Positions 1 through 64,000 of a DNA stretch of 64,000 nt are shown here, one piece after another. The first letter of the stretch is position 1. Every line of letters begins with the position of its first letter. This DNA is from Salinicola corii (GTDB lineage: Bacteria; Pseudomonadota; Gammaproteobacteria; Pseudomonadales; Halomonadaceae). The stretch is from the NCBI RefSeq assembly GCF_008298015.1, contig NZ_VTPX01000002.1, forward strand, positions 124,001 to 188,000, read 5' to 3'. The notes under the pieces are model-generated. The model was not told the DNA's origin. It ran no database searches and worked only from the letters and a program-made list of their open reading frames with translations. The position numbers and the translations under genes were made by a program.

Positions 1-504
1 CGCGTTCGGGTGCCGCGCGGCTTCTGGCTCGCCAATCCGGTTGTCCGGCTTGAATTCGGCACCGCGACCGGCAAGGCCGAGTTTTCCGACGATCCGCTGC
101 CGAGCGAGGTGATGCACCAGCAGCTGGCCTCGCGGGAAGGCTGGCTGACGCTGCAGACGATGCGCTCCCACGACCAGTACAACACCACCGTCTACGGCTA
201 CGACGACCGCTATCGCGGCATCGAGGGTGGCCGACAGGTGATCTTCCTCAACCGTGACGACATCGCGCGCCTCGGCTTCGAGGCGGGGCAGTGGGTCGAT
301 CTGGTGGGCGAGTCCGGCGATGGTGTCGTCCGCCGTGTCGACGGTTTCAAGATCGTCGCCTACGACACCCCGCAGGGGTGTGCCGCCGCCTACTATCCGG
401 AGACCAACCCGCTGATTCCGCTCGCCCACAAGGGCGACTTCAGCCACACCCCGGCCTCCAAGTCGATTGCCGTCAGGCTCGAGGCGAGCGCGCGGCTTGC
501 CTGA
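1..504 (+). CDS. FdhF/YdeP-family molybdopterin oxidoreductase, C-terminal fragment
   Basis: Only the last 167 codons are in the window; the frame is already open at base 1, so the true start lies upstream. The segment looks like the molybdopterin-dinucleotide-binding C-terminal domain of the formate dehydrogenase-like YdeP family: a GKAEF stretch, a QTMRSHDQYNTTVYG stretch contacting the cofactor in relatives, and a final YYPETNPLIPL block. The family is cytoplasmic and binds bis-MGD; its physiological substrate is poorly defined and formate dehydrogenase activity should not be assumed. The downstream small gene overlaps its stop codon, suggesting translational coupling. Confidence 0.85.
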   Translation, partial: RVRVPRGFWLANPVVRLEFGTATGKAEFSDDPLPSEVMHQQLASREGWLTLQTMRSHDQYNTTVYGYDDRYRGIEGGRQVIFLNRDDIARLGFEAGQWVDLVGESGDGVVRRVDGFKIVAYDTPQGCAAAYYPETNPLIPLAHKGDFSHTPASKSIAVRLEASARLA

Positions 505-784
505 TCCGCTCGACCCGCAAGCCCTGCAGCGCCGGCTGGTGGCGCTGCAGGCGGAACACCCCGAACTCGACCCGCTGGCGGTGCTGGTGCTGCTGGCGGT
601 TCGCCAGTCCGACGCGGCGAGGGAAAGCGGTGTCTCCACGGCGCTGATGTCCCGTCGGCTGGGAATCGAACACGCTCTGATTCGTCGCGCGGCGGCCGAG
701 CTCGAAGCTGGCGGCTGGGTCACGGCCACGCCGGCCGGTGGCGCCAGTCCTGCCCTGCGGTTGATTTTGCCCGCCACTTGCTGA
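497..784 (+). CDS. Small helix-turn-helix-like protein
   Basis: A 95-residue protein overlapping the 3' end of the oxidoreductase gene by 8 bases. The TTG at 497 is preferred because a GAGGCGAG stretch lies just upstream; an earlier in-frame TTG at 467 is possible. After a leucine-rich N-terminal half, the VSTALMSRRLGIEHALIRR stretch followed by AELEAGGWV resembles a winged helix in which a recognition helix precedes a wing. This might be a regulator or accessory factor of the upstream enzyme, but I do not recognise the family and no ligand domain is visible. Confidence 0.6.
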   Translation: MPDPLDPQALQRRLVALQAEHPELDPLAVLVLLAVRQSDAARESGVSTALMSRRLGIEHALIRRAAAELEAGGWVTATPAGGASPALRLILPATC

Positions 785-834
785 CTCAATGCCGGTATCG
801 ACGACTGTCACGATAACCGCCAAGAGGGAGCGAT

Positions 835-1596
835 ATGCCAGACGATCAACTGAAGGGAAGGGTCGCCGTCGTCACCGGCGGCGGGGTGGGGATCGGTTTC
901 GCCATCGCCCAGGCGCTGGCCGCTGCCGGGGCGCGAGTGGTTATTACCTATCGCTCCCACGAGCCCGATGCCGAGGTGCTGGCAGCGCTGACCGCGAGCG
1001 GCGGCGACACGGCGCTGGCCCGGTCGCTGGACGTGACCGATGAGTCGGCCGTCGAGGGCTTCGCGAGCTGGCTGCAAGCCGAGATCGGCGCGATCGATAT
1101 CCTGATCAACAACGCCGGCGGTCTGGTCCAGCGTTCGACCATCGAAGAGATGCCGTTGTCGCTGTGGCGTCAGGTGCAGGCGCTCAACGTGGATTCGGTC
1201 TTCCTGGTCACTCACCACCTGCTACCGCTGTTTCGCGATGGTGGACGCATCGTGACCGTCTCCTCGCTGGCCGGACGCAACGGCGGCCATCCCGGTGCGA
1301 CGGCCTACGCCACCGCCAAGGCGGCGCTGTTCGGCTTCACCCGGGGGCTGGCCAAGGAAGTGGCCGGTCGCGGCATCACCGTCAATGCGCTGGCGCCGGG
1401 CTTCATCGAGGCGACGCCGTTCCACGCGACCTTCACCACCGACGAATCCAAACGCGCCACCATCGAGACGATTCCCGCCGGGCGGGCCGGATTGCCCGAG
1501 GACGTCGCTTCGGCGGCGCTGTGGCTGGCCAGCGACGGTGCCGCTTTCGTCTCCGGCACCATCGTCGACATCAACGGCGCCCAGTACTTTGGTTGA
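835..1596 (+). CDS. SDR family NAD(P)-dependent oxidoreductase
   Basis: A 253-residue classical short-chain dehydrogenase. The nucleotide-binding glycine motif (GGGVGIG) is near residue 15, NNAG near residue 90, the catalytic Ser in VSSLAG near 142 and the YATAK catalytic Tyr/Lys pair near 156-160. The C-terminal GTIVDINGAQ matches the FabG-like end of the family. An ATG with a GAGGGAG ribosome site defines the start. It probably oxidises or reduces a hydroxyl/ketone in the cytoplasm; the substrate cannot be read from the sequence, and the FabG role itself is unlikely without fatty-acid genes nearby. Confidence 0.9.
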   Translation: MPDDQLKGRVAVVTGGGVGIGFAIAQALAAAGARVVITYRSHEPDAEVLAALTASGGDTALARSLDVTDESAVEGFASWLQAEIGAIDILINNAGGLVQRSTIEEMPLSLWRQVQALNVDSVFLVTHHLLPLFRDGGRIVTVSSLAGRNGGHPGATAYATAKAALFGFTRGLAKEVAGRGITVNALAPGFIEATPFHATFTTDESKRATIETIPAGRAGLPEDVASAALWLASDGAAFVSGTIVDINGAQYFG

Positions 1597-1622
1597 CGGT
1601 ACTTTGGCTGACGTTACTCTGG

Positions 1623-2300
1623 CTAGCCGAGCTCGCTGAGAAAATCGTCGAGGCAGGCGGCCAGCGCGTCGGGGCATTCGAGCATCGGCGTATGGCCGGC
1701 ATCGAGCGTCTCGAGCCTCGCATCGGCGATACCTGAAGCCAGTACCTGGGCGTGTCGAAGAGAGCGTGCCGGATCCTGTTGGCCATGGACGATGAGCGTC
1801 GGGCAGCGGATCTCGCCTAACTGCGGGGTGAGATCGAGGCCGCGCAGGCTGGTCATGGCGCGATGGGCGCGCTCGGGGCCGGTGGCGAGAGCGTAGCGAC
1901 GCAGTGCATCGCCGTGACGATCCAGCGCTGCCCGTCCGACGCAGCGCAACAGGAAGGCATTGATGAAAGCCTCCCCCCACTGTGCCAGCAGGCGCTGCGG
2001 CAGATCGGGATCGCCGTGATCGACGGCGCTGGCCCCGGTACCGATCAATACCAGTCCGTCGAGGCGAGCGCCCAGTGCTGCCGCGACCTGCAACGCAACG
2101 ACCCCGCCGGCCGAGTGGCCTACCAGAACCCGATGGCCCAGCTCTCGTGCCGGCCAGCGGGCGACGATCTCGCTGGCGGCGACCTCCAGGTCGCCGTCGC
2201 CCGGCCCGGCCAGCCAGTCGAGCGGCTGCCACGTCCAGCCGGCCGCGAGCGCTACCGGAGCGAAGATCGTCGGTGGCAGCAGCGTGCCGGGCAGTGCCAT
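1623..2300 (-). CDS. Alpha/beta hydrolase
   Basis: A 225-residue alpha/beta-hydrolase fold protein. The nucleophile elbow GHSAGG is near residue 62, an Asp-containing QQDPARS segment is around 175-180 and the catalytic His is in DAGHTPMLE near the end, completing a Ser-Asp-His triad. The ATG at 2300 has AGGA seven bases upstream; an upstream GTG at 2336 would overlap the transporter gene but has no ribosome site. It is the last gene of the AtuA/CitMHS operon, so it may hydrolyse an ester or CoA thioester of the same substrate; this is inference. Confidence 0.85.
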   Translation of the reverse strand: MALPGTLLPPTIFAPVALAAGWTWQPLDWLAGPGDGDLEVAASEIVARWPARELGHRVLVGHSAGGVVALQVAAALGARLDGLVLIGTGASAVDHGDPDLPQRLLAQWGEAFINAFLLRCVGRAALDRHGDALRRYALATGPERAHRAMTSLRGLDLTPQLGEIRCPTLIVHGQQDPARSLRHAQVLASGIADARLETLDAGHTPMLECPDALAACLDDFLSELG

Positions 2301-2328
2301 CAATCGTCCTGGCCCGCCGCCGACGCGA

Positions 2329-3636
2329 TCAGCCACCGATGGCGCCGATCAGCCAGGCGAAGGCAAGCAGGATGATGCCGATGCCCCAGGCCCACAGGAA
2401 GGTGAACTTGAGATGCTCGCGCAGCTCGACGCCGGCCAGGCCGATGGCCAGATAGACGCTGGGCACCACCGGGCTGATGCTGAAGCCGGTGTTCTCGCCG
2501 ATCAGCATCGCCCGGGCGACCGCCTCCACGGGAACGCCGGCGGCGGTGGCGATGTCGCGCACGATCGGCATCAACGCGAAATAGTAGGCGTCCGGCGAGA
2601 ACAGCATGCCCAGCGGCACGCCGAAGACGCCGACGATCAGGTGCAGCACGCTCGCCGACCCCGCGGGCAGCAGCTCGATCAGCGCACCGGCCATGCCTTC
2701 CGACATGCCCGCGCCGGCCAGGATACCGAGCAGGATGCCGGCCGCCAGCATCACCAGCGCCATCTGCAGGGCATCGTTGGCATGCCTGGCCAGTTCCTTG
2801 CCCTGGGCTTCCGGACGCGGGTAGTTGAGCAGCAGGGCGATGCCGAGACCGACCATGAAGCTGGCATAGAGCGGAAAGGCGCCGGTGAACAGGATCAGCA
2901 GAATGATCAACGTCAGCGCCACGTTGGCCCAATAGCGCCAGTCGCTGATCGGCAGTGCCGTTTTCCGCGGCGGCAGCAGGTAGGCGCTCATGTCGCCGCC
3001 GGCATGGCCATACCCGTTGGCCCGGTTGTGGCGCTGCGTCTTGACGCCGAAGTAGCTCGCCAGCCCCAGCAGCAGCACGATCCCCAGCGCCTGCACCGGT
3101 ATCAGCGGCAGCCACAGTTCGGAGGCGTCCACGCCGGCGGTGGCCGCCGCGCGGGCCGTCGGGCCGCCCCACGGCACCATGTTGATCACGCCGGCGCTCA
3201 GCCCGACCAAGCAGAGCAGGATCAGCGGGCTCATGTTGAGGCGCTGGTAGAGCGGCAGGAAGGCCGGGATCGTGAGCAGGAAGGTGGCCGCGCCGACGCC
3301 GTCGAGATGGGCGATGGCGGCCACCAGCACGGTGACGATGGCGACTCGGAGCGGCTCGCCCCGGGTGCGCTCGATCAGGAAGTTGACCAGCGGGTCGAAC
3401 ATGCCGCGCTCGCGCATGATCCCGAAGTAGAGAATGGCGAAGATGAACAGCGTCGCGGTCGGGGCGACGGCGGTGAGGCCATCCTTGATGAAGCCGCCGG
3501 TCTCGGCGGGAGTGAACCCCGCCAGCAGGCTGGCGGCGACCGGGACCAGGGCGAACGCCACCACCGGGGTCAGTCGTTTGAGCAGTATCAGTGCGATGAT
3601 GCCCAGCATCATCACGAATCCGAGCGTTGTTATCAT
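2329..3636 (-). CDS. CitMHS-family carboxylate transporter
   Basis: A 435-residue integral membrane protein with about 12 hydrophobic segments and the CitMHS fold: an N-terminal MITTLGFVMM helix, a GINMVPWGGPTARAA-type re-entrant motif near residue 150 and a C-terminal SPVVPSVYLAIGL motif near 390. Known members symport citrate with Mg2+ or Ca2+, but many gamma- and betaproteobacterial homologues sit beside AtuA-family genes and probably carry other di- or tricarboxylates. It lies between the AtuA genes and the hydrolase on the same strand and likely brings in the operon's substrate. Confidence 0.88.
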   Translation of the reverse strand: MITTLGFVMMLGIIALILLKRLTPVVAFALVPVAASLLAGFTPAETGGFIKDGLTAVAPTATLFIFAILYFGIMRERGMFDPLVNFLIERTRGEPLRVAIVTVLVAAIAHLDGVGAATFLLTIPAFLPLYQRLNMSPLILLCLVGLSAGVINMVPWGGPTARAAATAGVDASELWLPLIPVQALGIVLLLGLASYFGVKTQRHNRANGYGHAGGDMSAYLLPPRKTALPISDWRYWANVALTLIILLILFTGAFPLYASFMVGLGIALLLNYPRPEAQGKELARHANDALQMALVMLAAGILLGILAGAGMSEGMAGALIELLPAGSASVLHLIVGVFGVPLGMLFSPDAYYFALMPIVRDIATAAGVPVEAVARAMLIGENTGFSISPVVPSVYLAIGLAGVELREHLKFTFLWAWGIGIILLAFAWLIGAIGG

Positions 3637-3755
3637 GATGGCTCCGTGAGTTGGCGTAGATCGGGGCGCTTGGGCGCCTCTTGGATGGAAACGGTGCGCA
3701 TGGCACCGCCGTTCAGCGTCCGGTGATCGTCACGACGCGCCGATACCAGTCGCGC

Positions 3756-4082
3756 TCAGTCGTCGGGCGCTGGCAGACGCATGCCCAGCAGCAGGTAGCT
3801 CAGGCTCTTGCCGTGGCGGTCGAGGGTTGCGCTCTGGTTGACCCCACCCTCCAGCGCGCCCTCGATGACGAAGTTGATGCCGTCGAGCTGGGGCAGGCAG
3901 TGACGCGTGACCTTGTGCGGATGGCGGTGGCCGAAGCGCGTCGCCACCGTCTCGGCGGAGAGATATTGCTCCAGCCAGGCGTAGTGACGGCGCTCGAAGG
4001 CGAACACGGCCACGTTCAGCGTGTTGCCCTTGTCGCCGGCGCGGGCGTGGGCGAAGTCGGCGAGCAGGACGTCCGGTTTCAT
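3756..4082 (-). CDS. AtuA-like small C-terminal subunit
   Basis: A 108-residue protein matching the ferredoxin-fold domain that ends single-chain AtuA proteins (LADFAHARAGDKGNTLNVAVFA at the N-terminus, GINFVIEGALEGGV in the middle). The ATG at 4082 has TGAGG seven bases upstream and starts 10 bases after the stop of the large AtuA gene, so the two chains are expected to be translated together and form one complex. In Pseudomonas, AtuA takes part in acyclic terpene use, but the exact reaction is not established, and this split form is common outside terpene pathways. Confidence 0.8.
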   Translation of the reverse strand: MKPDVLLADFAHARAGDKGNTLNVAVFAFERRHYAWLEQYLSAETVATRFGHRHPHKVTRHCLPQLDGINFVIEGALEGGVNQSATLDRHGKSLSYLLLGMRLPAPDD

Positions 4083-4092
4083 CGTCGATACC

Positions 4093-5463
4093 TCATTGCC
4101 AGGCCACAAACGGTGTCACCCGGTCGCGCGCGATCAGAAAGGAGCGGGTGCGCAGCGATTCGCCGAGCTGTCGGCGGACGCCGCCACCGCCGGCCGGCCC
4201 GTTGAGGTAGAGCGCCTCGAGCTCCTGCAGCGCCTGCTCGACGGCCTCGCGGTCGCGATCGACGATGCCCAGGCGCAGGCGGACGTCCTCGACGGCGGGG
4301 GTATCCTGCAGACGATCCGCCAGCCACTCGCCACCGCCATCGTTGAACAGGCTGGCGACGCCGATCAGGTCGAAATGGGGCTGCAGGTGCGGCAGCCGGT
4401 CGTCCAGCCGCTGACGCAGAATGTCCATGGCCAGCCGGGCTCGCTCCACCGCGCCGGGGCCGGCGTAGGAGATTCCCGCCTCGCCGAACCACAGCCCGCG
4501 CAGCCCCAGATTGCCCTTCAGCGTCGCCGGGGCCGGGTGGCCCTGAATGCCGTGTACCGCGACCCGATCCGGACCCAGCGTCTCCAGGCTTGCCCGGGAG
4601 AGATCGAGGGTGACGTCCGGGGTCAGGTAGGCCGAAGGATCGTGGACCTCGTAGAGCAGTTGCTCCTTGACCGTCTGCTCGGTGACGCAGCCGCCGCTGC
4701 CCGGCGTCTTGGTGATGACCAGGCTGGCGTCGCTGCCGACTTCGGCGATCGGGCAGCCGAGATGGGCGGGGTCGGGAATGGCCTTGCGTCCCGCGTCGGC
4801 GAAATAGCCGCCGGTAACCTGGGTGCCGCACTCCAGCAGATGGCCGGCGGCCGTGGCCACCGCCAGGCGTTGCCAGTCGTCGGCGGCCCAGCCATGGGCG
4901 TGACGCAGCGCGCCGACCACCATCGACGGATCCGCCAGCCGACCGCCGATGACGATGTTGGCGCCCTCACGCAAGGCGTCGGCAACCGCTTCCGCACCGA
5001 TGTAGACGTTGCAGGAAACGATCTCGTCGCGCGGGCAGTCGGCGGGAAGCCAATCGGCCGTCGCCACCGTGCCGTCGAGCGCATCGCCCAGGTCATCGCC
5101 CAGCACGCAGGCGATTTTGGCCTCGAGCCCCTGTGATTCGAGCTCTCGCCGCAGGCGTCGCGCCGCCGCCACGGGGTTGGCGGCGCCGCCGTTGGTGATG
5201 ATCGGGATGCCGTGAGTCAGGCAGGAGGCGAGGATCGGCTCGAGAAACGCGAACAGATGCGTGGCGTAGCCGAGATCGGGATCGTCCAGCCGCCGCAGCT
5301 GGGCCTCGGCCAGGGTGCGCTCGGCCAGCAGCTCGAAGAACAGATAGCGCGGGCCGTAGCGTTCGGCGAGCGCCGCCACCAGCGCGATCGCCGCGTCGGG
5401 TCGGTCGCCGGCAAAACCGGCCCCGCAGCCGATATGCGCCAGTCGTGTAGAGGGAGAGGACAT
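4093..5463 (-). CDS. AtuA family protein (DUF1446), large subunit
   Basis: A 456-residue cytoplasmic protein of the AtuA/DUF1446 family: an IGCGAGFAGDRPDAA start, ITNGGAANP near residue 90, IVIGGRLADPSM near 170-180 and TKTPGSGGCVTEQTVKEQL near 250. It is the first gene of a minus-strand operon followed by its small subunit, a CitMHS transporter and a hydrolase, with a LysR gene divergent. The neighbourhood suggests catabolism of an imported carboxylic acid. The family's chemistry is unproven; it has been tied to citronellol/geraniol use only in Pseudomonas, and no other atu genes (carboxylase, dehydrogenase) are here. Confidence 0.85.
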   Translation of the reverse strand: MSSPSTRLAHIGCGAGFAGDRPDAAIALVAALAERYGPRYLFFELLAERTLAEAQLRRLDDPDLGYATHLFAFLEPILASCLTHGIPIITNGGAANPVAAARRLRRELESQGLEAKIACVLGDDLGDALDGTVATADWLPADCPRDEIVSCNVYIGAEAVADALREGANIVIGGRLADPSMVVGALRHAHGWAADDWQRLAVATAAGHLLECGTQVTGGYFADAGRKAIPDPAHLGCPIAEVGSDASLVITKTPGSGGCVTEQTVKEQLLYEVHDPSAYLTPDVTLDLSRASLETLGPDRVAVHGIQGHPAPATLKGNLGLRGLWFGEAGISYAGPGAVERARLAMDILRQRLDDRLPHLQPHFDLIGVASLFNDGGGEWLADRLQDTPAVEDVRLRLGIVDRDREAVEQALQELEALYLNGPAGGGGVRRQLGESLRTRSFLIARDRVTPFVAWQ

Positions 5464-5530
5464 GTTGGATCCGTCGATTCATCGATGGAGAGACAATGGC
5501 GCAGCGCGACAACATCAGGCAAAGCCATAT

Positions 5531-5552
5531 ATCTTATGAATTGATAAAAGAT
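5531..5552. promoter_or_regulatory. Candidate LysR-type binding site
   Basis: An AT-rich imperfect inverted repeat (ATCTTAT, six bases, ATAAAAGAT) in the 106-bp intergenic region between the divergent AtuA and LysR genes. It has the TTAT-N6-ATAA form seen in LysR-type T-N11-A boxes and lies 18 bp before the LysR start, where it could autoregulate and control the divergent operon. This is a motif match only. Confidence 0.4.
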
Positions 5553-5569
5553 TTCTATTTGGAGCCAGG

Positions 5570-6493
5570 ATGTTTCATCAGCGGCAGCTGCAGGCATTCG
5601 TGCGAACCGCCGAGTTGGCCAGCTTCACGCGGGCGGCGAAGGAAATTCACCTGTCGCAGCCCGCGCTGAGCTACCTGATACGAAAGTTGGAAGGGGAATT
5701 GGGCATTGCGCTGTTCGCGCGCAATACCCGCACCGTGGTCCTGACGGAGGGCGGCGCGCTGTTCCTGGGCCACGCCCGGCGTATCCTCGCCGATATGTCG
5801 CTGGCGCTGGACGACACCCGCAACGTGCGCGAACTCGAGCAGGGCAAGTTCACGGTGGCCGGGCTGCCTTCGGTGGCCTCGTCCCTGCTGCCGAGGACCA
5901 TTGCGGCCTTTCGCAAGCGTCATCCCAAGGTGACCGTCGTCCTGCGCGACGGCCTGGCCGACCAGGTTCACCAGTGGGTGAGCCGGGGGGAGGTCGACAT
6001 GGGGCTGGGTTCGCCGCTGCAGCGGGATCGGGAGCTCGATTTTCAGCCGCTGTTTCACGACGATCTGCTGCTGATCACGCCGCCGCGGGTGGTGAGGCGC
6101 AGCGAGTCGCCCTGGTACGGGCTCGACCAGATGCCGTACATCGCCATGACCCCGGGCTCGAGTGCCAGGCACTACGCGGATCTGGCGATGGAGCACGCCG
6201 GCAGGCAGGTCGCGCCCACCTGGGAGGTGAGCTTCATGAGTTCGGCGATCGCGATGGTGAGAGCGAAGCTGGGATACGCGCTGCTGCCGGCCTCCAGCGT
6301 CGATGTCTTCAATCTCGACGATATCACCCGGCTGCCCGTCAACATGCGCGAGCCACGGGAGATCGGCATTCTCCGGCGCAAGCCGCTGCACGCCTCGCCG
6401 GCACTGGAGGCGTTCCTTCGCCAGTTGCGCAAGCAGATCCCGTCCACCGATGACCCTGCCCCCGATGAGAACGGGAGCGCTTCCCCGGCCTAG
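5570..6493 (+). CDS. LysR family transcriptional regulator
   Basis: A 307-residue regulator with an N-terminal winged helix (residues about 1-60, with [24 protein letters not shown] typical of the family) and a C-terminal periplasmic-binding-like effector domain that includes [14 protein letters not shown] around 200. It is transcribed away from the AtuA/CitMHS operon, the usual arrangement for a LysR activator of a catabolic operon. GGAG precedes the ATG. Its stop overlaps the convergent transporter permease gene by 4 bases. The effector is unknown; by position it is probably the substrate or an intermediate of the AtuA pathway. Confidence 0.9.
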
Positions 6494-7257
6494 ACCCCGA
6501 ACGCGTAGCGCCGCTCCAGCCGCTCGAACAGCAGGTCGGTGACGATCGCCAGCAAACCGACCAGCAGCGCGCCCTGGATCACGTAGGCCAGGTTGTTGCC
6601 GACCAGGCCGGCGATCAGTGGCGTGCCCAGGCTCTTGGCGCCGACGGTGGAACCGATGGTGGCGGTGCCGATGTTGATGATCACCGAGACGCGAATGCCG
6701 GCGATGATCACCCGCATCGCCAGCGGCAGCTCGACGCGGCGCAGGATCTGCCAGCGACTCATGCCGTTGCCGCGGGCCGCCTCCAGCGTGGTCTGCGGTA
6801 CCGTGCCGAGGCCGGCGATGGTGTTCTGGATCACCGGCAGCAGGCCGTAGAGCGACAGCGCGATGATGGTCGGGGTGAAGCCGAAGCCGGCCAGCGGCAC
6901 GGCGATGGCGAGCACCGCGGCGGGGGGGAAGGTCTGGCCGATGGCGGCCAGCGACGACACCATCGGTTCGAACTCGCGCCCCACCGGGCGGGTCACGAAC
7001 AGGCCGGCGGCGATGCCGATCGTCACCGAGATCAGCGACGACACCAGCACCAGCCCGATATGCGCCAGCATCAGGTTGAGGAAGCTGTCGCGGGCGTAGA
7101 GCGGGTTGCCGAGATCGGGAAACAGGGCGCGAAACAGCGGCTCGAGCTGGGCCATTCCCAGCGTCAGTGCGATCAGCAGCGCAATCAGGATCAGCAGCAC
7201 GCCATTGCCGGCGGAGGCTGCACGCAACGGTCGAGCACTTCGAGCTGCGCCGCTCAT
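6490..7257 (-). CDS. yehW: Osmoprotectant ABC transporter permease (YehW-like)
   Basis: A 255-residue BPD-transporter permease with about six membrane segments and an [14 protein letters not shown] coupling loop near residue 150. The ATG at 7257 overlaps the stop of the ATPase gene in an ATGA junction, so it is translationally coupled. The order osmF - yehY - yehX - yehW is the same as in E. coli, which supports the second-permease assignment. The Yeh system is a low-affinity glycine-betaine-type transporter linked to osmotic and stationary-phase stress. A longer N-terminal extension would be antisense-like Arg/His-rich sequence inside the ATPase gene and was rejected. Confidence 0.85.
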
Positions 7258-8333
7258 GAGGCCGGCTCTCCGGCGTGCAGCCCGCCGTCTGACTCGATTC
7301 CCATGATGCCCTGCATGCCCACCTCGCCGATCAGCTTGCCGGTCCCATCGACGACCGGCAGTACCATGACGCGATACCAGACCATCCGCGAGAGCGCCTC
7401 CTTCATGCTCATCTCCGGCGTGGCGATCCACTCCGCCCTGACGTCGGTATGCCGATGCTGGTCGTCCAGCCGGGCGCCCTCGAGGACGATCGGCCGGCCG
7501 GCGTCGTCGAGTCGCCAGCAGTGATCGAGGCCGGGCAGCGTGGCGTGATGCGCCAGGCTCGGTGGGCGCTGGTACTGATGGACCCAGCGCCGCGAGAGCA
7601 GCTTGAGACCCAGATCCGCCTGGCCGAAGAACTCGCGAACGAAGTCGTCCGCGGGTTTCACCATCATCTCGATGGGGCGATCGTACTGGACCAGCCTGCC
7701 GCCGTTGAGCAGCGCGATACGGGTCGCCAGCTGCAGCGCCTCGTCCATGTCGTGGGTGACGAAGACGATGGTCTTGCCGGTCTGCCGGTGAACCCGGCGC
7801 ATTTCCGCCTGGAGCGCCTCGCGGGTGATCGGGTCGACCGCGCCGAACGGTTCATCCATCAGCAGCACTTCCGGATCGGCGGCGAGCGCGCGGGCCACGC
7901 CGACCCGCTGCGCCTGGCCGCCGGAGAGCTGGTGCGGATACTTGTGACGGAACTCGGCCGGGTCGAGATGGAACATCGCCATCAGCTCGTCGACCCGATC
8001 GTCGATACGGGACTTCGGCCATTTCAACAGCTGCGGCACGGTGGCGATGTTCCGGGCCACGCTCCAGTGGGGGAACAGCCCGGTCGACTGGATGGCGTAG
8101 CCGATCCGCCGCCTGAGCTGCTCGGCCGGCAGCTCGGTCACGTCGTCGCCGTTGAGAATGATGCGACCACCGCTCAGCGGCACCAGGCGATTGATCATCT
8201 TCAGGGTGGTCGACTTGCCACAGCCGGAAGGGCCGATCAGCACGCCGAACTCACCGGTCTCCAGCGTCATCGAGACGTCCTCGACGACGTTCTTGCCCGC
8301 GTAGGTCTTGGTCAGCCCTTGCAATTCAATCAT
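7254..8333 (-). CDS. yehX: Osmoprotectant ABC transporter ATP-binding protein (YehX-like)
   Basis: A 359-residue ABC ATPase. Walker [10 protein letters not shown] is near residue 35, signature LSGGQAQRV near 138, Walker [11 protein letters not shown] near 158 and the switch His in VTHDMDEAL near 193. After the ATPase core, about 120 residues contain a CBS-like region ([11 protein letters not shown] ... [16 protein letters not shown]), as in ProV/OpuA-type osmoregulatory ATPases where CBS domains sense ionic strength. It is longer than E. coli YehX because of this C-terminal part. It powers the two permeases encoded on either side. Confidence 0.88.
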
Positions 8334-8364
8334 GGATCTTTCCTGAACGGCGCCTGAAACAGCG

Positions 8365-9552
8365 TCAGCGAGTACCGGATGGACGACTCAGGCTGACCAG
8401 AATCTGCAGCGCGAAGTCGGCGATGACCGCCAGCACGATGGTCGGGATGGCACCCAGCAGCACCAGGTCGATGGCGTACTGGCCCAGCCCCTGGAAGATG
8501 AAGGCACCGAAGCCGCCGGCGCCGATCAGCGCGGCGACCACCACCAGCCCGATCGCCTGGACGGTGACGATGCGCAGCCCCGACAGGATCACCGGTAGCG
8601 CCAGCGGGATCTCCACCCGCCATAGAATCTGGCGCGGTGTCATGCCCATGCCGCGGGCCGCCTCCAGGGCACCGGTCGAGACGCCGGCGAGGCCGGAGTA
8701 GGTGTTGCGCACGATCGGCAGCAGCGAGTAGAGCACCAGGGCGATGATCGCCGGCGCCACGCCGATGCCGCTCACACCCAGCTCGCCCAGCCACGGCACG
8801 GCCCGGCCGAGCGCCGATAGCGGCGCGATGAGCAGCCCGAACACGGCGATCGACGGCAGTGTCTGGAACACGTTGAGCACGCTGAACAGGCCGTTGCGCA
8901 GGCGGGCCCGACGATTGGCCAGCAGGCCCAGCGGCAGCCCGATCAGCAGGGCGGGCAGCAGCGCACCGGCGACCAGCAGCAGGTGTCGCACCAACTGGTC
9001 GATGAAGTTGTCCCGCTGATTGGCGAATTCGCGCATGATCGACAGCGGCGAGAGCAGCTCGCCGGAGAAGCAGACGCCGATCACCGCCAGCGCCGCGACG
9101 CCGTAGAGGGCACGGCCCGACGGGCCGAGACGCAGCCGTTGCAGAGCATCGATGGCGATCAGTGCGCTGACGAACAGCAGAATCCAGAAGGTCGCGCCCT
9201 GTGAGACACGAGCGGCCGGCGAGGCCTCGGCCAGGGCGCGGTGGGCGTAGGCCCCGAGTGCCTGGAGATCGAGCGCCAGCAGTGGCAGGGTGGCGCCCAG
9301 CGACAGCCACAGCGCGATGCGTCTCGGTAGCGGTCCGGCCAGCGCCGCGACCAGCAGCAGGATGCCGATCAGCGCGAGGGTCGCGAACTGCCAGCCGGCC
9401 AGCGCCTGCCACAGCATGACCGGCTGGCCCGACACCAGCCGATTGGGCGACAGGCTGGCAAAGGGCAGCAGCGCGACGCTGGCGACGGCGGCGACCAGCA
9501 GCGTCGTCAACACCCGGTTGCCGACCAGTCGACGTCCTTCGGGCGGAGTCAC
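8365..9552 (-). CDS. yehY: Osmoprotectant ABC transporter permease (YehY-like)
   Basis: A 395-residue permease with an N-terminal extra block of about four hydrophobic segments (residues 15-190) preceding a canonical six-helix permease domain with the EAARGMGMTPRQIL coupling loop near 290. This two-block architecture is typical of YehY and distinguishes it from the short YehW. It starts with GTG eight bases after the osmF stop, without a clear ribosome site, so coupled translation with osmF is likely. It forms the inner-membrane channel with YehW. Confidence 0.85.
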   Translation of the reverse strand: MTPPEGRRLVGNRVLTTLLVAAVASVALLPFASLSPNRLVSGQPVMLWQALAGWQFATLALIGILLLVAALAGPLPRRIALWLSLGATLPLLALDLQALGAYAHRALAEASPAARVSQGATFWILLFVSALIAIDALQRLRLGPSGRALYGVAALAVIGVCFSGELLSPLSIMREFANQRDNFIDQLVRHLLLVAGALLPALLIGLPLGLLANRRARLRNGLFSVLNVFQTLPSIAVFGLLIAPLSALGRAVPWLGELGVSGIGVAPAIIALVLYSLLPIVRNTYSGLAGVSTGALEAARGMGMTPRQILWRVEIPLALPVILSGLRIVTVQAIGLVVVAALIGAGGFGAFIFQGLGQYAIDLVLLGAIPTIVLAVIADFALQILVSLSRPSGTR

Positions 9553-9560
9553 GATCGAAC

Positions 9561-10505
9561 TCAGTCCAGCAGGCCTTGCTCGGTCAGATAGTCATGGGCG
9601 ACCTGGTCCGCCGGCAGTCCGTCGACCTGGATCTTGCCGTTCAGCGCCTGCAGCGTCTCGCGATCAAGGGATTCGAACACCGGCTTCAGCAGCTCCTCGA
9701 TCTGCGGATAGGCCTCGAGCACCGACTGACGAACCACCGGAGCCGGCTCGTAGACCATCTGCACGCCCTGGGGATCGTCCATCACCTTTAGCTCGGCGGC
9801 GGCGATGGCGCCATCGGTTCCGTAGACCATGGCGGCGTTGGTGCCGCTGGTGCCCGCGGCAGCGGCACGGATGGTGGCGGCGGTGTTGCCGCCCGAGAGA
9901 ACCAGCAACTGGTCCTCACCGAGCGTGAAGTCGTAGGCGCGCTGGAAACTGGGCAGCGCCGCATCGCTCTCGACGAATTCCGCCGAAGCGGCCAGCTTGA
10001 TCTTGCCGCCGTCACTGACCCATCGGCCGAAATCGGCCATGCTGGAGAGATCGTTGTCATCGGCCACGTCCTGGCGTACGGCGATGGCCCAGGTGTTGTT
10101 GGCCGGTGCCGGCGTCAGCCATGCCAACTGATGCGCTTCGCTGTCGGCAGCCTTGATCTTGTCGTACCCCGCCTGCTCGTCCTTCCAGGCCGGATCGTCG
10201 GTGGTGTCGGTGAAGAACGCGCCGTTGCCGGTATATTCGGGATAGAGATCGATGTCGCCTGTCACCAGCGCTTGGCGCACGATATTGGTCGGGCCTAGCT
10301 GCAGCCGGCTATCGACCGGCAGATCGGCGTTTTCCAGCACGTCGACGATCATGTTGCCCAGCAGAGATCCTTCGGTGTCGATCTTGGAGGCGACGCGAAT
10401 CGGCTGCTGGTCGTCCTGCGCCACGGCCTGACCCATGCCGAGGCTGGCGGTGATCGCCGCGGCGGCGACGGAGGTGATGATACGAGCGGAGAGCGACGGG
10501 CGCAT
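9561..10505 (-). CDS. osmF: Osmoprotectant ABC transporter substrate-binding protein (OsmF/YehZ)
   Basis: A 314-residue periplasmic binding protein with a signal peptide (hydrophobic stretch ending in QAVAQDD near residue 30) and an OpuAC-type solute domain: IRVASKIDTEGSLLGNMIVD at the start and DIDLYPEYTGNGAFF near residue 110, the latter typical of OpuC/YehZ ligand pockets. It is the first gene of the transporter operon. Known homologues bind glycine betaine weakly or choline-like compounds; the specific ligand here cannot be read. In a halophile an osmotic role fits, but the E. coli system is not induced mainly by salt. Confidence 0.87.
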   Translation of the reverse strand: MRPSLSARIITSVAAAAITASLGMGQAVAQDDQQPIRVASKIDTEGSLLGNMIVDVLENADLPVDSRLQLGPTNIVRQALVTGDIDLYPEYTGNGAFFTDTTDDPAWKDEQAGYDKIKAADSEAHQLAWLTPAPANNTWAIAVRQDVADDNDLSSMADFGRWVSDGGKIKLAASAEFVESDAALPSFQRAYDFTLGEDQLLVLSGGNTAATIRAAAAGTSGTNAAMVYGTDGAIAAAELKVMDDPQGVQMVYEPAPVVRQSVLEAYPQIEELLKPVFESLDRETLQALNGKIQVDGLPADQVAHDYLTEQGLLD

Positions 10506-10751
10506 GGCGGCGTTCCTTTGCGATCGATGAGCTTGAAGACTCGGTTGTTGTGGGACGTCCGTCCGGGACCGCTTGCGTGGGTGACTTGGGCAAGGGTCGG
10601 ATCAACGAGAGTTTGAGTCTAGCGGCAGTGCGCCCGGTCGACCACCCGATGCCGAGTTCGGCGCGACCTGCTAGGCTTGGCGAACCCGAAGTGGCGTCCG
10701 GCTCGGGACGCCTCAATCAACGAAAGCGGTATCTCCAACAAGGAGCATGTC

Positions 10752-11069
10752 ATGAAAATTTCCGGCGCGGCGCTGATCGTGAGTGGCTTTCTATTGGCGG
10801 GCTGCAGCACTGCACCCAAGCCCGACGAGGCGCCTCGGCCTCCCGATGTGAAGCCCGTTCCCGAAGACGCCTGCGGTGCCCAGACGGTGGGTAGTCTGGT
10901 CGGGGAAACCCTTACCGATGAGCTTCAGGCGCAGATCGCGGATCGTTCGCGGGCCGCCGACATTCGAGTCCTCGAGCCCGGCAAGAGCTACACCATGGAC
11001 TACCGTGCGGAGCGGCTCGATATCAAGGTCGACGATCAGCGCATGATCACGGACATCTCCTGCGGTTGA
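10752..11069 (+). CDS. I78-type peptidase inhibitor lipoprotein
   Basis: A 105-residue lipoprotein. The signal peptide ends in the lipobox LLAGC with the lipidated Cys at residue 18, followed by a Pro-rich linker. The mature domain has the I78 inhibitor pattern: DACGAQTVGSLVG, VLEPGKSYTMDYRAERL and a terminal SCG, with the two Cys expected to form a disulfide. AAGGAG precedes the ATG. I78 proteins are thought to inhibit serine peptidases in the periplasm. It is a single-gene unit followed by a terminator. Confidence 0.85.
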   Translation: MKISGAALIVSGFLLAGCSTAPKPDEAPRPPDVKPVPEDACGAQTVGSLVGETLTDELQAQIADRSRAADIRVLEPGKSYTMDYRAERLDIKVDDQRMITDISCG

Positions 11070-11090
11070 TCGCGGGAACAGCAAGCTTCG

Positions 11091-11118
11091 AGGGCCGACC
11101 CGTTCGGCCCTTTTCTTT
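11091..11118 (+). terminator. Rho-independent terminator after the I78 lipoprotein gene
   Basis: An 8-bp stem (AGGGCCGA with TCGGCCCT), a five-base loop and a TTTTCTTT tail starting 22 bases after the stop codon. Confidence 0.85.
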
Positions 11119-11147
11119 CATGGAGCGGGCCGGTCGAGGAGGTTGCC

Positions 11148-12203
11148 ATGCTACGTACCGAGATCATCACCGAAGGGACGCTGAGCTGTTTTTCTCCCGG
11201 ACTGACATACGAAGACGGTTCGCCGGTCAACGTCGAGGTGTCGGCCGTGGTGTTCGACGGCCATCGTCTGATTCTGGCCAGCGACAAGCCGATTCCGGGA
11301 GCGGGGCGCTCGGCCGTCTTTGCCTTCGACCTGGTGGAGGGATTGCCGGATCCGGAGAGTCACCGGTTTCTGACCGCCGATGCCATCCGGCGCGCGGTCA
11401 AGTACGAGGACTTCGCCCTCACCGTCGATGGCCGCTACATCCTGGCGACCACTGGGTTCGACCGCATCGACGACGAGAGTCACGATCTCAACGCCTACAA
11501 TCACCTGCTGATCTGGCCGGTGGGCGAGCCGGACCGGGTGCAGGTCGTGGACCCGGACCCGCGCGACGGCGTCGAGGGTTCGCTGGAGCTGCGTCGCAAG
11601 CTCGACGGTGCCATCGGCATGCCGTACTACAAGATCGAAGGGCTGGCGGCGGTTCCGGCGTCGCCCGACCTGGGCGAACCCTGCGATGGCATGCTGCTGT
11701 TCGGCGTTCGAGAGCAGGGGCGCGCGCATGATGACTTCGACTACGTGGCACGCGTGGTGGGCGTTCACTATCGCATGACGGCCGGCGGTAACCTGGAATT
11801 CGTCGACGAACTCCGCGAGTGCTACCGCTTCGATCCTTCTGAGTACGCGGGGGTCCGGCACACCTGCGGCCTGTCGAGCCTCGAATACGATCCCTTCAAC
11901 GACCGCCTCTACCTGATGGCCAGTTTCGAGGTGGAAGACGAGCATGGCGAGCAGATCGGTGGCTATCTGTGGTCGATGCCGCTGGCCGACCTGAGTGCCG
12001 GGGCCTGGCCCTCGATCGTCGAGAACGTCCACGGCGAGGCGCTGGAGTTCGAGCACAAGGCGGAGGGGTTGGCGGTGCTCGACGCCGAGCGGCTGTTCGT
12101 GGCCTACGATAACGATCGCGACATGTCGCTGGGCCGAATCGACGAGCGGGACGAACGGGACGCCTGCGAGGCGCCCTACACGCTGTTGCGAATCGTGGGA
12201 TGA
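11148..12203 (+). CDS. Conserved hypothetical, DUF3616-like beta-propeller
   Basis: A 351-residue soluble protein without a signal peptide. It contains repeated short beta-strand segments (VVFDGHRLILASDKP, GRYILATTGFDR, DGMLLFGVREQG, DRLYLMASFEVE, ERLFVAYDNDRD), each about 40-70 residues apart, resembling propeller blades of the DUF3616 type, plus a KIEGLAAVP-like motif (residue 160) and HKAEGLAVLD (residue 305) seen in such proteins. The ATG has GAGGAGG upstream. No enzyme motif is visible and neighbours give no functional hint. Confidence 0.7.
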   Translation: MLRTEIITEGTLSCFSPGLTYEDGSPVNVEVSAVVFDGHRLILASDKPIPGAGRSAVFAFDLVEGLPDPESHRFLTADAIRRAVKYEDFALTVDGRYILATTGFDRIDDESHDLNAYNHLLIWPVGEPDRVQVVDPDPRDGVEGSLELRRKLDGAIGMPYYKIEGLAAVPASPDLGEPCDGMLLFGVREQGRAHDDFDYVARVVGVHYRMTAGGNLEFVDELRECYRFDPSEYAGVRHTCGLSSLEYDPFNDRLYLMASFEVEDEHGEQIGGYLWSMPLADLSAGAWPSIVENVHGEALEFEHKAEGLAVLDAERLFVAYDNDRDMSLGRIDERDERDACEAPYTLLRIVG

Positions 12204-12273
12204 CAGAGACTTTGCCGGTGACCGGGCGCGCCTCGTGGCGCGTTGACGGAAGCCACGACAGGAAACCGGGACC

Positions 12274-12807
12274 ATGCTGAAGGATTCCCCGCGCGCCTAC
12301 GGCCGATTGACGCGAACCCTGCACTGGCTGGTCGCGGTGCTGGTCGTCACGCAGTTGAGCAGCGTGTTCGTCAACGCCGTATGGAAGGACAACGCCTTCA
12401 GCCAGGCGATCTTCCCGTGGCACACCACCATCGGGGTGGGCGTGCTGATACTGATGACGGCACGTACGCTGTGGGCGCTTTCCCAGCGTCGGCAGCGCCC
12501 GCGCCACGAAGGGAGATTGCAGCGCCTGGCCATCGGCGGTCACATCGTGATGTATGCCCTGCTGATCCTGATGCCGCTGTCGGGTGCCTTGATGACCTGG
12601 GGCATGGGTTACGGCGTCCACGTGTTCGGCAAGGCCTGGTTCGAAGGCGCCGATGCGCCCTGGGCCGCCAGCTTCGGCGGCCTGCACGGGACCTTCGCCT
12701 GGCTGTTGACGCTCATGATCGTCGGTCACGTCTGCATGGCGCTGTACCACCACTTCCGGCTTCGGGATGGCACGTTGCGCCGGATGCTCGGACCGGCGCC
12801 CGACTGA
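12274..12807 (+). CDS. Cytochrome b561 family protein
   Basis: A 177-residue, four-helix inner-membrane di-haem cytochrome. Haem-ligand-type His occur in LHWLVAV (helix 1), PWHTTIG (helix 2), GGHIVMY (helix 3) and GHVCMALYHHF (helix 4), the usual b561 spacing. Bacterial CybB/YodB-type proteins pass electrons between ubiquinone and periplasmic acceptors, or oxidise superoxide in CybB. The gene stands alone between a hypothetical gene and a convergent membrane protein gene, so the partner is unknown. Confidence 0.87.
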   Translation: MLKDSPRAYGRLTRTLHWLVAVLVVTQLSSVFVNAVWKDNAFSQAIFPWHTTIGVGVLILMTARTLWALSQRRQRPRHEGRLQRLAIGGHIVMYALLILMPLSGALMTWGMGYGVHVFGKAWFEGADAPWAASFGGLHGTFAWLLTLMIVGHVCMALYHHFRLRDGTLRRMLGPAPD

Positions 12808-12816
12808 CTCGCCGGA

Positions 12817-13884
12817 TCAGGCGCCGGACTCGCGACCCGGAGGGGCGTCATGCCGTGTCCGAGACTCGCTGAGCTCGCTCTTCCAGCGTTTGACCGCCAT
12901 CTGCTCCTTGAGCAGCTCCAGCATGTCGATCAGCACCTGCTGGGTAACCCGATCGGTCTTGTCGTCGACCTGCAGCCAGGCATCGACGCCGCTGCTGACC
13001 AGCTCTGCCAGCAGCGAGTGGAAATGCGGCGAGTTCAGGCCATCGATGGCTTCGTGGACGACGCGGCTGGCAATGTCGCTGAGGCTGCGCTCGATGCTCT
13101 CCGCGACGGCATCGCCCATCGGCAATCGGCGCAGGCGGCGCAGCTCGTCGTTCTCCTCCATCGTCCTGGCGACCAGGGCCGCCACGTAGCGATGCACCTG
13201 ATGGTGGTTCTCGGCGTACCCCTTGCTGATCGTGCGCTCAAGCCGAGTGGCGATTTCATCGACCATTGCCGCCTTGCGGGGCTGGATCACCTCGGTCGAG
13301 ATGCGCCGGGTCAGATGTTCGCTGTGATGGATCTCGTCCTGCATCTCGCCGAGCAGGTTGATGGCGACGCGATCGGAGATCTCCTCCATCAGCACGCCGT
13401 AGTAGGTGCGATAGAAGCGATAGAGGCGCCAGCGTGTCACGTCGATGAGGCCCAGGCGCTGCAGGCGGATCAACAGCGAGATGACACGCAGGACGCGCAG
13501 CAGGCGGAATCCGGCCAGCGGGATGCAGCCGAGCACGTCGTACCAGTGCACGAAGGGGTAGAAGAACCAGCGGGCATAGCGGCGCTGGGCGATGGCGATG
13601 ACCCAGCCCAGCAGCACGTCGAGCAGAAAGATGGCGACGAAACAGAGGTCGATCTCGACGAAATTGGCTCTGATGCTGGTGTCGTAGGCGGCGTGAAGAC
13701 CCGGCGCCACGGCATGGAAAGCGGTGTTGAGCGGCGGGATCAGGAACAGACTGTCGAACAGCAGCAGCGCCAGATTGATCGCCACCAGCACGACGACGGC
13801 AAGGTCCCAGATCATCAACAGCCGCTCGCCGAGCCGGCTGGGCCGCCTGGTGGCGCGGGATTGCTGGAATTCGGTTTCAGGCAT
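12817..13884 (-). CDS. Voltage-sensor-like membrane protein without a pore
   Basis: A 355-residue protein with four N-terminal membrane segments (roughly residues 22-47, 72-97, 105-120 and 124-145). The fourth is preceded by WYDVLGCIP and contains regularly spaced arginines (RLLRVLRVISLLIRLQRL), as in the S4 of voltage-sensor domains; acidic residues lie in the second segment (EIDLCF, LLDVL). No S5-P-S6 pore follows; the remaining ~200 residues are charged, helical and cytosolic. Homologues are usually annotated as ion transporters or hypothetical. Function unknown; it could be a proton channel-like or sensor protein. Confidence 0.7.
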   Translation of the reverse strand: MPETEFQQSRATRRPSRLGERLLMIWDLAVVVLVAINLALLLFDSLFLIPPLNTAFHAVAPGLHAAYDTSIRANFVEIDLCFVAIFLLDVLLGWVIAIAQRRYARWFFYPFVHWYDVLGCIPLAGFRLLRVLRVISLLIRLQRLGLIDVTRWRLYRFYRTYYGVLMEEISDRVAINLLGEMQDEIHHSEHLTRRISTEVIQPRKAAMVDEIATRLERTISKGYAENHHQVHRYVAALVARTMEENDELRRLRRLPMGDAVAESIERSLSDIASRVVHEAIDGLNSPHFHSLLAELVSSGVDAWLQVDDKTDRVTQQVLIDMLELLKEQMAVKRWKSELSESRTRHDAPPGRESGA

Positions 13885-13935
13885 CGAACGTCCTTGTCCG
13901 TCGGGTTGGCGACGCTATGGCAAAAGGGTGGGATG

Positions 13936-14454
13936 TCACTGTCCGGCCGGATAGGCCTTGAGATGTTCGGCCATGGCGTTGCGCTCCTCCTCGGCTTCCT
14001 GCTTGCGCAACTTCTTGCGTAGCGCAGCCTTCTCGAAGCGTAGCTTTTGCAGCGGGGTCTTCAATTCCAGCGAGGGCACCGGGACCGGCCTGCCGTCACT
14101 GTCGACCGCGACCATGGTCAGGTAGCAGCTGTTGGTGTGCCGTATCACCCGTTCCTGGATCGATTCGGCCAGCACCTTGATGCCGACCTCCATCGACGAG
14201 CGGCCGACGTGGTTGATCATCGCCAGGAAGGTCACCAGTTCGCCGACGTGGATCGGCTGCTTGAACAGGACCTGATCGACGGAGAGCGTCACCACGTAGC
14301 TGCCGGCATAGCGGCTGGCGCAAGCGTAGGCGACTTCGTCGAGCTTCTTGAGAATCGCCCCGCCATGCACCTTGCCGCTGAAGTTGGCCATGTCGGGGGT
14401 CATGAGTACGGTCATCGACAGCTCGTGCTGTCGGGGCAGATCATCGGGCGTCAC
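13936..14454 (-). CDS. Acyl-CoA thioesterase, YciA/hotdog family
   Basis: A 172-residue single hotdog-domain thioesterase: MTVLMTPDMANFSGKVHGGAILKKLDEVAY near the N-terminus contains the catalytic Asn/Asp region and HGG loop, and RHTNSCYLTMVAVD is the later core strand. The GTG at 14454 has GAGG five bases upstream and removes an unsupported N-terminal extension. The last 45 residues are a basic, charged helix (KAALRKKLRKQEAEEERN), longer than in YciA. Family members hydrolyse short to long acyl-CoAs in the cytoplasm. Confidence 0.85.
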   Translation of the reverse strand: MTPDDLPRQHELSMTVLMTPDMANFSGKVHGGAILKKLDEVAYACASRYAGSYVVTLSVDQVLFKQPIHVGELVTFLAMINHVGRSSMEVGIKVLAESIQERVIRHTNSCYLTMVAVDSDGRPVPVPSLELKTPLQKLRFEKAALRKKLRKQEAEEERNAMAEHLKAYPAGQ

Positions 14455-14580
14455 GGTATCCTCGGTCTCGTCTGGTGCGGCATTTTTATGCGCCAGATGT
14501 ACCACGTTTGGCCCGGGCTGCCCATCGATCGTCCCGCATGGTCGCTCACGTCCGCTCCCGGGCGTGAGCCTCGAGGGCGG

Positions 14581-15894
14581 CTAGATCAGGGTCAGCCCCA
14601 GCCCGATCACCACCCCCGTGACCGCCAGCTGGATCAGGCAGAAGCCCATGATGTCCTTGGCCTTGAGCCCGGCGATGGCGAGCACCGGCAAGGCCCAGAA
14701 CGGCTGCAGCAGGTTGGTCCAGGCGTCGCCCCAGGCAACGCCCATGGCGACGCGCGAGACATCGGCTCCCAGTGCTTCGGCCGCCGGCAGCATGACCGGT
14801 GCCTGAACCGCCCACTGGCCGCCGCCGGAGGGGACGAACAGGTTGACGATGCCGGCGCTGATGAACGACCAGAAAGGCAGCGTATCGGCAGTGGCGATGG
14901 CAACGAACATCTCGGAGAGCGACTGCGCCAGACCGGACTGCATCATGATGCCCATGATGCCGGCATAGAACGGAAACTGGATCACGATCCCGGCGCCGCC
15001 CCGGATCGCCTCGTTGAGGCTGGCAAGCAGGCTGCGCGGGGTGCGATGGAACACGATGGCGAGCGACAGGAACAGGAAGTTGACGCTGTTGAGGTTGAGT
15101 CCGCCGCCGGCGAAGACGAAGTAGTGGACCATGTAGAGCAGTCCCGGCACGCCCACCAGCAGCGACAGCAGGGTGCTGTTCTCCAGGCGCTCGGCGGGTC
15201 GCTGGGCCTGGCTGGCGTCCGGGGCTTCCGGTTCCGAGAGCTGGTCGCGGCTGACGAAGACGCTCTCGTTCTCCGGTGGCAGCATCCAGCGATTGATCAG
15301 CGGCATGATGACGAACAGGGCGACGACGATGGCCAGGTTGTAGCCCGCGAAGATCGTCTGCGAGGTGGGGATGATGCCGATCTGGGCCTCGCTGAAGTGC
15401 CCCGGCGTGGCGATGGTCAGCGGGATCGAACCGGCCAGCCCTCCGTGCCACACGACGAAACCGGAGTAGGCGCTGGCGATCAGCAGCCGGTAATCGACCC
15501 GAATCTGACGCGCCAGCGCCTTGGCGAACAGGGCCCCGATGACCAGCCCGAAGCCCCAGTTGATCCAGCTCGCGGCGAGCGACACCAGGGTCACCAGAAT
15601 GATCGCGCCGGCGGGCGTCCGGACCGTCGCGGCGAGTCTGTCCAGCAGGCGCTTGATCGGCGGCGAGTTGGCCAGCATGAACCCGGTCACCAGCACCATC
15701 AGCATCTGCATCGAGAACGACAGCAGGCCCCAGAAGCCGTCGCCCCAGTACTGCATGACCGCCAGCGGCGATTGCCGTTCGAACAGCATCGCGGCCAGTG
15801 CGGCGATGATCGTCAGCAGCAGCACGAAGATGTAGGGGTCGGGCAGGTAGCGCTCGACCAGCTTGACCGCCGGGCGGGAGAGGCGCTGCAGCAT
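14581..15894 (-). CDS. atoE: Short-chain fatty acid transporter, AtoE family
   Basis: A 437-residue membrane protein with about 10-12 hydrophobic helices. The start MLQRLSRPAVKLVERYLPDPYIFVLLLT aligns with the usual AtoE N-terminus, so I chose the ATG at 15894 although an upstream ATG at 15951 has a better AAGG ribosome site. WINWGFGLVIGALFAK (near 125) and a late GGGQWAVQAPVML motif (near 345) are family hallmarks. AtoE takes up acetoacetate or short-chain fatty acids. No ato operon genes flank it, so it acts here as a stand-alone carrier. Confidence 0.85.
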   Translation of the reverse strand: MLQRLSRPAVKLVERYLPDPYIFVLLLTIIAALAAMLFERQSPLAVMQYWGDGFWGLLSFSMQMLMVLVTGFMLANSPPIKRLLDRLAATVRTPAGAIILVTLVSLAASWINWGFGLVIGALFAKALARQIRVDYRLLIASAYSGFVVWHGGLAGSIPLTIATPGHFSEAQIGIIPTSQTIFAGYNLAIVVALFVIMPLINRWMLPPENESVFVSRDQLSEPEAPDASQAQRPAERLENSTLLSLLVGVPGLLYMVHYFVFAGGGLNLNSVNFLFLSLAIVFHRTPRSLLASLNEAIRGGAGIVIQFPFYAGIMGIMMQSGLAQSLSEMFVAIATADTLPFWSFISAGIVNLFVPSGGGQWAVQAPVMLPAAEALGADVSRVAMGVAWGDAWTNLLQPFWALPVLAIAGLKAKDIMGFCLIQLAVTGVVIGLGLTLI

Positions 15895-15965
15895 GAGGGG
15901 TATCTCGTCGGTGAACGTGGGGCGAGCGTAACGCATCCCTGCACTCGCCATCAGTCAACCTTGGT

Positions 15966-17342
15966 CTAGCGAGTTGTTTCCGGGGAGGTTTCGCCGCCGG
16001 CGGCCGGGGACCAGCGGGTCCTGCGGTAGTGCAGGTAACAGATGCCGAGAGAGGTCGAGCGGACTAGGGTGAACAACAGGAACGCAAACCACAGGCCGTG
16101 GTTGCCGTAGTCCCGTGTCAGCCACCACACCGGCAGATAGCAGGCGATGGCCAACCACACGGTGTCGCGCATCGCACGGCTTTCGGTAGCGCCGATGAAG
16201 ACGCCATCGAGCAGGTAGCTCCATACCGCCAGCGCCGGCATGGCGATCATCCAGGGCAGATAGTCGGAGGCGGTGGCGCGGACCTCCGGCAGGTCGGTCA
16301 GCAGCGATATCAGCCCATCACCGGCGACCGCGAACAGCAGCATCGAGCCGCCCGCCACCAGCAGCGACAGTCTGCCGGCGGCGCTCACGGCGTCGCCGAA
16401 GTCGTTCCAGTCGCGTCGTCCCACCGAGCGCCCGGTCAGCGCCTCGGCGGCGTTGGCGAAGCCGTCCAGGGCGAACGAGACGAGCATGATGAACTGCAGC
16501 AGCACGGCGTTGGCGGCCAGGACGGTGTCGCCGAAATTGGCCCCCTGCGCGGTGAAGAACGCCTGGGCAAACAGCAGTCCCAGCGTTCGCACGAACAGAT
16601 GCTGGTTGACGCGAATCAGCGCCGAGTAATGGCTCCATACCCACAGCGCCTGACGCGACAGCGATCCGCCCAGTTGCCGACAGTGGATGGCGACCCGCCA
16701 CAGGCCGAAGGCCAATGCGCTGTAGTCGGCGATCAGCGAGGCCCAGGCCACGCCGTCGCTGGCCAGCCCGAAGCCGACCACGAACAGCAGGTCGAGCACG
16801 ATGTTGACACCGTTGGTGAGCAGCAGGATCGCCAGCGTGATGCGCGTCTTCTGCTGACCGATGAACCAGCCCAGGATGGCGTAATTGGCCAGCACCGCCG
16901 GCGCCGAGAAGATCCGGATATGGGCGTAGTCGGCGGCAAGCTCCATCGCCGCCTCGCTGCCATCGAGCAGCCACAGGCCGAAATCGATCAACGGTTTCGA
17001 CAGCAGGATCAGCGCCAGTCCGATCGTGGCCGCCATCACCAGCGATTGCGCCAGCAGCAGGCGCACGTCGCTGTCGTTCTCGCGACCCACCGCCTGGGAG
17101 GTCAGGCCGGTGGTGCCCATGCGCAGAAAGCCGAATCCCCAGTAGAGGAAACTGAACAGCGTGGCGCCGAGGGTCACCGCCGCCAGATAGCGCGAATCCG
17201 GCAGATGGCCGACGACGGCCGTGTCCACCAGGCCCAGCAGCGGTACCGTGATGTTGGAGAGGATGATCGGCCAGGCCAGCTTCCAGACGTGACGGGTCGT
17301 GTAGCGGCGGGAGGGATGATGATCGGTGGCGTTGCGATCCAC
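15966..17342 (-). CDS. MATE family efflux transporter (DinF-like)
   Basis: A 458-residue protein with 12 hydrophobic helices in two similar halves, as in MATE transporters. WPIILSNITVPLLGLVDTAVVGHL at residues 25-48 and LTSQAVGREN near 82 match the DinF branch; the second half begins near 240 (ALDGFANAAEALTGRSVG). DinF-type MATE proteins export toxic organic cations or oxidants using Na+ or H+. It is flanked by unrelated genes on the same strand and is probably a single transcription unit. Confidence 0.88.
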   Translation of the reverse strand: MDRNATDHHPSRRYTTRHVWKLAWPIILSNITVPLLGLVDTAVVGHLPDSRYLAAVTLGATLFSFLYWGFGFLRMGTTGLTSQAVGRENDSDVRLLLAQSLVMAATIGLALILLSKPLIDFGLWLLDGSEAAMELAADYAHIRIFSAPAVLANYAILGWFIGQQKTRITLAILLLTNGVNIVLDLLFVVGFGLASDGVAWASLIADYSALAFGLWRVAIHCRQLGGSLSRQALWVWSHYSALIRVNQHLFVRTLGLLFAQAFFTAQGANFGDTVLAANAVLLQFIMLVSFALDGFANAAEALTGRSVGRRDWNDFGDAVSAAGRLSLLVAGGSMLLFAVAGDGLISLLTDLPEVRATASDYLPWMIAMPALAVWSYLLDGVFIGATESRAMRDTVWLAIACYLPVWWLTRDYGNHGLWFAFLLFTLVRSTSLGICYLHYRRTRWSPAAGGETSPETTR

Positions 17343-17456
17343 GGCATTCCTTGGGCTGACGAACGTGACACGGGTCGATACCGGCGGTTCGACAGAATAC
17401 GCCGAAGCGAGGCGCGTCGCGATGCCGGAATGGGCGGAGAGGACGCCAGACGGTGG

Positions 17457-17996
17457 CTATAGCAGGGGCAACCGCCTGACAAGGGTGTCCACTTCGGCCT
17501 GGTGAGTCAGTCGGACGAAGCGGATATGGCGATAGGTCGGGTCGATCATGGCCTCCAGGTAGCGTCTGCGGTTCTGACGCCATGTCCCCTGCGACCAGAG
17601 CAGGATCGAGCGGCGACTGAGGAAGGTCTGGCGGAAGCTTTCCCGGTTGCCGGTGCCGGGCCAGAGTTCCTCGCGGGTGACGATGCGGGCGATGGCGCGG
17701 CGAACGGATTGGCTCATCACCCGCCAGAAGCCCAGGTCGAGCCAGATGACGATATCCGCCTCGTGCCACTTGATATGACGGGTGCGATCGAAATTGCCGT
17801 CGATGACCCAGCCGTCCGGCGACGCAGCCATGGCCCGGCGGAGGCGAGCGAAGAATTCGTCGTCGGGCGTGCCCTGCCAGCCGGCTTGCCAGTAGAGCTG
17901 GTCGAGCTGGATATGCGGGATCTCCAGCACGCTGGCGAGCTGCCTCGCCAGCGTGCTCTTGCCGCTGCCACTGGTACCGACGACGTTGATCTTCAT
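17457..17996 (-). CDS. P-loop NTPase, FlaR/adenylate-kinase-like
   Basis: A 179-residue P-loop protein: Walker A GTSGSGKSTLARQLA at residues 8-22, then IPHIQLDQLYWQAGWQ, DGWVIDGNFDRTRH near 65 and a Walker B-like DIVIWLDLGFW near 82. This is the pattern of the small kinases annotated as DNA topology modulation protein FlaR or adenylate-kinase-like ATPases. No target domain follows. Real substrate unknown; a nucleoside or small-molecule kinase role is most likely by fold. Confidence 0.75.
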   Translation of the reverse strand: MKINVVGTSGSGKSTLARQLASVLEIPHIQLDQLYWQAGWQGTPDDEFFARLRRAMAASPDGWVIDGNFDRTRHIKWHEADIVIWLDLGFWRVMSQSVRRAIARIVTREELWPGTGNRESFRQTFLSRRSILLWSQGTWRQNRRRYLEAMIDPTYRHIRFVRLTHQAEVDTLVRRLPLL

Positions 17997-18078
17997 GGTG
18001 GGCGTTTCGCGAATGACGAGCGCGAGCCGGATATCCGGTCTGCCCGTCTGCAGGTCATTGGGAGGGCGTCGAGCCGGC

Positions 18079-18838
<760 letters not shown>

Positions 18839-18930
18839 TCAGGAGACTCCGCGCTGACCGGGAACGTGGCGGACGGCCGACTCCTCGGTCGAAGTCGATT
18901 TCCTGTCCGAGCGTCGTTTACGGGCCGATC

Positions 18931-20835
18931 TCAGTCCAGTGTACCGAAAGGGTTGTCGACCTTCAGCGACACGGGGTTGGCGTAGCCGGGTATCCGGATC
19001 GCCTCGCGACCGACTTCCAGCTCCGGGCCCTCCAGCACGCCTTCGCCGAAACGGTAGATGACCTCGAACCGTCCGGCATCGGCGGCGGCTTCGTATTGCG
19101 CCGCGGCGATGAGCGTCTGCTCGCGACGATGGCGCCAGTCGTCGAGCGCGCGCTGGCCGTGACGCTTGGCCAGCAGGCGTTCGGTCACCTGCGGCGACAG
19201 CAGCAGGCCGGTGGCATTGTTGCCGCCGAACCCCTTGGCATTGATGAAGCTGCAGTCGGCGTCGAAGCTGAGCGGCTGCTGGAAGAACCGCAGCCGCTCG
19301 GCGTGGACGTCGTCGGCGACGGCGTCGAGGGTCGGGATGCCCGGCACCCAGCCGTGGGCGAACGTGCCGAGTGCACTGGCGATCTGATCGCCGGCGGCGC
19401 TGCCCTGGGAGTGGCCGATGAACGCCTTGACCGCGGCGACCGGCCAGTTCTCGATGCCGTTGGCCCGGGCCACCTGGTCGAAGATATGCGACTCGGTGGT
19501 GCGATTCTTCGGCGTGCTGGTGCCGTGGGCGTGGAGATAGCTGCGCTGCCGCACGCTCTGCTCGCCCAGAATCGAGGTGGCCAGGGCCACCGACTTGCCC
19601 AGGGTGAGATAGTTGCCGATGCCGGGGGCGGAGATCGAACGCTTCCAGCCATCGGCATTGACGTTCACTTCGGGCACCGCGGCCAGGATCTGGGCGCCGG
19701 TCTCCAGCACCAGCGAATCGTCCATCAGCAGCACGAACTGCGAAGCCTCGGCGATGGTGAAGCCGCAGTTGCGGGCAAACGGGCGGCAGGCCCGCTGGTA
19801 GTCCTCGTCGGTCAGCAGTTCCAGCGCATCCAGCGCCATCAGGCTCTGGTCGTCGGCCAGCGCGCTCATGGCGCGGAAACCCTCGATGATCTCCGGCGTC
19901 ACCGGCGCATCGCTGGTGCCGACCATGACGATCCGGCGGCGACCCTGGCGGATGTCGTCGATGCCCAGGCGCAGGTTGTAGAGGAAGGTGGCGCAGGCGC
20001 CCTGGATCGCGCCCGTGGCTCCGACGCTGCCCAGGACGTAGGCATTGAGGAAGTCCGCCGGCATCTGGCCATAGCCCAACGGCATCTGCTTGGATGTCGT
20101 GCGGTTTCCGGTGACGAAGCTCTTGAGCATGCCGCCCCAGCCGGCGTCGTCGAGCTGGCCGATGGAGTTGCCGGCATAGACGGCGATGGCATCCGGGTCC
20201 ACCCGGTTGCGCAGCGATTCCCAGTCGAGCCCGCTCTGGCCGAGACAGTCGCTGGCGCCGAAGATCGCCATCGACAGTCCACGCGGGTGGTGAACGCTGC
20301 GATAGAAGGTCTCCGGCGCGAAGCCTGCCGGTAGACAGCCGGCAGCCCGCACCAGCGCCTGCCGCCGCTCGGGCAGCAGCGTGTTCAGCGTGCCGGCGGG
20401 CACGCTGACCTCGACGGTCTGCTTGTCGAGCTCGCGGATCTCCCAGCCTTCGGGCAGCGGCTGCGGCAGCTGGCGCCGAGACGTGGTGAAGCTCACGGGC
20501 TGCGAAAACGTCAGCCGCATCTCGCGATTGCCGGGGATGCCGGCTTCACGGAAGGCGTCGTCCTCGATGCGCCGGATCAGCGTGCGCTTGAGAATCTGCT
20601 CGCGATAGCGGGTGACGACCGCCTCCTCGCCAAGCGTCTCGCCATCGGCACCTTGCCATTGGCCATCTCCGCAAGGAGTGACCAATTGCATCAGGGTCGC
20701 CAGTGCAACGAGCGTCCGGGTCTGCTCGGCCGCTGGCAGAACGTCGAGAATCGTGCGGCGGTAGGCCTGGTGCCCGGAGGTTCTACCCGCGGCGTTGACG
20801 CCGCCCATACCGACGATTACCGGTAAATGTGACAA
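18931..20835 (-). CDS. Beta-ketoacyl synthase with N-terminal extension
   Basis: A 634-residue ketosynthase, about 200 residues longer than FabB/FabF because of an N-terminal region (residues 1-180). The condensing-enzyme triad is present: Cys near 281 in the QGACATF motif, His near 437 in HAHGTSTP and His near 475 in FIGHSQGS. I chose a TTG at 20835 because GAGGGA lies at ideal spacing; an ATG at 20874 lacks one. No acyl carrier, reductase or dehydratase gene is adjacent, so it is an orphan condensing enzyme, perhaps for a special lipid or fatty-acid precursor. Confidence 0.85.
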   Translation of the reverse strand: MSHLPVIVGMGGVNAAGRTSGHQAYRRTILDVLPAAEQTRTLVALATLMQLVTPCGDGQWQGADGETLGEEAVVTRYREQILKRTLIRRIEDDAFREAGIPGNREMRLTFSQPVSFTTSRRQLPQPLPEGWEIRELDKQTVEVSVPAGTLNTLLPERRQALVRAAGCLPAGFAPETFYRSVHHPRGLSMAIFGASDCLGQSGLDWESLRNRVDPDAIAVYAGNSIGQLDDAGWGGMLKSFVTGNRTTSKQMPLGYGQMPADFLNAYVLGSVGATGAIQGACATFLYNLRLGIDDIRQGRRRIVMVGTSDAPVTPEIIEGFRAMSALADDQSLMALDALELLTDEDYQRACRPFARNCGFTIAEASQFVLLMDDSLVLETGAQILAAVPEVNVNADGWKRSISAPGIGNYLTLGKSVALATSILGEQSVRQRSYLHAHGTSTPKNRTTESHIFDQVARANGIENWPVAAVKAFIGHSQGSAAGDQIASALGTFAHGWVPGIPTLDAVADDVHAERLRFFQQPLSFDADCSFINAKGFGGNNATGLLLSPQVTERLLAKRHGQRALDDWRHRREQTLIAAAQYEAAADAGRFEVIYRFGEGVLEGPELEVGREAIRIPGYANPVSLKVDNPFGTLD

Positions 20836-21165
20836 GCCACGTCCCTCATGAACATTGGGGCAATCGGTGACCATGACATGGGGATGGATCGACTGCGATG
20901 AAAGGAGATCCCCGCCGAGAGCTCAGCTTTCGGCCCGGGCCGGTGGAGAAAAACCCCCGAGCGAGTAGGGAAGACAGTGATCGCGCATGCCATCGAAGGC
21001 CGTATTGCCAGGATTGGCTGAATGTGGGCAGGGATGATACACCTGCGCGCGCGCGCCGTCATGCCACGCGGGCCAAGCTATCGTTCGATCGCCGCTGCGA
21101 AGGTCGGGCCGGCGGCTGGTAGAATGCTCGGCCTGTCGCCAGTCCTATTATCTATCGGTGTTCTC
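20836..21165. other. Divergent intergenic region with no gene seen
   Basis: 330 bp between the ketosynthase and methyltransferase starts. It holds the ketosynthase ribosome site, an alternating GC tract around 21048-21059 and -10-like hexamers TAGAAT (21120) and TATTAT (21146) before the methyltransferase gene. No convincing ORF or RNA gene was found. Confidence 0.5.
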
Positions 21166-21855
21166 ATGCAAGCGTCATCGCGCGCCATCGTCTCAAGTCA
21201 GCAGGGGCCGCACCAGGATCTGGTGCGCCGCGTCCAGCGCGCCCGCGATAGCGAGTGGAAACGCCCGCCCGCCGAGCATACGCGCCTGGCCTTCGAGAAG
21301 GCGGACCGATGGCTGGAGGCCCAGAGCCGGCCGCTGATCCTCGATGCCGGCTGCGGCGTGGGGCTCTCCACCCGTCGGCTCGCCGAGCGTCATCCCGACC
21401 ACGCCGTGATCGGCGTGGATCGCAGCGAGCTGCGACTGTCGCGAGATCACGGTGCACTGCCGGACAACGCGCGACTGGTTCGCGCCGACCTGGTCGATTT
21501 CTGGCGCCTGGCGCTTGCCGCCGGGTGGCGGCCGGCGCGGCACTATCTGCTCTATCCGAATCCTTATCCCAAGAGCACCCAGCTCAAGAGGCGCTGGCAT
21601 GGGCATCCGGTCTTTCCCTCGCTGCTCGCGCTCGGCGGGGCGCTGGAGTTGCGCTCCAACTGGGCCATCTATGTCGAAGAGTTCGCGCTCGGTGTCGAGA
21701 CGCTTCTCGGGGTCGAGGGCGAGATCGCTGCCTTCACGCCTGGCGCCACGTTCATGACGCCATTCGAACGAAAATACTTCGAGAGCGGCCAGACGCTATG
21801 GCGCTATCGCGTCGATCTCGCGCCCTCGCTACCGCGCGGGGAGCCCATCCGATGA
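21166..21855 (+). CDS. TrmB-like SAM-dependent methyltransferase
   Basis: A 229-residue class I methyltransferase. The SAM-binding motif DAGCGVGLSTRRLAE is near residue 60, VIGVDRSELRL near 82, and LLYPNPYPKSTQLKRRWHGHPVF near 135 is a variant of the FPDPWPKKRHHKRR motif of tRNA m7G46 methyltransferase TrmB. The altered motif and N-terminal SSQQGPHQDLVRR suggest a TrmB paralogue rather than TrmB itself. It overlaps the downstream SMR gene in an ATGA junction. The target, tRNA or other, is unproven. Confidence 0.75.
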   Translation: MQASSRAIVSSQQGPHQDLVRRVQRARDSEWKRPPAEHTRLAFEKADRWLEAQSRPLILDAGCGVGLSTRRLAERHPDHAVIGVDRSELRLSRDHGALPDNARLVRADLVDFWRLALAAGWRPARHYLLYPNPYPKSTQLKRRWHGHPVFPSLLALGGALELRSNWAIYVEEFALGVETLLGVEGEIAAFTPGATFMTPFERKYFESGQTLWRYRVDLAPSLPRGEPIR

Positions 21856-22178
21856 GCTATCTGCTGCTCGCCCTGGCGATCGTTGCCGAAGTCGTGGCGA
21901 CCAGTTCGCTGAAGGCCTCGGCCGGTTTCACGCGCTGGCTGCCCAGCCTCGTGGTGATCGTGGGCTACGGTTTCTCGTTCTATGCGCTGTCGCTGGTGCT
22001 GAAGTCGCTACCCGTCGGTATCACCTACGCGATCTGGGCCGGCCTCGGTATCGTGCTGGTGACGTTGATCGGTATCGTATTCTACGGCGAGAAACCCGAC
22101 CTGCCCGCCTACCTGGGCATGGGTCTGATCATCGCCGGCGTCGTCGTCATCCAGGTTTTTTCACGGCTGTCGCACTGA
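21852..22178 (+). CDS. SMR family multidrug efflux protein (EmrE-like)
   Basis: A 108-residue protein with four hydrophobic helices. The essential membrane Glu of SMR pumps is E13 in AIVAEVVATSSLKASAGFT, and the TYAIWAGLGIV motif of helix 3 with its Trp is present. These features favour the EmrE/QacE branch (lipophilic cations exchanged for protons, or polyamine export) over SugE/Gdx. It is translationally coupled to the upstream methyltransferase gene, an unusual pairing. Confidence 0.87.
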   Translation: MSYLLLALAIVAEVVATSSLKASAGFTRWLPSLVVIVGYGFSFYALSLVLKSLPVGITYAIWAGLGIVLVTLIGIVFYGEKPDLPAYLGMGLIIAGVVVIQVFSRLSH

Positions 22179-22317
22179 CGTGCGGAAGGGCTGCGCTTTC
22201 TCAGCGCTTCTGTCTTTTGGTGCTTTGACACCACACCAGGCATCGCCTCCGAGGGGCGTTAATTGGTACGCTCTGGACCAGTTGGGCCCTCATTTTCCTT
22301 TGGAGCGAGCATCCATT

Positions 22318-23766
22318 ATGCGGCGATGGCTAGGTCGGAGTTCTCTGTTTCTCGGTGCGTTGTCACTATCGGTAGTCTCTGTCGTCGCCCAGGCGGCCGG
22401 GTTCGATCATGTTGCCCGGCTCGCCGACAAGGGGTTCGTGATCAGCGCCCAGGCGCAGTTGCTGGATAGCGGGGAGGTGCTGGGCGCGCTCAACCCTTCG
22501 CAACCGCTGTCGCCGGCGTCCGTCACCAAGCTCTACACTGCCGCCGCCGCCCTGGATCGCTGGGGGCCGCAGCACCGTTTCACCACCCGCTTCGTCTCTA
22601 CCGGCGCGCTCGATGGCAACGGCGTCCTGCACGGCGACCTGGTGCTCGAGGGCGGCGGGGATCCGGCGCTGACCTCGGAAGAGCTCTGGCGGCTGATCCA
22701 GAAACTGCGGGAGCTCGGGGTCTCCAGCATCGATGGCCAACTGGTGATCAGCCAGTGGCGGTTCGGCCCGGTGACCTGCGAGACCAGCGATCGCTGCAAG
22801 ACGCAGACGGAGGGCACCAACGCCTACGCGTCGCTGCTCTCTTCCGCTGCGGTCAACTATGGCAGCTGGTGCGCCACGGTGATGCCGGGCGTGGTCGGCC
22901 AGCCGGCACGGATCACCAGCTGCGACACGGTGGCGCCGACCCTGCGGATCGAGAACGACGTCACCACGGTCGCCGCGGGTGGCTCCGCCGACCTCTACGC
23001 CAAGCGGGACACCGACAGCCAGGGGGACACGCTCAAGATCAGCGGACGGATTCCTGCCGGGACCTATCCACGCCCCATCTACAAGGCGAGCTCGGATCCG
23101 GCGGACCAGACCGGGCAGACGCTGCTGTCGCTACTGCGCCAGGCGGGCGTTCCGGTCAGCGGCGGCTACGCCGTCAGTCGTCAGGCGCCGCCCCCGAGCG
23201 CCAAGGGCCTGGCCGCCGTCGAGGGCAAGCCGTTGCAGGAGCTGCTGCTGCGCACGCTCAACTACTCGAACAATTTCATGGCCGATACCCTGGCGCTGGA
23301 TCTGACCTCCGGCACGCAGCAGAATCTGCCGGACGCCGGACGGGAGCTCGAGCGTTTCGCGACCAGCTTGCCGGGACACGGTGCGGCGATACTGCGCAGC
23401 GGTAGCGGCCTGACGCCGGAGAATCGGGTCTCGGCGCAGAGCGTCAACGCGCTGCTGGGGGCGATGTACGGTAATGCTTCGCTGTTTCCCACCTTCGTGG
23501 CCGGCATGCAGGTACCCACCAACGGGCCGATGCACTTCATTCGTCGCGGCAGCCAGACGTTCCAGGACCACGTGATGCTCAAGACTGGCACGCTCAATGA
23601 GCCGGTGACGGTGCGCGCGGTGGCGGGCTATTTCCGCACCGACAGCGGTCGTTGGGGCAGCTTCGCCGTGCTGGTCAACGGTACCGCGTCGACGCCTTAT
23701 CTCTCCTGGCGCGAGACGCTGCCGATGGTCGCCGACGATCTGACCGCGATGATCGATCGCCACTAG
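22318..23766 (+). CDS. dacB: D-alanyl-D-alanine carboxypeptidase/endopeptidase (PBP4)
   Basis: A 482-residue low-molecular-weight penicillin-binding protein of the DacB (S13) class, exported by a signal peptide ending near QAAG (residue 24). Active-site motifs are SVTK (SxxK, near residue 66), YSNNF (SxN, near 320) and LKTGTL (KTG, near 423); the large domain insertion between the first two is typical of S13. It trims or cleaves peptide cross-bridges of periplasmic peptidoglycan. It is likely a single-gene unit. Confidence 0.93.
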   Translation: MRRWLGRSSLFLGALSLSVVSVVAQAAGFDHVARLADKGFVISAQAQLLDSGEVLGALNPSQPLSPASVTKLYTAAAALDRWGPQHRFTTRFVSTGALDGNGVLHGDLVLEGGGDPALTSEELWRLIQKLRELGVSSIDGQLVISQWRFGPVTCETSDRCKTQTEGTNAYASLLSSAAVNYGSWCATVMPGVVGQPARITSCDTVAPTLRIENDVTTVAAGGSADLYAKRDTDSQGDTLKISGRIPAGTYPRPIYKASSDPADQTGQTLLSLLRQAGVPVSGGYAVSRQAPPPSAKGLAAVEGKPLQELLLRTLNYSNNFMADTLALDLTSGTQQNLPDAGRELERFATSLPGHGAAILRSGSGLTPENRVSAQSVNALLGAMYGNASLFPTFVAGMQVPTNGPMHFIRRGSQTFQDHVMLKTGTLNEPVTVRAVAGYFRTDSGRWGSFAVLVNGTASTPYLSWRETLPMVADDLTAMIDRH

Positions 23767-23915
23767 GGCGGTTCGCATGATACGCCGCGAGCCGCGTGCT
23801 TCGCGCGAACGGACCTGGCTTTTTCGCTGAAATGGGGCGGCCCGGATTGTCTCCGCGGTCGCCCGCGCGCAAAATCGCCCCTTTCGCTCTCCGCTTCCCA
23901 CATGAGGACATCAAC

Positions 23916-24380
23916 GTGTTGTCACGCCTTTCCCTATTCGCCGCCGCCGTCGTCATGAGCGTGGCCGGTTGTGCCTCGAACCCGGATGACGACAGCGCCG
24001 CAACCGACGCCAACGCGCCGGCCGCCAGCGAAGCCCTGGTCGGTACCTACTGGAAGCTGACAACGCTCGACGGCGAGCCGGTGCCGGTGGCGGATAACCA
24101 GCGCGAAGCGCACCTGGTGCTCGACGCGCAGGGGCGCGTTTCCGGCTCGACCGGCTGCAACCGGCTGATGGGCGGTTACCGGCTGGAGGGCGATACGCTG
24201 ACCTTCATCCAGTTGGCCTCGACCCGAATGGCGTGCCCCGGGGAGATGGCGACCCTCGAGCAGGGGTGGCTGGCGACGCTCTCCGAGACGGCGCATTACT
24301 CGATCTACGGGCAGTCGCTCGTGCTGAAAAACGCGGGTGACAGAACGCTGGCCACGCTCAAGGCCAATGCGCTGTATTGA
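23916..24380 (+). CDS. META domain lipoprotein (HslJ-like)
   Basis: A 154-residue lipoprotein starting at a GTG with TGAGGAC upstream. The signal peptide ends in lipobox SVAGC, followed by an acidic low-complexity linker. The META domain is clear: GTYWKLTTLDGEPV, then SGSTGCNRLMGGYRLEGDTLTFIQLASTRMACP. E. coli HslJ is a heat-induced outer-membrane protein linked to novobiocin resistance. It partly overlaps the start region of the GNAT gene and probably shares its transcript. Confidence 0.85.
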   Translation: MLSRLSLFAAAVVMSVAGCASNPDDDSAATDANAPAASEALVGTYWKLTTLDGEPVPVADNQREAHLVLDAQGRVSGSTGCNRLMGGYRLEGDTLTFIQLASTRMACPGEMATLEQGWLATLSETAHYSIYGQSLVLKNAGDRTLATLKANALY

Positions 24381-24421
24381 ACCCCGCGCATGCTCCCCGA
24401 TTCGACCGCGAGAACCGTACC

Positions 24422-24946
24422 TTGACCCTGATCGACTGCGAGTTCGACCTGCACGGCGATGCCGTGCTGGCGATCTTCAACGACGCCATCCTCAATACCA
24501 CTGCGCTCTACGAGTATCAGCCACGGACGCGGGGCTTCGTCGAGCAATGGTTCCGGACCAAGCGCGAAGGCGACTTTCCGGTCGTCGGCATGCTCGATGA
24601 CGCTAGCGGCCGGTTGATGGGGTTCGCCAGCTATGGTCCGTTCCGGCCCCATGCCGCGTACCGCTACAGCGTCGAGCACTCGGTCTACGTGGATGGCGAC
24701 TTCCGCCAGCGTGGCGTTGCCAGACAGCTGATGACGGCGCTGATCGCGCGCGCCGAGGCCCAGCAGTACCACACCCTGATCGGCGGCATCGATGCCGCCA
24801 ACGCCCCCAGCATCGGGCTGCACGAACGGCTGGGCTTCGTACACGCCGGCACCGTCCGCCAGGCAGCCTTCAAGTTCGGGCGCTGGCTCGATCTGGCGTT
24901 CTACCAGCGAGTCCTGTCGACGCCGGAGCACCCCCGCGCGGAGTGA
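24422..24946 (+). CDS. GNAT N-acetyltransferase
   Basis: A 174-residue acetyltransferase of the phosphinothricin acetyltransferase-like group: AIFNDAILNTTALYEYQPRT near the N-terminus, RYSVEHSVYVDGDFRQRGVARQLM with the acetyl-CoA-binding RxxGxA loop near residue 95-105, and NAPSIGLHERLGFVHAGTVRQAAFKFGRWLDL at the end. I placed the start at a TTG with GAGAA upstream; an alternative TTG at 24377 overlaps the META gene stop. The stop codon touches that of the convergent gene. Substrate (amino acid, methionine sulfone or herbicide-like) unknown. Confidence 0.82.
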   Translation: MTLIDCEFDLHGDAVLAIFNDAILNTTALYEYQPRTRGFVEQWFRTKREGDFPVVGMLDDASGRLMGFASYGPFRPHAAYRYSVEHSVYVDGDFRQRGVARQLMTALIARAEAQQYHTLIGGIDAANAPSIGLHERLGFVHAGTVRQAAFKFGRWLDLAFYQRVLSTPEHPRAE

Positions 24947-25366
24947 TCAGGGGGCATTGCCGTCGGTGTCCGACCGGCCGGTGCTGCCGGCATCGCCGTC
25001 GATGGCGTCCGTCGGCGTACTCGGCAGCGCATCGGAGCCCATCGCCAGCTTGTCGGCGTCGGCGATGTAGACCTCCTGGCTGCTGCGCAGGAACAGGCAG
25101 AGTTCCTGGCCGGCCTGACCGTTCATGTGGTCCTGCGGGTAGTGGCCCTGGATCAGCAGTGCCGTCATGCCGGCTTCGTCGTCGAACAGCACCGGCTTGC
25201 CAGCCGGCGCGGCATCCGGAAACTGGCTAGCCTGTTGGCACTGTTCGATGACCGCCCGATCGTGCTCCTCCCAGGCGGCATCGCTGGAGGCGTGGGCGGG
25301 GCCGGCCATGGCGAGCAGGGCCGTGGCGAGACAGGTGGAGGTTGTGGAGAGCGTAGAACGGCGCAT
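24947..25366 (-). CDS. Secreted hypothetical protein
   Basis: A 139-residue protein with a clear signal peptide (MRRSTLSTTSTCLATALLAMAGPAHA, cleavage near residue 26). The mature part has two Cys (EQCQQA near 42 and QELCLFL near 90), a possible disulfide, and ends in an acidic Gly/Asp/Ser-rich tail without structure. I recognise no family. It is convergent with the GNAT gene and divergent from the TauE-type gene, with a 157-bp shared upstream region. Confidence 0.7.
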   Translation of the reverse strand: MRRSTLSTTSTCLATALLAMAGPAHASSDAAWEEHDRAVIEQCQQASQFPDAAPAGKPVLFDDEAGMTALLIQGHYPQDHMNGQAGQELCLFLRSSQEVYIADADKLAMGSDALPSTPTDAIDGDAGSTGRSDTDGNAP

Positions 25367-25523
25367 GATGAAAACGGTCCTTGTTGCCGATGGGGGGCGA
25401 TACCGGTGGCGTGTCACTGGTTGCCAGGTTCGTAAGCGCATCGCGCTTGTCGGTCTCCACGACGTCATCCGCCGTGGATCTTTCTCGGGCACTCTTGGCC
25501 CGTCGTTGGAGTATAGACCTCGT

Positions 25524-26264
25524 ATGACACTACCCGTTGCATTACTGTTTCTGGCCGTGGTGTTCTCGACCTCGGTATTGTCGGGGGTTTTCGGCATGGC
25601 CGGCGGATTGATCCTGTTGGGCTTCCTGCTGGCCTGGTTACCGGCGGCGACGGCGATCGCCGTCCACGGGGTGATCCAGCTCACCGCCAACGCATCGCGT
25701 GCCTGGCTGTCGCGGCGATTCATCGACTGGCGCATCGTCGCCATGATCGCCTGCGGCGTATTGATCGCGGCCGCGTTACTGGTCCTGGTGCGCTACTCCC
25801 CCAGCGAGACGGTGGTGCTGATCGTGCTGGGGCTGATGCCGGTGATGGTATGGATCCCCAAGCGCTGGTTCCACTTCAATGTCGCGCGGCCGGGGCATGC
25901 CGTCCTGTGCGGACTCGTCTCCGGCGGGTTGACCATTGCCGTCGGGGTATCCGGCCCGACCATCGATATCGGCTTCATCCGCACCCAGCTCGATCGGCGC
26001 ACCGTGGTGGCGACCAAGGCGACCATCCAGGTCATCGCCCACAGTCTCAAGATCCTCTTCTACTGGCAGGCGGCACTGGCGATGGATCGTGGTGAGTGGG
26101 GCTGGGTGGCGCTGGCGATTCCTTTCGCTTTCCTGGGCACGCGCACCGGCAACCTGGTGTTGTCCCGGCTGACGGATGCCGGTTTTCGCTACTGGACGCG
26201 CTGGATCGTCACCGTGGTGGGTGCCTATTACCTGATCCGGGGGCTGATGGGGCTGTGGGCGTGA
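25524..26264 (+). CDS. Sulfite exporter TauE/SafE family permease
   Basis: A 246-residue membrane protein with about eight hydrophobic helices and the TauE/SafE hallmarks: SGVFGMAGGLILLGFLLAWL near residue 20-40 and, as the second-half counterpart, ISGGLTIAVGVSGPTIDIGF near 135-150. Members export sulfite, sulfoacetate or other organosulfur/carboxylate anions. GGAG lies upstream of the ATG. No sulfur genes are immediately adjacent, so the substrate cannot be assigned. Confidence 0.85.
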   Translation: MTLPVALLFLAVVFSTSVLSGVFGMAGGLILLGFLLAWLPAATAIAVHGVIQLTANASRAWLSRRFIDWRIVAMIACGVLIAAALLVLVRYSPSETVVLIVLGLMPVMVWIPKRWFHFNVARPGHAVLCGLVSGGLTIAVGVSGPTIDIGFIRTQLDRRTVVATKATIQVIAHSLKILFYWQAALAMDRGEWGWVALAIPFAFLGTRTGNLVLSRLTDAGFRYWTRWIVTVVGAYYLIRGLMGLWA

Positions 26265-26297
26265 TCGCCCCCGATGGACCGTTGCCGCGCACGACGT

Positions 26298-27233
26298 CTA
26301 CTCCTGAGAGGGACTGACACCGAAATAGCGCTTGTACTCGCGACTGAACTGCGAGGTGCTGCGATAGCCGACATCGACGGCGGCCCTGGCCACGTTGATT
26401 TGCTGCTGGCCCAGCAGAACCCGCGCTCGCAGTAGCCGCAGGCGCTTGAGGTACTGCACCGGCGACAACTGTGTCACGCGCTTGAAGTGATGATGGAAGT
26501 GCGAGGCGCTCATGTTGGCACGCTCGGCGAGCGTCTCTACCGTCAGCGGCAGTGCGAAATGACGATGGAGGTAGTTCAGCGACTCGGCGATGCGCGCGTA
26601 GTGTCCCTGCTGCTGCACCAACTGCCGCAGCGACTGGCCTTGCGGACCGTTGAGCGCTGCGAACAGCACCTCGCGCACCCGACCCGCGCCCAGGGCCCGG
26701 CTGGTACTCTCGTCCTGCAGGCAGTTGGCCAGCCGTTGCACCGCCTCTGCCATGGGGGCGTCGATAGAGACCGCCGCCATGGGTTCGGGGGAGCGGCCAT
26801 GGCTATTGGCCGGTGCCGGCAGATGGTGGACCAGCTCGCTCAACGTCAACGGGTCCACATCGATGGACAGGCCCAGCAGCGGCGCCCCGGGGCGGGCGAG
26901 CGTCTCGCACTCGAAGGGTAGCGGCATCGCCTGTACCAGATAGTTGCCGGGACCATAGTGAATGACCCTGTCCTCCAGATAACCGATCTTGTCGCCCTGC
27001 GCGATGACGAACAGCCCCGGCTCGTAGATCAACGGCGTGCGCGGACAGCTGCACTCCGAGGCGATCAGCTTCACCCCGTCGATAACGGTGTCGGAGAAGC
27101 CGTCGGTCCTGGCCAGCGGCGCCAGTGTCCGGGCCAGCTGCGAAGCCCAGCCGGCGCCCGGCCGGGTCGGTTCGAGTTTGCCGTTCCTCGATGGCTTGTC
27201 GCCTGGCGTGACCTGGAGTGAGCGCTCGAGCAT
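26298..27233 (-). CDS. AraC family regulator with PF06719-type N-terminal domain (YqhC-like)
   Basis: A 311-residue regulator. Residues about 25-190 form the AraC N-terminal domain found in YqhC-type proteins (LIYEPGLFVIAQGDKIGYLEDRVIHYGPGNYLV), and residues 200-310 carry two helix-turn-helix motifs (ETLAERANMSASHFHHHFKRVTQLSPVQYLK and VGYRSTSQFSREYKRYFG). It is divergent from a zinc alcohol dehydrogenase/aldehyde reductase gene, the same logic as yqhC-yqhD in E. coli, where the regulator senses reactive aldehydes. Control of the neighbouring gene is a reasonable inference. Confidence 0.88.
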   Translation of the reverse strand: MLERSLQVTPGDKPSRNGKLEPTRPGAGWASQLARTLAPLARTDGFSDTVIDGVKLIASECSCPRTPLIYEPGLFVIAQGDKIGYLEDRVIHYGPGNYLVQAMPLPFECETLARPGAPLLGLSIDVDPLTLSELVHHLPAPANSHGRSPEPMAAVSIDAPMAEAVQRLANCLQDESTSRALGAGRVREVLFAALNGPQGQSLRQLVQQQGHYARIAESLNYLHRHFALPLTVETLAERANMSASHFHHHFKRVTQLSPVQYLKRLRLLRARVLLGQQQINVARAAVDVGYRSTSQFSREYKRYFGVSPSQE

Positions 27234-27446
27234 GATGTCCTCTGAGGATGGTGGTGATATGAAAGATCATCGTATTAGGCATGAAAGTGACGCTATAAGA
27301 TAACAAAAAACACTATTCCAAGAGAATGTGGCGGATGTTCGACAGGATCCGGCATGGCGAGCGCCGAACGTATCGATCACACTGACTCCGTTTTCGCGCC
27401 CCGTTCCACGGTGCGTCATCCGTCCTCTCGATCAAGGGATACCGTT

Positions 27447-28517
27447 ATGACTCAGACTACCGTCGCGCTCGCCAAGGGTTATGCCGCGCACTCCGCCACG
27501 ACGCCGTTGGTGCCCTGGGATTTCGAGCGCCGCGCGCCGCGCCCGGATGATGTCTCGATCGAGATCCTCTACTGCGGCGTCTGCCACAGCGACCTCCACT
27601 TCGCCCGCGATGATTGGGGCATGGCCTCCTATCCGGTGGTGCCGGGACACGAGATCGTGGGCCGCGTCACTGCCGTGGGCGACGACGTCAGCCAGTACCA
27701 GGTCGGCGATCTTGTGGGGGTCGGTTGCATGGTCGACTCCTGCCGCCAGTGCAAGGCCTGCAACGAGGGCCTCGAGAACTACTGCGCCGAAGGTTTCGTG
27801 ATGACCTATGGCAGCCCCGACAGGCACGATGGCACTCTGACCCAGGGCGGCTACGCCGACAAGGTCGTGGTTAGCGAGCGCTTCGTCGTACGCATGCCCA
27901 ATGGCATCGACCTCAAGTCCGCCGCGCCGATCCTGTGCGCCGGTATCACCACCTATTCGCCGCTGAAACACTACGGCGTCAAGCCGGGCGACAAGGTCGG
28001 CATCATCGGCATGGGTGGCCTCGGCCACATGGGTGTCAAGCTGGCCAAGGCGCTGGGTGCCGAGGTCACGCTGTTCACGCGGTCAGAGTCCAAGAAGGCC
28101 GAGGCCAGAAAGCAGGGCGCCGATCATGTGGTGATCTCCACCAGTGAAGACGAGATGGGCGCGATCACCGAAACCTTCGACTTCATGCTCGATACGGCGC
28201 CGGTGCAGCACGATATCAATCCTTATCTCAATGCCTTGAAGCCGGATGGCACGCATATTCTGGTCGGACTGCTCGAGCCGCTCGATCCGGCGGTATTCGG
28301 TGCCAACCTGGTCTCCCGTCGTCGGGTGCTGGCCGGTTCGCTGATCGGTGGCATGCCGGAAACCCAGGAAGTGCTCGACTTCTGTGCCGAGAATGGCATT
28401 ACCTGCGACGTCGAGATGATCGACATCGATCAGATCAACGAAGCCTGGGACCGCATGCAGAAAGGCGACGTGAAGTATCGCTTCGTGATCGACATGGCGT
28501 CGATCAAAGAGAGCTAA
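27447..28517 (+). CDS. Zinc-dependent NAD(P)-alcohol dehydrogenase / aldehyde reductase (YahK-like)
   Basis: A 356-residue medium-chain dehydrogenase. Catalytic zinc ligands are in CGVCHSD (residue 38) and GHEIVG (near 60); structural zinc cysteines are in GCMVDSCRQCKACNEG; the Rossmann motif is GIIGMGGLGHMGVKLAKALGA near 180. The TRSESKKAEA segment after the second strand favours NADPH. It resembles YahK/cinnamyl alcohol dehydrogenase-type aldehyde reductases. AAGGG precedes the ATG. The 213-bp upstream region is AT-rich and shared with the AraC gene, which probably induces it on aldehyde stress. Confidence 0.9.
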   Translation: MTQTTVALAKGYAAHSATTPLVPWDFERRAPRPDDVSIEILYCGVCHSDLHFARDDWGMASYPVVPGHEIVGRVTAVGDDVSQYQVGDLVGVGCMVDSCRQCKACNEGLENYCAEGFVMTYGSPDRHDGTLTQGGYADKVVVSERFVVRMPNGIDLKSAAPILCAGITTYSPLKHYGVKPGDKVGIIGMGGLGHMGVKLAKALGAEVTLFTRSESKKAEARKQGADHVVISTSEDEMGAITETFDFMLDTAPVQHDINPYLNALKPDGTHILVGLLEPLDPAVFGANLVSRRRVLAGSLIGGMPETQEVLDFCAENGITCDVEMIDIDQINEAWDRMQKGDVKYRFVIDMASIKES

Positions 28518-28525
28518 GAGCTAAG

Positions 28526-28558
28526 AAAACCGCCAGTGATATCGTCACTGGCGGTTTT
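28526..28558. terminator. Bidirectional Rho-independent terminator
   Basis: A perfect 14-bp inverted repeat (AAAACCGCCAGTGA with TCACTGGCGGTTTT) and a five-base loop, 9 bp after the alcohol dehydrogenase stop. A-run and T-run flank both sides, so it can serve the plus-strand gene and the convergent tesB gene. Confidence 0.95.
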
Positions 28559-28580
28559 CGTTCCACAGCCACGCTGTTCT

Positions 28581-28615
28581 TCGCGGCTCGCGGCTCGCGG
28601 CTCGCGGCTCGCGGC
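28581..28615. repeat. Five tandem copies of a 7-bp unit
   Basis: TCGCGGC is repeated five times exactly without a break. The array directly abuts the stop codon of tesB (28616-28618, minus strand) and lies before the terminator, so it is in the tesB 3' untranslated region. The copy number is likely to vary between strains by slippage. Confidence 0.95.
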
Positions 28616-29428
28616 TCAGGGCTGAACCCTCACCAGCCCCTCCTGCGCCGTCGAGGCCACCAGGCGGCCGTCGCGGTCGTAGAAGCTGCCGCGAGCGAAA
28701 CCGCGTGCGCTGCCCGCCCAGGGGCTCTCCATCACGTACAGCAACCACTCGTCGATTCTGGGGTCCTCGTGGATCCACAGGGCGTGATCCAGGCTGGCAA
28801 TGCGCAAGCGTGGATCGCCGAACTCCACGTCGTGGGCCAGCAGCGAGGTCAACAGCAGGTTGAAGTCCGAGCTGTAGGAGAGCAGGTAGCGGTGCAGCGC
28901 CGGATCGTCCGGCATCGGATCGCCGCCCATGCGGAACCAGATCATCCGCGAGGGGGGGCAGTCATGGCGCTCTTCCACCGTGATGAATTCGACGGGGTGT
29001 CCACGAAAGCGCTGGTGGACCGCCTTGCCTTCCGCCAGCAACGCCTCGGGTGTCGGTACATCGGGCGCCATGGGCTGGTGGCTCAGGCCGTGTTCACGTC
29101 CCTGAAAGGAGGCGCTGCAGAAGAATATCGGTTTGCCCTTCTGGATCGCGGTGACGCGCCGCGTCGTGAAGCTACCGCCATCGCGAACGCGATCGACGGA
29201 ATAGATCACCGGGAGCTGGGCGTCGCCGGGGCGCAGGAAATAGCCATGCAGCGAGTGCAGATAGCGATCCTCGGGCACCGTGCGGGTCGCGGCGGCGGCG
29301 GATTGCCCCAGGGCCTGACCTCCGAAAAGTTGCGGCAGTCCCAGGTCCTGGCTCTGGCCGCGGAACAGGTTCTCCTCCAGCGCTTCCAGGCCAAGAAGCT
29401 GGATAAGGTCGTTCAGCGCTTGTGTCAT
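28616..29428 (-). CDS. tesB: Acyl-CoA thioesterase II
   Basis: A 270-residue double-hotdog thioesterase: FRGQSQDLGLPQLFGGQALGQSAAAA near residue 20-45, LHSLHGYFLRPGD near 58 and, in the second domain, LRIASLDHALWIHEDPRIDEWLLYVMESPWAGSARGFARGSFYDRDGRLVAS, which carries the catalytic Asp and TesB C-terminal signature. TesB hydrolyses medium and long acyl-CoAs in the cytoplasm. The ATG at 29428 opens MTQALNDLIQLLGLE. It is divergent from tadA with a 93-bp spacer. Confidence 0.93.
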   Translation of the reverse strand: MTQALNDLIQLLGLEALEENLFRGQSQDLGLPQLFGGQALGQSAAAATRTVPEDRYLHSLHGYFLRPGDAQLPVIYSVDRVRDGGSFTTRRVTAIQKGKPIFFCSASFQGREHGLSHQPMAPDVPTPEALLAEGKAVHQRFRGHPVEFITVEERHDCPPSRMIWFRMGGDPMPDDPALHRYLLSYSSDFNLLLTSLLAHDVEFGDPRLRIASLDHALWIHEDPRIDEWLLYVMESPWAGSARGFARGSFYDRDGRLVASTAQEGLVRVQP

Positions 29429-29521
29429 TCGGGTATCCTTGATGGCGCGTCGGTGATGGCTGGTCACGAGTATATCCTGCTCGGCGGTGACTCGCCGCGA
29501 CGCAGGGCGCGGCAATACGGG

Positions 29522-30001
29522 ATGATCATGATACGCAACGATGAATTCTACATGCACCGGGCGCTGGAGCAGGCCCGGCTGGCGCTGGAGGCGGGCGAGG
29601 TGCCGGTTGGCGCCGTGGTCGTCGACGGCCGGGGCGAGCCGATCGGTGCCGGCTACAACTGCCCGGTCGGTGGCCAGGATCCGACCGCCCATGCCGAAAT
29701 GCAGGCGTTGAGAAGCGCAGCGCGGGCGCTGGGCAATTATCGGCTGGACGACTGCACGCTGTTCGTCACCCTCGAGCCCTGCCTCATGTGCACGGGGGCG
29801 ATCATCCATGCCCGCATCCGACGGGTCGTCTACGCTACCGCGGAGCCCAAGGGCGGTATGGTCGAATCCCGCGCCAATCTCTTTGCGCAGCCCTGGTTCA
29901 ATCATCGGGTCGAGGTCGAAGGTGGCGTGCTGGCCGTGCCGGCAAAGCGGCTGCTTCAGCAGTTCTTTCGGGAACGCCGGCGGGATGCCATGCAGCCGTG
30001 A
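29522..30001 (+). CDS. tadA: tRNA adenosine(34) deaminase
   Basis: A 159-residue zinc deaminase converting A34 to inosine in tRNA-Arg(ACG), an essential step for reading CGN codons. The zinc/proton-shuttle motif THAEM (HAE) is near residue 57 and the PCLMC motif (PCxxC) near 87. The family order tadA near mltF and purL is conserved with E. coli. A second ATG six bases downstream (29528) is an equally possible start. The gene is convergent with the cyclase, the stops being 6 bp apart. Confidence 0.94.
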   Translation: MIMIRNDEFYMHRALEQARLALEAGEVPVGAVVVDGRGEPIGAGYNCPVGGQDPTAHAEMQALRSAARALGNYRLDDCTLFVTLEPCLMCTGAIIHARIRRVVYATAEPKGGMVESRANLFAQPWFNHRVEVEGGVLAVPAKRLLQQFFRERRRDAMQP

Positions 30002-30007
30002 AGCGGC

Positions 30008-31966
30008 TCAGGTGGCGTCGGTGAGGATAACGCGATTGCGTCCGCCCTGTTTGGCACGGTAGAGCGAATCGTCGGCGGCCTGGAAGATTCGATCGCGACG
30101 GATCGGCGGCTCGTCGGTGATACTGACGCCAATGCTGAGTGTCACCGGTACGTTGCCCGGCAGGAGCAGGCCACTCTCGGCCACCGCCACACGCAGCGCC
30201 TCGGCGATCTCCCCGGCGGTCTGTCGATCGCAGTTCGGCAGGCAGGCCACGAACTCCTCTCCGCCATAACGGGCGAACAGCCCGCCCGCGTGCTCTACCG
30301 GGCGTCGACAACGCTGGGCGATCGTCCTGAGATAGCGATCGCCCTCCAGGTGCCCGAAGTGGTCATTGACGCTTTTGAAGTGATCCAGGTCGCAGATCAG
30401 CAGGGCCAGCGGTAGCGGGTCCCGTTGGTCGTCCATCCAGCGCAGCAGTTCGCGCCGATTGGGCAATTGGGTCAACTCGTCGTGACGGGCGATCCATTCG
30501 ATCTCGTGCTGAAGACGCTCGCGCTCCTTCATCTCTTCGCGCAGCGAGGCGTTGGCCCGGTTGGCCAGGCGATGCTGATGGGCCAGCCGCCTATAGATGT
30601 AGAGCACCATGTGTAGCAGGTAGGCCAGCAGGATGCCGAAGGCGAGAGTGATTTCCGGCAGCCGACTCCGTTTTACCTGCAGCCAGTGCAGGGACGGCGC
30701 CACGCTCAGGGTCAGCCGGTCGGCACCCAGGGCGACCGGTCGTTGATACTGCCAGTCCGCGAGATTGCTCAGCGGGCCGTAGTAGAAGTAGAGCTGCCGG
30801 TTGTCGCTGAGCGTCACCGCTCGGTCCTGGTTGGGCGTCTGCGCCAGTAGCGAATTGAGCAACTTGTCGACGCTCACCACCATCCCCACGGCACCGCGCA
30901 GAGTTCCATCGACGACATCGCGTACCGGGAGATAGCTGATCACGCCGCGTCCGCCCTGGATGAAATCGACGATCCCCGTCTGCCCTTCGATGCCATAGAC
31001 CAGTGGACGATCCAGTGCTTCCCGGATCTGTGAGTCCGCCAGGTAGAGGTTGGTGCCGAGCACTGCCTGATTGCCGCGTAGTGGATAGACGCGGATGACG
31101 GTGCCGTCGAGATCGATGAAGGCGATGTTGCGGAAGTAGCCAAAGTCGTCATGGTATAGCCTGGCCTGTTGCTCCCATTCGGAGCGGGTCGGGACATCTC
31201 CCAGCATGTTCCAGAAACTGGTGAAGCGTCGCATCGCCTTGAGGTGGGAGGCCGTCTCCGAAGCCATCCTGGTGGCGATGTCGTTGCCCTCGCCGGCGGC
31301 AAGGTCATACAGGCGCAGGTTGTCGGTCTGGCGCTGCTCCTGCCAACTGATCATGGCCAGTAGTGCAATCAACCCGCCGGTCGCCAGGGGCGGCAGGATT
31401 CGCCGCCAGTAGCGGCGGAGCGTGGGGAGAAGCGCCAGGCACTGAGCGAACCAGTAAAGCCACAACGCCGTCAGGATCGGCAGGGGCAGCCCCGTCGTGC
31501 TGGACGCGTATTCCGGGGGCGGAGCCAGCGAGCGGTAGCTGAGCCAGACGCCGCCCATAGCGACCAGCAACAGCAGCATCGGCGAGCCGAGGCCCAAGCG
31601 TGACAGCAGCAGGACGTTGAGCATCAGACCGAAGATCATGCAGAGCGAGAGAACCGGAGGCCGGCTGTGGAAGAGCTCCCAGTTTCCCGGGAGACGATCG
31701 AGACAGTACTGCCAGACATCGACGCTGAGCCAGGTCTCCGCCACCAGATAACTGGCAAGGATAGTCAGAGTGAGGAGCCCGGTAGGAATCAGTAGCCAGC
31801 GGCTGGTCCTGACCCATTGGTGCAATGCAAAAATTTGACCTAGCCAGAGCGTGCCCAGCAGTGGCATTAGCAGCCAGCGCTGATCCGGTTCGCCTGCGGG
31901 CCAGAGGGCGAATAGAGCGACCGGAAATGCCAGGTACAACGACAGACGGGACACCACCATAGGCAT
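30008..31966 (-). CDS. Membrane-bound diguanylate cyclase (GGDEF)
   Basis: A 652-residue protein. Residues 1-210 hold about seven membrane helices (a MASE-like sensor), residues 220-440 a CHASE-like extracytoplasmic domain (NIAFIDLDGTVIRVYPLRGNQAVLGTNLY), then another helix, a short coiled coil (residues 465-490, RANASLREEMKERERLQHE) and a GGDEF domain (490-652). The active site RYGGEEFV is intact, so it should make cyclic di-GMP. The usual product-inhibition RxxD site before it is replaced by HAGG. It is inserted between tadA and mltF. Confidence 0.88.
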   Translation of the reverse strand: MPMVVSRLSLYLAFPVALFALWPAGEPDQRWLLMPLLGTLWLGQIFALHQWVRTSRWLLIPTGLLTLTILASYLVAETWLSVDVWQYCLDRLPGNWELFHSRPPVLSLCMIFGLMLNVLLLSRLGLGSPMLLLLVAMGGVWLSYRSLAPPPEYASSTTGLPLPILTALWLYWFAQCLALLPTLRRYWRRILPPLATGGLIALLAMISWQEQRQTDNLRLYDLAAGEGNDIATRMASETASHLKAMRRFTSFWNMLGDVPTRSEWEQQARLYHDDFGYFRNIAFIDLDGTVIRVYPLRGNQAVLGTNLYLADSQIREALDRPLVYGIEGQTGIVDFIQGGRGVISYLPVRDVVDGTLRGAVGMVVSVDKLLNSLLAQTPNQDRAVTLSDNRQLYFYYGPLSNLADWQYQRPVALGADRLTLSVAPSLHWLQVKRSRLPEITLAFGILLAYLLHMVLYIYRRLAHQHRLANRANASLREEMKERERLQHEIEWIARHDELTQLPNRRELLRWMDDQRDPLPLALLICDLDHFKSVNDHFGHLEGDRYLRTIAQRCRRPVEHAGGLFARYGGEEFVACLPNCDRQTAGEIAEALRVAVAESGLLLPGNVPVTLSIGVSITDEPPIRRDRIFQAADDSLYRAKQGGRNRVILTDAT

Positions 31967-31999
31967 GGGCGTTATGGTTCTCCACGGCGCGGCCGCCGA

Positions 32000-33451
32000 T
32001 TACAGCAGCGGGGCGACGATTTCGAAGGGCGCGGTGCTCTCCCCATCCAGCGCGCGCTCGCCCAACTGATTGAATTGCTGCTGGCTGCGGTTGACGTACT
32101 TCAATATCTCGTAATAACGGCGCACGTTACGGACGTAGATTACCGGTTCGCCGCCACGGGCGTAACCGTGGCGCACCCGGGAGTACCACTCGCGTTCCTG
32201 CAGCAACGGCAGCGCTTCGCGGACATCGGCCCAGCGCTTGGGGTCGCCGCCGCGCAGGCGAACGATCTCCTGGGCGTCGAACAGGTGCCCCAGGCCGACA
32301 TTGTAGGCGGCGAGTGCCATCCAGGTTCGATCGGGTTCAGGTATGTCATCGGCAAGGCGCTGTTTGACTTGCAGCAGGTATCTGGCGCCTCCGTCGATAC
32401 TCTGACGCGGGTCGAGGCGGTTATCGATGCCGACCTCGTCGGCGGTGGGGTGCGTCAGCATCATCAATCCACGAACGCCGGTCGGCGATTCGGCATCGGC
32501 CTCCCAGTGGGACTCCTGAAAACCGAGCGCGGCCAGCAGGTGCCAGTCGAAGCCGGTCTCCCGGGCGGCCTCCTTGAAGTAAGGCACGAAGCGCGGCAGC
32601 CGCGTCCCGACATGGTGAATGAAGAGTCGGGCACCAACGTACTCGAGATAATCGTCGTGGCCGAAGTAGCGTCCCACGAGCTCATCGAGATCACCATTGC
32701 GACGCTGCTCTTCCAGGAAATCGTTGGCGGCGCTGAGCAGATCGATCGACTGGTTCGCCGAGAAGGCCCAGGCCAGACTCATCGGTTTGCCCAGCGGGAA
32801 GCCACGTTCGACGTTGGGGAAGAACAACCGGTTGAGCCTGAATTGCTGAGTGTAGATCACGGCCGCATCGAGGTCGTCGCGCTCGACCATCTCCATCAGA
32901 TCGGCGATGGTCAGATTCTCCGCCTCCTTCCAGCCCAGACCCGGAAGATTGCGCTGCTGGGTGCGTAGCGCCTCGGCATTGCCGGAATCGGCAATGGCGC
33001 CGATCCGTAACCCTAGCAGATCGTCCAGCGTACGTACCGGTGGCAGGCCTCGGCGATAGACTACCAGCGGCTGCAGCGTGAGGATCGGTTGGCTGTATCG
33101 AATGCCTTCTCGGTCCAGGTCGAGCGCCAGCGCCGCGGCACCTACGTCCGCGTCGCCACGTTTCACGTCGTCGATCACGCCGCCGATACTGGCCTCGGTA
33201 TCGACCGACAGGCTGACTTCCAGCGACTGTGCGAAGCGGCGCATCAGCTCGTATTCGAAGCCGGTCGGGCCATGCCCCCCGGCGTAGAAGGTGATCGGCC
33301 CGCCGCGTGTCGCCACCTGCAGGAAATCGCGCTTGCGGATCGACTCCAGCCCGTCGCCGAAATGTGGCGCCAACTGAGCGGGACAGAGGACGATTGTCAG
33401 CGCCAACAGCAGTACCAGCGCGCGCCGCAGACGTGTCATGAGCTTGGACAT
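32000..33451 (-). CDS. mltF: Membrane-bound lytic murein transglycosylase F
   Basis: A 483-residue two-domain enzyme: a signal/anchor segment (residues 1-25), a periplasmic solute-binding-like domain (residues 40-265, with [17 protein letters not shown]) and an SLT lysozyme-like domain (280-470). The catalytic Glu is in FQESHW near 305, followed by [11 protein letters not shown] and the AYNVGLGH motif. It cleaves murein glycan strands to 1,6-anhydroMurNAc products. The ATG at 33451 is used; the upstream 63 bases encode no signal-like sequence. It is divergent from purL, as in E. coli. Confidence 0.93.
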
Positions 33452-33666
33452 GCAGTGGGATCGGTGACAGCGTGACGGCACACCATAGCCGCCCCCCGTC
33501 TCGCTGTCATCCATTGGCTACCGCGCTAGGCATCCCGAGGAGCGGGCGTCTCGCTCCCGTTGCAGAGGATGTTGCCACTCTGCAGTGGCCTCGAACGGCG
33601 CCAGGCCCGTTGCCTTAGCGAGCGTCGCCGCTTTCCAGTATCATGGCGCCCTGATCCCGGCATCGC

Positions 33667-33690
33667 CGTCCGTCTCGCACGAGACGGACG
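33667..33690 (+). promoter_or_regulatory. Leader hairpin before purL
   Basis: An inverted repeat with a 10-bp stem (GTCCGTCTCG region with CGAGACGGAC) and a four-base loop, 34 bp before the purL start. No T-run follows, so it is not a terminator; a 5'-UTR structure or protein site is possible. No PurR-like operator was found. Confidence 0.45.
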
Positions 33691-33723
33691 CGATCCTCGA
33701 CCGTCCTGGAGGCTTTCCACGCC

Positions 33724-36700
33724 ATGCTCGAATTGCAAGGCGCTCCCGCGCTATCTGCATTCCGTCACGCCAAACTGCTCGCCGATCTTCGCGCTGTCGT
33801 TCCCGAAGTCGAGTCCCTCAAGGCACATTACGTTCATTTCGTCGACCATCATGACGAGCTCGACGCCGAGGCGCGCCAGGTGCTGGAGCGGTTGCTGGGC
33901 CATGGCCACGGTTCCGAACCCGGACGGGACGCATCGCCCGAAGGGTATCTGTTTCTGGTCGTGCCCCGTATCGGCACGATCTCGCCGTGGTCCTCCAAGG
34001 CCACCGATATCGCCCACAACTGCGGCCTCGAGTCGATCGCGCGGATCGAGCGGGGCATCGCCTATCGGATAACGCTGAAGAGCGCGCCGGCCCCCGAAAG
34101 CTACGACGCCCTGGTGGCGCGCCTGCACGATCGAATGACGGAGACCGTGCTGTTCGACTCGAGCGACGCGGCCAAGCTGTTCTCCCATCACCGGCCGACG
34201 CCGCTGGCCACGGTCGACGTGATCCAGGGCGGGCGTCCAGCGCTGGCGGACGCCAATGGCAAGCTAGGGCTGGCTCTGGCCGACGACGAGATTGACTATC
34301 TGGTCGAGGCCTTCCGGGGCCTGGGGCGCAACCCGACCGATGTCGAGTTGATGATGTTCGCCCAGGCCAACTCCGAACACTGCCGCCACAAGATCTTCAA
34401 CGCCGACTGGGTGATCGACGGCGAGCCGCAGACCCATTCGCTGTTCAAGATGATCAAGAACACCTTCGAGTGTTCCAGCGACAAGGTACTCTCCGCTTAC
34501 AGCGACAACGCGGCGATCATCGAAGGACCGACAGCGGGGCGTTTTTTCCCTTTGCCGGACAATCAGGTCTATGCCGCCATCCGGGAGCCGATCCATATCC
34601 TGATGAAGGTGGAGACCCACAACCACCCGACCGCGATCGCTCCGCATCCGGGGGCGGCCACCGGCGCTGGCGGCGAGATTCGCGACGAAGGCGCCACCGG
34701 GCGTGGCGGCAAGCCCAAGGCGGGCTTGACCGGCTTCACCGTCTCCAACCTGCGCATTCCCGAATTCGTCCAGCCGTGGGAGGCGTTCGACTACGGCAAG
34801 CCCGAGCGGATCCAGTCGGCCCTCGACATCATGCTCGAAGGGCCGATCGGCGGCGCGGCGTTCAACAACGAGTTCGGCCGCCCCAACCTCAACGGCTTCT
34901 TCCGCACCTTCGAACTCGATGCTGTCGGCGCGGGCGGTGTCGAGCGGCGCGGCTATCACAAACCGGTGATGCTGGCCGGCGGCTACGGCAATGTGCGCGA
35001 TGGCCACGTGCTCAAGGGCGAGATCCCGGTCGGCGCCAAGCTGATCGTGATGGGCGGCCCGGCGATGCTGATCGGCTTGGGCGGAGGTGCAGCCTCGTCG
35101 ATGGCCTCCGGCGTCTCCAGCGAGGATCTCGACTTCGCCTCGGTGCAGCGCGACAATCCCGAGATCGAACGTCGCGCCCAGGAAGTGATCGACCGCTGCT
35201 GGGCGCTGGGCGATGACAACCCCATTGCCTTCATCCACGACGTCGGTGCCGGTGGTCTCTCCAATGCCTTGCCGGAGCTGGTCAAGGATGGCGGTCGCGG
35301 TGGCCTTTTCGATCTGCGCGCGGTGCCCAACGCCGAGCCGGGCATGAGCCCGCTGGAAATCTGGTGTAACGAGGCCCAGGAGCGGTACGTGTTGGCGGTG
35401 ACCCCAGACCAGCTCGAGCGCTTCGACGCGCTTTGCGCCCGCGAGCGCTGCCCCTATGCCGTGGTCGGCGAGGCTACCGAGTCGCATCATCTGGCGGTTC
35501 GCGACGGTCAGTTCGAGGCCGATCCGGTCGACCTGCCGATGAGCGTGCTGTTCGGCAAGCCACCCAAGATGCAGCGCAGCTTCGAGCGCGAGACACTCAG
35601 CCTGCCGGGTCTCGGGCTCGACAACCTCGATCTGCGCGAAGCGCTGGATCGGGTGCTGCGGCTGCCGACGGTGGCGTCGAAGAGCTTTTTGATCACCATC
35701 GGCGACCGCTCGATCACCGGGATGGTTGCGCGCGACCAGATGGTTGGCCCGTGGCAGGTGCCGGTGGCGGACTGCGCGGTCACCACGTCGAGCTACGACA
35801 CCCACGCCGGCGAGGCGATGGCCATGGGCGAGCGCCCGCCGGTGGCGCTGATCGATCCGGCGGCCAGCGCGCGTCTGGCGGTCGCGGAGGCGATCACCAA
35901 TCTCGCCGCCGCGCCGATCGAAAGACTCTCCGACATCAAGCTCTCCGCCAACTGGATGAGCGCCGCCGATCACGTCGGCGAGAACCAGGCGCTGTATGAC
36001 GCCGTTCACGCGGTGGGCATGGAGCTGTGCCCTCAGCTTGGCATCGCCGTACCGGTGGGCAAGGATTCGATGTCCATGCGCACCGCCTGGCAGACGGAGG
36101 AGGGTGACGAAAAGAGCATCACCGCGCCGTTGACGTTGAACATCACCGGCTTTGCCCCGGTCACCGACGCACTGCGCACGCTCACGCCACAGTTGCGCCT
36201 CGACCAGGACGAGAGCGACCTGATCCTGATCGATCTCGGTCGCGGCCGGAATCGCCTCGGCGGCTCCGCCCTGGCGCAGGTCTACGGCCAGGTCGGCAAC
36301 GTCTGCCCGGATCTGGACGAAGCCGAGGACCTGGTGGCGTTCTTCAGCGTCATCCAGGGGCTCAACGCCGACGGCAAGCTGCTCGCCTACCATGACCGCA
36401 GCGACGGCGGCCTGATCGTGACCCTGCTGGAGATGGCCTTCGCCGGCCGCGGCGGGCTCGAGATCAAGCTCGACTGGCTCACCGACGATGCCGTCGGCGC
36501 GGTGGATGCGCTGTTCGCCGAGGAGCTGGGCGCGGTCATTCAGGTCAACCGCCAGGATACCGAATTCGTGCTGGCGCAGTTCGCCGCTGCCGGCATCGAG
36601 ACCTGTGGCGTCATCGCCCGCCCGCGTTACGACGACCAGGTCCGCGTGACGCTGTTCGAAGAGCCGCTGCTGGAAACCACCCGGGCCATGACCCAGCGCG

Positions 36701-37638
36701 TCTGGTCGGAAACCAGCTATCGGATGCAGGCGCTGCGCGACAATCCCGAATCCGCCAAGAGCGAGTTCGACGGCCTGCTCAACCTGCGCGATCCGGGGCT
36801 GTCGGCCAGTCCCACCTTCGATGTCGACGACGACGTCGCCGCGCCTTACATCCAGACTGGGGTGCGGCCGCGGGTGGCGATCCTGCGCGAGCAGGGCGTC
36901 AACGGGCATATTGAAATGGCGGCGGCGTTCGACCATGCCGGCTTCGAGGCGGTCGATGTGCACATGAGCGACATTCTCGCCGGGCGCATTACCCTCGACG
37001 ACATGAAAGGCCTGGTCGGCTGTGGCGGCTTCTCCTACGGCGACGTGCTCGGCGCCGGCGGCGGCTGGGCCAAGTCGGCGCTGTTCAACGGCCGCGCTCG
37101 CGACCAGTTCGCGGCCTTCTTCGAACGGGAAGACACCTTCGGCCTCGGGGTGTGCAACGGCTGTCAGATGTTCGCGCAGCTGAAAGAGTTGATCCCCGGC
37201 GCCGAGCGCTGGCCGCGCTTCGTGCGCAACGGCTCGGAGCAGTTCGAGGCCCGTGTCTCGATGGTCCAGGTCGAGGATAGCCCGTCGATCCTGCTCACCG
37301 GCATGGCCGGTTCGACCCTGCCGATCGCCGTCGCCCACGGCGAGGGCCAGGCGCTTTTCGAGGACAGCGGCCACCTGCGCGGCATGCAGACCAGCGGCCA
37401 GATCGCGCTGCGCTACATCGACAACGAAGGTCAGGTCACGACGCGCTATCCGGCCAACCCCAACGGCTCGCCGGCCGGCATCACCGGCCTGACCACGCCG
37501 GACGGTCGCGTCACCATCATGATGCCGCACCCCGAACGCGTCGCCCGCGCGGTCACCAACTCCTGGCGGCCGCTGGCGTGGAAGCAGGACGGCGCCTGGA
37601 TGCGGATGTTCCGCAATGCGCGCGTCTGGGTAGGGTGA
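33724..37638 (+). CDS. purL: Phosphoribosylformylglycinamidine synthase
   Basis: A 1304-residue large-type PurL converting FGAR to FGAM with glutamine and ATP, the fourth step of purine biosynthesis. The N-terminal domain is followed by an ATPase domain with the NSEHCRH and ETHNHPTAI motifs near residues 215 and 297, a second AIRS-like half, and a C-terminal class I glutaminase with GVCNGCQMF (nucleophile Cys near 1140) and MMPHPER near the end. Length matches E. coli PurL. GGAG precedes the ATG. It is monocistronic, closed by a strong terminator. Confidence 0.97.
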
Positions 37639-37681
37639 GCCGGGCTTGTCTCCATGCCTGATCCCTTACGCTCGCTCGACG

Positions 37682-37715
37682 AAGACCGGCCCGCCTCACG
37701 GCGGGCCGGTCTTTT
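37682..37715 (+). terminator. Rho-independent terminator after purL
   Basis: A 14-bp perfect GC-rich stem (AAGACCGGCCCGCC with GGCGGGCCGGTCTT), a four-base TCAC loop and a T-run, 44 bp after the purL stop. Confidence 0.93.
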
Positions 37716-38008
37716 CGTATTGGATTCTGAGAGAGCGAACCGCGAAGGTTTGCCTCAATAGCGCCCGCGCAGTACCGGAGCTCTCCGGTCTCAGCGGAGA
37801 TGTCCATTCATGGCAGCTCTTCGGAGCAGTACAAGGCGAATCGATTCGGTTCCATCGATAACGCCCAGAACTTCCCGCTCTTTCCTCCGTTTCTTCCTGT
37901 CTAGTCTACGCCATTGGTCTCGAAACTATGGTTGGATGCCAAAATCCAATCATATCCACAATAATGCAACCAAACGGTATTGGATTTGTTGGGTAATGAG
38001 GAAGAGCA
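37716..38008. other. Intergenic region without gene before DeoR gene
   Basis: About 290 bp between the purL terminator and the DeoR start with no convincing ORF. It contains a 16-bp palindrome at 37774-37789 (ACCGGAG CT CTCCGGT) and several TTGGAT half-sites. It becomes AT-rich from 37900 onward. Confidence 0.6.
37932..37987. promoter_or_regulatory. Candidate operator of the DeoR/TRAP operon
   Basis: Three TTGGAT half-sites in alternating orientation just before the DeoR start: 37932 (plus), 37944 (minus) and 37980 (plus). The last two form a 9-bp inverted repeat (AAATCCAAT at 37942, ATTGGATTT at 37979) with 28 bases between. A fourth copy (TATTGGATT) lies near 37719. Repeated sites close to a DeoR gene suggest autoregulation; this is inferred from sequence only. 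Confidence 0.5.
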
Positions 38009-38776
38009 ATGATGTACGCGGTCGAGCGTCAGCGAGCAATACTGGAACGGCTTCGGGCCAATGGGCGTATCAGCGTTCGTGATCTGAGTCGTGAACTCGA
38101 CCTTTCCGTCGAGACGATTCGGCGTGACCTCATCACACTTGAGCAGCAGTCATTGCTCAAGCGCGTCCACGGTGGCGCGGTCGATATTGCTCGCCTGGCG
38201 ATTCCCGAGCCGCCAATGGCCGAGCGCTCGAAGATCAAGACAGCTGAAAAGGAGCGCATTGCCGCGGCTGCCCTGGAGCATCTTCCCGACTCTGGCGTGT
38301 TGTTCATGGAGGCCGCCTCGATCTCGGTAATGATCGCCGAACGCCTACCCAATGATCGCGATTTTTTGATCGCCACCAACGGTCTGCTGGTCGCGCAGGC
38401 GCTGAGCGCACGTAAGAACGTCGAGGTCCTGATGATCGGTGGGCGTCTGCGATCGCGCAGCATGTCGACGGTGGATGACTGGGCGTTGGAGAATCTGCGC
38501 TCATTGCACCTGGACACCGCATTGCTTGGCAGTTTGGCTTATTCGTCCACAGCGGGATTGACGACCGGCGACGCCGCTGACGCGGCAGTCAAACGTCTGA
38601 TCTTGCGTATTGCCGAGACAAACATCCTGCTCGCCGAAGCCGCCAAGTACGGTGCGATCTCGGTCTGTCGGTACGGAGATATCGGCGACCTGGACATGCT
38701 GATCACCGACGACTCTCTGAGCGACTCCGCGCGCGAGGAATTGCTGGAGTACGACTTGGAAATCGTCACCGCCTGA
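38009..38776 (+). CDS. DeoR family transcriptional regulator
   Basis: A 255-residue regulator: an N-terminal DeoR winged helix (residues 5-57, RISVRDLSRELDLSVETIRRDLITLE) followed by KRVHGGAV, and a DeoRC sugar-phosphate sensor domain (from about 75; ATNGLLVAQAL, MIGGRLRSRSMSTVD). GAGGAAGAG precedes the ATG. It is the first gene before a TRAP transporter, sulfatase and dehydrogenases on the same strand, with only 59 bp to dctP, so it likely represses this operon and responds to a phosphorylated intermediate. Confidence 0.88.
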   Translation: MMYAVERQRAILERLRANGRISVRDLSRELDLSVETIRRDLITLEQQSLLKRVHGGAVDIARLAIPEPPMAERSKIKTAEKERIAAAALEHLPDSGVLFMEAASISVMIAERLPNDRDFLIATNGLLVAQALSARKNVEVLMIGGRLRSRSMSTVDDWALENLRSLHLDTALLGSLAYSSTAGLTTGDAADAAVKRLILRIAETNILLAEAAKYGAISVCRYGDIGDLDMLITDDSLSDSAREELLEYDLEIVTA

Positions 38777-38835
38777 GCCGAGCAGCAGAGCGTTCGGCGT
38801 CGGCGCTACACGTTAGGCAATACGGAGAAGAGAGT

Positions 38836-39906
38836 ATGTTGACAACTTATAAATCACTGATCTCGATCGTATTTGGGGGTTGTCTATTGGGGATGGCCGC
38901 CTCGGCTGGCGCACAGACCGGGGAGAACCCGGTGTCCTGGGACGGGGCACCGGAATCCGACGGCCAGATTGCCATGAAAATGGGCTATTCCAACAGCATT
39001 TCCTGGTCGACGCTTGGCACGACACTGCGGCGCTTTGGTCAGCTCGTTTCGATCTACAGTGACAATCAGATAAGGCCCCGAATCTATCCCGGCGGGCAGC
39101 TTGGCAGCGAGCGGGAGATGATTCAGCAGGCGCAGCAGGGTGCGGTGCAGGTCACGATCCCTGCGGCAAACAACCTGGCCCCGCTGGCGCCGACGATGAA
39201 TATCTTCGTGCTGCCCTACATCGTTGATTCCACCGACAAGATGAACAACTTGCAGGACGAACTGGGGCCAACGGTGACCGATAGGGTGATCGATGAAGCC
39301 GGCGTGCGGATTGTGGGCTGGGAGAATTCCGGCTGGCGTGAGTTTTTCTACAACGCCGACGAGCCCATCTCGCAACCCTCCGATCTCAGCCGGTTCAAGA
39401 TGCGGGTGCCACAGAATCCCATCATGATCGCCACCTATGAAGCCTGGGGTGCGAATCCGACACCGGTGAACTGGGTCCAGACCTACAACGCCCTGGAGCA
39501 GGGCGTCGTGCAGGGGGGAGACAGCCCTATACGAGATATTGTCGGGGCCAAGTTCACCGAAGTGGTCAACCGAGTTACCACGCTGCACTACAACATGCTG
39601 ATCCATCCCATCGTGGTCTCCGAACGCTGGTTCCAGTCACTGGACGACTTCCAGAAGAAAGCGGTACTGCGCGCCGGGCGTGAGGCGACGGCTTACGTGC
39701 GTTGGTGGCAGCCACTGCGCGAGGAGCAGTGGTGGCAGCAGGCTCGTGACGAAGGTCTGATGATCAATGCCATCGAAGACGAGAGCGAATGGGAGCAGCA
39801 GGCTCAGAAGCTTTGGCCAGAATTTGTTGACTCGCTGGGTAGCGACGGCCAGCAACTGCTCGATGAAGCCAAGCGCATCAACGCGCAGTACGACCAATCC
39901 CACTGA
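38836..39906 (+). CDS. dctP: TRAP transporter substrate-binding protein (DctP)
   Basis: A 356-residue periplasmic binding protein with a signal peptide ending around SAGAQT (residue 27). DctP features include QLGSEREMIQQAQQGAVQVTIPAANN, ENSGWREFF near 155, the FKMRVPQNPIMIATYEAWGANPTPVNW segment with the Arg that binds substrate carboxylate, and [39 protein letters not shown] lies before the ATG. It is expected to bind an acidic, possibly sulfated, compound given the sulfatase downstream, but DctP sequence alone does not define the ligand. Confidence 0.9.
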   Translation: MLTTYKSLISIVFGGCLLGMAASAGAQTGENPVSWDGAPESDGQIAMKMGYSNSISWSTLGTTLRRFGQLVSIYSDNQIRPRIYPGGQLGSEREMIQQAQQGAVQVTIPAANNLAPLAPTMNIFVLPYIVDSTDKMNNLQDELGPTVTDRVIDEAGVRIVGWENSGWREFFYNADEPISQPSDLSRFKMRVPQNPIMIATYEAWGANPTPVNWVQTYNALEQGVVQGGDSPIRDIVGAKFTEVVNRVTTLHYNMLIHPIVVSERWFQSLDDFQKKAVLRAGREATAYVRWWQPLREEQWWQQARDEGLMINAIEDESEWEQQAQKLWPEFVDSLGSDGQQLLDEAKRINAQYDQSH

Positions 39907-39923
39907 GCGACGCGGTCAACGTC

Positions 39924-40397
39924 ATGAACAAAATACTGGAAAACCTCTTCCTGGCGATCTCCGGCACTCTGCTGACACTGATGGTGGTGGTCGTCTTCTA
40001 TGGCGTCGTCTCCCGAGAGCTGGGATGGAGCGTCGCCTGGACCACCGAGCTGGGACAGATGCTGTTTCTTGCCAGCGTCTTCACGGGTGCTGCGTACGCC
40101 ACCCTGAAAAAGGCTCATCTACAGATCGGCGTGCTGTCGGGGCTGGTAAAGGGGCGCTTCAGCCAGCCCTTGCTCGAGGGGGGGCAGCAGCTCGTAGTAA
40201 TTCTCTTCAGCGCGGCGGTGGCGTGGTTCGCCACTGCCAACCTGATGGATGGCTTCCGCTACCCGGATATCTCGCCGACGCTTGGGATTAACCGCAGCTA
40301 TCTCTACGCCATCATGGCCGCGAGTTTCACGGTGATCGCGATCCACGGGCTCTATCGGCTGGGCCACATCGTCGTCGCGCGCGGGAGGATCCAATGA
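39924..40397 (+). CDS. dctQ: TRAP transporter small permease (DctQ)
   Basis: A 157-residue membrane protein with four hydrophobic helices (about residues 7-29, 45-63, 85-108 and 128-148), and the DctQ-type WTTELGQMLFLASVFTGAAYATLKKAHLQIGVL stretch. It sits between dctP and dctM and overlaps the latter by 4 bases (ATGA), so the two membrane parts are translationally coupled. DctQ stabilises the DctM channel and contacts the binding protein. Confidence 0.88.
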   Translation: MNKILENLFLAISGTLLTLMVVVVFYGVVSRELGWSVAWTTELGQMLFLASVFTGAAYATLKKAHLQIGVLSGLVKGRFSQPLLEGGQQLVVILFSAAVAWFATANLMDGFRYPDISPTLGINRSYLYAIMAASFTVIAIHGLYRLGHIVVARGRIQ

Positions 40398-41692
40398 ACT
40401 GGCTCTACATGGATTTCATCGTACTCCTGCCACTGCTACTGCTGCTTGGCGTGCCGATCTTTGTGTCACTCGGCATCGTCGGCATGCTGGCGGCGTATCT
40501 GATGAATAACCCGATGGTCTTCGCCACGCAGGGTATCCTCAACGGACTCGAAAACTTTGCACTGTTGGCAATACCATCGTTCATTCTGGCCGGAAACATC
40601 ATGGAGAAGGGCGGAATAACCGGCGACATCATCAGGATATTCCGCAAGCTGTTCGGGCACATCCACGGCAGCCTGGGTATTGTGACCATTTTCTCGTGCA
40701 TGTTCTTCGCCGCGATCTCCGGATCGGGGCCGGGCACCGTGGCTGCCATCGGCGCGATCATGATTCCCGCCATGCAGCGGCAGGGGTATCCGGCGCCATA
40801 CGCGGCGAGCGTCGCGGCTACCGGCGGTACGCTGGGGGTCATGATTCCGCCCTCCAACCCGCTAATTCTCTACGGTGTTATTGCCAACGTGTCTATCGCC
40901 GACCTGTTCGCTGCCGGCGTGATACCTGGCGTGATGATCAGTTTCCTGCTGGCGGGCATGGCCTACCTGATGGCACGTCGGTCCGGTGCCGTCGCGAAGT
41001 CCGGCGGAGATAATGATAGTCGTGAACGCCAGCCTCTGGGCTGTTTGCTCTGGGAGGCGAAATTTTCCCTGTTCCTTCCGGTCCTCATTCTGGGTGGCAT
41101 CTATCTGGGCTTCTTCACCCCGGTCGAGGCATCGGTTTGCGCTGTCGTCTACGCGCTGGTGGTGTCTTTCGCGGTCTACCGTCAAATCACGCTCGAGGGG
41201 TTGATCGCGGCCGTCGAGTCCACCGTCAAGCTTAGCGGTGCGCTGATGATCATCGTTGCCTGCTCGACGCTGTTTGCCAAAGTGATCGCCATCGAGCAGA
41301 TCCCCCAACAGTTCATTGCGCTTTTTTCCGGCGTGACAGAAAGCCCCATTGTGCTGCTGTTGATCATCTGCGCCGTGCTGCTGGTGATCGGCACCTTCAT
41401 GGAGACGTTGTCGTCGATCATTATTTTGGCGCCGATCCTGGTACCTCTGGTGGAGAGCTACGGCATCGATCCGGTGCTGTTCGGCATATTGCTGGTGGTG
41501 ACCAACGAGATCGCGTTTCTGACACCACCGCTAGGAGTCAATCTCTTCGTTGCCAGCCAGATCGCTGACATCGGGATCGGGCGTTTGGCCATTGCCGTAT
41601 TGCCATTTCTGGCGGTGTTGGTGCTGGCGCTCCTTATCCTGATTTTCTTCCCGTCTCTCACGCTCTGGCTGCCGACGATCATCAAGGCATAG
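40394..41692 (+). CDS. dctM: TRAP transporter large permease (DctM)
   Basis: A 432-residue sodium-driven channel subunit with about 12 hydrophobic helices. DctM motifs: a NGLENFALLAIPSFILAGNIM segment near 50, AISGSGPGTVAAIGAIMIPAM near 105, GGTLGVMIPPSNPLILYG near 145, and the C-terminal ITNEIAFLTPPLGVNLFVASQIA-like stretch near 370. With DctP and DctQ it imports the operon's substrate. Residue composition becomes AT-richer toward the end of the gene. Confidence 0.92.
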   Translation: MNWLYMDFIVLLPLLLLLGVPIFVSLGIVGMLAAYLMNNPMVFATQGILNGLENFALLAIPSFILAGNIMEKGGITGDIIRIFRKLFGHIHGSLGIVTIFSCMFFAAISGSGPGTVAAIGAIMIPAMQRQGYPAPYAASVAATGGTLGVMIPPSNPLILYGVIANVSIADLFAAGVIPGVMISFLLAGMAYLMARRSGAVAKSGGDNDSRERQPLGCLLWEAKFSLFLPVLILGGIYLGFFTPVEASVCAVVYALVVSFAVYRQITLEGLIAAVESTVKLSGALMIIVACSTLFAKVIAIEQIPQQFIALFSGVTESPIVLLLIICAVLLVIGTFMETLSSIIILAPILVPLVESYGIDPVLFGILLVVTNEIAFLTPPLGVNLFVASQIADIGIGRLAIAVLPFLAVLVLALLILIFFPSLTLWLPTIIKA

Positions 41693-41719
41693 AGCGCGCT
41701 TATAGAAGGATACGACGTT

Positions 41720-43246
41720 ATGAATATCATTTCCGTGCTCGTTGATAGCTTCAATAAGGACGTCCTGAAAACCTATAACCCGGACAGTGATGTGCGCTGT
41801 CCCAATCTGGAAGCCTTTGCCGCACGCGCCTGCATTTTCGAAAACCACTTCGTCGGCAGCCTGCCCTGTATGCCCGCGCGTCGCGAGATCATGTCCGGGC
41901 GCAAGGATTTTCTGTGGCGCCCGTGGGGACCGATGGAAGTTTTCGATGATCGATTAGCCTCCCATATGGCCAAAGGGGGGTATCGTACGGGTATTGTTAC
42001 GGATCATTATCACTACTGGGAAGAAGAAGCTAACGGCTACGTCGAAGACTTTGAATCCATTACTTTCGTGCGAGGTCACGAGCTTGACCGACATAAACTT
42101 GCTACCGAGGAGAACATCCCGCCGTGGGTTGGGAAGATGATGGAATATCGCCGGGAAGGCGCTTTGCAGTATTACGCTAACGTCAAGAATTTTGAGGGAG
42201 AAGAAGATTATTTCCCCGCCAGGGTCTTCACAGAGGCCACTGAATGGCTGGACAAAAACGCGGGAAAAACGCCTTTCTATCTACACATAGAAAGCTTCGA
42301 TGTTCACGAGCCTTTCGACGTTCCCGAGCCCTATGCCAGCCAGTATCTCAAGCCGGGAGAGCGCGCCAAGGCGCTTAAGCAACGCTACAATATCTGGCCT
42401 CCCTATCAAAAATATGACGACCTATCCCGGTTTTTCGATCACACCGACGAAGCCGAACTCGACTTTATTCGCACCCAGTACAAGGGCAAGGCGAGCATGG
42501 TCGATCACTGGTTCGGCAAGCTCATGAACAAGCTCGATGAGCTCGACCTCTGGGACGATACCGTTGTCGTCTTCACCACCGATCATGGTCACGACCTGGG
42601 AGAACGCGGCGGTTTCGGCAAGCAGTACCCGCACTATGATAGCCATGCCAACATTCCGCTCATGGTCTGGCATCCGGCTCATCCCGGTGCGGGACAGCGT
42701 GTCGAATCGTTGACCCAGACAGTGGATCTGTTCGCCACCCTTCTGGACCTGGCAGGCCTTCCATGCCCGGCAAGCGCGCCTCATAGCCGTAGCTTTCTGC
42801 CGTCGGTGGTCGACTCTGAGAACACGGGGCGCGAGGCAATTCTCTACGGAACTTTCGGGCAGGGTATCTGCATCACAGATGGCGAGTGGACGCTCTTTCG
42901 GTCGCCCGCCGCGGGCAAGCCGCTGCACGCCTACTCCAGCTTCATTGCTCGCCCTCTGCTGGTCGATAACCCGGTCGATGGTCGAGTGGGGAAAATGCCG
43001 GAACCGCCGTCGGGACAGGGTTATTTCGACGGCTCCATCCCCTATCCCTTATGGCAGATCCCGGTTCAGGTGGACCCGAGAAGTCACGAGCATTTTTTGT
43101 TCAACCGCCGGAAAGATCCCGCACAGCACGATAATTTATGGCAGCGCCAACCGGAAACACGCGACCGCTTACTCGAAAAACTGCGCGGCATGATGTGCGA
43201 GGAGGGGGCGCCCGATGAACAATTCGACAGACTGCAGTTGAATTGA
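41720..43246 (+). CDS. Cytoplasmic sulfatase family hydrolase
   Basis: A 508-residue alkaline-phosphatase-superfamily sulfatase. The sulfatase nucleophile motif CMPAR (CxPxR, Cys50) has the Cys that must be converted to formylglycine, and metal ligands are visible in VLVDSFNKD (Asp9) and TTDHGHDLGERG. No signal peptide precedes the catalytic domain, so it acts in the cytoplasm, fitting uptake of intact substrate by the TRAP transporter upstream. A phosphonate-monoester hydrolase is an alternative, since that group shares CxPxR. No maturation enzyme (FGE or AtsB-type) is in the window. Its base composition is AT-richer than its surroundings. Confidence 0.85.
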   Translation: MNIISVLVDSFNKDVLKTYNPDSDVRCPNLEAFAARACIFENHFVGSLPCMPARREIMSGRKDFLWRPWGPMEVFDDRLASHMAKGGYRTGIVTDHYHYWEEEANGYVEDFESITFVRGHELDRHKLATEENIPPWVGKMMEYRREGALQYYANVKNFEGEEDYFPARVFTEATEWLDKNAGKTPFYLHIESFDVHEPFDVPEPYASQYLKPGERAKALKQRYNIWPPYQKYDDLSRFFDHTDEAELDFIRTQYKGKASMVDHWFGKLMNKLDELDLWDDTVVVFTTDHGHDLGERGGFGKQYPHYDSHANIPLMVWHPAHPGAGQRVESLTQTVDLFATLLDLAGLPCPASAPHSRSFLPSVVDSENTGREAILYGTFGQGICITDGEWTLFRSPAAGKPLHAYSSFIARPLLVDNPVDGRVGKMPEPPSGQGYFDGSIPYPLWQIPVQVDPRSHEHFLFNRRKDPAQHDNLWQRQPETRDRLLEKLRGMMCEEGAPDEQFDRLQLN

Positions 43247-43336
43247 GCCTGGGGTCATAACTCGAATCAGAAATTTCCTGCTTCGAGATCGATTGGTAGC
43301 TCCGTGCTACGGGGCAATTATCTGTAGGGAGTCGTC

Positions 43337-44446
43337 ATGATTACCAGTGCCGTATTTCCAGGTCGTTATATACAGGGGAGAGAAGCGCTGAATGAATTGG
43401 GAACTCATCTTGCGAACCTAGGAAATGCCGCAATACTTGTCGTTGACCCGAGTATAAGACAGTGGATGGTGCCACGTGTCATCGAGGCCATTAGCGGGGA
43501 AGTCAGGGTCGAGTCCTTCGATTTTTCTGGCGAGCCGGTCGAATATGAAATGAAGCGACTTTCGGAAATGGTCGCGGGAAAAAGCTGCGACATTGTGATC
43601 GGAGTCGGTGGCGGAAAGGCAATCGACACGGCCAAGGGCGGTGTCCATTTTGGCGGTGGCTCTCGACTGGTCGTTGTACCGACTATCGTGGCTTCGGATG
43701 CGCCATGCAGCAAAAATGCGGTCGTCTACAGCGCAGGTCATAAGGTGGTTGGCAGTCTCCATTGCCGATCCAACCCGGATCTCGTAATCGTTGATACACA
43801 GGTCATCGCAGCCGCACCTTCACGCTTTCTATCCGCCGGGATTGCTGATGGGCTGGCTACCTGGTTTGAAGCCCGTTCGAGTATCGCGGCCGGGAGACGC
43901 AATTTCACCGGTTATCGTGCGACCCGGACGGCGGAAGCGATTGCGCGTCTATGCTACGAGACATTGATCTCCCAGGGGCCATTGGCGCTGTCGCACTGTG
44001 ACAATGGTTGGGCCAGCCCAGCACTGGAAGATGTTGTTGAGGCGGCCACGCTGATGAGCACCATCGGCTTCGAGAGCGGTGGTCTCGCTTCCGCTCATGG
44101 CTTTCATCAGGGAGTTTCCGAGTGGAAGGAAACCCATGACCTTTTACATGGCGAAAAGGTCGCTTTCGGTCTATTGGCGAGCCTGTTTCTCACGAACGAG
44201 TCCGAAAGCGTCATCTGCGAGACATTCGAATTTTGCAAGTCCCTACGTTTGCCGCTGACGTTCGCCGAAATCGGTGTGCATGACATGACGGACGATAAGT
44301 TGCACGTTGCCGTGCGCCGCATGATGAGGCCAGGAGAGTGTACGTTCAATGAGCCGATCGAATACGACGAGGCTGATTATGTCATCGCCATGCGAGCCGC
44401 TGATCAATATGGACGCGTTATTCACGATGTCGGGGTTGGTTGTTGA
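43337..44446 (+). CDS. Iron-containing / GldA-type alcohol dehydrogenase
   Basis: A 369-residue glycerol-dehydrogenase-like enzyme. The NAD-binding GVGGGKAIDTAK motif is near residue 92-103, TIVASDAPCS near 118 and metal ligands appear in GIADGLATWFEA (Asp near 170), ASAHGFHQG (His near 254) and LLHGEKVAFG (His near 272). It probably oxidises a polyol or hydroxy compound released by the sulfatase to a ketone or aldehyde. GGGAG precedes the ATG. The gene is AT-richer than its neighbours outside the operon. GldA itself oxidises glycerol to dihydroxyacetone; the actual substrate here is open. Confidence 0.87.
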   Translation: MITSAVFPGRYIQGREALNELGTHLANLGNAAILVVDPSIRQWMVPRVIEAISGEVRVESFDFSGEPVEYEMKRLSEMVAGKSCDIVIGVGGGKAIDTAKGGVHFGGGSRLVVVPTIVASDAPCSKNAVVYSAGHKVVGSLHCRSNPDLVIVDTQVIAAAPSRFLSAGIADGLATWFEARSSIAAGRRNFTGYRATRTAEAIARLCYETLISQGPLALSHCDNGWASPALEDVVEAATLMSTIGFESGGLASAHGFHQGVSEWKETHDLLHGEKVAFGLLASLFLTNESESVICETFEFCKSLRLPLTFAEIGVHDMTDDKLHVAVRRMMRPGECTFNEPIEYDEADYVIAMRAADQYGRVIHDVGVGC

Positions 44447-44527
44447 GGTAGCAATGACAACGATCAAGGGGAGGACGGCGGGTCATTATTGCGCGACGTT
44501 CAATAGGTAATGTTGGGGAGGCACGGC

Positions 44528-45289
44528 ATGTCGATATCACCATTTGATTTGAAGGATCGAAAAGCGCTCGTCACCGGTGGTGGGCAGGGTATCGGTTTGG
44601 CGTTTGCACGGGGCCTGGCGGAAGCGGGGGCTGATGTCATGCTCGTCGCGCGTCAATCGGTACATCTGGAAGCCGCTCGAGAGGCACTGTCCGATACTGG
44701 AGCGGGAGTCGATATCTTCTCGGCAGATGTGACGCGGGAATCTGATTGCGAGGCGCTTGCCAATTACTGTCGAGAGCAGTTTGGTGAGCTGGATATTCTG
44801 GTCAACAATGCTGGCACCAACTGGCGTGGAATGCCGCAGGACTACACGTTGGAGCAATGGAAGGCCCTGATTGATGTCAACCTGACGAGCGTGTTTTTGG
44901 TCAGTCGATGCATGTTCCCCATGCTATCCATCAAGGGTGGAAAAATCATTAATGTCGGTTCCATGACCTCGATTTTCGGGACGACGCACACAGCCCCTTA
45001 CGGTGCGGCGAAGGGTGGGGTCGTTCAGTTGACACGGGCGCTGGCCTCGGCACGGTACGATATTCAGGTTAATGCCATTCTGCCTGGCTGGATTGACACC
45101 GACCTCACGGCGCGGGGTCGTGAAGCGAGCCCGGAGCTTCACGACAAGGTCCTGGCGCGGACCCCGGCAGGACGATGGGGACAGCCGCAGGATTTGGTGG
45201 GGGCTGGTGTTTTTTTGGCGAGCGCGGCATCGAATTTTGTAACAGGTATTGCCATGCCAGTGGATGGAGGCTACTCCGCCGAAGGGTAA
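44528..45289 (+). CDS. SDR family oxidoreductase
   Basis: A 253-residue classical short-chain dehydrogenase starting at ATG 44528 behind GGGGAGG. The NAD(P)-binding GGGQGIG is near residue 17, NNAG near 92, the catalytic Ser in NVGSMTS near 145 and YGAAK near 158-162. It ends with AMPVDGGYSAEG. The closest well-known group includes gluconate 5-dehydrogenase and similar polyol/sugar-acid dehydrogenases. It is the last gene of the TRAP/sulfatase operon and likely acts on the same desulfated product as the GldA-like enzyme. Confidence 0.88.
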   Translation: MSISPFDLKDRKALVTGGGQGIGLAFARGLAEAGADVMLVARQSVHLEAAREALSDTGAGVDIFSADVTRESDCEALANYCREQFGELDILVNNAGTNWRGMPQDYTLEQWKALIDVNLTSVFLVSRCMFPMLSIKGGKIINVGSMTSIFGTTHTAPYGAAKGGVVQLTRALASARYDIQVNAILPGWIDTDLTARGREASPELHDKVLARTPAGRWGQPQDLVGAGVFLASAASNFVTGIAMPVDGGYSAEG

Positions 45290-45440
45290 CGCATATCTGC
45301 CTCCGAGCATGACCCATGGCTCCACTCCCGACGGTATTGAATGCCAACTTTTGCGGTGGGGACTCAGATTTGTCATTACGCAGTGCGACTTGTTGAGCCG
45401 TAGGGATCGCTTCGCTATCTGATGAAAGTCACCCCTTGCT

Positions 45441-46970
45441 TTATTCTTCTGGATACAGCATCCAATGCCTGGCCCGTATCCGCTCCAGGCAGAGTCTGAG
45501 TTCGCCATCCAGTGCGCGGTCCTCTGATACCGGGTCGAACTCTTCACGCAGCGTGTCGACCATGGCGGCAAGCGGGGCGGGCAGGGGATCGCCACGCAGG
45601 TGGACGCCCTGGAGTCCGGCCAGTAGCGCAGCGGCGGCGACCTGTTCGGTGAGCTCGAGCACGCGCAGGGCGTCGCGGGCGGCGATGGTGCCCATGCTCA
45701 CCTTGTCCTGGTTGTGGCATTCGGTGGAGCGCGAGAAGACGCTGGCGGGCATGGTGCCCTTGAGCGCCTCGGCGGCCCAGGCGGAGGCGCCGATCTGGAC
45801 CGCCTTGAAGCCGTGATTGATCATCGCCCGCTCGGCCGGGGCGCCGGAGAGGTTGCTCGGCAGGCCGTGGTTGTAGCGGCCGTCGACCAGCAGCGCGAGC
45901 TGGCGGTCGAGCAGGTCGGCGACATTGGCGGTCAGTGTCTTGAGGCTATCCATGGCGAAGGCGATATGGCCGCCGTAGAAGTGGCCGCCATGCATGACGT
46001 CGCCGACATCCGGGTCGATCAGCGGATTGTCGTTGGCGCTGTTGAGTTCGATCTCGATGAAACCGCGCAGCCAATCGAGGCTGTCGGCCAGGACGCCTAG
46101 CACGTGCGGCGCGCAGCGCAGCGAGTATCGATCCTGCAGGCGCTGCTGCGGTGGCAGGTTTTTCAGTTCCAGATCGGCTCTCAGCCACGCGGCGATCCTG
46201 GCCTGGCCAGGATGCGGCTTGGCCGCGAACAGCCGTGCGTCGAAGTGGTCGGGGTTGCCCCGCATGGCGGCCACGTTGAGCGCGGTGATACGGGTGGCGA
46301 GCTTTAACAGATATTCGGCACGGGCGAACGCCTGGCACGCCAGCGCGGTCATCACCGCGGTGCCGTTCATCAGCGCCAGCGCTTCCTTGGGGCGCAGCGT
46401 CAGCGGCTGCCAGCCCAGTTCGGCGTGAGCCTCGGCCGACGTCCGCACTTCCCCCTGCCAGATCACTTCGCGCTCACCGCACAGCATGGCGGCCACGTAG
46501 GAGAGCGGCGTCAGGTCGCCGCTGGCGCCCACCGAGCCCTCTTCGGGAATGCGGGGCAGCAGGTCTTCCCGCAGGCAGGCGTGAAGACGCTCGAGCAGCG
46601 CGAAGCTTACGCCGGACACGCCCTGGCAGAGCGACTGCAGGCGAGCAGCGAGCACTGCGCGCGCTGCCTCGGCTTCGAGAAAACGGCCCAGTCCGCAGCC
46701 ATGAAAGGTATAGAGCTGGCGCGGCAGCGCTTCGACCAGGGAAAGTGGAATGGCGGTGACGCAGGAGTCGCCATAGCCGGTGGTGATGCCGTAGATCTGT
46801 CCCTCACGGTCCAGCAGGCCCTCGACGACCGCCGCGCCCCGATCGATCCGCGCTCGCCAAGCGGGGTCGTCGTCGAGGTTCGATGTGAAGCGGCGCTCGG
46901 CCAAGGCGACCACCGCTTCGAGAGTTAGCGGCACGGGGCCGAAGGTGACCTGCGGGGCGTTCGGGGACAT
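45441..46970 (-). CDS. MIO-type aromatic amino acid ammonia-lyase (HAL/PAL/TAL family)
   Basis: A 509-residue lyase. The Ala-Ser-Gly triad that cyclises to the MIO electrophile is at residues 149-151 (GSVGASGDLTPLSY), with the catalytic Tyr region ITTGYGD near 62-68. The selectivity pair is Phe89-His90, unlike Ser-His in HutH, His-Leu in TAL or Phe-Leu in PAL. The later ECHNQDKVSMG stretch resembles the HNQD motif of PAL/TAL, not the NQEDH motif of HutH. No hutU, hutI or hutG lies nearby. It deaminates an aromatic amino acid, but which one is open. Confidence 0.85.
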   Translation of the reverse strand: MSPNAPQVTFGPVPLTLEAVVALAERRFTSNLDDDPAWRARIDRGAAVVEGLLDREGQIYGITTGYGDSCVTAIPLSLVEALPRQLYTFHGCGLGRFLEAEAARAVLAARLQSLCQGVSGVSFALLERLHACLREDLLPRIPEEGSVGASGDLTPLSYVAAMLCGEREVIWQGEVRTSAEAHAELGWQPLTLRPKEALALMNGTAVMTALACQAFARAEYLLKLATRITALNVAAMRGNPDHFDARLFAAKPHPGQARIAAWLRADLELKNLPPQQRLQDRYSLRCAPHVLGVLADSLDWLRGFIEIELNSANDNPLIDPDVGDVMHGGHFYGGHIAFAMDSLKTLTANVADLLDRQLALLVDGRYNHGLPSNLSGAPAERAMINHGFKAVQIGASAWAAEALKGTMPASVFSRSTECHNQDKVSMGTIAARDALRVLELTEQVAAAALLAGLQGVHLRGDPLPAPLAAMVDTLREEFDPVSEDRALDGELRLCLERIRARHWMLYPEE

Positions 46971-47066
46971 GCGACGGCGTCCGGTTGAATTCAGGAAACG
47001 CCGAGTGTAGCCGTGGGTGGTGTCTCGCGGCCAGCGCAGGCCGTAGGGCAGAGGTGCCCCGGCGCG

Positions 47067-47381
47067 CTATTCGGGGCGGATGGCGGTGTAGAAGAAACGC
47101 ACTGAAGGTTCGCCTTCGATCAACGGTGCGGTGCCTTCCTTGAACGGCGGGTAGTGCGGCATCTGCATGTGATGCTCGAAGGCGGCACGATCGCGATAGA
47201 CCTCGTGCAGAACGACAACGTCTTCGCTGCCTTCCGGGGTCAGTACGTCGAACGCCAGGCAGCCTTCCTCGTTGGTCAGGGATTCGCTGGCATCGTTGTG
47301 CGCCAGCGCGAGAAAGGCCGATACCTGGCCAGGCTTGATGCTGAATTCGGCAATGACCACGAAGTGCGTGGATTCGGCCAT
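47067..47381 (-). CDS. ABM-domain (antibiotic biosynthesis monooxygenase-like) protein
   Basis: A 104-residue dimeric alpha+beta barrel domain: FVVIAEFSIKPGQVSAFLALA at the start, NEEGCLAFDVLTPEGSEDVVVLHEVYRDRAAFEHHMQMPHYPPF in the middle. This is the YgiN/ABM fold seen in quinol monooxygenases and small catabolic enzymes. AAGGAGATCACC gives a strong ribosome site for the ATG at 47381. The role is unknown; it may be coregulated with the upstream lyase on the same strand or stand alone. Confidence 0.85.
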   Translation of the reverse strand: MAESTHFVVIAEFSIKPGQVSAFLALAHNDASESLTNEEGCLAFDVLTPEGSEDVVVLHEVYRDRAAFEHHMQMPHYPPFKEGTAPLIEGEPSVRFFYTAIRPE

Positions 47382-47463
47382 GGTGATCTCCTTATCGAGG
47401 GGACGGGAATGGTAACGTCGAGCGCCTGGCGGTATCGATGCCGTCAGGCCGTTGTCCATGTAA

Positions 47464-47895
47464 TCAGTGTACGCGCGGTGCCTCGCCCATGCCGAGACGT
47501 TCCTGGAATTCGGCCACGGCGCTCTTGAGGAGTTCCAGCAATCCGGGAATCAACGCCACGCCTTGCTCGGGCCCTTCGACGAACTGTTCGACGCTGACAT
47601 GCACGGCTTCGTTGTGCACGACCAGTTTGGCGGCCTTCAGGGTGTTCATCACGTCGTTGGCGGTTTCCAGCAGCAGCGTGCGATTGGTGGCGGCGGCAGC
47701 CTGCCATACGCCGGGCAGCATCAATTGGAAGAAAGCCGGCTCGTCGGTGGCCACGACCAGCACGAATTCCAGCTGGTCCTGACGGATGCGCGCGGCCTGT
47801 GCGTCCATTGCCTCGATGTCGATCTCCATGGCGCGCAGCTGTTCGACGTAACGTTCGAGCGGGGTGGGAGCTTCGTGTGAAATGTCAGACTGCAT
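47464..47895 (-). CDS. Conserved hypothetical protein
   Basis: A 143-residue soluble, mainly helical protein with no signal peptide. Residues 15-45 are charged and helical (LERYVEQLRAMEIDIEAMDAQAARIRQDQ), followed by hydrophobic helices (VLVVATDEPAFFQLMLPGVWQAAAATN; FVEGPEQGVALIPGLLELLKSAVAEFQERL). GGAG lies upstream of the ATG. I do not recognise the family; gene context (ABM protein downstream, DeoR gene on the far side) gives no clear role. Confidence 0.6.
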   Translation of the reverse strand: MQSDISHEAPTPLERYVEQLRAMEIDIEAMDAQAARIRQDQLEFVLVVATDEPAFFQLMLPGVWQAAAATNRTLLLETANDVMNTLKAAKLVVHNEAVHVSVEQFVEGPEQGVALIPGLLELLKSAVAEFQERLGMGEAPRVH

Positions 47896-48002
47896 GAAGG
47901 CGCTCCGAAGTCGAGTTGCGGCGACAAGGCGCCGATGACCTCTATTGTACCGTCAGTGGCCCTCGTTGTACGGCGGCGAGCCCGTTGCATGGTACTGATG
48001 AA

Positions 48003-48773
48003 TCAGGGGGCTGTTGCCATCTCCGGATTGAGAACGGCGGCGCCAAGCGTCCGAAAGGTATCCAGGCGTTCGTCCGTGGCATCGGTGATCAGCGTCCACT
48101 GATGCGGAAACGGCGTCCAGTGCTGCTGGCTGGCATGGCCCAGCTTGGTGGCATCGGCCATCACGTAGACCTCTGCGGCACGCGCAATCATCGCCTCCTT
48201 CAGCCATGCCTGCTCCGGGCTGGCTTCGCAGAGGCCCAGTTCGGTGACGCCGTCGGCGCTGAGAAACAGTCGGTCGACCGTCAGGCGCGAGAGCGCGGCG
48301 TGGGCCAGTGGACCGTAGGCGGTCATGCTCGAGGCGCGCAGATCGCCGCCGAGCACGGTGGTGTGTCCCTCCGGCAACTGCGTCAGCCAAGGCAGTGCGG
48401 CCATGTTGTTGGTCACGACGTGAAGGCCGCGCCGCTCGCCGAGCCGGGCGGCCAGCGCCGCGGTCGTGGTGCCGCCATCGAGCAGCAGCGTATCGCCATC
48501 CTCGATGCACGCCAGTGCGCAGGCCGCGAGGCGTGCCTTGACCTCGCCTTGGCGCATGCGGCGCTGTTCCAGCGTCAATTCGGGCTCGCGCTGGCCGATG
48601 GTCGTTGCCGCACCGCCATAGGTACGAACCAGCAGACCCTGCTCGGACAGCGCGCCGAGATCGCGGCGGGCGGTCGCTTCGGAGATGCCGAAGTGGCGGC
48701 AGAGAGCCTCGATGCTGGTGATGCCGGCATGGACGGCTTCCAGCATGTCATGGCGGCGTTTGGCGACTTTCAT
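48003..48773 (-). CDS. DeoR family regulator of the tetronate/lar gene cluster
   Basis: A 256-residue DeoR-type repressor starting at ATG 48773: a winged helix at residues 6-55 (GITSIEALCRHFGISEATARRDLGALSEQG) with LVRTYGGA, then a DeoRC sensor with DGGTTTAALAARL near 92, NNMAALPWL near 115 and a LFLSADGVTELGL motif near 165. It lies at the end of the tetronate gene cluster, on the same strand, downstream of the LtnD-like dehydrogenase, as DeoR regulators do in known otn/ltn loci. It is the best local candidate for binding the palindrome shared by the two cluster promoters. Confidence 0.85.
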   Translation of the reverse strand: MKVAKRRHDMLEAVHAGITSIEALCRHFGISEATARRDLGALSEQGLLVRTYGGAATTIGQREPELTLEQRRMRQGEVKARLAACALACIEDGDTLLLDGGTTTAALAARLGERRGLHVVTNNMAALPWLTQLPEGHTTVLGGDLRASSMTAYGPLAHAALSRLTVDRLFLSADGVTELGLCEASPEQAWLKEAMIARAAEVYVMADATKLGHASQQHWTPFPHQWTLITDATDERLDTFRTLGAAVLNPEMATAP

Positions 48774-48795
48774 GTGGTTCCCCCGCAATCGAACG

Positions 48796-48813
48796 AACCC
48801 GCCTGGGCGGGTT
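48796..48813 (-). other. Hairpin between the dehydrogenase and DeoR genes
   Basis: A GC-rich inverted repeat (AACCCGC, CTGG loop, GCGGGTT) between the two minus-strand genes. It lacks a proper T-run in either direction, so it is at best a weak attenuator or mRNA processing site. Confidence 0.35.
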
Positions 48814-48895
48814 TCGACACCTGTTTCTGGCCAGTGGTCGCCGGCTATTGTGCCATCGCCACCGTCCGCGCCCTACCGTGGATAACGGCGAGCGC

Positions 48896-49801
48896 TCAGT
48901 CGGCCAGAGACAGCTGATGACGCGCCGCGACGATGTCGGAGAGCTCGGGAACGTACTTCTCGCCGTCGCCCTGGGCTTCGGCGCTGGCGTAGAGGTCGCG
49001 CACGGCCTTGGCGACGCCGGCTTCGACGTTCATTGCCTCGGCCAGCGAGGCCAGGTAACGCGTGTCCTTGTGGGCGTTCGCCAGGGTGAAGCGATGCGCG
49101 TCACGGTCGCGTTCCAGCACGTACTGGAAGAAGGTGCGGTAGAAGCCGCTATCCATGCGCGAGCCTCGAATGACGCTGTCGAAGGTCTGCGGCGTGATGC
49201 CGGCCTTGGCACCGATGGTCAGCGCCTCGGCGAAGATCGCGCCATAACCCATGGCGAGGAAATTGTTGAGCAGCTTCATGGTATGGCCGGCGCCCACCGG
49301 GCCGACATGCATGATTCTCGCGGCCCAGGTTTCGATGACCGGGCGCACTCGTTCGAGAGTGGTTTCGTCGGCACCGATGATCGCCTGGAGTTCGCCGCTC
49401 TCGGCCTGTGCCGGGATGCCGCCGAGCGGAGCGTCGATCAGCGTGATGTGATCCTGTGCCAGTGATTCGGCGAGCTTGCGCGTCAGCGTCGGTTCGGACG
49501 TCGAGCAGTCGACGATGACGAGGTTGTCGCGCCCCGCCTGCCTGGCACCGACGCGGATGCCGTGCTCGCCATCGATCAGCGATTCGACCTGAGGCGCGCC
49601 GGTCACGCAGAGAAAGACGATATCGCATTCGGCGCCCAGCGCTGCCGCGTTGGCGGCTTCTTCGGCGCCTCTGGAAACCAGGTCGTCGATGGGTTGGCGG
49701 TTACGGTGGGCCAGTACCTTGAGCGGATAACCCGCCTTGAGGATATTGCCGGCCATACCGGCGCCCATGAGTCCGAGTCCTGCAAAACCGATGATCGGCA
49801 T
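48896..49801 (-). CDS. NAD(P)-dependent 2-hydroxyacid/tetronate dehydrogenase (LtnD-like)
   Basis: A 301-residue beta-hydroxyacid-dehydrogenase family enzyme: nucleotide motif GFAGLGLMGAGMAGNIL at residues 5-21, DCSTSEP near 98, substrate-binding DAPLGGIPAQAESG near 123-136 and the catalytic Lys176 with Asn180 in HTMKLLNN. The family includes LtnD, DenD and tartronate semialdehyde reductase. Next to the kinase-PdxA2 gene it probably oxidises L-threonate or a related four-carbon acid at C2 or C3. AGGAGAGACAT makes a strong ribosome site; the gene lies 64 bp downstream of the fusion gene. Confidence 0.85.
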   Translation of the reverse strand: MPIIGFAGLGLMGAGMAGNILKAGYPLKVLAHRNRQPIDDLVSRGAEEAANAAALGAECDIVFLCVTGAPQVESLIDGEHGIRVGARQAGRDNLVIVDCSTSEPTLTRKLAESLAQDHITLIDAPLGGIPAQAESGELQAIIGADETTLERVRPVIETWAARIMHVGPVGAGHTMKLLNNFLAMGYGAIFAEALTIGAKAGITPQTFDSVIRGSRMDSGFYRTFFQYVLERDRDAHRFTLANAHKDTRYLASLAEAMNVEAGVAKAVRDLYASAEAQGDGEKYVPELSDIVAARHQLSLAD

Positions 49802-49865
49802 ATGTCTCTCCTGGGTATCGATGGATCGTTGTCGATGGCGCCTTTTTGATCGATCGAGATGAGGT

Positions 49866-52244
49866 TCAAGCGTCGGCGTCGTGACGGCTCGCCAGTTCGA
49901 CGGCCTGGCGCAGGGCTTCGATCAGGCTGCGATCGTCGGCGATGCCCTTGCCGGCGATGTCGAAGGCGGTGCCGTGATCCACCGAGGTGCGCACCACCGG
50001 CAGCCCGACGGTGACGTTGACGCCGGCCTCGAGGCCCATCACCTTGACCGGGCCGTGACCCTGATCATGGTACATCGCCACCACGCAGTCGAAATCGCCG
50101 CGACCGGCGCGGAAGAACAGGGTGTCGGCGGGCAGCGGCCCCTCGACATCCCAGCCACGCTCGCGGAGCGCCTTGATCGCCGGCATGATCTTCTCTTCCT
50201 CTTCACCATAGCCGAACAGGCCGTTCTCGCCGGCGTGAGGGTTGATGCCGCAAACGGCAATACGCGGATGGGGCTGGCCGGCGCGGACCAGCGTTGCATG
50301 GGCGCGCTCGATGGTACGCGTGACCAGTCCCGGTTCGATACGCGCGATGGCGTCGATGATCCCGATATGGGTGGTGACGTGGATCACTTTCATTTTAGGC
50401 GTCACCAGCATCATCGAGACTTCCTCGGTGCCGGTCAGATGCGCCAGCAGCTCGGTATGCCCCGGGAATACGTGCCCACCGGCATGCAGCGCCTCCTTGT
50501 TGAGCGGCGCGGTGCAGATCGCGTCGAGCTCGCCGGCTTCGATCAGCTCCACGGTCCTGGCGATGTACTGATAGGCGGCATCGCCGGCGATCGGCGAGAC
50601 CCTGCCCCAGGGCAGATCGGCGGGAATCAGACCGAGATCGATGCACTCGAGCGTGCCGCGCTCGAATCGTGCCTGGGCGGGCGCGTCGACGACATGCAGC
50701 TCGAGGGGCGAACCGACGATCTCCATGGCCTGACGCAGGCGGCCGGCATCGCCGATGACCAGCGGCCGGCAGGTGTCGTGGACGGCATCCTGGGCGAGCG
50801 CCTTGACGATGATTTCCGGGCCGACGCCGGCGGCGTCTCCCATGGTGATACCGATGATGGGGCGATCGCTCATGTTCGTATCCTCTGCTGAGTCTTGAAA
50901 GTGGGTGACGGATTCACTGTGGGTGGCGACTGTCCCGTGGGTAGCGGATCCCGTGTCGTGCCAGACCCGCTGGAAGGCTTCGGCATCGCCGAAGCCGCCG
51001 GCCTTGGTGATCACCTCCAGGGGCCGCTCGCCATGGCGGGTCACCAGCCGGGCCATGCCGGTATCGGGGGCGTCGATCAGCGTCAACCGGGTGATATCCG
51101 CGGCCATCAATATGGCCCGGGCGGTGGCGCCACCCGTGGCGATCAGCCGATCGACCGCGGCCAGATGCGGGGCGAGCATCACGCCGAGTTCGGCGCTGAG
51201 ACGCGGTCCATCCGCGGCGTTGCGATCCTCGTTCTGGGCCAGACGAACCATGACGTCGTTGCCCGTCTGCAGCGTCTCCCCGATACGGTGAGAGAGACGC
51301 TGGGAGATCGACGCCAGCGCGGGCGACGACGAGGTCTCTTCCGTCTCGCCGAACAGCTCGGCCGGGGTGATCTCCACGACCGCGAGGTCAGGGTTGGCGG
51401 CCACCAGCGCGTCGGCCTGGACGTGCGAGATACCGCTCATGCTGCCGATCACGATCAACGTCGGGCGTCGACGCGGTGCGCGGGCGGAAGGGGCCTCGGT
51501 CGTCGAAGCGGTAAGACCCAGCGCATCCGGCAGCACCAGGCCCAGCCCGGCCGAACCGACCCAGAACACGTCGTCGAGCGTCGCGGATAGCATTGCCAGT
51601 CGACGCAGGTCGGCATCCGTCAGGGCGTCGCAGATCACGGCCTCGACACCTTCCTGCTGATACTGCCGCAGCATGTTCGAGACCACCGCATCCGTTTCAT
51701 AGAGCGTCGCCAGGTCGAGGTGACGCGTGGTCAGCGCCGCGCCTTCCAGCATCTCGACCAGATCGGCGCGGCCGCGGATGCCTTCGTTGGTCCAGACCTC
51801 GGTCTCGTCGACCGGGCGTTCGTGTAGCCACTGGCGGCCGGCCCGGGTGGTGCGTCCGGTGGCCGGGTAAGCCGGGGCGACGATAGCCATGCCGGCGCTG
51901 GGTACCAGGCTCGCGATCTCGGCGGCGACATTGCCGCGCAGTGTCGAATCGATCTTCTTGAACAGATAGCGATAGCGCCCCTGCCACTGAGTCAGGCAGT
52001 CGCGATGAAGCTCTACCGCCTGCTGTGGGGAGCAGGCTCGCGAGTCGAGATCGATGGCGACGGCATTGGCGCTGGCACTGACCCTTCCCGAAGCGGAGAG
52101 CATGACTTGCGTCGAGAGCCCTTGTCGGGTGCAGCCAATCGCCGAATCGGCGGTGCCGGTCAGATCATCGGCCAGAATGAGCAGGGATGTCTGATCGGCC
52201 ATCGAGGGCGGATGGGACGGGTACGAAGCAGGCGCTATCGTCAT
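49866..52244 (-). CDS. Four-carbon acid sugar kinase fused to PdxA2 dehydrogenase
   Basis: One 792-residue reading frame with two enzymes that are normally separate. Residues about 15-435 are a DUF1537 acid-sugar kinase (LLILADDLTGTADSAIGCTRQG at the start, FKKIDSTLRGN, VGSAGLGL, and ATGGATARAIL-like C-terminal nucleotide part). After a low-complexity linker, residues 458-792 are a PdxA-type phosphohydroxyacid dehydrogenase (PIIGITMGDAAGVGPEII, FPGHTELLAHLTG, AMYHDQGHGPVKVMG, RTSVDHGTAFDIAGKG). DtnK phosphorylates D-threonate and PdxA2 oxidises and decarboxylates it to DHAP. The ATG at 52244 is assumed; another in frame lies at 52202. A ribosome site inside the frame may let the second half be made alone. 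Confidence 0.88.
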   Translation of the reverse strand: MTIAPASYPSHPPSMADQTSLLILADDLTGTADSAIGCTRQGLSTQVMLSASGRVSASANAVAIDLDSRACSPQQAVELHRDCLTQWQGRYRYLFKKIDSTLRGNVAAEIASLVPSAGMAIVAPAYPATGRTTRAGRQWLHERPVDETEVWTNEGIRGRADLVEMLEGAALTTRHLDLATLYETDAVVSNMLRQYQQEGVEAVICDALTDADLRRLAMLSATLDDVFWVGSAGLGLVLPDALGLTASTTEAPSARAPRRRPTLIVIGSMSGISHVQADALVAANPDLAVVEITPAELFGETEETSSSPALASISQRLSHRIGETLQTGNDVMVRLAQNEDRNAADGPRLSAELGVMLAPHLAAVDRLIATGGATARAILMAADITRLTLIDAPDTGMARLVTRHGERPLEVITKAGGFGDAEAFQRVWHDTGSATHGTVATHSESVTHFQDSAEDTNMSDRPIIGITMGDAAGVGPEIIVKALAQDAVHDTCRPLVIGDAGRLRQAMEIVGSPLELHVVDAPAQARFERGTLECIDLGLIPADLPWGRVSPIAGDAAYQYIARTVELIEAGELDAICTAPLNKEALHAGGHVFPGHTELLAHLTGTEEVSMMLVTPKMKVIHVTTHIGIIDAIARIEPGLVTRTIERAHATLVRAGQPHPRIAVCGINPHAGENGLFGYGEEEEKIMPAIKALRERGWDVEGPLPADTLFFRAGRGDFDCVVAMYHDQGHGPVKVMGLEAGVNVTVGLPVVRTSVDHGTAFDIAGKGIADDRSLIEALRQAVELASRHDADA
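50871..50886 (-). promoter_or_regulatory. pdxA2: Internal ribosome site and ATG within the kinase-PdxA2 fusion
   Basis: AGAGGA lies seven bases before an in-frame ATG (first base 50873) that opens the PdxA module at MSDRPIIGITMGD, the normal N-terminus of stand-alone PdxA2 proteins. A separate 335-residue PdxA2 could therefore be made besides the fusion. Confidence 0.65.
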
Positions 52245-52276
52245 GGTTATGATTGAACCGATTAAATATTTCCGTA

Positions 52277-52306
52277 TAAATTGATCGATTCGATCATAAA
52301 TGGCAA
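52277..52306 (-). promoter_or_regulatory. Promoter/operator of the kinase-PdxA2 gene, shared palindrome
   Basis: A perfect 15-bp palindrome TGATCGATTCGATCA (52282-52296) lies 38 bp before the gene start, inside a 30-nt block 25/30 identical to the kdgT promoter. Read on the minus strand, TTGCCA (-35-like) precedes the palindrome, which falls where it would block RNA polymerase. A regulator binding site is inferred. Confidence 0.7.
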
Positions 52307-52399
52307 GTCGACGAAGGTGGAACACGACCCGTCATGAGCCTGAACACGCGTGGCCACCAACCGGAAAACAAGGCCGAATTCAGTTCGACTGACTCAGAC

Positions 52400-52471
52400 A
52401 GTGACTCGGTCAGTGATTCAGAAAGTGTTTGGGCTGGTGATTCGGCCAACGATTCGGCCAGCGATTCGTCG
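52400..52471. repeat. Six imperfect 12-bp tandem repeats
   Basis: Units resembling AGTGATTCGGCC are repeated six times between the larC stop and the promoter of the kinase gene. On the plus strand they encode an alternating Ser/Asp-rich stretch within an ATG-started 59-codon frame (52334-52513), but no well-placed ribosome site supports it. On the minus strand they lie in untranslated sequence. Confidence 0.6.
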
Positions 52472-52474
52472 AGG

Positions 52475-53743
52475 TCAGGGCTTCAGCGCCGGACTGCCAG
52501 AATCGCCGCGTAGGGCATAGGCTTCCAGCACGCGGGCATGGACATCGGCGAGAGAGTGGTCGTGCTCGAGGGCAAGGCGATGGATATCATCGTATTCCGG
52601 TGCCACCCGGATATCGCGGCCGTCGAGGCTGCCGATCTTGACCCTGACCTCGCCCCACTCGGTTTCGACGACTTCGATTCGGCGATCCAGAATTCGCCGG
52701 CTGGATTCATGACGGCGCACGCCGAAGGTCGAGGTGTGTAGAAGCAAGAGTCGCTCCTGGGCGTCCGCCCGCGGCCACGGTGCCAATACCGTGATCAACG
52801 TTCCGGGGCGAGATTTCTTCATCGTGACCGGGGTGTAGAACACATCCAGCGCCCCGGCTTCCAGCAGCAAGCCCATCAGGTGGCCCAGTTGCTCGCCAGT
52901 GACATCGTCGAGCTGGCACTCCAGGACGGCAATCGACTCTCGCGGTTCGTCGTCGTGGGCGGTCGTGGACGATCTCTCGGCCTCGAACAGAACGCTGCGC
53001 AGCACGTTGGGATGAGCCGAGTCGCGATTGCCGGCGCCGTAGCCGATCCGCAGCGGTCTCCCGGCCGGCAATCCGCCAAAGCGCTCGACCAGCACGCCGA
53101 GAAACGCGGCGCCAGTGGGCGTGGTCAGTTCGCCCGGCGCATCGAAATCCGACAGCGGCACCCCCTTGAGCAGTTCCAGTGTCGCCGGCGCCGGGATCGG
53201 AAAGCGGCCATGGACCATGGTGACCACGCCGTATCCCACCGGCACCGGCGTCGCGGTGATCGTATCGATATCGAGGGCTTCCAGTGCCAGGCAGACGCCG
53301 AGGATGTCGATGATCGAGTCCATCGCACCCACTTCATGCAGGTGTACCTCGGCCGGATCGATCCCGTGGATTCGCCCTTCGGCTTGAGCAATGGCGGTGA
53401 AGATCGCCGTCGCCCGGCGCCTTACGCGAGGAGGCAGATCGGCATCGGCGACCATCGTCAGAATATCTCCCGCCCGGCGGAGAGGGTGGCCGGCGTGGCC
53501 GTGCACATGCTCATGACCGTGATCATGAGGATGAACGCCACCAGCGGGCTCGAGCGCGATGTCGAGCAACCGCGCGCGGATACCGCAGCGATCCACCGGC
53601 CGGGTCTCGAGTGTGAACGGATCGATCGGCAAGCGGCGCAGCGACGCCGCGATCCCTTCCAGATCGGCGCCGAGGTCCACCAGCGCCGCCAGCAGCATGT
53701 CGCCGGCGATGCCGAAGGTGCAGTCGATATGAAGCGTCTTCAT
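52475..53743 (-). CDS. larC: Nickel pincer cofactor biosynthesis protein LarC
   Basis: A 422-residue cyclometallase that inserts nickel into the pyridinium-3,5-bisthiocarboxylate mononucleotide. LHIDCTFGIAGDMLLAAL opens the protein, EVHLHEVGAMDSIIDILG is near 150, PTGAAFLGVL near 205 and CQLDDVTGEQLGHLMG near 265. A His-rich stretch at residues 71-86 may bind nickel. Unlike the L. plantarum gene, which needs a frameshift, the full length is in one frame. Its ATG overlaps the larB stop (ATGA). The enzyme is single-turnover, needing CTP. Confidence 0.92.
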   Translation of the reverse strand: MKTLHIDCTFGIAGDMLLAALVDLGADLEGIAASLRRLPIDPFTLETRPVDRCGIRARLLDIALEPAGGVHPHDHGHEHVHGHAGHPLRRAGDILTMVADADLPPRVRRRATAIFTAIAQAEGRIHGIDPAEVHLHEVGAMDSIIDILGVCLALEALDIDTITATPVPVGYGVVTMVHGRFPIPAPATLELLKGVPLSDFDAPGELTTPTGAAFLGVLVERFGGLPAGRPLRIGYGAGNRDSAHPNVLRSVLFEAERSSTTAHDDEPRESIAVLECQLDDVTGEQLGHLMGLLLEAGALDVFYTPVTMKKSRPGTLITVLAPWPRADAQERLLLLHTSTFGVRRHESSRRILDRRIEVVETEWGEVRVKIGSLDGRDIRVAPEYDDIHRLALEHDHSLADVHARVLEAYALRGDSGSPALKP

Positions 53744-54513
53744 GGAGTGCGTGGCCCTGTTGAGGCGGATTCGGCGGGTTCCTTGGCGGCGGCTGCCGAA
53801 CTCTCGAAGCTGGCGGGCCGCGGATCGGGGCCCCGGTCGAGCAGCGAGAGAATGCTGGCGGCCTGCCAGGCGGCGCCGAAGCCGTTGTCGATATTGACCA
53901 CGCTCATGCCAGTGGCGCACGCCGAGAGCATGCCGAGCAGGGCGGTGACGCCTTGCAGGCTGGCGCCGTAACCCACCGAGGTGGGTACCGCGATTACCGG
54001 ATTGCGCACCAGCCCGGTGACCACGCTGGGTAGCGCGCCTTCCATGCCGGCAATCACGATCAGCACGTCGGCCCGGGTCAGGGCTTCACGATGTGCCAGC
54101 AGGCGATCGATGCCGGCGACGCCGACGTCGTTGAGCCGGGCGACGTCGGCGCCCAGCCACTCGAGGGTACCCGCGGCTTCCTCGGCCACGGGCAGGTCCG
54201 AGGTGCCGGCGCAGATCACTGCCACGGTGCCGGGGAGACGCTTCGGCGAGGCACCCCACGAAAGCAAACGGCTGATCGGATCGTAGTGGCCGTGGGGATG
54301 ATCCTGAAGCACGCGTTCGGCACGCTCGGCATCGAGTCGGGTGACCAGCGCCCGCTGGTGACGATCGATCAGGCGGGCGACGATGGCGCTGATCTGATCG
54401 GCCTGCTTGCCCTCGCCGAACACGACTTCGGGGACGCCGTTGCGAGCTTCGCGAGCGTGATCGACGCGGGCGAATCCCAGGTCGGAAATGGGGCGGTCAG
54501 GGCGTTCGGTCAT
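53740..54513 (-). CDS. larB: Pyridinium-3,5-biscarboxylic acid mononucleotide synthase LarB
   Basis: A 257-residue LarB that carboxylates and hydrolyses nicotinic acid adenine dinucleotide, the first step of nickel-pincer cofactor synthesis. The N-terminal part (LGFARVDHAREARNGVPEVVFGEGKQADQI) is LarB-specific; the second half, VICAGTSDLPVAEEAAGTLEWLGADV and IVIAGMEGALPSVVTGL, resembles the PurE/AIR carboxylase fold. A Glu/Ala/Ser-rich tail ends the protein. It lies 22 bp after larE and overlaps larC. Confidence 0.94.
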   Translation of the reverse strand: MTERPDRPISDLGFARVDHAREARNGVPEVVFGEGKQADQISAIVARLIDRHQRALVTRLDAERAERVLQDHPHGHYDPISRLLSWGASPKRLPGTVAVICAGTSDLPVAEEAAGTLEWLGADVARLNDVGVAGIDRLLAHREALTRADVLIVIAGMEGALPSVVTGLVRNPVIAVPTSVGYGASLQGVTALLGMLSACATGMSVVNIDNGFGAAWQAASILSLLDRGPDPRPASFESSAAAAKEPAESASTGPRTP

Positions 54514-54535
54514 GCAATTTCCCGTCGAACTAAAT

Positions 54536-55444
54536 TCAAGGCAGCAGTCGATTCATGCTGCCGCTGCGGTAGCCGGCCAGATCCAGCGTCACCCAGGCGT
54601 ATCCCAGCGCCGTGAGTTCCGCGACCAGCCGGTCGTGATGTTCGAGCACCGTCGCCATGTCCTGGGGTTCGACTTCGATCCGCGCCAGTTCGCCATGATG
54701 GCGCACGCGGAGCTGGCCGATGTTCAGAGCTCTGACGCGGCGCTCGGCTTCGGCGATCCGCTCGAGTTTCTCCAGCGTGATGCGCTCGCCGTAGGCGACC
54801 CGCGATGACAGACACGCCAGCGAGGGCTTGTTCCAGGTCGGTAACCCCATGGCCTGGGAGAGTTCGCGGATCTCGGCCTTGTACAGGCCGACTTCATGCA
54901 GCGGACCACGCACGCCATACTCGCGGGCGGCCTGGGTGCCCGGGCGATGTTCGCCGTCGTCGTCGGCGATCAGGCCGAAGACGATATTATGGAATCCGGC
55001 GTCGACCATGATCGGCGCCAGATGGGTGAACAGGCCGGATTTGCAGTAGTAGCAGCGGTTGGCGTCGTTCTCGGCGTAGCCGGGAATGGCGATCTCCGAG
55101 GTCTCGATGACCCGGTGCGGCGCCTCCAGACGCCGGGCCAGTTCGCGGGCGGCATCGAGTTCCTCGAACGGATAGGATTCCGAGTCGGCGGTGACCGCCA
55201 GGACGCGTTCCCGGCCCAGCGTCTCCAGCGCGATGGCCAGCAGGAAGGTGCTGTCGACGCCACCGGAGAACGCCACCACCACGTCGCCCATCTCGCGAAG
55301 CACGTGACGCAGGCGTTCCAGCTTGGCCTCGAGTTCGGCGCCCTGGGTCACGTCGGCGGTCAGCGACACGCTGTGCGGGCGTGACGGCGCCGCCGCGTCC
55401 ACGCTCAAGGCGTCGATCCGTTCGCTTCGAGCCATCGAGGTCAT
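54536..55444 (-). CDS. larE: ATP-dependent sulfur transferase LarE
   Basis: A 302-residue PP-loop sulfur transferase that thiolates the carboxyl groups of the LarB product. The SGGVDST PP-loop is at residues 60-66, an adjacent Cys pair CYYC at 131-134, and a third Cys at 211 in SLACLSSR, the position of the sacrificial cysteine of the L. plantarum enzyme. The three-Cys pattern fits the class in which an iron-sulfur cluster carries the sulfur and the enzyme is not self-sacrificing. It lies 53 bp downstream of larA. Confidence 0.93.
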
Positions 55445-55497
55445 TGGGTCCCTCCCGTCGTGTGTCCGTCGACCGGACGTTCAGTCATCGACACAGC

Positions 55498-56760
55498 TCA
55501 GTCATCAACATAGGGTACCGTCAGCGGTCCCAGCGGCATCACGGCAATCGACATTTCCTCGCCGTAACGTGCTTTCAATGCCTGCAGCGTTTCGGCGATG
55601 TCATGGACGGGCTCCAACAGCGCGGCGCGTGCCTGGGCGTCGCTCAGCGTCGAGTAGAGCATCACATCGGCCCAGCTCTGGATGACCGCCTGCTTCTGCA
55701 CCTGCCACTGATCGAGCATGGCGAACTCTGGATCCTCGATCATTTCGAGCAACGCCTGGGGAGAGTCCGCCATGGCCAGGATCTCGGCGAACTTGCCGTG
55801 ATCGGGAATGCCATCGGAACACTCGCAGGCCATCAGGATGGTGCCGCCGCGCTTGACGATCTTGTGCGCGGCACTCATTCCCTTGACCGCCTGATACAGA
55901 TTCTGATCCAGCGGGTAGCCGGAGTTGCCGGTGATCACGACATCGAAGCGCTGGCTGGCGCGTACCATGGCGTGTTCCAGCTCGTGTTCGCAACCCTGAC
56001 GGTGGGCTTCGGTGAGATCGCCGGCAAAGACCCGGGTGATCGCCTTGTCGCGATTCAACGTGACGTTGAGCATGAAATGGGGCGGGCACAGCGCGTTGAT
56101 CTCGCGGGTCATCGCCTGCAGCGGATTGTCGTTCATGTTGCCCCAGGTGGAACGCGGATCGCCGATCATGCGGGCGTTGTGAAACGTCATGATCGTCTCG
56201 AGACCCGCGATGCCCGGCATCACCCCCTTGGGCCCGCCGGAGAAGCCAGCGAAGAAATGGGGTTCGATGAAACCGGTGACGATACGAAAATCGGCTTCGA
56301 CCCAGCGCCGATTGAGCCAGGAAGGGCAGCCGAAGCTGTTGTCTCCCACGTTGACAAGCTCATCGTAGTTGTCGCAGTGGTTGTTGATGACCTCGATGTG
56401 ATCCACCACCCAGTCGCCTAGCATGCCGCGAAGCTCTTCGACCGTCTGGTCGCGGTGGGTACCGGTGCCGTTGATGATGACGAAGTTTTCACGCGGCACG
56501 TGATCGAGCGTTTCGATCAGCAGCGGTACCAGTAGATGATTGGGCGTCGGGCGGGTGATGTCGCTGATGACGATGGCGACGCGATCGCTGGCCTTGACCA
56601 TCTCCTTGAGCGGCGGGGTACCGATCGGCGAAGAGAGTGCTTCGCGAACGCCGGCTTCGGGATTCTCCATCGCATGCTGCGTCGTCGGTTCGACGACGAA
56701 AGTGTCGTCTGGCAGGTCGAGTGCCAGCTCACCCTTGCCGTAGAGCAGAGAGATTTTCAT
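55498..56760 (-). CDS. larA: LarA-family nickel-dependent hydroxyacid racemase/epimerase
   Basis: A 420-residue LarA-type enzyme. All nickel-pincer cofactor contacts are kept at the positions expected from the L. plantarum lactate racemase: His102, His168, Lys178 and His194 (H108, H174, K184 and H200 there), Arg70 in DITRPTP, and Tyr289-Gln290 with Lys293 in the substrate pocket. LarA racemises by hydride transfer at the alpha carbon of 2-hydroxy acids. A wide superfamily acts on lactate, malate and sugar acids; the neighbouring tetronate genes suggest a C2 epimerase of a four-carbon acid rather than lactate racemase. Confidence 0.87.
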   Translation of the reverse strand: MKISLLYGKGELALDLPDDTFVVEPTTQHAMENPEAGVREALSSPIGTPPLKEMVKASDRVAIVISDITRPTPNHLLVPLLIETLDHVPRENFVIINGTGTHRDQTVEELRGMLGDWVVDHIEVINNHCDNYDELVNVGDNSFGCPSWLNRRWVEADFRIVTGFIEPHFFAGFSGGPKGVMPGIAGLETIMTFHNARMIGDPRSTWGNMNDNPLQAMTREINALCPPHFMLNVTLNRDKAITRVFAGDLTEAHRQGCEHELEHAMVRASQRFDVVITGNSGYPLDQNLYQAVKGMSAAHKIVKRGGTILMACECSDGIPDHGKFAEILAMADSPQALLEMIEDPEFAMLDQWQVQKQAVIQSWADVMLYSTLSDAQARAALLEPVHDIAETLQALKARYGEEMSIAVMPLGPLTVPYVDD

Positions 56761-56774
56761 GAAGGCTCCAGGAT

Positions 56775-56794
56775 GGCGGCGCTTGCGCGCCGCC
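56775..56794 (-). promoter_or_regulatory. Hairpin before larA
   Basis: A perfect 8-bp GC-rich stem (GGCGGCGC with GCGCCGCC) and a TTGC loop lies between kdgT and larA, just upstream of the larA ribosome site. It lacks a T-run, so it may mark RNA processing or stabilise the downstream message. Confidence 0.45.
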
Positions 56795-56842
56795 GGATGA
56801 TGTCATTCGTCTCAGCATGCCACGATACGGCAGCGGCGTCGC

Positions 56843-57967
56843 TCAACCGTCGCGGGCGACACCGAGATCCTCGTCGACACGGGATTGCGGCTCGTCCTCA
56901 AGGGTGCCTTCGATGCCACGTCTCTTCTGCCAGCGATCTACCAGCATCACGGCGATCGGCCCCAGGATGGCGGTCGTCAGCGTGGCGATCGATATCTGCG
57001 ACGTGGCGATGTTGACCAGGTCGTGATAACTCTGCGCTTCGGCGGCGCTCATCATGCCCGAGTTGGCAGCCACGGCGGCTGCGGCGGCGATGGCGGCCGG
57101 CGTTCCGGCTGCGTTACCCGCCGTGGTGGCTTCGGAGACCGGGGCGATGACGCTGGGTTCGCGGAACAGTCTGAAGATCAGAATACCGACGCCGCCGGTG
57201 AGTACGGTAGTCATGACGCCCAGCAGCAGGCCGGCACCCACGACCTCAGGATTGAAGAAGGCCGCCAGATTCATGTTCGCGCCCAGGGCAAAGGCGAAGA
57301 AGGGCACCGGCAGGATCTCGCCGGGTTTGAGGAAGGCGCGAATGTCGTGATCGAGATTGCCCAGTAGCATGCCTAGCGCGATCGGCAGCAGCACGGCGAT
57401 AAAGGCGATGACCGGGAACTGGGAGCCCAGCAGACCCAGGGACATCAGGGTGAAGAACGGGCCATCGTTGAGTGACAGGATTGCCACCGCGCCGGTGTCG
57501 GAGCGATTGCCGTACTGGCTGGTAAGGGCCGCATACATGCCGCCGTTGCCGTTGGTCATGGCGGCGATGATCGCCACCGTCGAAAGACCCAGCAGGCCGT
57601 CGATCGGATCGAACATCAGCCCCAGGCCCACACCCACGGCCAGACCGGTCAGATATTTTGCGGTGACCAGTAGGGCGCCTTTCTTGAGCGCCTTGCCTCC
57701 TACGCGCAGGTTCATCTGGCTACCGGAGCAGAACAGGAACAGCGCGATCAGTACCAGCGCGCCGTCCTTGAACAGTTCCTGGGAAAAACCGCCGATACGC
57801 AGGAATTCGTACTGGCCGCTGTCGGTCTGTCCCGCGCCGAGCCACTGCAGGATCGCGGTGACCCAGGGCAGATGGAGCTGGTCGATGGTATTGAGCGCGG
57901 CACCGAAGATGAGGGGAACCACCATCAGACCTCCGGGGACCTTCTGGATCGTAGCGAGCAGTTTCAT
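56843..57967 (-). CDS. kdgT: 2-keto-3-deoxygluconate permease family transporter
   Basis: A 374-residue membrane protein with about 10 hydrophobic helices. KdgT features include QKVPGGLMVVPLIFGA at the start, NGGMYAAL and SLNDGPFFTL near 145-175, and a TAGNAAGTPAAIAAAAA segment near 290. Known KdgT carries 2-keto-3-deoxygluconate with protons; here its place before larA points to uptake of a sugar acid such as a tetronate. GGGAG precedes the ATG. It is the first gene of the minus-strand lar operon and carries its own copy of the palindromic operator. Confidence 0.88.
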   Translation of the reverse strand: MKLLATIQKVPGGLMVVPLIFGAALNTIDQLHLPWVTAILQWLGAGQTDSGQYEFLRIGGFSQELFKDGALVLIALFLFCSGSQMNLRVGGKALKKGALLVTAKYLTGLAVGVGLGLMFDPIDGLLGLSTVAIIAAMTNGNGGMYAALTSQYGNRSDTGAVAILSLNDGPFFTLMSLGLLGSQFPVIAFIAVLLPIALGMLLGNLDHDIRAFLKPGEILPVPFFAFALGANMNLAAFFNPEVVGAGLLLGVMTTVLTGGVGILIFRLFREPSVIAPVSEATTAGNAAGTPAAIAAAAAVAANSGMMSAAEAQSYHDLVNIATSQISIATLTTAILGPIAVMLVDRWQKRRGIEGTLEDEPQSRVDEDLGVARDG

Positions 57968-58033
57968 GGGGTTGACTCCCGTGCGCCATTAATGGCGAGT
58001 GGTTCACTGGTTTTCAGTGATCGGAACGCTTGC

Positions 58034-58063
58034 TAATTTGATCGGATCGATCATTTATGGCAA
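58034..58063 (-). promoter_or_regulatory. Promoter/operator of the kdgT-lar operon, shared palindrome
   Basis: A 30-nt block 25/30 identical to the one before the kinase-PdxA2 gene. Its core, TGATCGGATCGATCA (58039-58053), is the same palindrome with one mismatch, again preceded by TTGCCA on the minus strand. It lies about 70 bp before the kdgT start. Confidence 0.7.
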
Positions 58064-58172
58064 TTCAACTAAAGATGTAGGGGGCGGGTCGCACGCCTTT
58101 GATCGCCGCAGTCAAAGTACGGCACCGTGGCCCGTGGCCGAGTCGTTTCCTCGGCCGCGCGACCTGAGTACC

Positions 58173-60092
58173 ATGCCGCTCATGCCCAGACTCTCCTCGA
58201 CAAATGCCGTCCCTCGACTCCGCCCCTATCAGCGTCAGGCCGTCGATAACGTCATCGCGCATTTCCGTGGTAGTGACGATCCGGCCGTGGTCGTGTTGCC
58301 AACCGGTAGCGGCAAGTCCTTGGTCATCGCCGAACTGGCCCGGCGCGCCCGCGGCCGGGTGCTGGTGCTGGCCCATGTGCGTGAACTGGTCGAGCAGAAT
58401 CACGCCAAGTACCTGGCCTACGGCCTCGAAGCGGACATCTTCAGCGCCGGGCTGGGGCGCAAGGAGAGCGGGCGCCAGGTGGTGTTCGGTTCGGTGCAGT
58501 CGGTGGTCAACGGGCTGGACGATTTCGCCACCGGCGAGTTCACGCTGCTGGTGATCGACGAGTGCCATCGCCTATCGATGTCAAAAGAGGCGCTGGCGCG
58601 CGGAGCCGGCAAGGCCGACGACGATCGTCTGCGCAGCGCTTCCACCTACGAGAAGGTGATTGCGCGATTGCGCGCGGCACGGCCCAATCTCAAGGTGCTT
58701 GGGCTGACCGCCACGCCCTACCGGCTCGGCGAGGGCTTTCTCTACCACCGCCACTATCACGGTATGGTCAAGGGGCCGGAAGACGCCTTCTTCCGCGACT
58801 GCGTGTTCGAGCAGCCGCTGCGGGTCATGGTGCGTCAGGGGTATCTCGCCGAGCCCAAGCGGGTCGATGGCGCCCTGGCGTTCTACGACTTCTCCCGGTT
58901 GATGCCGCAGCGCAACGGCCAGTTCGCCGAGCGCGATCTGAACGGCGTGGTTCGAGGCAACCGCGCCACGCCGCGAATCGTTGATGACGTGATCGCACGT
59001 GCCCGGGACCGGGAGGGCGTGATGATCTTCGCCGCCACCGTCGCCCACGCCGAGGAAGTGCTGGGGCAGTTGCCGCCGGGGGAGAGCGCGCTGGTGACCG
59101 GCGCGACGCCGGGGGGGGAACGGGAGCGCCTGATCGCCGCGTTCAAGGCCCGCGAGCTCAAGTACCTGGTCAACGTGGCGGTATTGACGACCGGTTTCGA
59201 TGCGCCGCACGTGGATGTGATCGCCATTCTGCGTCCGACCGAATCGGTGGGGCTCTATCAACAGATCGTCGGCCGTGGCCTGCGGCTCTCGCCGGGCAAG
59301 ACCGACTGCCTGATCCTCGACTACGCCGGCAATCCGTGGGAGCTCTACGCGCCGGAGATTGCCCAGGCGCGCCCGGACGGCGAGAGCGAACCGGTGCAGG
59401 TCGAATGCCCCGAATGCGGCTTCGCCAATACCTTCTGGGGTAAGCGAGACGGCGACTTCGTGATCGAACATCACGGCCGGCGCTGTCAGGGGCTCGTTTA
59501 TCGCGCCCAAGACCGCGCGAACAGCGGAAATGCAAACCCAAAGGATATTGCCGAGGTCAGCGCAGCGTCGGGCACTCTGGAGAGTCGACGCCAGTGCACC
59601 TTTCGCTTCCGCTTCAAGGTGTGCGAGCAGTGCGGCGGCGAGAACGATATCGCCGCGCGTGCCTGCGGGCACTGCGGCGAGCGCTTGGTCGACCCCGACG
59701 ACAAGCTGCGCGATGCGCTCAAGCTGCGTCACGCCAAGGTGCTGCGGGTGAGTGGCATGCAGCTCGAGGCGACCACCAACGGGCGCGGCGTACCGCGGCT
59801 CAAGGTGACCTACCACGACGAGGATGGCGAGACGCTGGACGAGTGGTTCGGGCTCGACACGCCGGCGCAGCAGCATGTGTTCGCGCGCGTCTTTCTACGC
59901 CAGCATCTGCGCGCACCGGGCAGTGGCTGGCGGCCCGGCTCGGCCGAGCAGGCGGCTGCCGAAGCGGAGCGCCTGCGAGCGCCGGATTTCGTCATCGGCC
60001 GCAAGACCGGACGCCACTGGCGGGTCGACGAGAAGCTGTTCGACTATGTCGGGCGTTATCGCACGGCGGACACGGCTGGTGCCGAGGGGTAG
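58173..60092 (+). CDS. radD: RadD-type DEAD/DEAH-box helicase (YejH)
   Basis: A 639-residue superfamily 2 helicase. Walker A is LPTGSGKS near residue 42-49, the DEAH-box is DECHR near 130, and helicase motif VI ([16 protein letters not shown]) lies near 362. The C-terminal part has zinc-type Cys pairs CPECGF near 405 and CEQCGG/CGHCGE near 485, as in RadD. RadD stimulates RecA-mediated branch migration and aids repair of double-strand breaks. The ATG at 58173 is favoured by homology; no good ribosome site is visible. It is divergent from the kdgT operon. Confidence 0.9.
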
Positions 60093-60117
60093 AATCGTTT
60101 TCTTGCTAATAAAAGCA

Positions 60118-60146
60118 TTGGGCCAAGCGCGCCCTTTGACTAGAAT
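60118..60146 (+). promoter_or_regulatory. Candidate promoter of the pqq operon
   Basis: TTGGGC and TAGAAT with a 17-bp spacer lie about 55 bp before pqqA, downstream of the radD stop. It is the best sigma-70-like match in the spacer. Confidence 0.45.
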
Positions 60147-60199
60147 GAAGTGCCGCTCGTTCGAGCGCTCACCCCAAACCGAAGATCAAGGAGCTCCCC

Positions 60200-60277
60200 A
60201 TGAGCTGGACGACCCCCGAAGTGAAGGAAATCTGCGTCGGCATGGAAATCAACGACTACATGCCCGCTGAATTTTGA
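60200..60277 (+). CDS. pqqA: PQQ precursor peptide PqqA
   Basis: A 25-residue peptide, too short for most gene callers. The precursor's Glu and Tyr are at residues 16 and 20 (MEINDY), with the required three residues between, which become the PQQ skeleton after PqqE joins them. AAGGAG lies six bases before the ATG. The sequence MSWTTPEVKEICVGMEIND shows the family pattern W-T-x-P. Its stop overlaps the TTG start of pqqB. Confidence 0.9.
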   Translation: MSWTTPEVKEICVGMEINDYMPAEF

Positions 60278-61209
60278 GCCAACAGCAAGACACGCGCGGC
60301 GGCGCTGCCCTGCAGCTGCGCGTACTGGGGGCGGCCGCCGGTGGCGGTTCGCCTCAGTGGAACTGCCGCTGCGACGTGTGCCGCCTGGTCTGGGAAGGCG
60401 ACCAGCGCGTCACGCCACGGACCCAATCCTCGATTGCCGTCAGTGTCGACGGCGAAAACTGGGCGCTGATCAACTGCGCGCCCGATATTCTCAAACAGAT
60501 TCAACAGACGCCTGCACTGCATCCGCGCGAGGGTCGTCGGCACACGCCGATCGCCAGCGTGCTGCTGACCAATGCCGACGTCGATCATATCGGCGGGCTG
60601 CTCAATCTCCGTGAGAGCTCGCCGTTCCGGCTGCTGGCGACGCCGATGATTCAGGATGTACTGCGCGGCAGTCCGATCTTCGAGGTGCTGAACCCCGACT
60701 ATGTCAGCCGCGAATCGATCGCCCTGGATCAGCCCTTTGCGCTGCTCGAGGGCCTGCAAGCCCGGCTGTTCGCGGTGCCGGGCAAGACCGCGCTCTATCT
60801 CGAGGGCGACCGGGTCGAGATCGGCGTCGAAGGCGAGAGCACCGTGGGCGTCGAGCTGATCGGCAATGACAAGCGTGCGTTCTACATTCCCGGCTGTGCG
60901 GCGATGACCCCGGCACTCGCCGCGCGCCTCGACGGTGCCGACCTGCTGCTGTTCGACGGCACCTTGTGGCGCGACGATGAAATGGTGCGTGCGGGCGTCG
61001 GCCACAAGACCGGCCAACGCATGGGTCACATGTCGATGTCCGGGGACGACGGCAGCATCGCGTCATTGGCCGAGCTCTCGCTGGGCCAGCGCGTCTTCGT
61101 TCACATCAACAACACCAACCCGGTGTTGATCGCCGACTCCACCGAGCGCCAGGCTGCCGAACGCGCCGGCTGGCAGATCGCCTTTGACGGCATGGAGCTC
61201 TCTTGCTGA
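60274..61209 (+). CDS. pqqB: PQQ biosynthesis protein PqqB
   Basis: A 311-residue metallo-beta-lactamase-fold protein: LRVLGAAAGGGSPQWNCRCDVCRLVWEGD opens the domain and LTNADVDHIGGLLNL carries the metal-binding D-x-D-H. PqqB hydroxylates a peptide-derived tyrosine intermediate. The TTG at 60274 overlaps the pqqA stop codon by two bases, giving translational coupling; no separate ribosome site is seen. Its own stop overlaps the start of pqqC. Confidence 0.92.
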   Translation: MSQQQDTRGGAALQLRVLGAAAGGGSPQWNCRCDVCRLVWEGDQRVTPRTQSSIAVSVDGENWALINCAPDILKQIQQTPALHPREGRRHTPIASVLLTNADVDHIGGLLNLRESSPFRLLATPMIQDVLRGSPIFEVLNPDYVSRESIALDQPFALLEGLQARLFAVPGKTALYLEGDRVEIGVEGESTVGVELIGNDKRAFYIPGCAAMTPALAARLDGADLLLFDGTLWRDDEMVRAGVGHKTGQRMGHMSMSGDDGSIASLAELSLGQRVFVHINNTNPVLIADSTERQAAERAGWQIAFDGMELSC

Positions 61210-62000
61210 ATTTCGAAAATCATCCCGATCTCGTTGAACCGTTGAGCGTCGAGGCGCTGGAGGCGCGTCTGCGCGAAGTCGGCGAGACGCGCTATCACCA
61301 TCGTCATCCGTTCCAGCTGATGTTGCAGAACGGCGAACTGGATAAGCGCCAGGTCCAGGCCTGGGCGCTCAATCGCTACTACTACCAGGCGATGATACCG
61401 ATCAAGGACGCCTCGCTGATGGCGAGGCTCGACGATCCCGAACTGCGCCGCACCTGGCGCTCGCGGCTGGTCGACCATGACGGTGAAGCGCCGGGCGAGG
61501 GTGGCATCGAGCGCTGGCTGAAGCTGACCGACGGACTCGGCCTGTCGCGGGAGCTGGTCGTCTCGACCCGCGGCATCCTCCCGGCGACGCGCTTTGCCGT
61601 GGAGGCCTATACCCACTTCGTGCGCGACCGGACGCTGCTGGAGGCGATCGCCTCATCGCTGACCGAGCTGTTCTCGCCGATGGTGATCGGCCAGCGCGTG
61701 CGCGGCATGCTCGAACACTACGATTTCGTCTCCCGCGAGACGCTCTCCTACTTCGAGCCGCGGCTGACCCAGGCGCCGCGGGATGCCGAGATGGCGCTCG
61801 ACTACGTCAAGCGCCACGCCAAGCGCGCCGACCAGCAGCAGGCGGTGATCGACGCACTGCGCTTCAAGTGCAGCGTGCTCTGGGCGATGCTCGATGCGCT
61901 CTCGCACGCCTATGTGTCTTCTGGCCAGGTGCCGCCCGGCGCCTGGGGCAGTGGCGTCGAGGGGGATGGCCTGGGTGGCGAAGGGAGGCTTGCCCGATGA
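61203..62000 (+). CDS. pqqC: Pyrroloquinoline-quinone synthase PqqC
   Basis: A 265-residue helical enzyme that performs the final ring closure and eight-electron oxidation to PQQ without metal. [41 protein letters not shown] near residue 30-70 and [17 protein letters not shown] near 97 are family signatures. It begins with TTG, overlapping the pqqB stop, and its stop overlaps the ATG of pqqD. A short Gly-rich tail follows the conserved core. Confidence 0.93.
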
Positions 62001-62305
62001 GTGCCGATATCGACGCTGGTGGTGTGCCCGAACTCCAGGAGTCCGACGTGGTGAAGATCCCACGCGGCGTGCGCCTGCGCGAGGACAAGGCCCGCGGTGG
62101 CTGGGTGCTGCTGGCGCCGGAGCGGGTGTTTCAGCTCGATCCCATTGCCCAGCAGGTACTGATGCGCGTCGACGGCGAGCGCGATATCGCCGCCATCGTC
62201 GACGATCTGGCGCAGGCTTTTGCTGCACCGCGGGATCGCATTCTTGCCGATGTGCGTGCCATGCTCGCCGACCTGATCACCAAGAACGTTCTGGAAGTGA
62301 CATGA
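61997..62305 (+). CDS. pqqD: PQQ peptide chaperone PqqD
   Basis: A 102-residue RiPP recognition element protein that binds PqqA and presents it to Pqq[56 protein letters not shown] is the typical PqqD winged-helix-like fold. It is a separate gene, not fused to PqqC or PqqE as in some species. ATGA overlaps couple it to both neighbours. Confidence 0.93.
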
Positions 62306-63426
62306 ATACCCCGTCGGAAGCGCGTCAGTCGCCCTCGATGCAGCCACCCCCTATTGGCATGCTGGCGGAGCTCACGCATCGCTGTCCGTTGCAATGCCCG
62401 TACTGCTCCAACCCGGTCGAACTGACCCGCAAGCGTGAAGAGCTGGACACGCAAGCCTGGCAGCGAGTCTTCGCCGAGGCAGCCGAGCTCGGCGTGCTGC
62501 AGGTACATCTATCCGGCGGCGAGCCGGCGTTGCGCCAGGATCTGGAAGCGCTGGTGGCGAGCTGCGCCGAGCACGGCCTCTACTCCAACCTGATCACGGC
62601 CGGGGTCAATATCGGTCGTGCGCGTCTCGAAGCGCTGGCCGACGCCGGGCTCGATCACGTCCAGCTCTCGGTGCAGGGTGCGACGGCGGAGGTCAACGAT
62701 CATATCGCCAACCTGCCCGGCGCCTTCGACAAGAAGCTCGCCTTCGCGGCGGAAGTGACCGACGTCGGGCTGCCGTTGACGCTCAACACTGTGATCCATC
62801 GCGCCAACCTGCATCAGATCCCCGATCTGGTCGAACTGGCACTGGAACTGGGCGCGCGGCGCCTCGAGATCGCTCACGCGCAGTATTACGGCTGGGCGCT
62901 CCAGAACCGTGGCGCGCTGATGCCGCCGCGGGAACAGGTGATGGAGGCGATCGATCTGGTGGAGGCGGCCCGCGAGCGCCTAAAGGGCAAGCTGGTGATC
63001 GACGCCGTGGTGCCGGATTACTATGCGCGGCTGCCCAAGCCGTGCATGAACGGCTGGGGCCGACAGTCGCTCAACGTCACGCCCGCGGGCAAGGTGCTGC
63101 CTTGCCACGCCGCCGAGACGATCCCCGGTCTCGAGTTCTGGAACGTGGGCGAGCATGCGCTGGGCGATATCTGGCAGCATAGCCCCGCCTTCAATGCCTA
63201 TCGCGGTACCGACTGGATGCCGGACGCCTGCCAAAGCTGCGACCGGCGCGAGATCGACTGGGGCGGCTGTCGCTGCCAGGCCTTGATGTTGACCGGCGAC
63301 GCCACCCAGATGGACCCGGTCTGCGAGCTCTCTCCCTACCACGACGAGATCCAGACGCTGGCGATCGTCGACTCCCACAAGGACGACGAATTCACCTATC
63401 GGCGATTTTCGCGCCAACCCGCCTGA
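62302..63426 (+). CDS. pqqE: PqqA peptide cyclase PqqE
   Basis: A 374-residue radical SAM enzyme that links Glu and Tyr side chains of PqqA. The radical-SAM cluster cysteines are at 28, 32 and 35 (CPLQCPYC), [10 protein letters not shown] near 73 and the SPASM-type auxiliary cluster cysteines near the C-terminus ([31 protein letters not shown]). The ATG overlaps the pqqD stop. It is the last pqq gene; pqqF is absent from the window. Confidence 0.95.
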
Positions 63427-63539
63427 TATCCGACGATGGCGACGTGTCCACTGTGGGTCCGTCGACGTCGTGTCGATAGGCCATCGTTGCCTGCCTTGTT
63501 AGACTGCGTTCATTATCCAGCCATGATCCGGGAGGCGGC

Positions 63540-64000
63540 GTGAGCGTGATCGAATCCGAACGACCCGATGCCGCCGAGGCGTCGCCGTCGGGGCAGCTGC
63601 CACTCGACTTCGTGGTCCGGGTCAACGGCGAGCGCCTGACCGAGCTGCCGCAGGATCTCTATATCCCGCCGGAAGCGCTCAAGGTCTTCCTCGAGACCTT
63701 CGAGGGGCCGCTCGATCTGCTGCTCTACCTGATCCGGCGGCAGAATCTCGACATCCTGGCCATCAACGTCGCCGCCATCACCCATCAGTACGTCGAGTAC
63801 GTGGATCTGATGCAGGCGATGGAGATCGACCTGGCCGGCGAGTATCTGGTGATGGCCGCGATGCTCGCCGAGATCAAGTCGCGCACGCTGTTGCCACGGC
63901 CGCCCAAGGGCGACGACGAGGACGAGGAAGCCGATCCGCGGGCCGAGCTGATCCGGCGTCTGCAGGAGTACGAACAGCTCAAGCTCTCCGCCGAGGAACT
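63540..64000 (+). CDS. scpA: Segregation and condensation protein A, N-terminal part
   Basis: The reading frame is open to the end of the window, so the gene continues beyond it (153 codons seen). The GTG at 63540 is preceded by GGGAGG. The kleisin signature FEGPLDLLLYLIRRQNLDI lies at about residue 60, followed by ITHQYVEYVDLMQ and an acidic region GDDEDEEADPRAELIRRLQEYEQ. ScpA bridges the SMC dimer for chromosome condensation and segregation. Confidence 0.93.
   Translation, partial: MSVIESERPDAAEASPSGQLPLDFVVRVNGERLTELPQDLYIPPEALKVFLETFEGPLDLLLYLIRRQNLDILAINVAAITHQYVEYVDLMQAMEIDLAGEYLVMAAMLAEIKSRTLLPRPPKGDDEDEEADPRAELIRRLQEYEQLKLSAEE

Follow-up and report, generated by a model that had tools for sequence, protein, structure and literature searches.

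The sea is rich in organic sulfate esters, and the marine bacterial sulfatases that are known act mostly outside the cytoplasm, on polysaccharides. In choline-O-sulfate catabolism the substrate is imported and then desulfated intracellularly by the cytosolic sulfatase BetC. An excerpt of one study assigns BetC to SulfAtlas family S1_12 (PMC5066984). Choline sulfatase is presented, in the available part of a second study, as a class I sulfatase acting on an alkyl sulfate ester, with Asp14, Asp296 and His297 as metal ligands, His201 and Lys309 as the general-acid pair and Asn75, Lys102 and His104 as sulfate-binding residues (PMC5870055).

The window analysed here, a stretch of 64,000 nucleotides from Salinicola corii, contains seven genes that we read as an acquired catabolic cassette for TRAP import, intracellular desulfation and oxidation of a small sulfate ester, a reading to which we give about even weight. 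The cassette would share with the BetC system a formylglycine (FGly) sulfatase whose substrate is a small alkyl sulfate, followed by a dehydrogenase that oxidises the alcohol set free, but its importer, regulator and dehydrogenases are unlike those of that system and its sulfatase scores far under the choline-sulfatase cut-off. The FGly phosphonate monoester hydrolases (PMHs; S1_0; 4uph, 2vqr, 2w8s) share the fold and most catalytic residues with the window sulfatase and are among its top Foldseek matches; however, identity over the Foldseek alignment is 16–19%, the sulfatase falls below the NF045661 PehA cut-off (114.3 versus 900), and its relatives are neighboured by importers, sugar kinases and aldolases. 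The isethionate DctP (8t9t) and the DHPS TRAP (24gc) are receptors for small sulfur-containing anions and belong to the same fold family as the window DctP, but are distant from it, scoring 112.3 and 73 bits where the best match, 4pfr, reaches 189.4. Sulfonates are not known to be cleaved by sulfatases.

Gene content and genomic setting

The ORF listing places all seven genes on the plus strand, between purL and an aromatic-amino-acid-lyase gene (Table 1). Their Pfam matches (DeoRC/HTH_DeoR, DctP, DctQ, DctM, Sulfatase, Fe-ADH and adh_short_C2) all exceed the gathering cut-offs, and coordinates and matches agree with the gene list of the preliminary description (DeoR, TRAP, sulfatase, GldA, SDR). 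The intergenic gaps, in order from deoR to the SDR gene, are 59, 17, −4, 27, 90 and 63 bp. Since a scan returned one promoter-like site against 3.5 by chance and four terminator-like sites against 7.3, both rarer than expected, it is the spacing only that suggests transcription of the seven genes as one unit.

Table 1. Features of the cassette and its upstream region (positions in the window)
Feature	Coordinates	Strand	Evidence
Terminator-like hairpin after purL	37682..37713	+	inverted repeat I1; 14-bp perfect arms, ends in four-T run
Operator-like palindrome TATGGTTGGAT-N6-ATCCAATCATA	37927..37954	.	5' of deoR; inverted repeats I2 and I4
Extra half site ATTGGATTT	37979-37987		upstream of deoR
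DeoR-family transcriptional regulator	38009..38776	+	PF00455 130.7 bits, PF08220 57 bits; under every listed NCBIfam cut-off
TRAP solute-binding protein DctP	38836..39906	+	PF03480 182.4 bits; NF037995 178.8 vs cut-off 50
TRAP small permease DctQ	39924..40397	+	PF04290 75.6 bits
TRAP large permease DctM	40394..41692	+	PF06808 372.7 bits; TIGR00786 399.3 vs cut-off 268.45
Formylglycine-type sulfatase, predicted cytosolic	41720..43246	+	PF00884 123.8 bits; C50-M-P-A-R; D9, D288, H289, H196, K301
GldA-type glycerol/vicinal-diol dehydrogenase	43337..44446	+	NF006941 377.1 vs cut-off 336; best solved relative 1kq3
SDR dehydrogenase, gluconate-5-dehydrogenase/KduD type	44510..45289	+	PF13561 198.4 bits; NCBIfam best below cut-off

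The purL-to-lyase gap measures 391–498 bp in 8 of the 17 other genomes of the genus, an empty site that the whole gene set fills here, and this sulfatase was found at E<=1e-60 in none of 274 other genomes of the family, with scoring confined to the top few candidates in each genome. On these two grounds horizontal acquisition of the cassette, already proposed in the preliminary description, is well supported. Homology to relatives ends at 37631–37645 on the left side, and the hairpin after purL forms the left edge of the unshared stretch; it was missed by the terminator scan, which demands five T. The GC content is 0.55–0.57 in the sulfatase, gldA and SDR genes and 0.58–0.60 in deoR and the TRAP genes, against 0.67–0.68 in the flanking purL and lyase genes, and third-position GC follows the same order (0.57–0.65, 0.72–0.80 and 0.83–0.86), which bears out the earlier remark that the later genes are AT-richer than the flanks. 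The step from the TRAP part down to the three genes behind it leaves room for the two sections having different origins.

The palindrome upstream of deoR is a putative DeoR operator. The whole window has one perfect copy of its core, TTGGAT-N6-ATCCAA, and three matches at up to two mismatches (1.14 expected, with 12 of 100 shuffles reaching three); the palindrome overlaps the sole sigma-70-like match (37936–37965).

The sulfatase

The sulfatase begins MNIISVLVDSF, with a predicted first strand at residues 2–8 followed by metal ligand D9, so that a signal peptide has no room; export was ruled out with the catalytic fold starting at residue 2, and the earlier statement that the enzyme lacks a signal peptide holds. 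The AlphaFold2 model has a pLDDT of 92.2. Although the protein reaches no NCBIfam cut-off, its PF00884 score is far over the gathering score of 25 and the C-x-P-x-R nucleophile motif is present as C50-M-P-A-R54. In an alignment of 38 sequences (window plus 37 relatives), C50, P52, A53 and R54 are invariant, as are D9, D288, H289, H196 and K301, and profile alignments put the nucleophile, metal and general-acid residues at the positions seen in solved sulfatases and PMHs. The last five residues pair with Asp14, Asp296, His297, His201 and Lys309 of choline sulfatase, as listed in the available part of that study, while the stretch holding its Asn75, Lys102 and His104 reads WGP and TDHYHYW in the window enzyme, with a pairing that is ambiguous in the alignments (PMC5870055).

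The genome holds four PF03781 (formylglycine-generating enzyme, FGE) matches, the best at 259.5 bits with a GGSFLCHDSYCNRYR motif, which we take to be meaningful for FGE. Taken together, the sequence features support the assignment of the window enzyme as an FGly-type cytosolic sulfatase.

Relatives of the sulfatase and their neighbourhoods

Relatives were compared as the best 80 of 172 sulfatase loci, a selection that relied on two peptide patterns. For the tree, 13 of these 80 loci were dropped as partial or distant; the other 67, together with four plasmid loci, a paralogue from the window's own genome and the window itself, make up its 73 rows. It places the window sulfatase in a clade of mostly alphaproteobacterial enzymes (44 rows including the window, support 100/100), as sister of the Paracoccus maritimus sequence (L033; 99/96). 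Clade members (e.g. L069, L050, L012) are 55–63% identical to the window sulfatase and can be aligned from the first residues.

The neighbourhoods of the 43 other clade loci were set against 42 control loci outside the clade (39 of the 80 plus L014, L015 and L017). An NMT1/SsuA-type binding protein was present in 26 of 43 versus 0 of 42, an FGGY or PfkB sugar kinase in 29 versus 1, a class II aldolase in 25 versus 0, kinase and aldolase together in 24 versus 0, and an FGE gene in 16 versus 0, these partner genes lying mostly within 9 kb of the sulfatase. Some partner genes are missed in these counts because neighbour ORFs came from a crude caller, which laid the opposite strand over some sulfatases (e.g. 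L060) and fused or broke up some genes; in addition, some loci are cut by contig ends, transporters outside the clusters are omitted, as happened to the sugar ABC genes in L033 and L047, and the 43 loci are non-independent, the sulfatases of L013/L060 and of L037/L038 being near-identical. Clusters were built at 35% identity, which misses distant analogues outside the clade, and were named from one or two members per counted cluster by Pfam, or from record annotation for the permease and sugar-ABC clusters.

In two loci the arrangement is compact: sulfatase, class II aldolase, PfkB kinase and SDR genes are consecutive on one strand in L063, with gaps of one base or overlaps, and kinase, Zn-dehydrogenase, aldolase, regulator, ABC genes and sulfatase stand in line in L069. 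These importers, kinases, aldolases and FGE genes support a role in which a sulfate ester enters intact and is cleaved in the cytosol, giving an alcohol that resembles a sugar or polyol. Like its clade relatives, the window sulfatase comes with a linked importer and an FGE in the genome, but the usual clade importer is of the ABC type (SsuABC-like; 27 of the 43 loci have an NMT1/Ssu-type importer close to the sulfatase), whereas the window has a TRAP system. One clade binding protein reached 97.3 bits with the aliphatic-sulfonate SsuA model TIGR01728, below its cut-off of 163.5. The kinase and aldolase that characterise the clade are missing from the window cassette, and no relative of its GldA was seen in the clade loci, which carry FGGY kinases, class II aldolases and Zn-dehydrogenases. 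None of the compared loci has TRAP genes directly beside this type of sulfatase, those of L063 and L012 being 2.5–7 kb away and unconnected, and none shares the set of TRAP, sulfatase, GldA and SDR.

The TRAP transporter

DctP, DctQ and DctM are all present, each over its gathering threshold, and DctP has a signal-like N-terminus and R190 within a KMRVPQNP motif; the score with the DctP model TIGR00787 stays under its cut-off (146.6 versus 175.05). The best solved relatives of DctP, 4pfr and then 24gg and 24gh (about 172 bits), carry names that indicate no ligand. At E<=1e-40, 29 plasmid records contain DctP relatives, the 20 matches listed being 33–39% identical. In the phylum sample, 1 of 397 other genomes has a DctP at E<=1e-60, the closest found (53% identical). 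It shares its gene row with a GMC oxidoreductase and an aldehyde dehydrogenase. Encoded on the opposite strand are an enolase-superfamily protein and a GntR regulator, and no cytosolic sulfatase of the window type is part of the row. The PF00884 protein that follows dctM there (140.7 bits) is on the opposite strand and has an N-terminal membrane part, unlike the window enzyme; by reading, it appears to be an LtaS-like membrane protein without the Cys motif. The link between the window transporter and the sulfatase is putative.

Proposed pathway and alternatives

In the proposed pathway, the TRAP importer would bring a small anionic compound, a polyol or sugar-like alcohol esterified with sulfate, intact into the cytoplasm, where the FGly sulfatase, activated by the cell's own FGE, would split it into sulfate and the alcohol. 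The GldA-type enzyme would then convert a vicinal diol to a hydroxyketone with NAD, the SDR would carry out a further oxidation or a ketone/alcohol interconversion, and DeoR would repress the cassette until an intermediate appears. A substrate common to the TRAP and the sulfatase, the sulfate nature of the ester, the order of oxidation and the role of DeoR are all presumed.

Alternatively, the TRAP, GldA and SDR genes may serve an unsulfated hydroxy acid or polyol, the sulfatase being a separate passenger whose ester enters otherwise. We regard this as rather unlikely: the sulfatase gene begins within the gene row, directly behind dctM, the complete set sits in one empty site and importers do accompany the sulfatase clade. 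In favour of this alternative, the clade importers are ABC systems and not TRAP, the best TRAP relative is found beside enzymes that oxidise alcohols and aldehydes, and the drop in GC from TRAP to sulfatase suggests two-source assembly. That the hydrolase is an FGly phosphodiesterase or PMH, and the imported compound a phosphodiester or phosphonate ester, for instance a glycerophosphodiester that gives glycerol to GldA, seems improbable. The fold searches leave sulfatases and PMHs unseparated; Foldseek ranks PMH 4uph first and the best Foldseek and sequence matches include 2vqr and 2w8s as well, but VIA-align puts S1_25 and S1_7 sulfatases first, with S1 sulfatases and PMHs intermixed a few Z apart over ranks 1–19 (34.4 to 31.1). 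The subsite Asn and Lys described for choline sulfatase in the available part of the study are not evident at the aligned places (PMC5870055), which would suit a PMH; against this, SsuA-like sulfonate-type importers occur among the clade neighbours and none of the seven cassette genes is from a phosphate or phosphonate family.

A route for choline-O-sulfate or a similar osmolyte is very improbable, despite the precedent of a sulfatase for an alkyl sulfate ester. The TIGR03417 match of 114.3 bits is far from the cut-off of 433.45, there is no bet gene among the seven, and GldA and SDR score far below the choline-dehydrogenase models or not at all; with that score and the bet genes missing, the window enzyme was rejected as a choline sulfatase.

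The cassette reading of import and internal desulfation stands in part as the preliminary description gave it: the cytosolic FGly sulfatase, the importer genes, the FGE, the acquisition and the clade neighbourhoods speak for it, but their support does not extend to a TRAP system carrying a sulfate ester. The gene set was described in no paper found in a search of open-licence PMC papers and matches no compared locus, in line with the claim that no described pathway with this set was known; however, choline-O-sulfate is a precedent for import followed by desulfation, so the idea is less new than was implied. The parts are of known kinds, and it is their combination that appears new.

We put forward more tentatively, as less likely than not, that a TRAP dedicated to a sulfate ester and feeding a cytosolic sulfatase and two dehydrogenases is a new pathway for small sulfated polyols or sugars. 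It would be this host's version of a widespread, undescribed cytosolic sulfatase family, one clade of which has recombined with varied importers (SsuABC-like, sugar ABC, TRAP) and with varied sugar enzymes acting downstream, so that dissolved organic sulfate esters would serve as sources of carbon and sulfur. A clade travelling with importers, FGE, kinases and aldolases would hint that small sulfated metabolites form a pool so far overlooked. A compact version is offered by the window, with a testable receptor, sulfatase and two dehydrogenases; a single receptor ligand, once known, could reveal a substrate and steer work on the whole clade.

The dehydrogenases

A group of genes at 48003–52325 (a kinase-PdxA fusion, a dehydrogenase and a second DeoR) was considered as a possible sink for an oxidised C4 polyol. 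A tie to these four-carbon sugar-acid genes was rejected, as they are encoded on the other strand and fall outside the unshared stretch, past its right edge, and nothing was found that links them to the cassette. The best solved relatives of the SDR are gluconate dehydrogenases. GldA passes the subfamily model NF006941 and misses the narrower equivalogs NF053832 (324 versus 550) and NF047954 (280.9 versus 700). Its stretches with D171, H254/H257 and H271, presumably the ligand residues, align with glycerol dehydrogenase 1kq3. GldA relatives at E<=1e-90 were found in none of 397 other genomes of the phylum sample; at E<=1e-60 they occur in 125 plasmid records, the best among the matches listed being 45.7% identical.

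Gene organization and proposed pathway

The seven same-strand genes between purL and an aromatic-amino-acid-lyase gene follow the order given in the preliminary description, in which a TRAP importer precedes a sulfatase and two dehydrogenases. DctM exceeds the NCBIfam cut-off for the TRAP large permease (TIGR00786, 399.3 versus 268.45), and the GldA-type enzyme that for glycerol dehydrogenase (NF006941, 377.1 versus 336). The sulfatase stays below every NCBIfam cut-off listed for it, scoring 119.2 against the arylsulfatase model (cut-off 481) and 114.3 against both the PehA (900) and choline sulfatase (433.45) models. The palindrome upstream of deoR, whose perfect core TTGGAT-N6-ATCCAA occurs only once in the 64 kb, overlaps the region's only sigma-70-like match, and its natural reading is a putative DeoR operator.

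Coordinates of the cassette and surrounding features in the window
Feature	Position	Strand	Remark
purL	33724-37638		left flank
Palindrome TATGGTTGGAT-N6-ATCCAATCATA	37927-37954		upstream of deoR
Additional half site	37979-37987		upstream of deoR
Cassette	38009-45289	+	DeoR, DctP, DctQ, DctM, sulfatase, GldA-type dehydrogenase, SDR
Aromatic-amino-acid-lyase gene	45441-46970	-	right flank, convergent with cassette
Antibiotic-biosynthesis-monooxygenase-domain gene	47067-47459		small, near lyase gene
Second DeoR gene, beta-hydroxyacid-type dehydrogenase, 819-aa fusion ORF	48003-52325	-	

We propose that the TRAP system would import an ester, which would undergo formylglycine-dependent desulfation in the cytosol before GldA and SDR oxidize the product; taken as a whole, this route has roughly an even chance of being correct. 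GldA-type enzymes act on vicinal diols, and a small sulfate ester bearing a vicinal diol is therefore the favoured substrate class. Such a scheme is not new in kind, since import followed by intracellular desulfation is already known for choline-O-sulfate. The exact gene set, for which the preliminary description knew of no pathway, was not found described in the literature searched (open-licence PMC).

The sulfatase

In agreement with the earlier assignment of a sulfatase lacking a signal peptide, the catalytic fold begins at once in the predicted structure (pLDDT 92.2, pTM 0.93), the first strand spanning residues 2-8. C50, P52, A53 and R54 of the motif C50-M-P-A-R54, together with residues D9, D288, H289, H196 and K301, are invariant across 38 aligned sequences (the window protein and 37 relatives) and align with solved sulfatases and phosphonate monoester hydrolases (PMHs). 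In choline sulfatase, according to PMC5870055, the metal is coordinated by Asp14, Asp296 and His297, Cys54 is the nucleophile, His201-Lys309 serves as the general-acid pair, and sulfate is bound by Lys102 and Asn75; clear counterparts of these last two were not found in our alignments of the window sulfatase.

The genome encodes a formylglycine-generating enzyme (FGE; 259.5 bits, carrying GGSFLCHDSYCNRYR) and nine PF00884 matches, the window sulfatase included. The best FGE gene adjoins another of these sulfatases, whose motif reads SCAPS (L018 9924-12373, own genome C28). A further paralogue, 57% identical to the window sulfatase (L017 9838-11370 = C5:60355-61857), adjoins a sugar-porter-type MFS gene, a similar cytosolic design with a different importer. 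It groups with Rhizobium and Devosia sequences, apart from the clade of the window protein, and the two are judged to be of separate origin.

Clade neighbourhoods and alternative substrates

Relatives were sought in 84,980 species genomes, and loci were compared for the best 80 of 172. The window protein pairs with a Paracoccus maritimus sequence (L033; 99/96) within a 44-row clade (100/100), the exact sister being less sure than the clade because both have long branches. The clade is mostly alphaproteobacterial, with many members marine going by their names, and also includes one Thiotrichales member, one Granulosicoccaceae member and a Flavobacteriales bin.

Genes near clade sulfatases (window excluded) and near those outside; domain names from Pfam, the NCBIfam names SsuA, BisC and XylB being best matches below cut-off
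Neighbour	Clade loci	Outside
SsuA/NMT1-type binding protein	26/43	0/42
FGGY or PfkB kinase	29/43	1/42
Class II aldolase	25/43	0/42
Kinase and aldolase together	24/43	0/42
BisC-like molybdoenzyme	22/43	0/42
Zn-dehydrogenase	20/43	0/42
SorC-type regulator	20/43	0/42
SDR	17/43	3/42
FGE	16/43	0/42
Split transketolase	11/43	1/42

These neighbourhoods say that an ester would be imported and cleaved inside, and a sugar- or polyol-like alcohol then phosphorylated or oxidized. Locus L063, where sulfatase, aldolase, PfkB kinase and SDR genes are tightly packed on one strand (10539/10540, 11193/11190, 12146/12119), gives the plainest indication that desulfation may be tied to sugar catabolism. The Paracoccus locus encodes a sugar-type ABC importer together with an FGE; a sugar ABC cluster occurs in 12 of the 42 loci outside the clade. 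At L050 (7034-19510) and L012 (518-13545) the sulfatase lies beside a BisC-like molybdoenzyme, split transketolase, FGGY kinase and SsuABC-like importer, and L069 (3-10524) has the same set minus the transketolase. This molybdoenzyme matches, below cut-off, the S/N-oxide reductase family, and its place in a sulfate-ester route is puzzling.

Of the two main rivals to the proposed route, hydrolysis of a phosphorus ester is improbable. The sulfatase model resembles S1 sulfatases and PMHs alike in Foldseek (best match 4uph, E 5.3e-25) and VIA-align (6hr5, Z 34.4, rmsd 2.5, 347 aligned), so structure does not settle between the two ester types. That the TRAP substrate is unsulfated and the sulfatase a passenger is rather unlikely. 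The nearest DctP relative found has no counterpart of the sulfatase. This relative, 53% identical, comes from the one other genome with DctP at E<=1e-60 among 398 sampled across the phylum. A GMC oxidoreductase gene and an aldehyde dehydrogenase gene precede its TRAP genes on the same strand, and the other strand encodes an enolase-superfamily protein and a GntR regulator. These neighbours fit an alcohol-bearing substrate and speak against presuming the window TRAP system to be sulfate-ester-specific. A PF00884 protein (140.7 bits) follows its dctM on the opposite strand; its translation reads as a membrane, LtaS-like protein with Thr replacing Cys, and it was rejected as a counterpart.

The best solved DctP relative is 4pfr (189.4 bits), followed by 24gg and 24gh (about 172), whereas isethionate and DHPS receptors match more weakly (112.3 and 73 bits). 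At L063 and L012, TRAP genes lie 2.5-7 kb from the sulfatases with other genes intervening. No relative of the window GldA was found at 1e-90 in the other 397 phylum-sample genomes, nor did BLAST detect one in the ORFs called at the compared loci.

Acquisition and flanking genes

The suggested acquisition of the cassette is borne out by comparison within the genus. purL is found in 18/18 genomes and the lyase gene in 15/18 (no match in three). Eight of the 17 genomes compared with this one have the two matches 391-498 bp apart, and in these eight DNA homology to the window ends at 37631-37638 and restarts at 45447-45454; about 7.8 kb in the window thus corresponds to <0.5 kb. At E<=1e-60 the sulfatase occurs in 1/275 family genomes, its own, and in 5/293 genomes sampled across the order, where the four besides its own show 34-38% identity. 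As also reported earlier, the later genes are AT-richer, GC and third-position GC being lowest in sulfatase, gldA and SDR. No integrase is present among the seven genes.

Three genus genomes carry three different cargoes in this gap: the present genome with this cassette (window 37639-45440), G466 with about 8.8 kb (DAO oxidoreductase, Na_H_antiporter, Aldedh, LysR regulator, Aminotran_3, HGLS 2-oxoadipate dioxygenase) and G460 with about 2.5 kb including a sodium:solute symporter. The purL and lyase matches are on different contigs in G461 and G472, and far apart on the same contig in G462 and G474. The gap resembles a site at which accessory metabolic genes are exchanged.

The lyase gene falls below the HutH cut-offs (390.7 of 524; 377.8 of 539.15). 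Further right, the 819-aa ORF joins a DUF1537-type kinase (D-threonate-kinase-like, below cut-off) to PdxA; this fusion, the second DeoR gene and the beta-hydroxyacid-type dehydrogenase make up a predicted gene set for four-carbon sugar acids.
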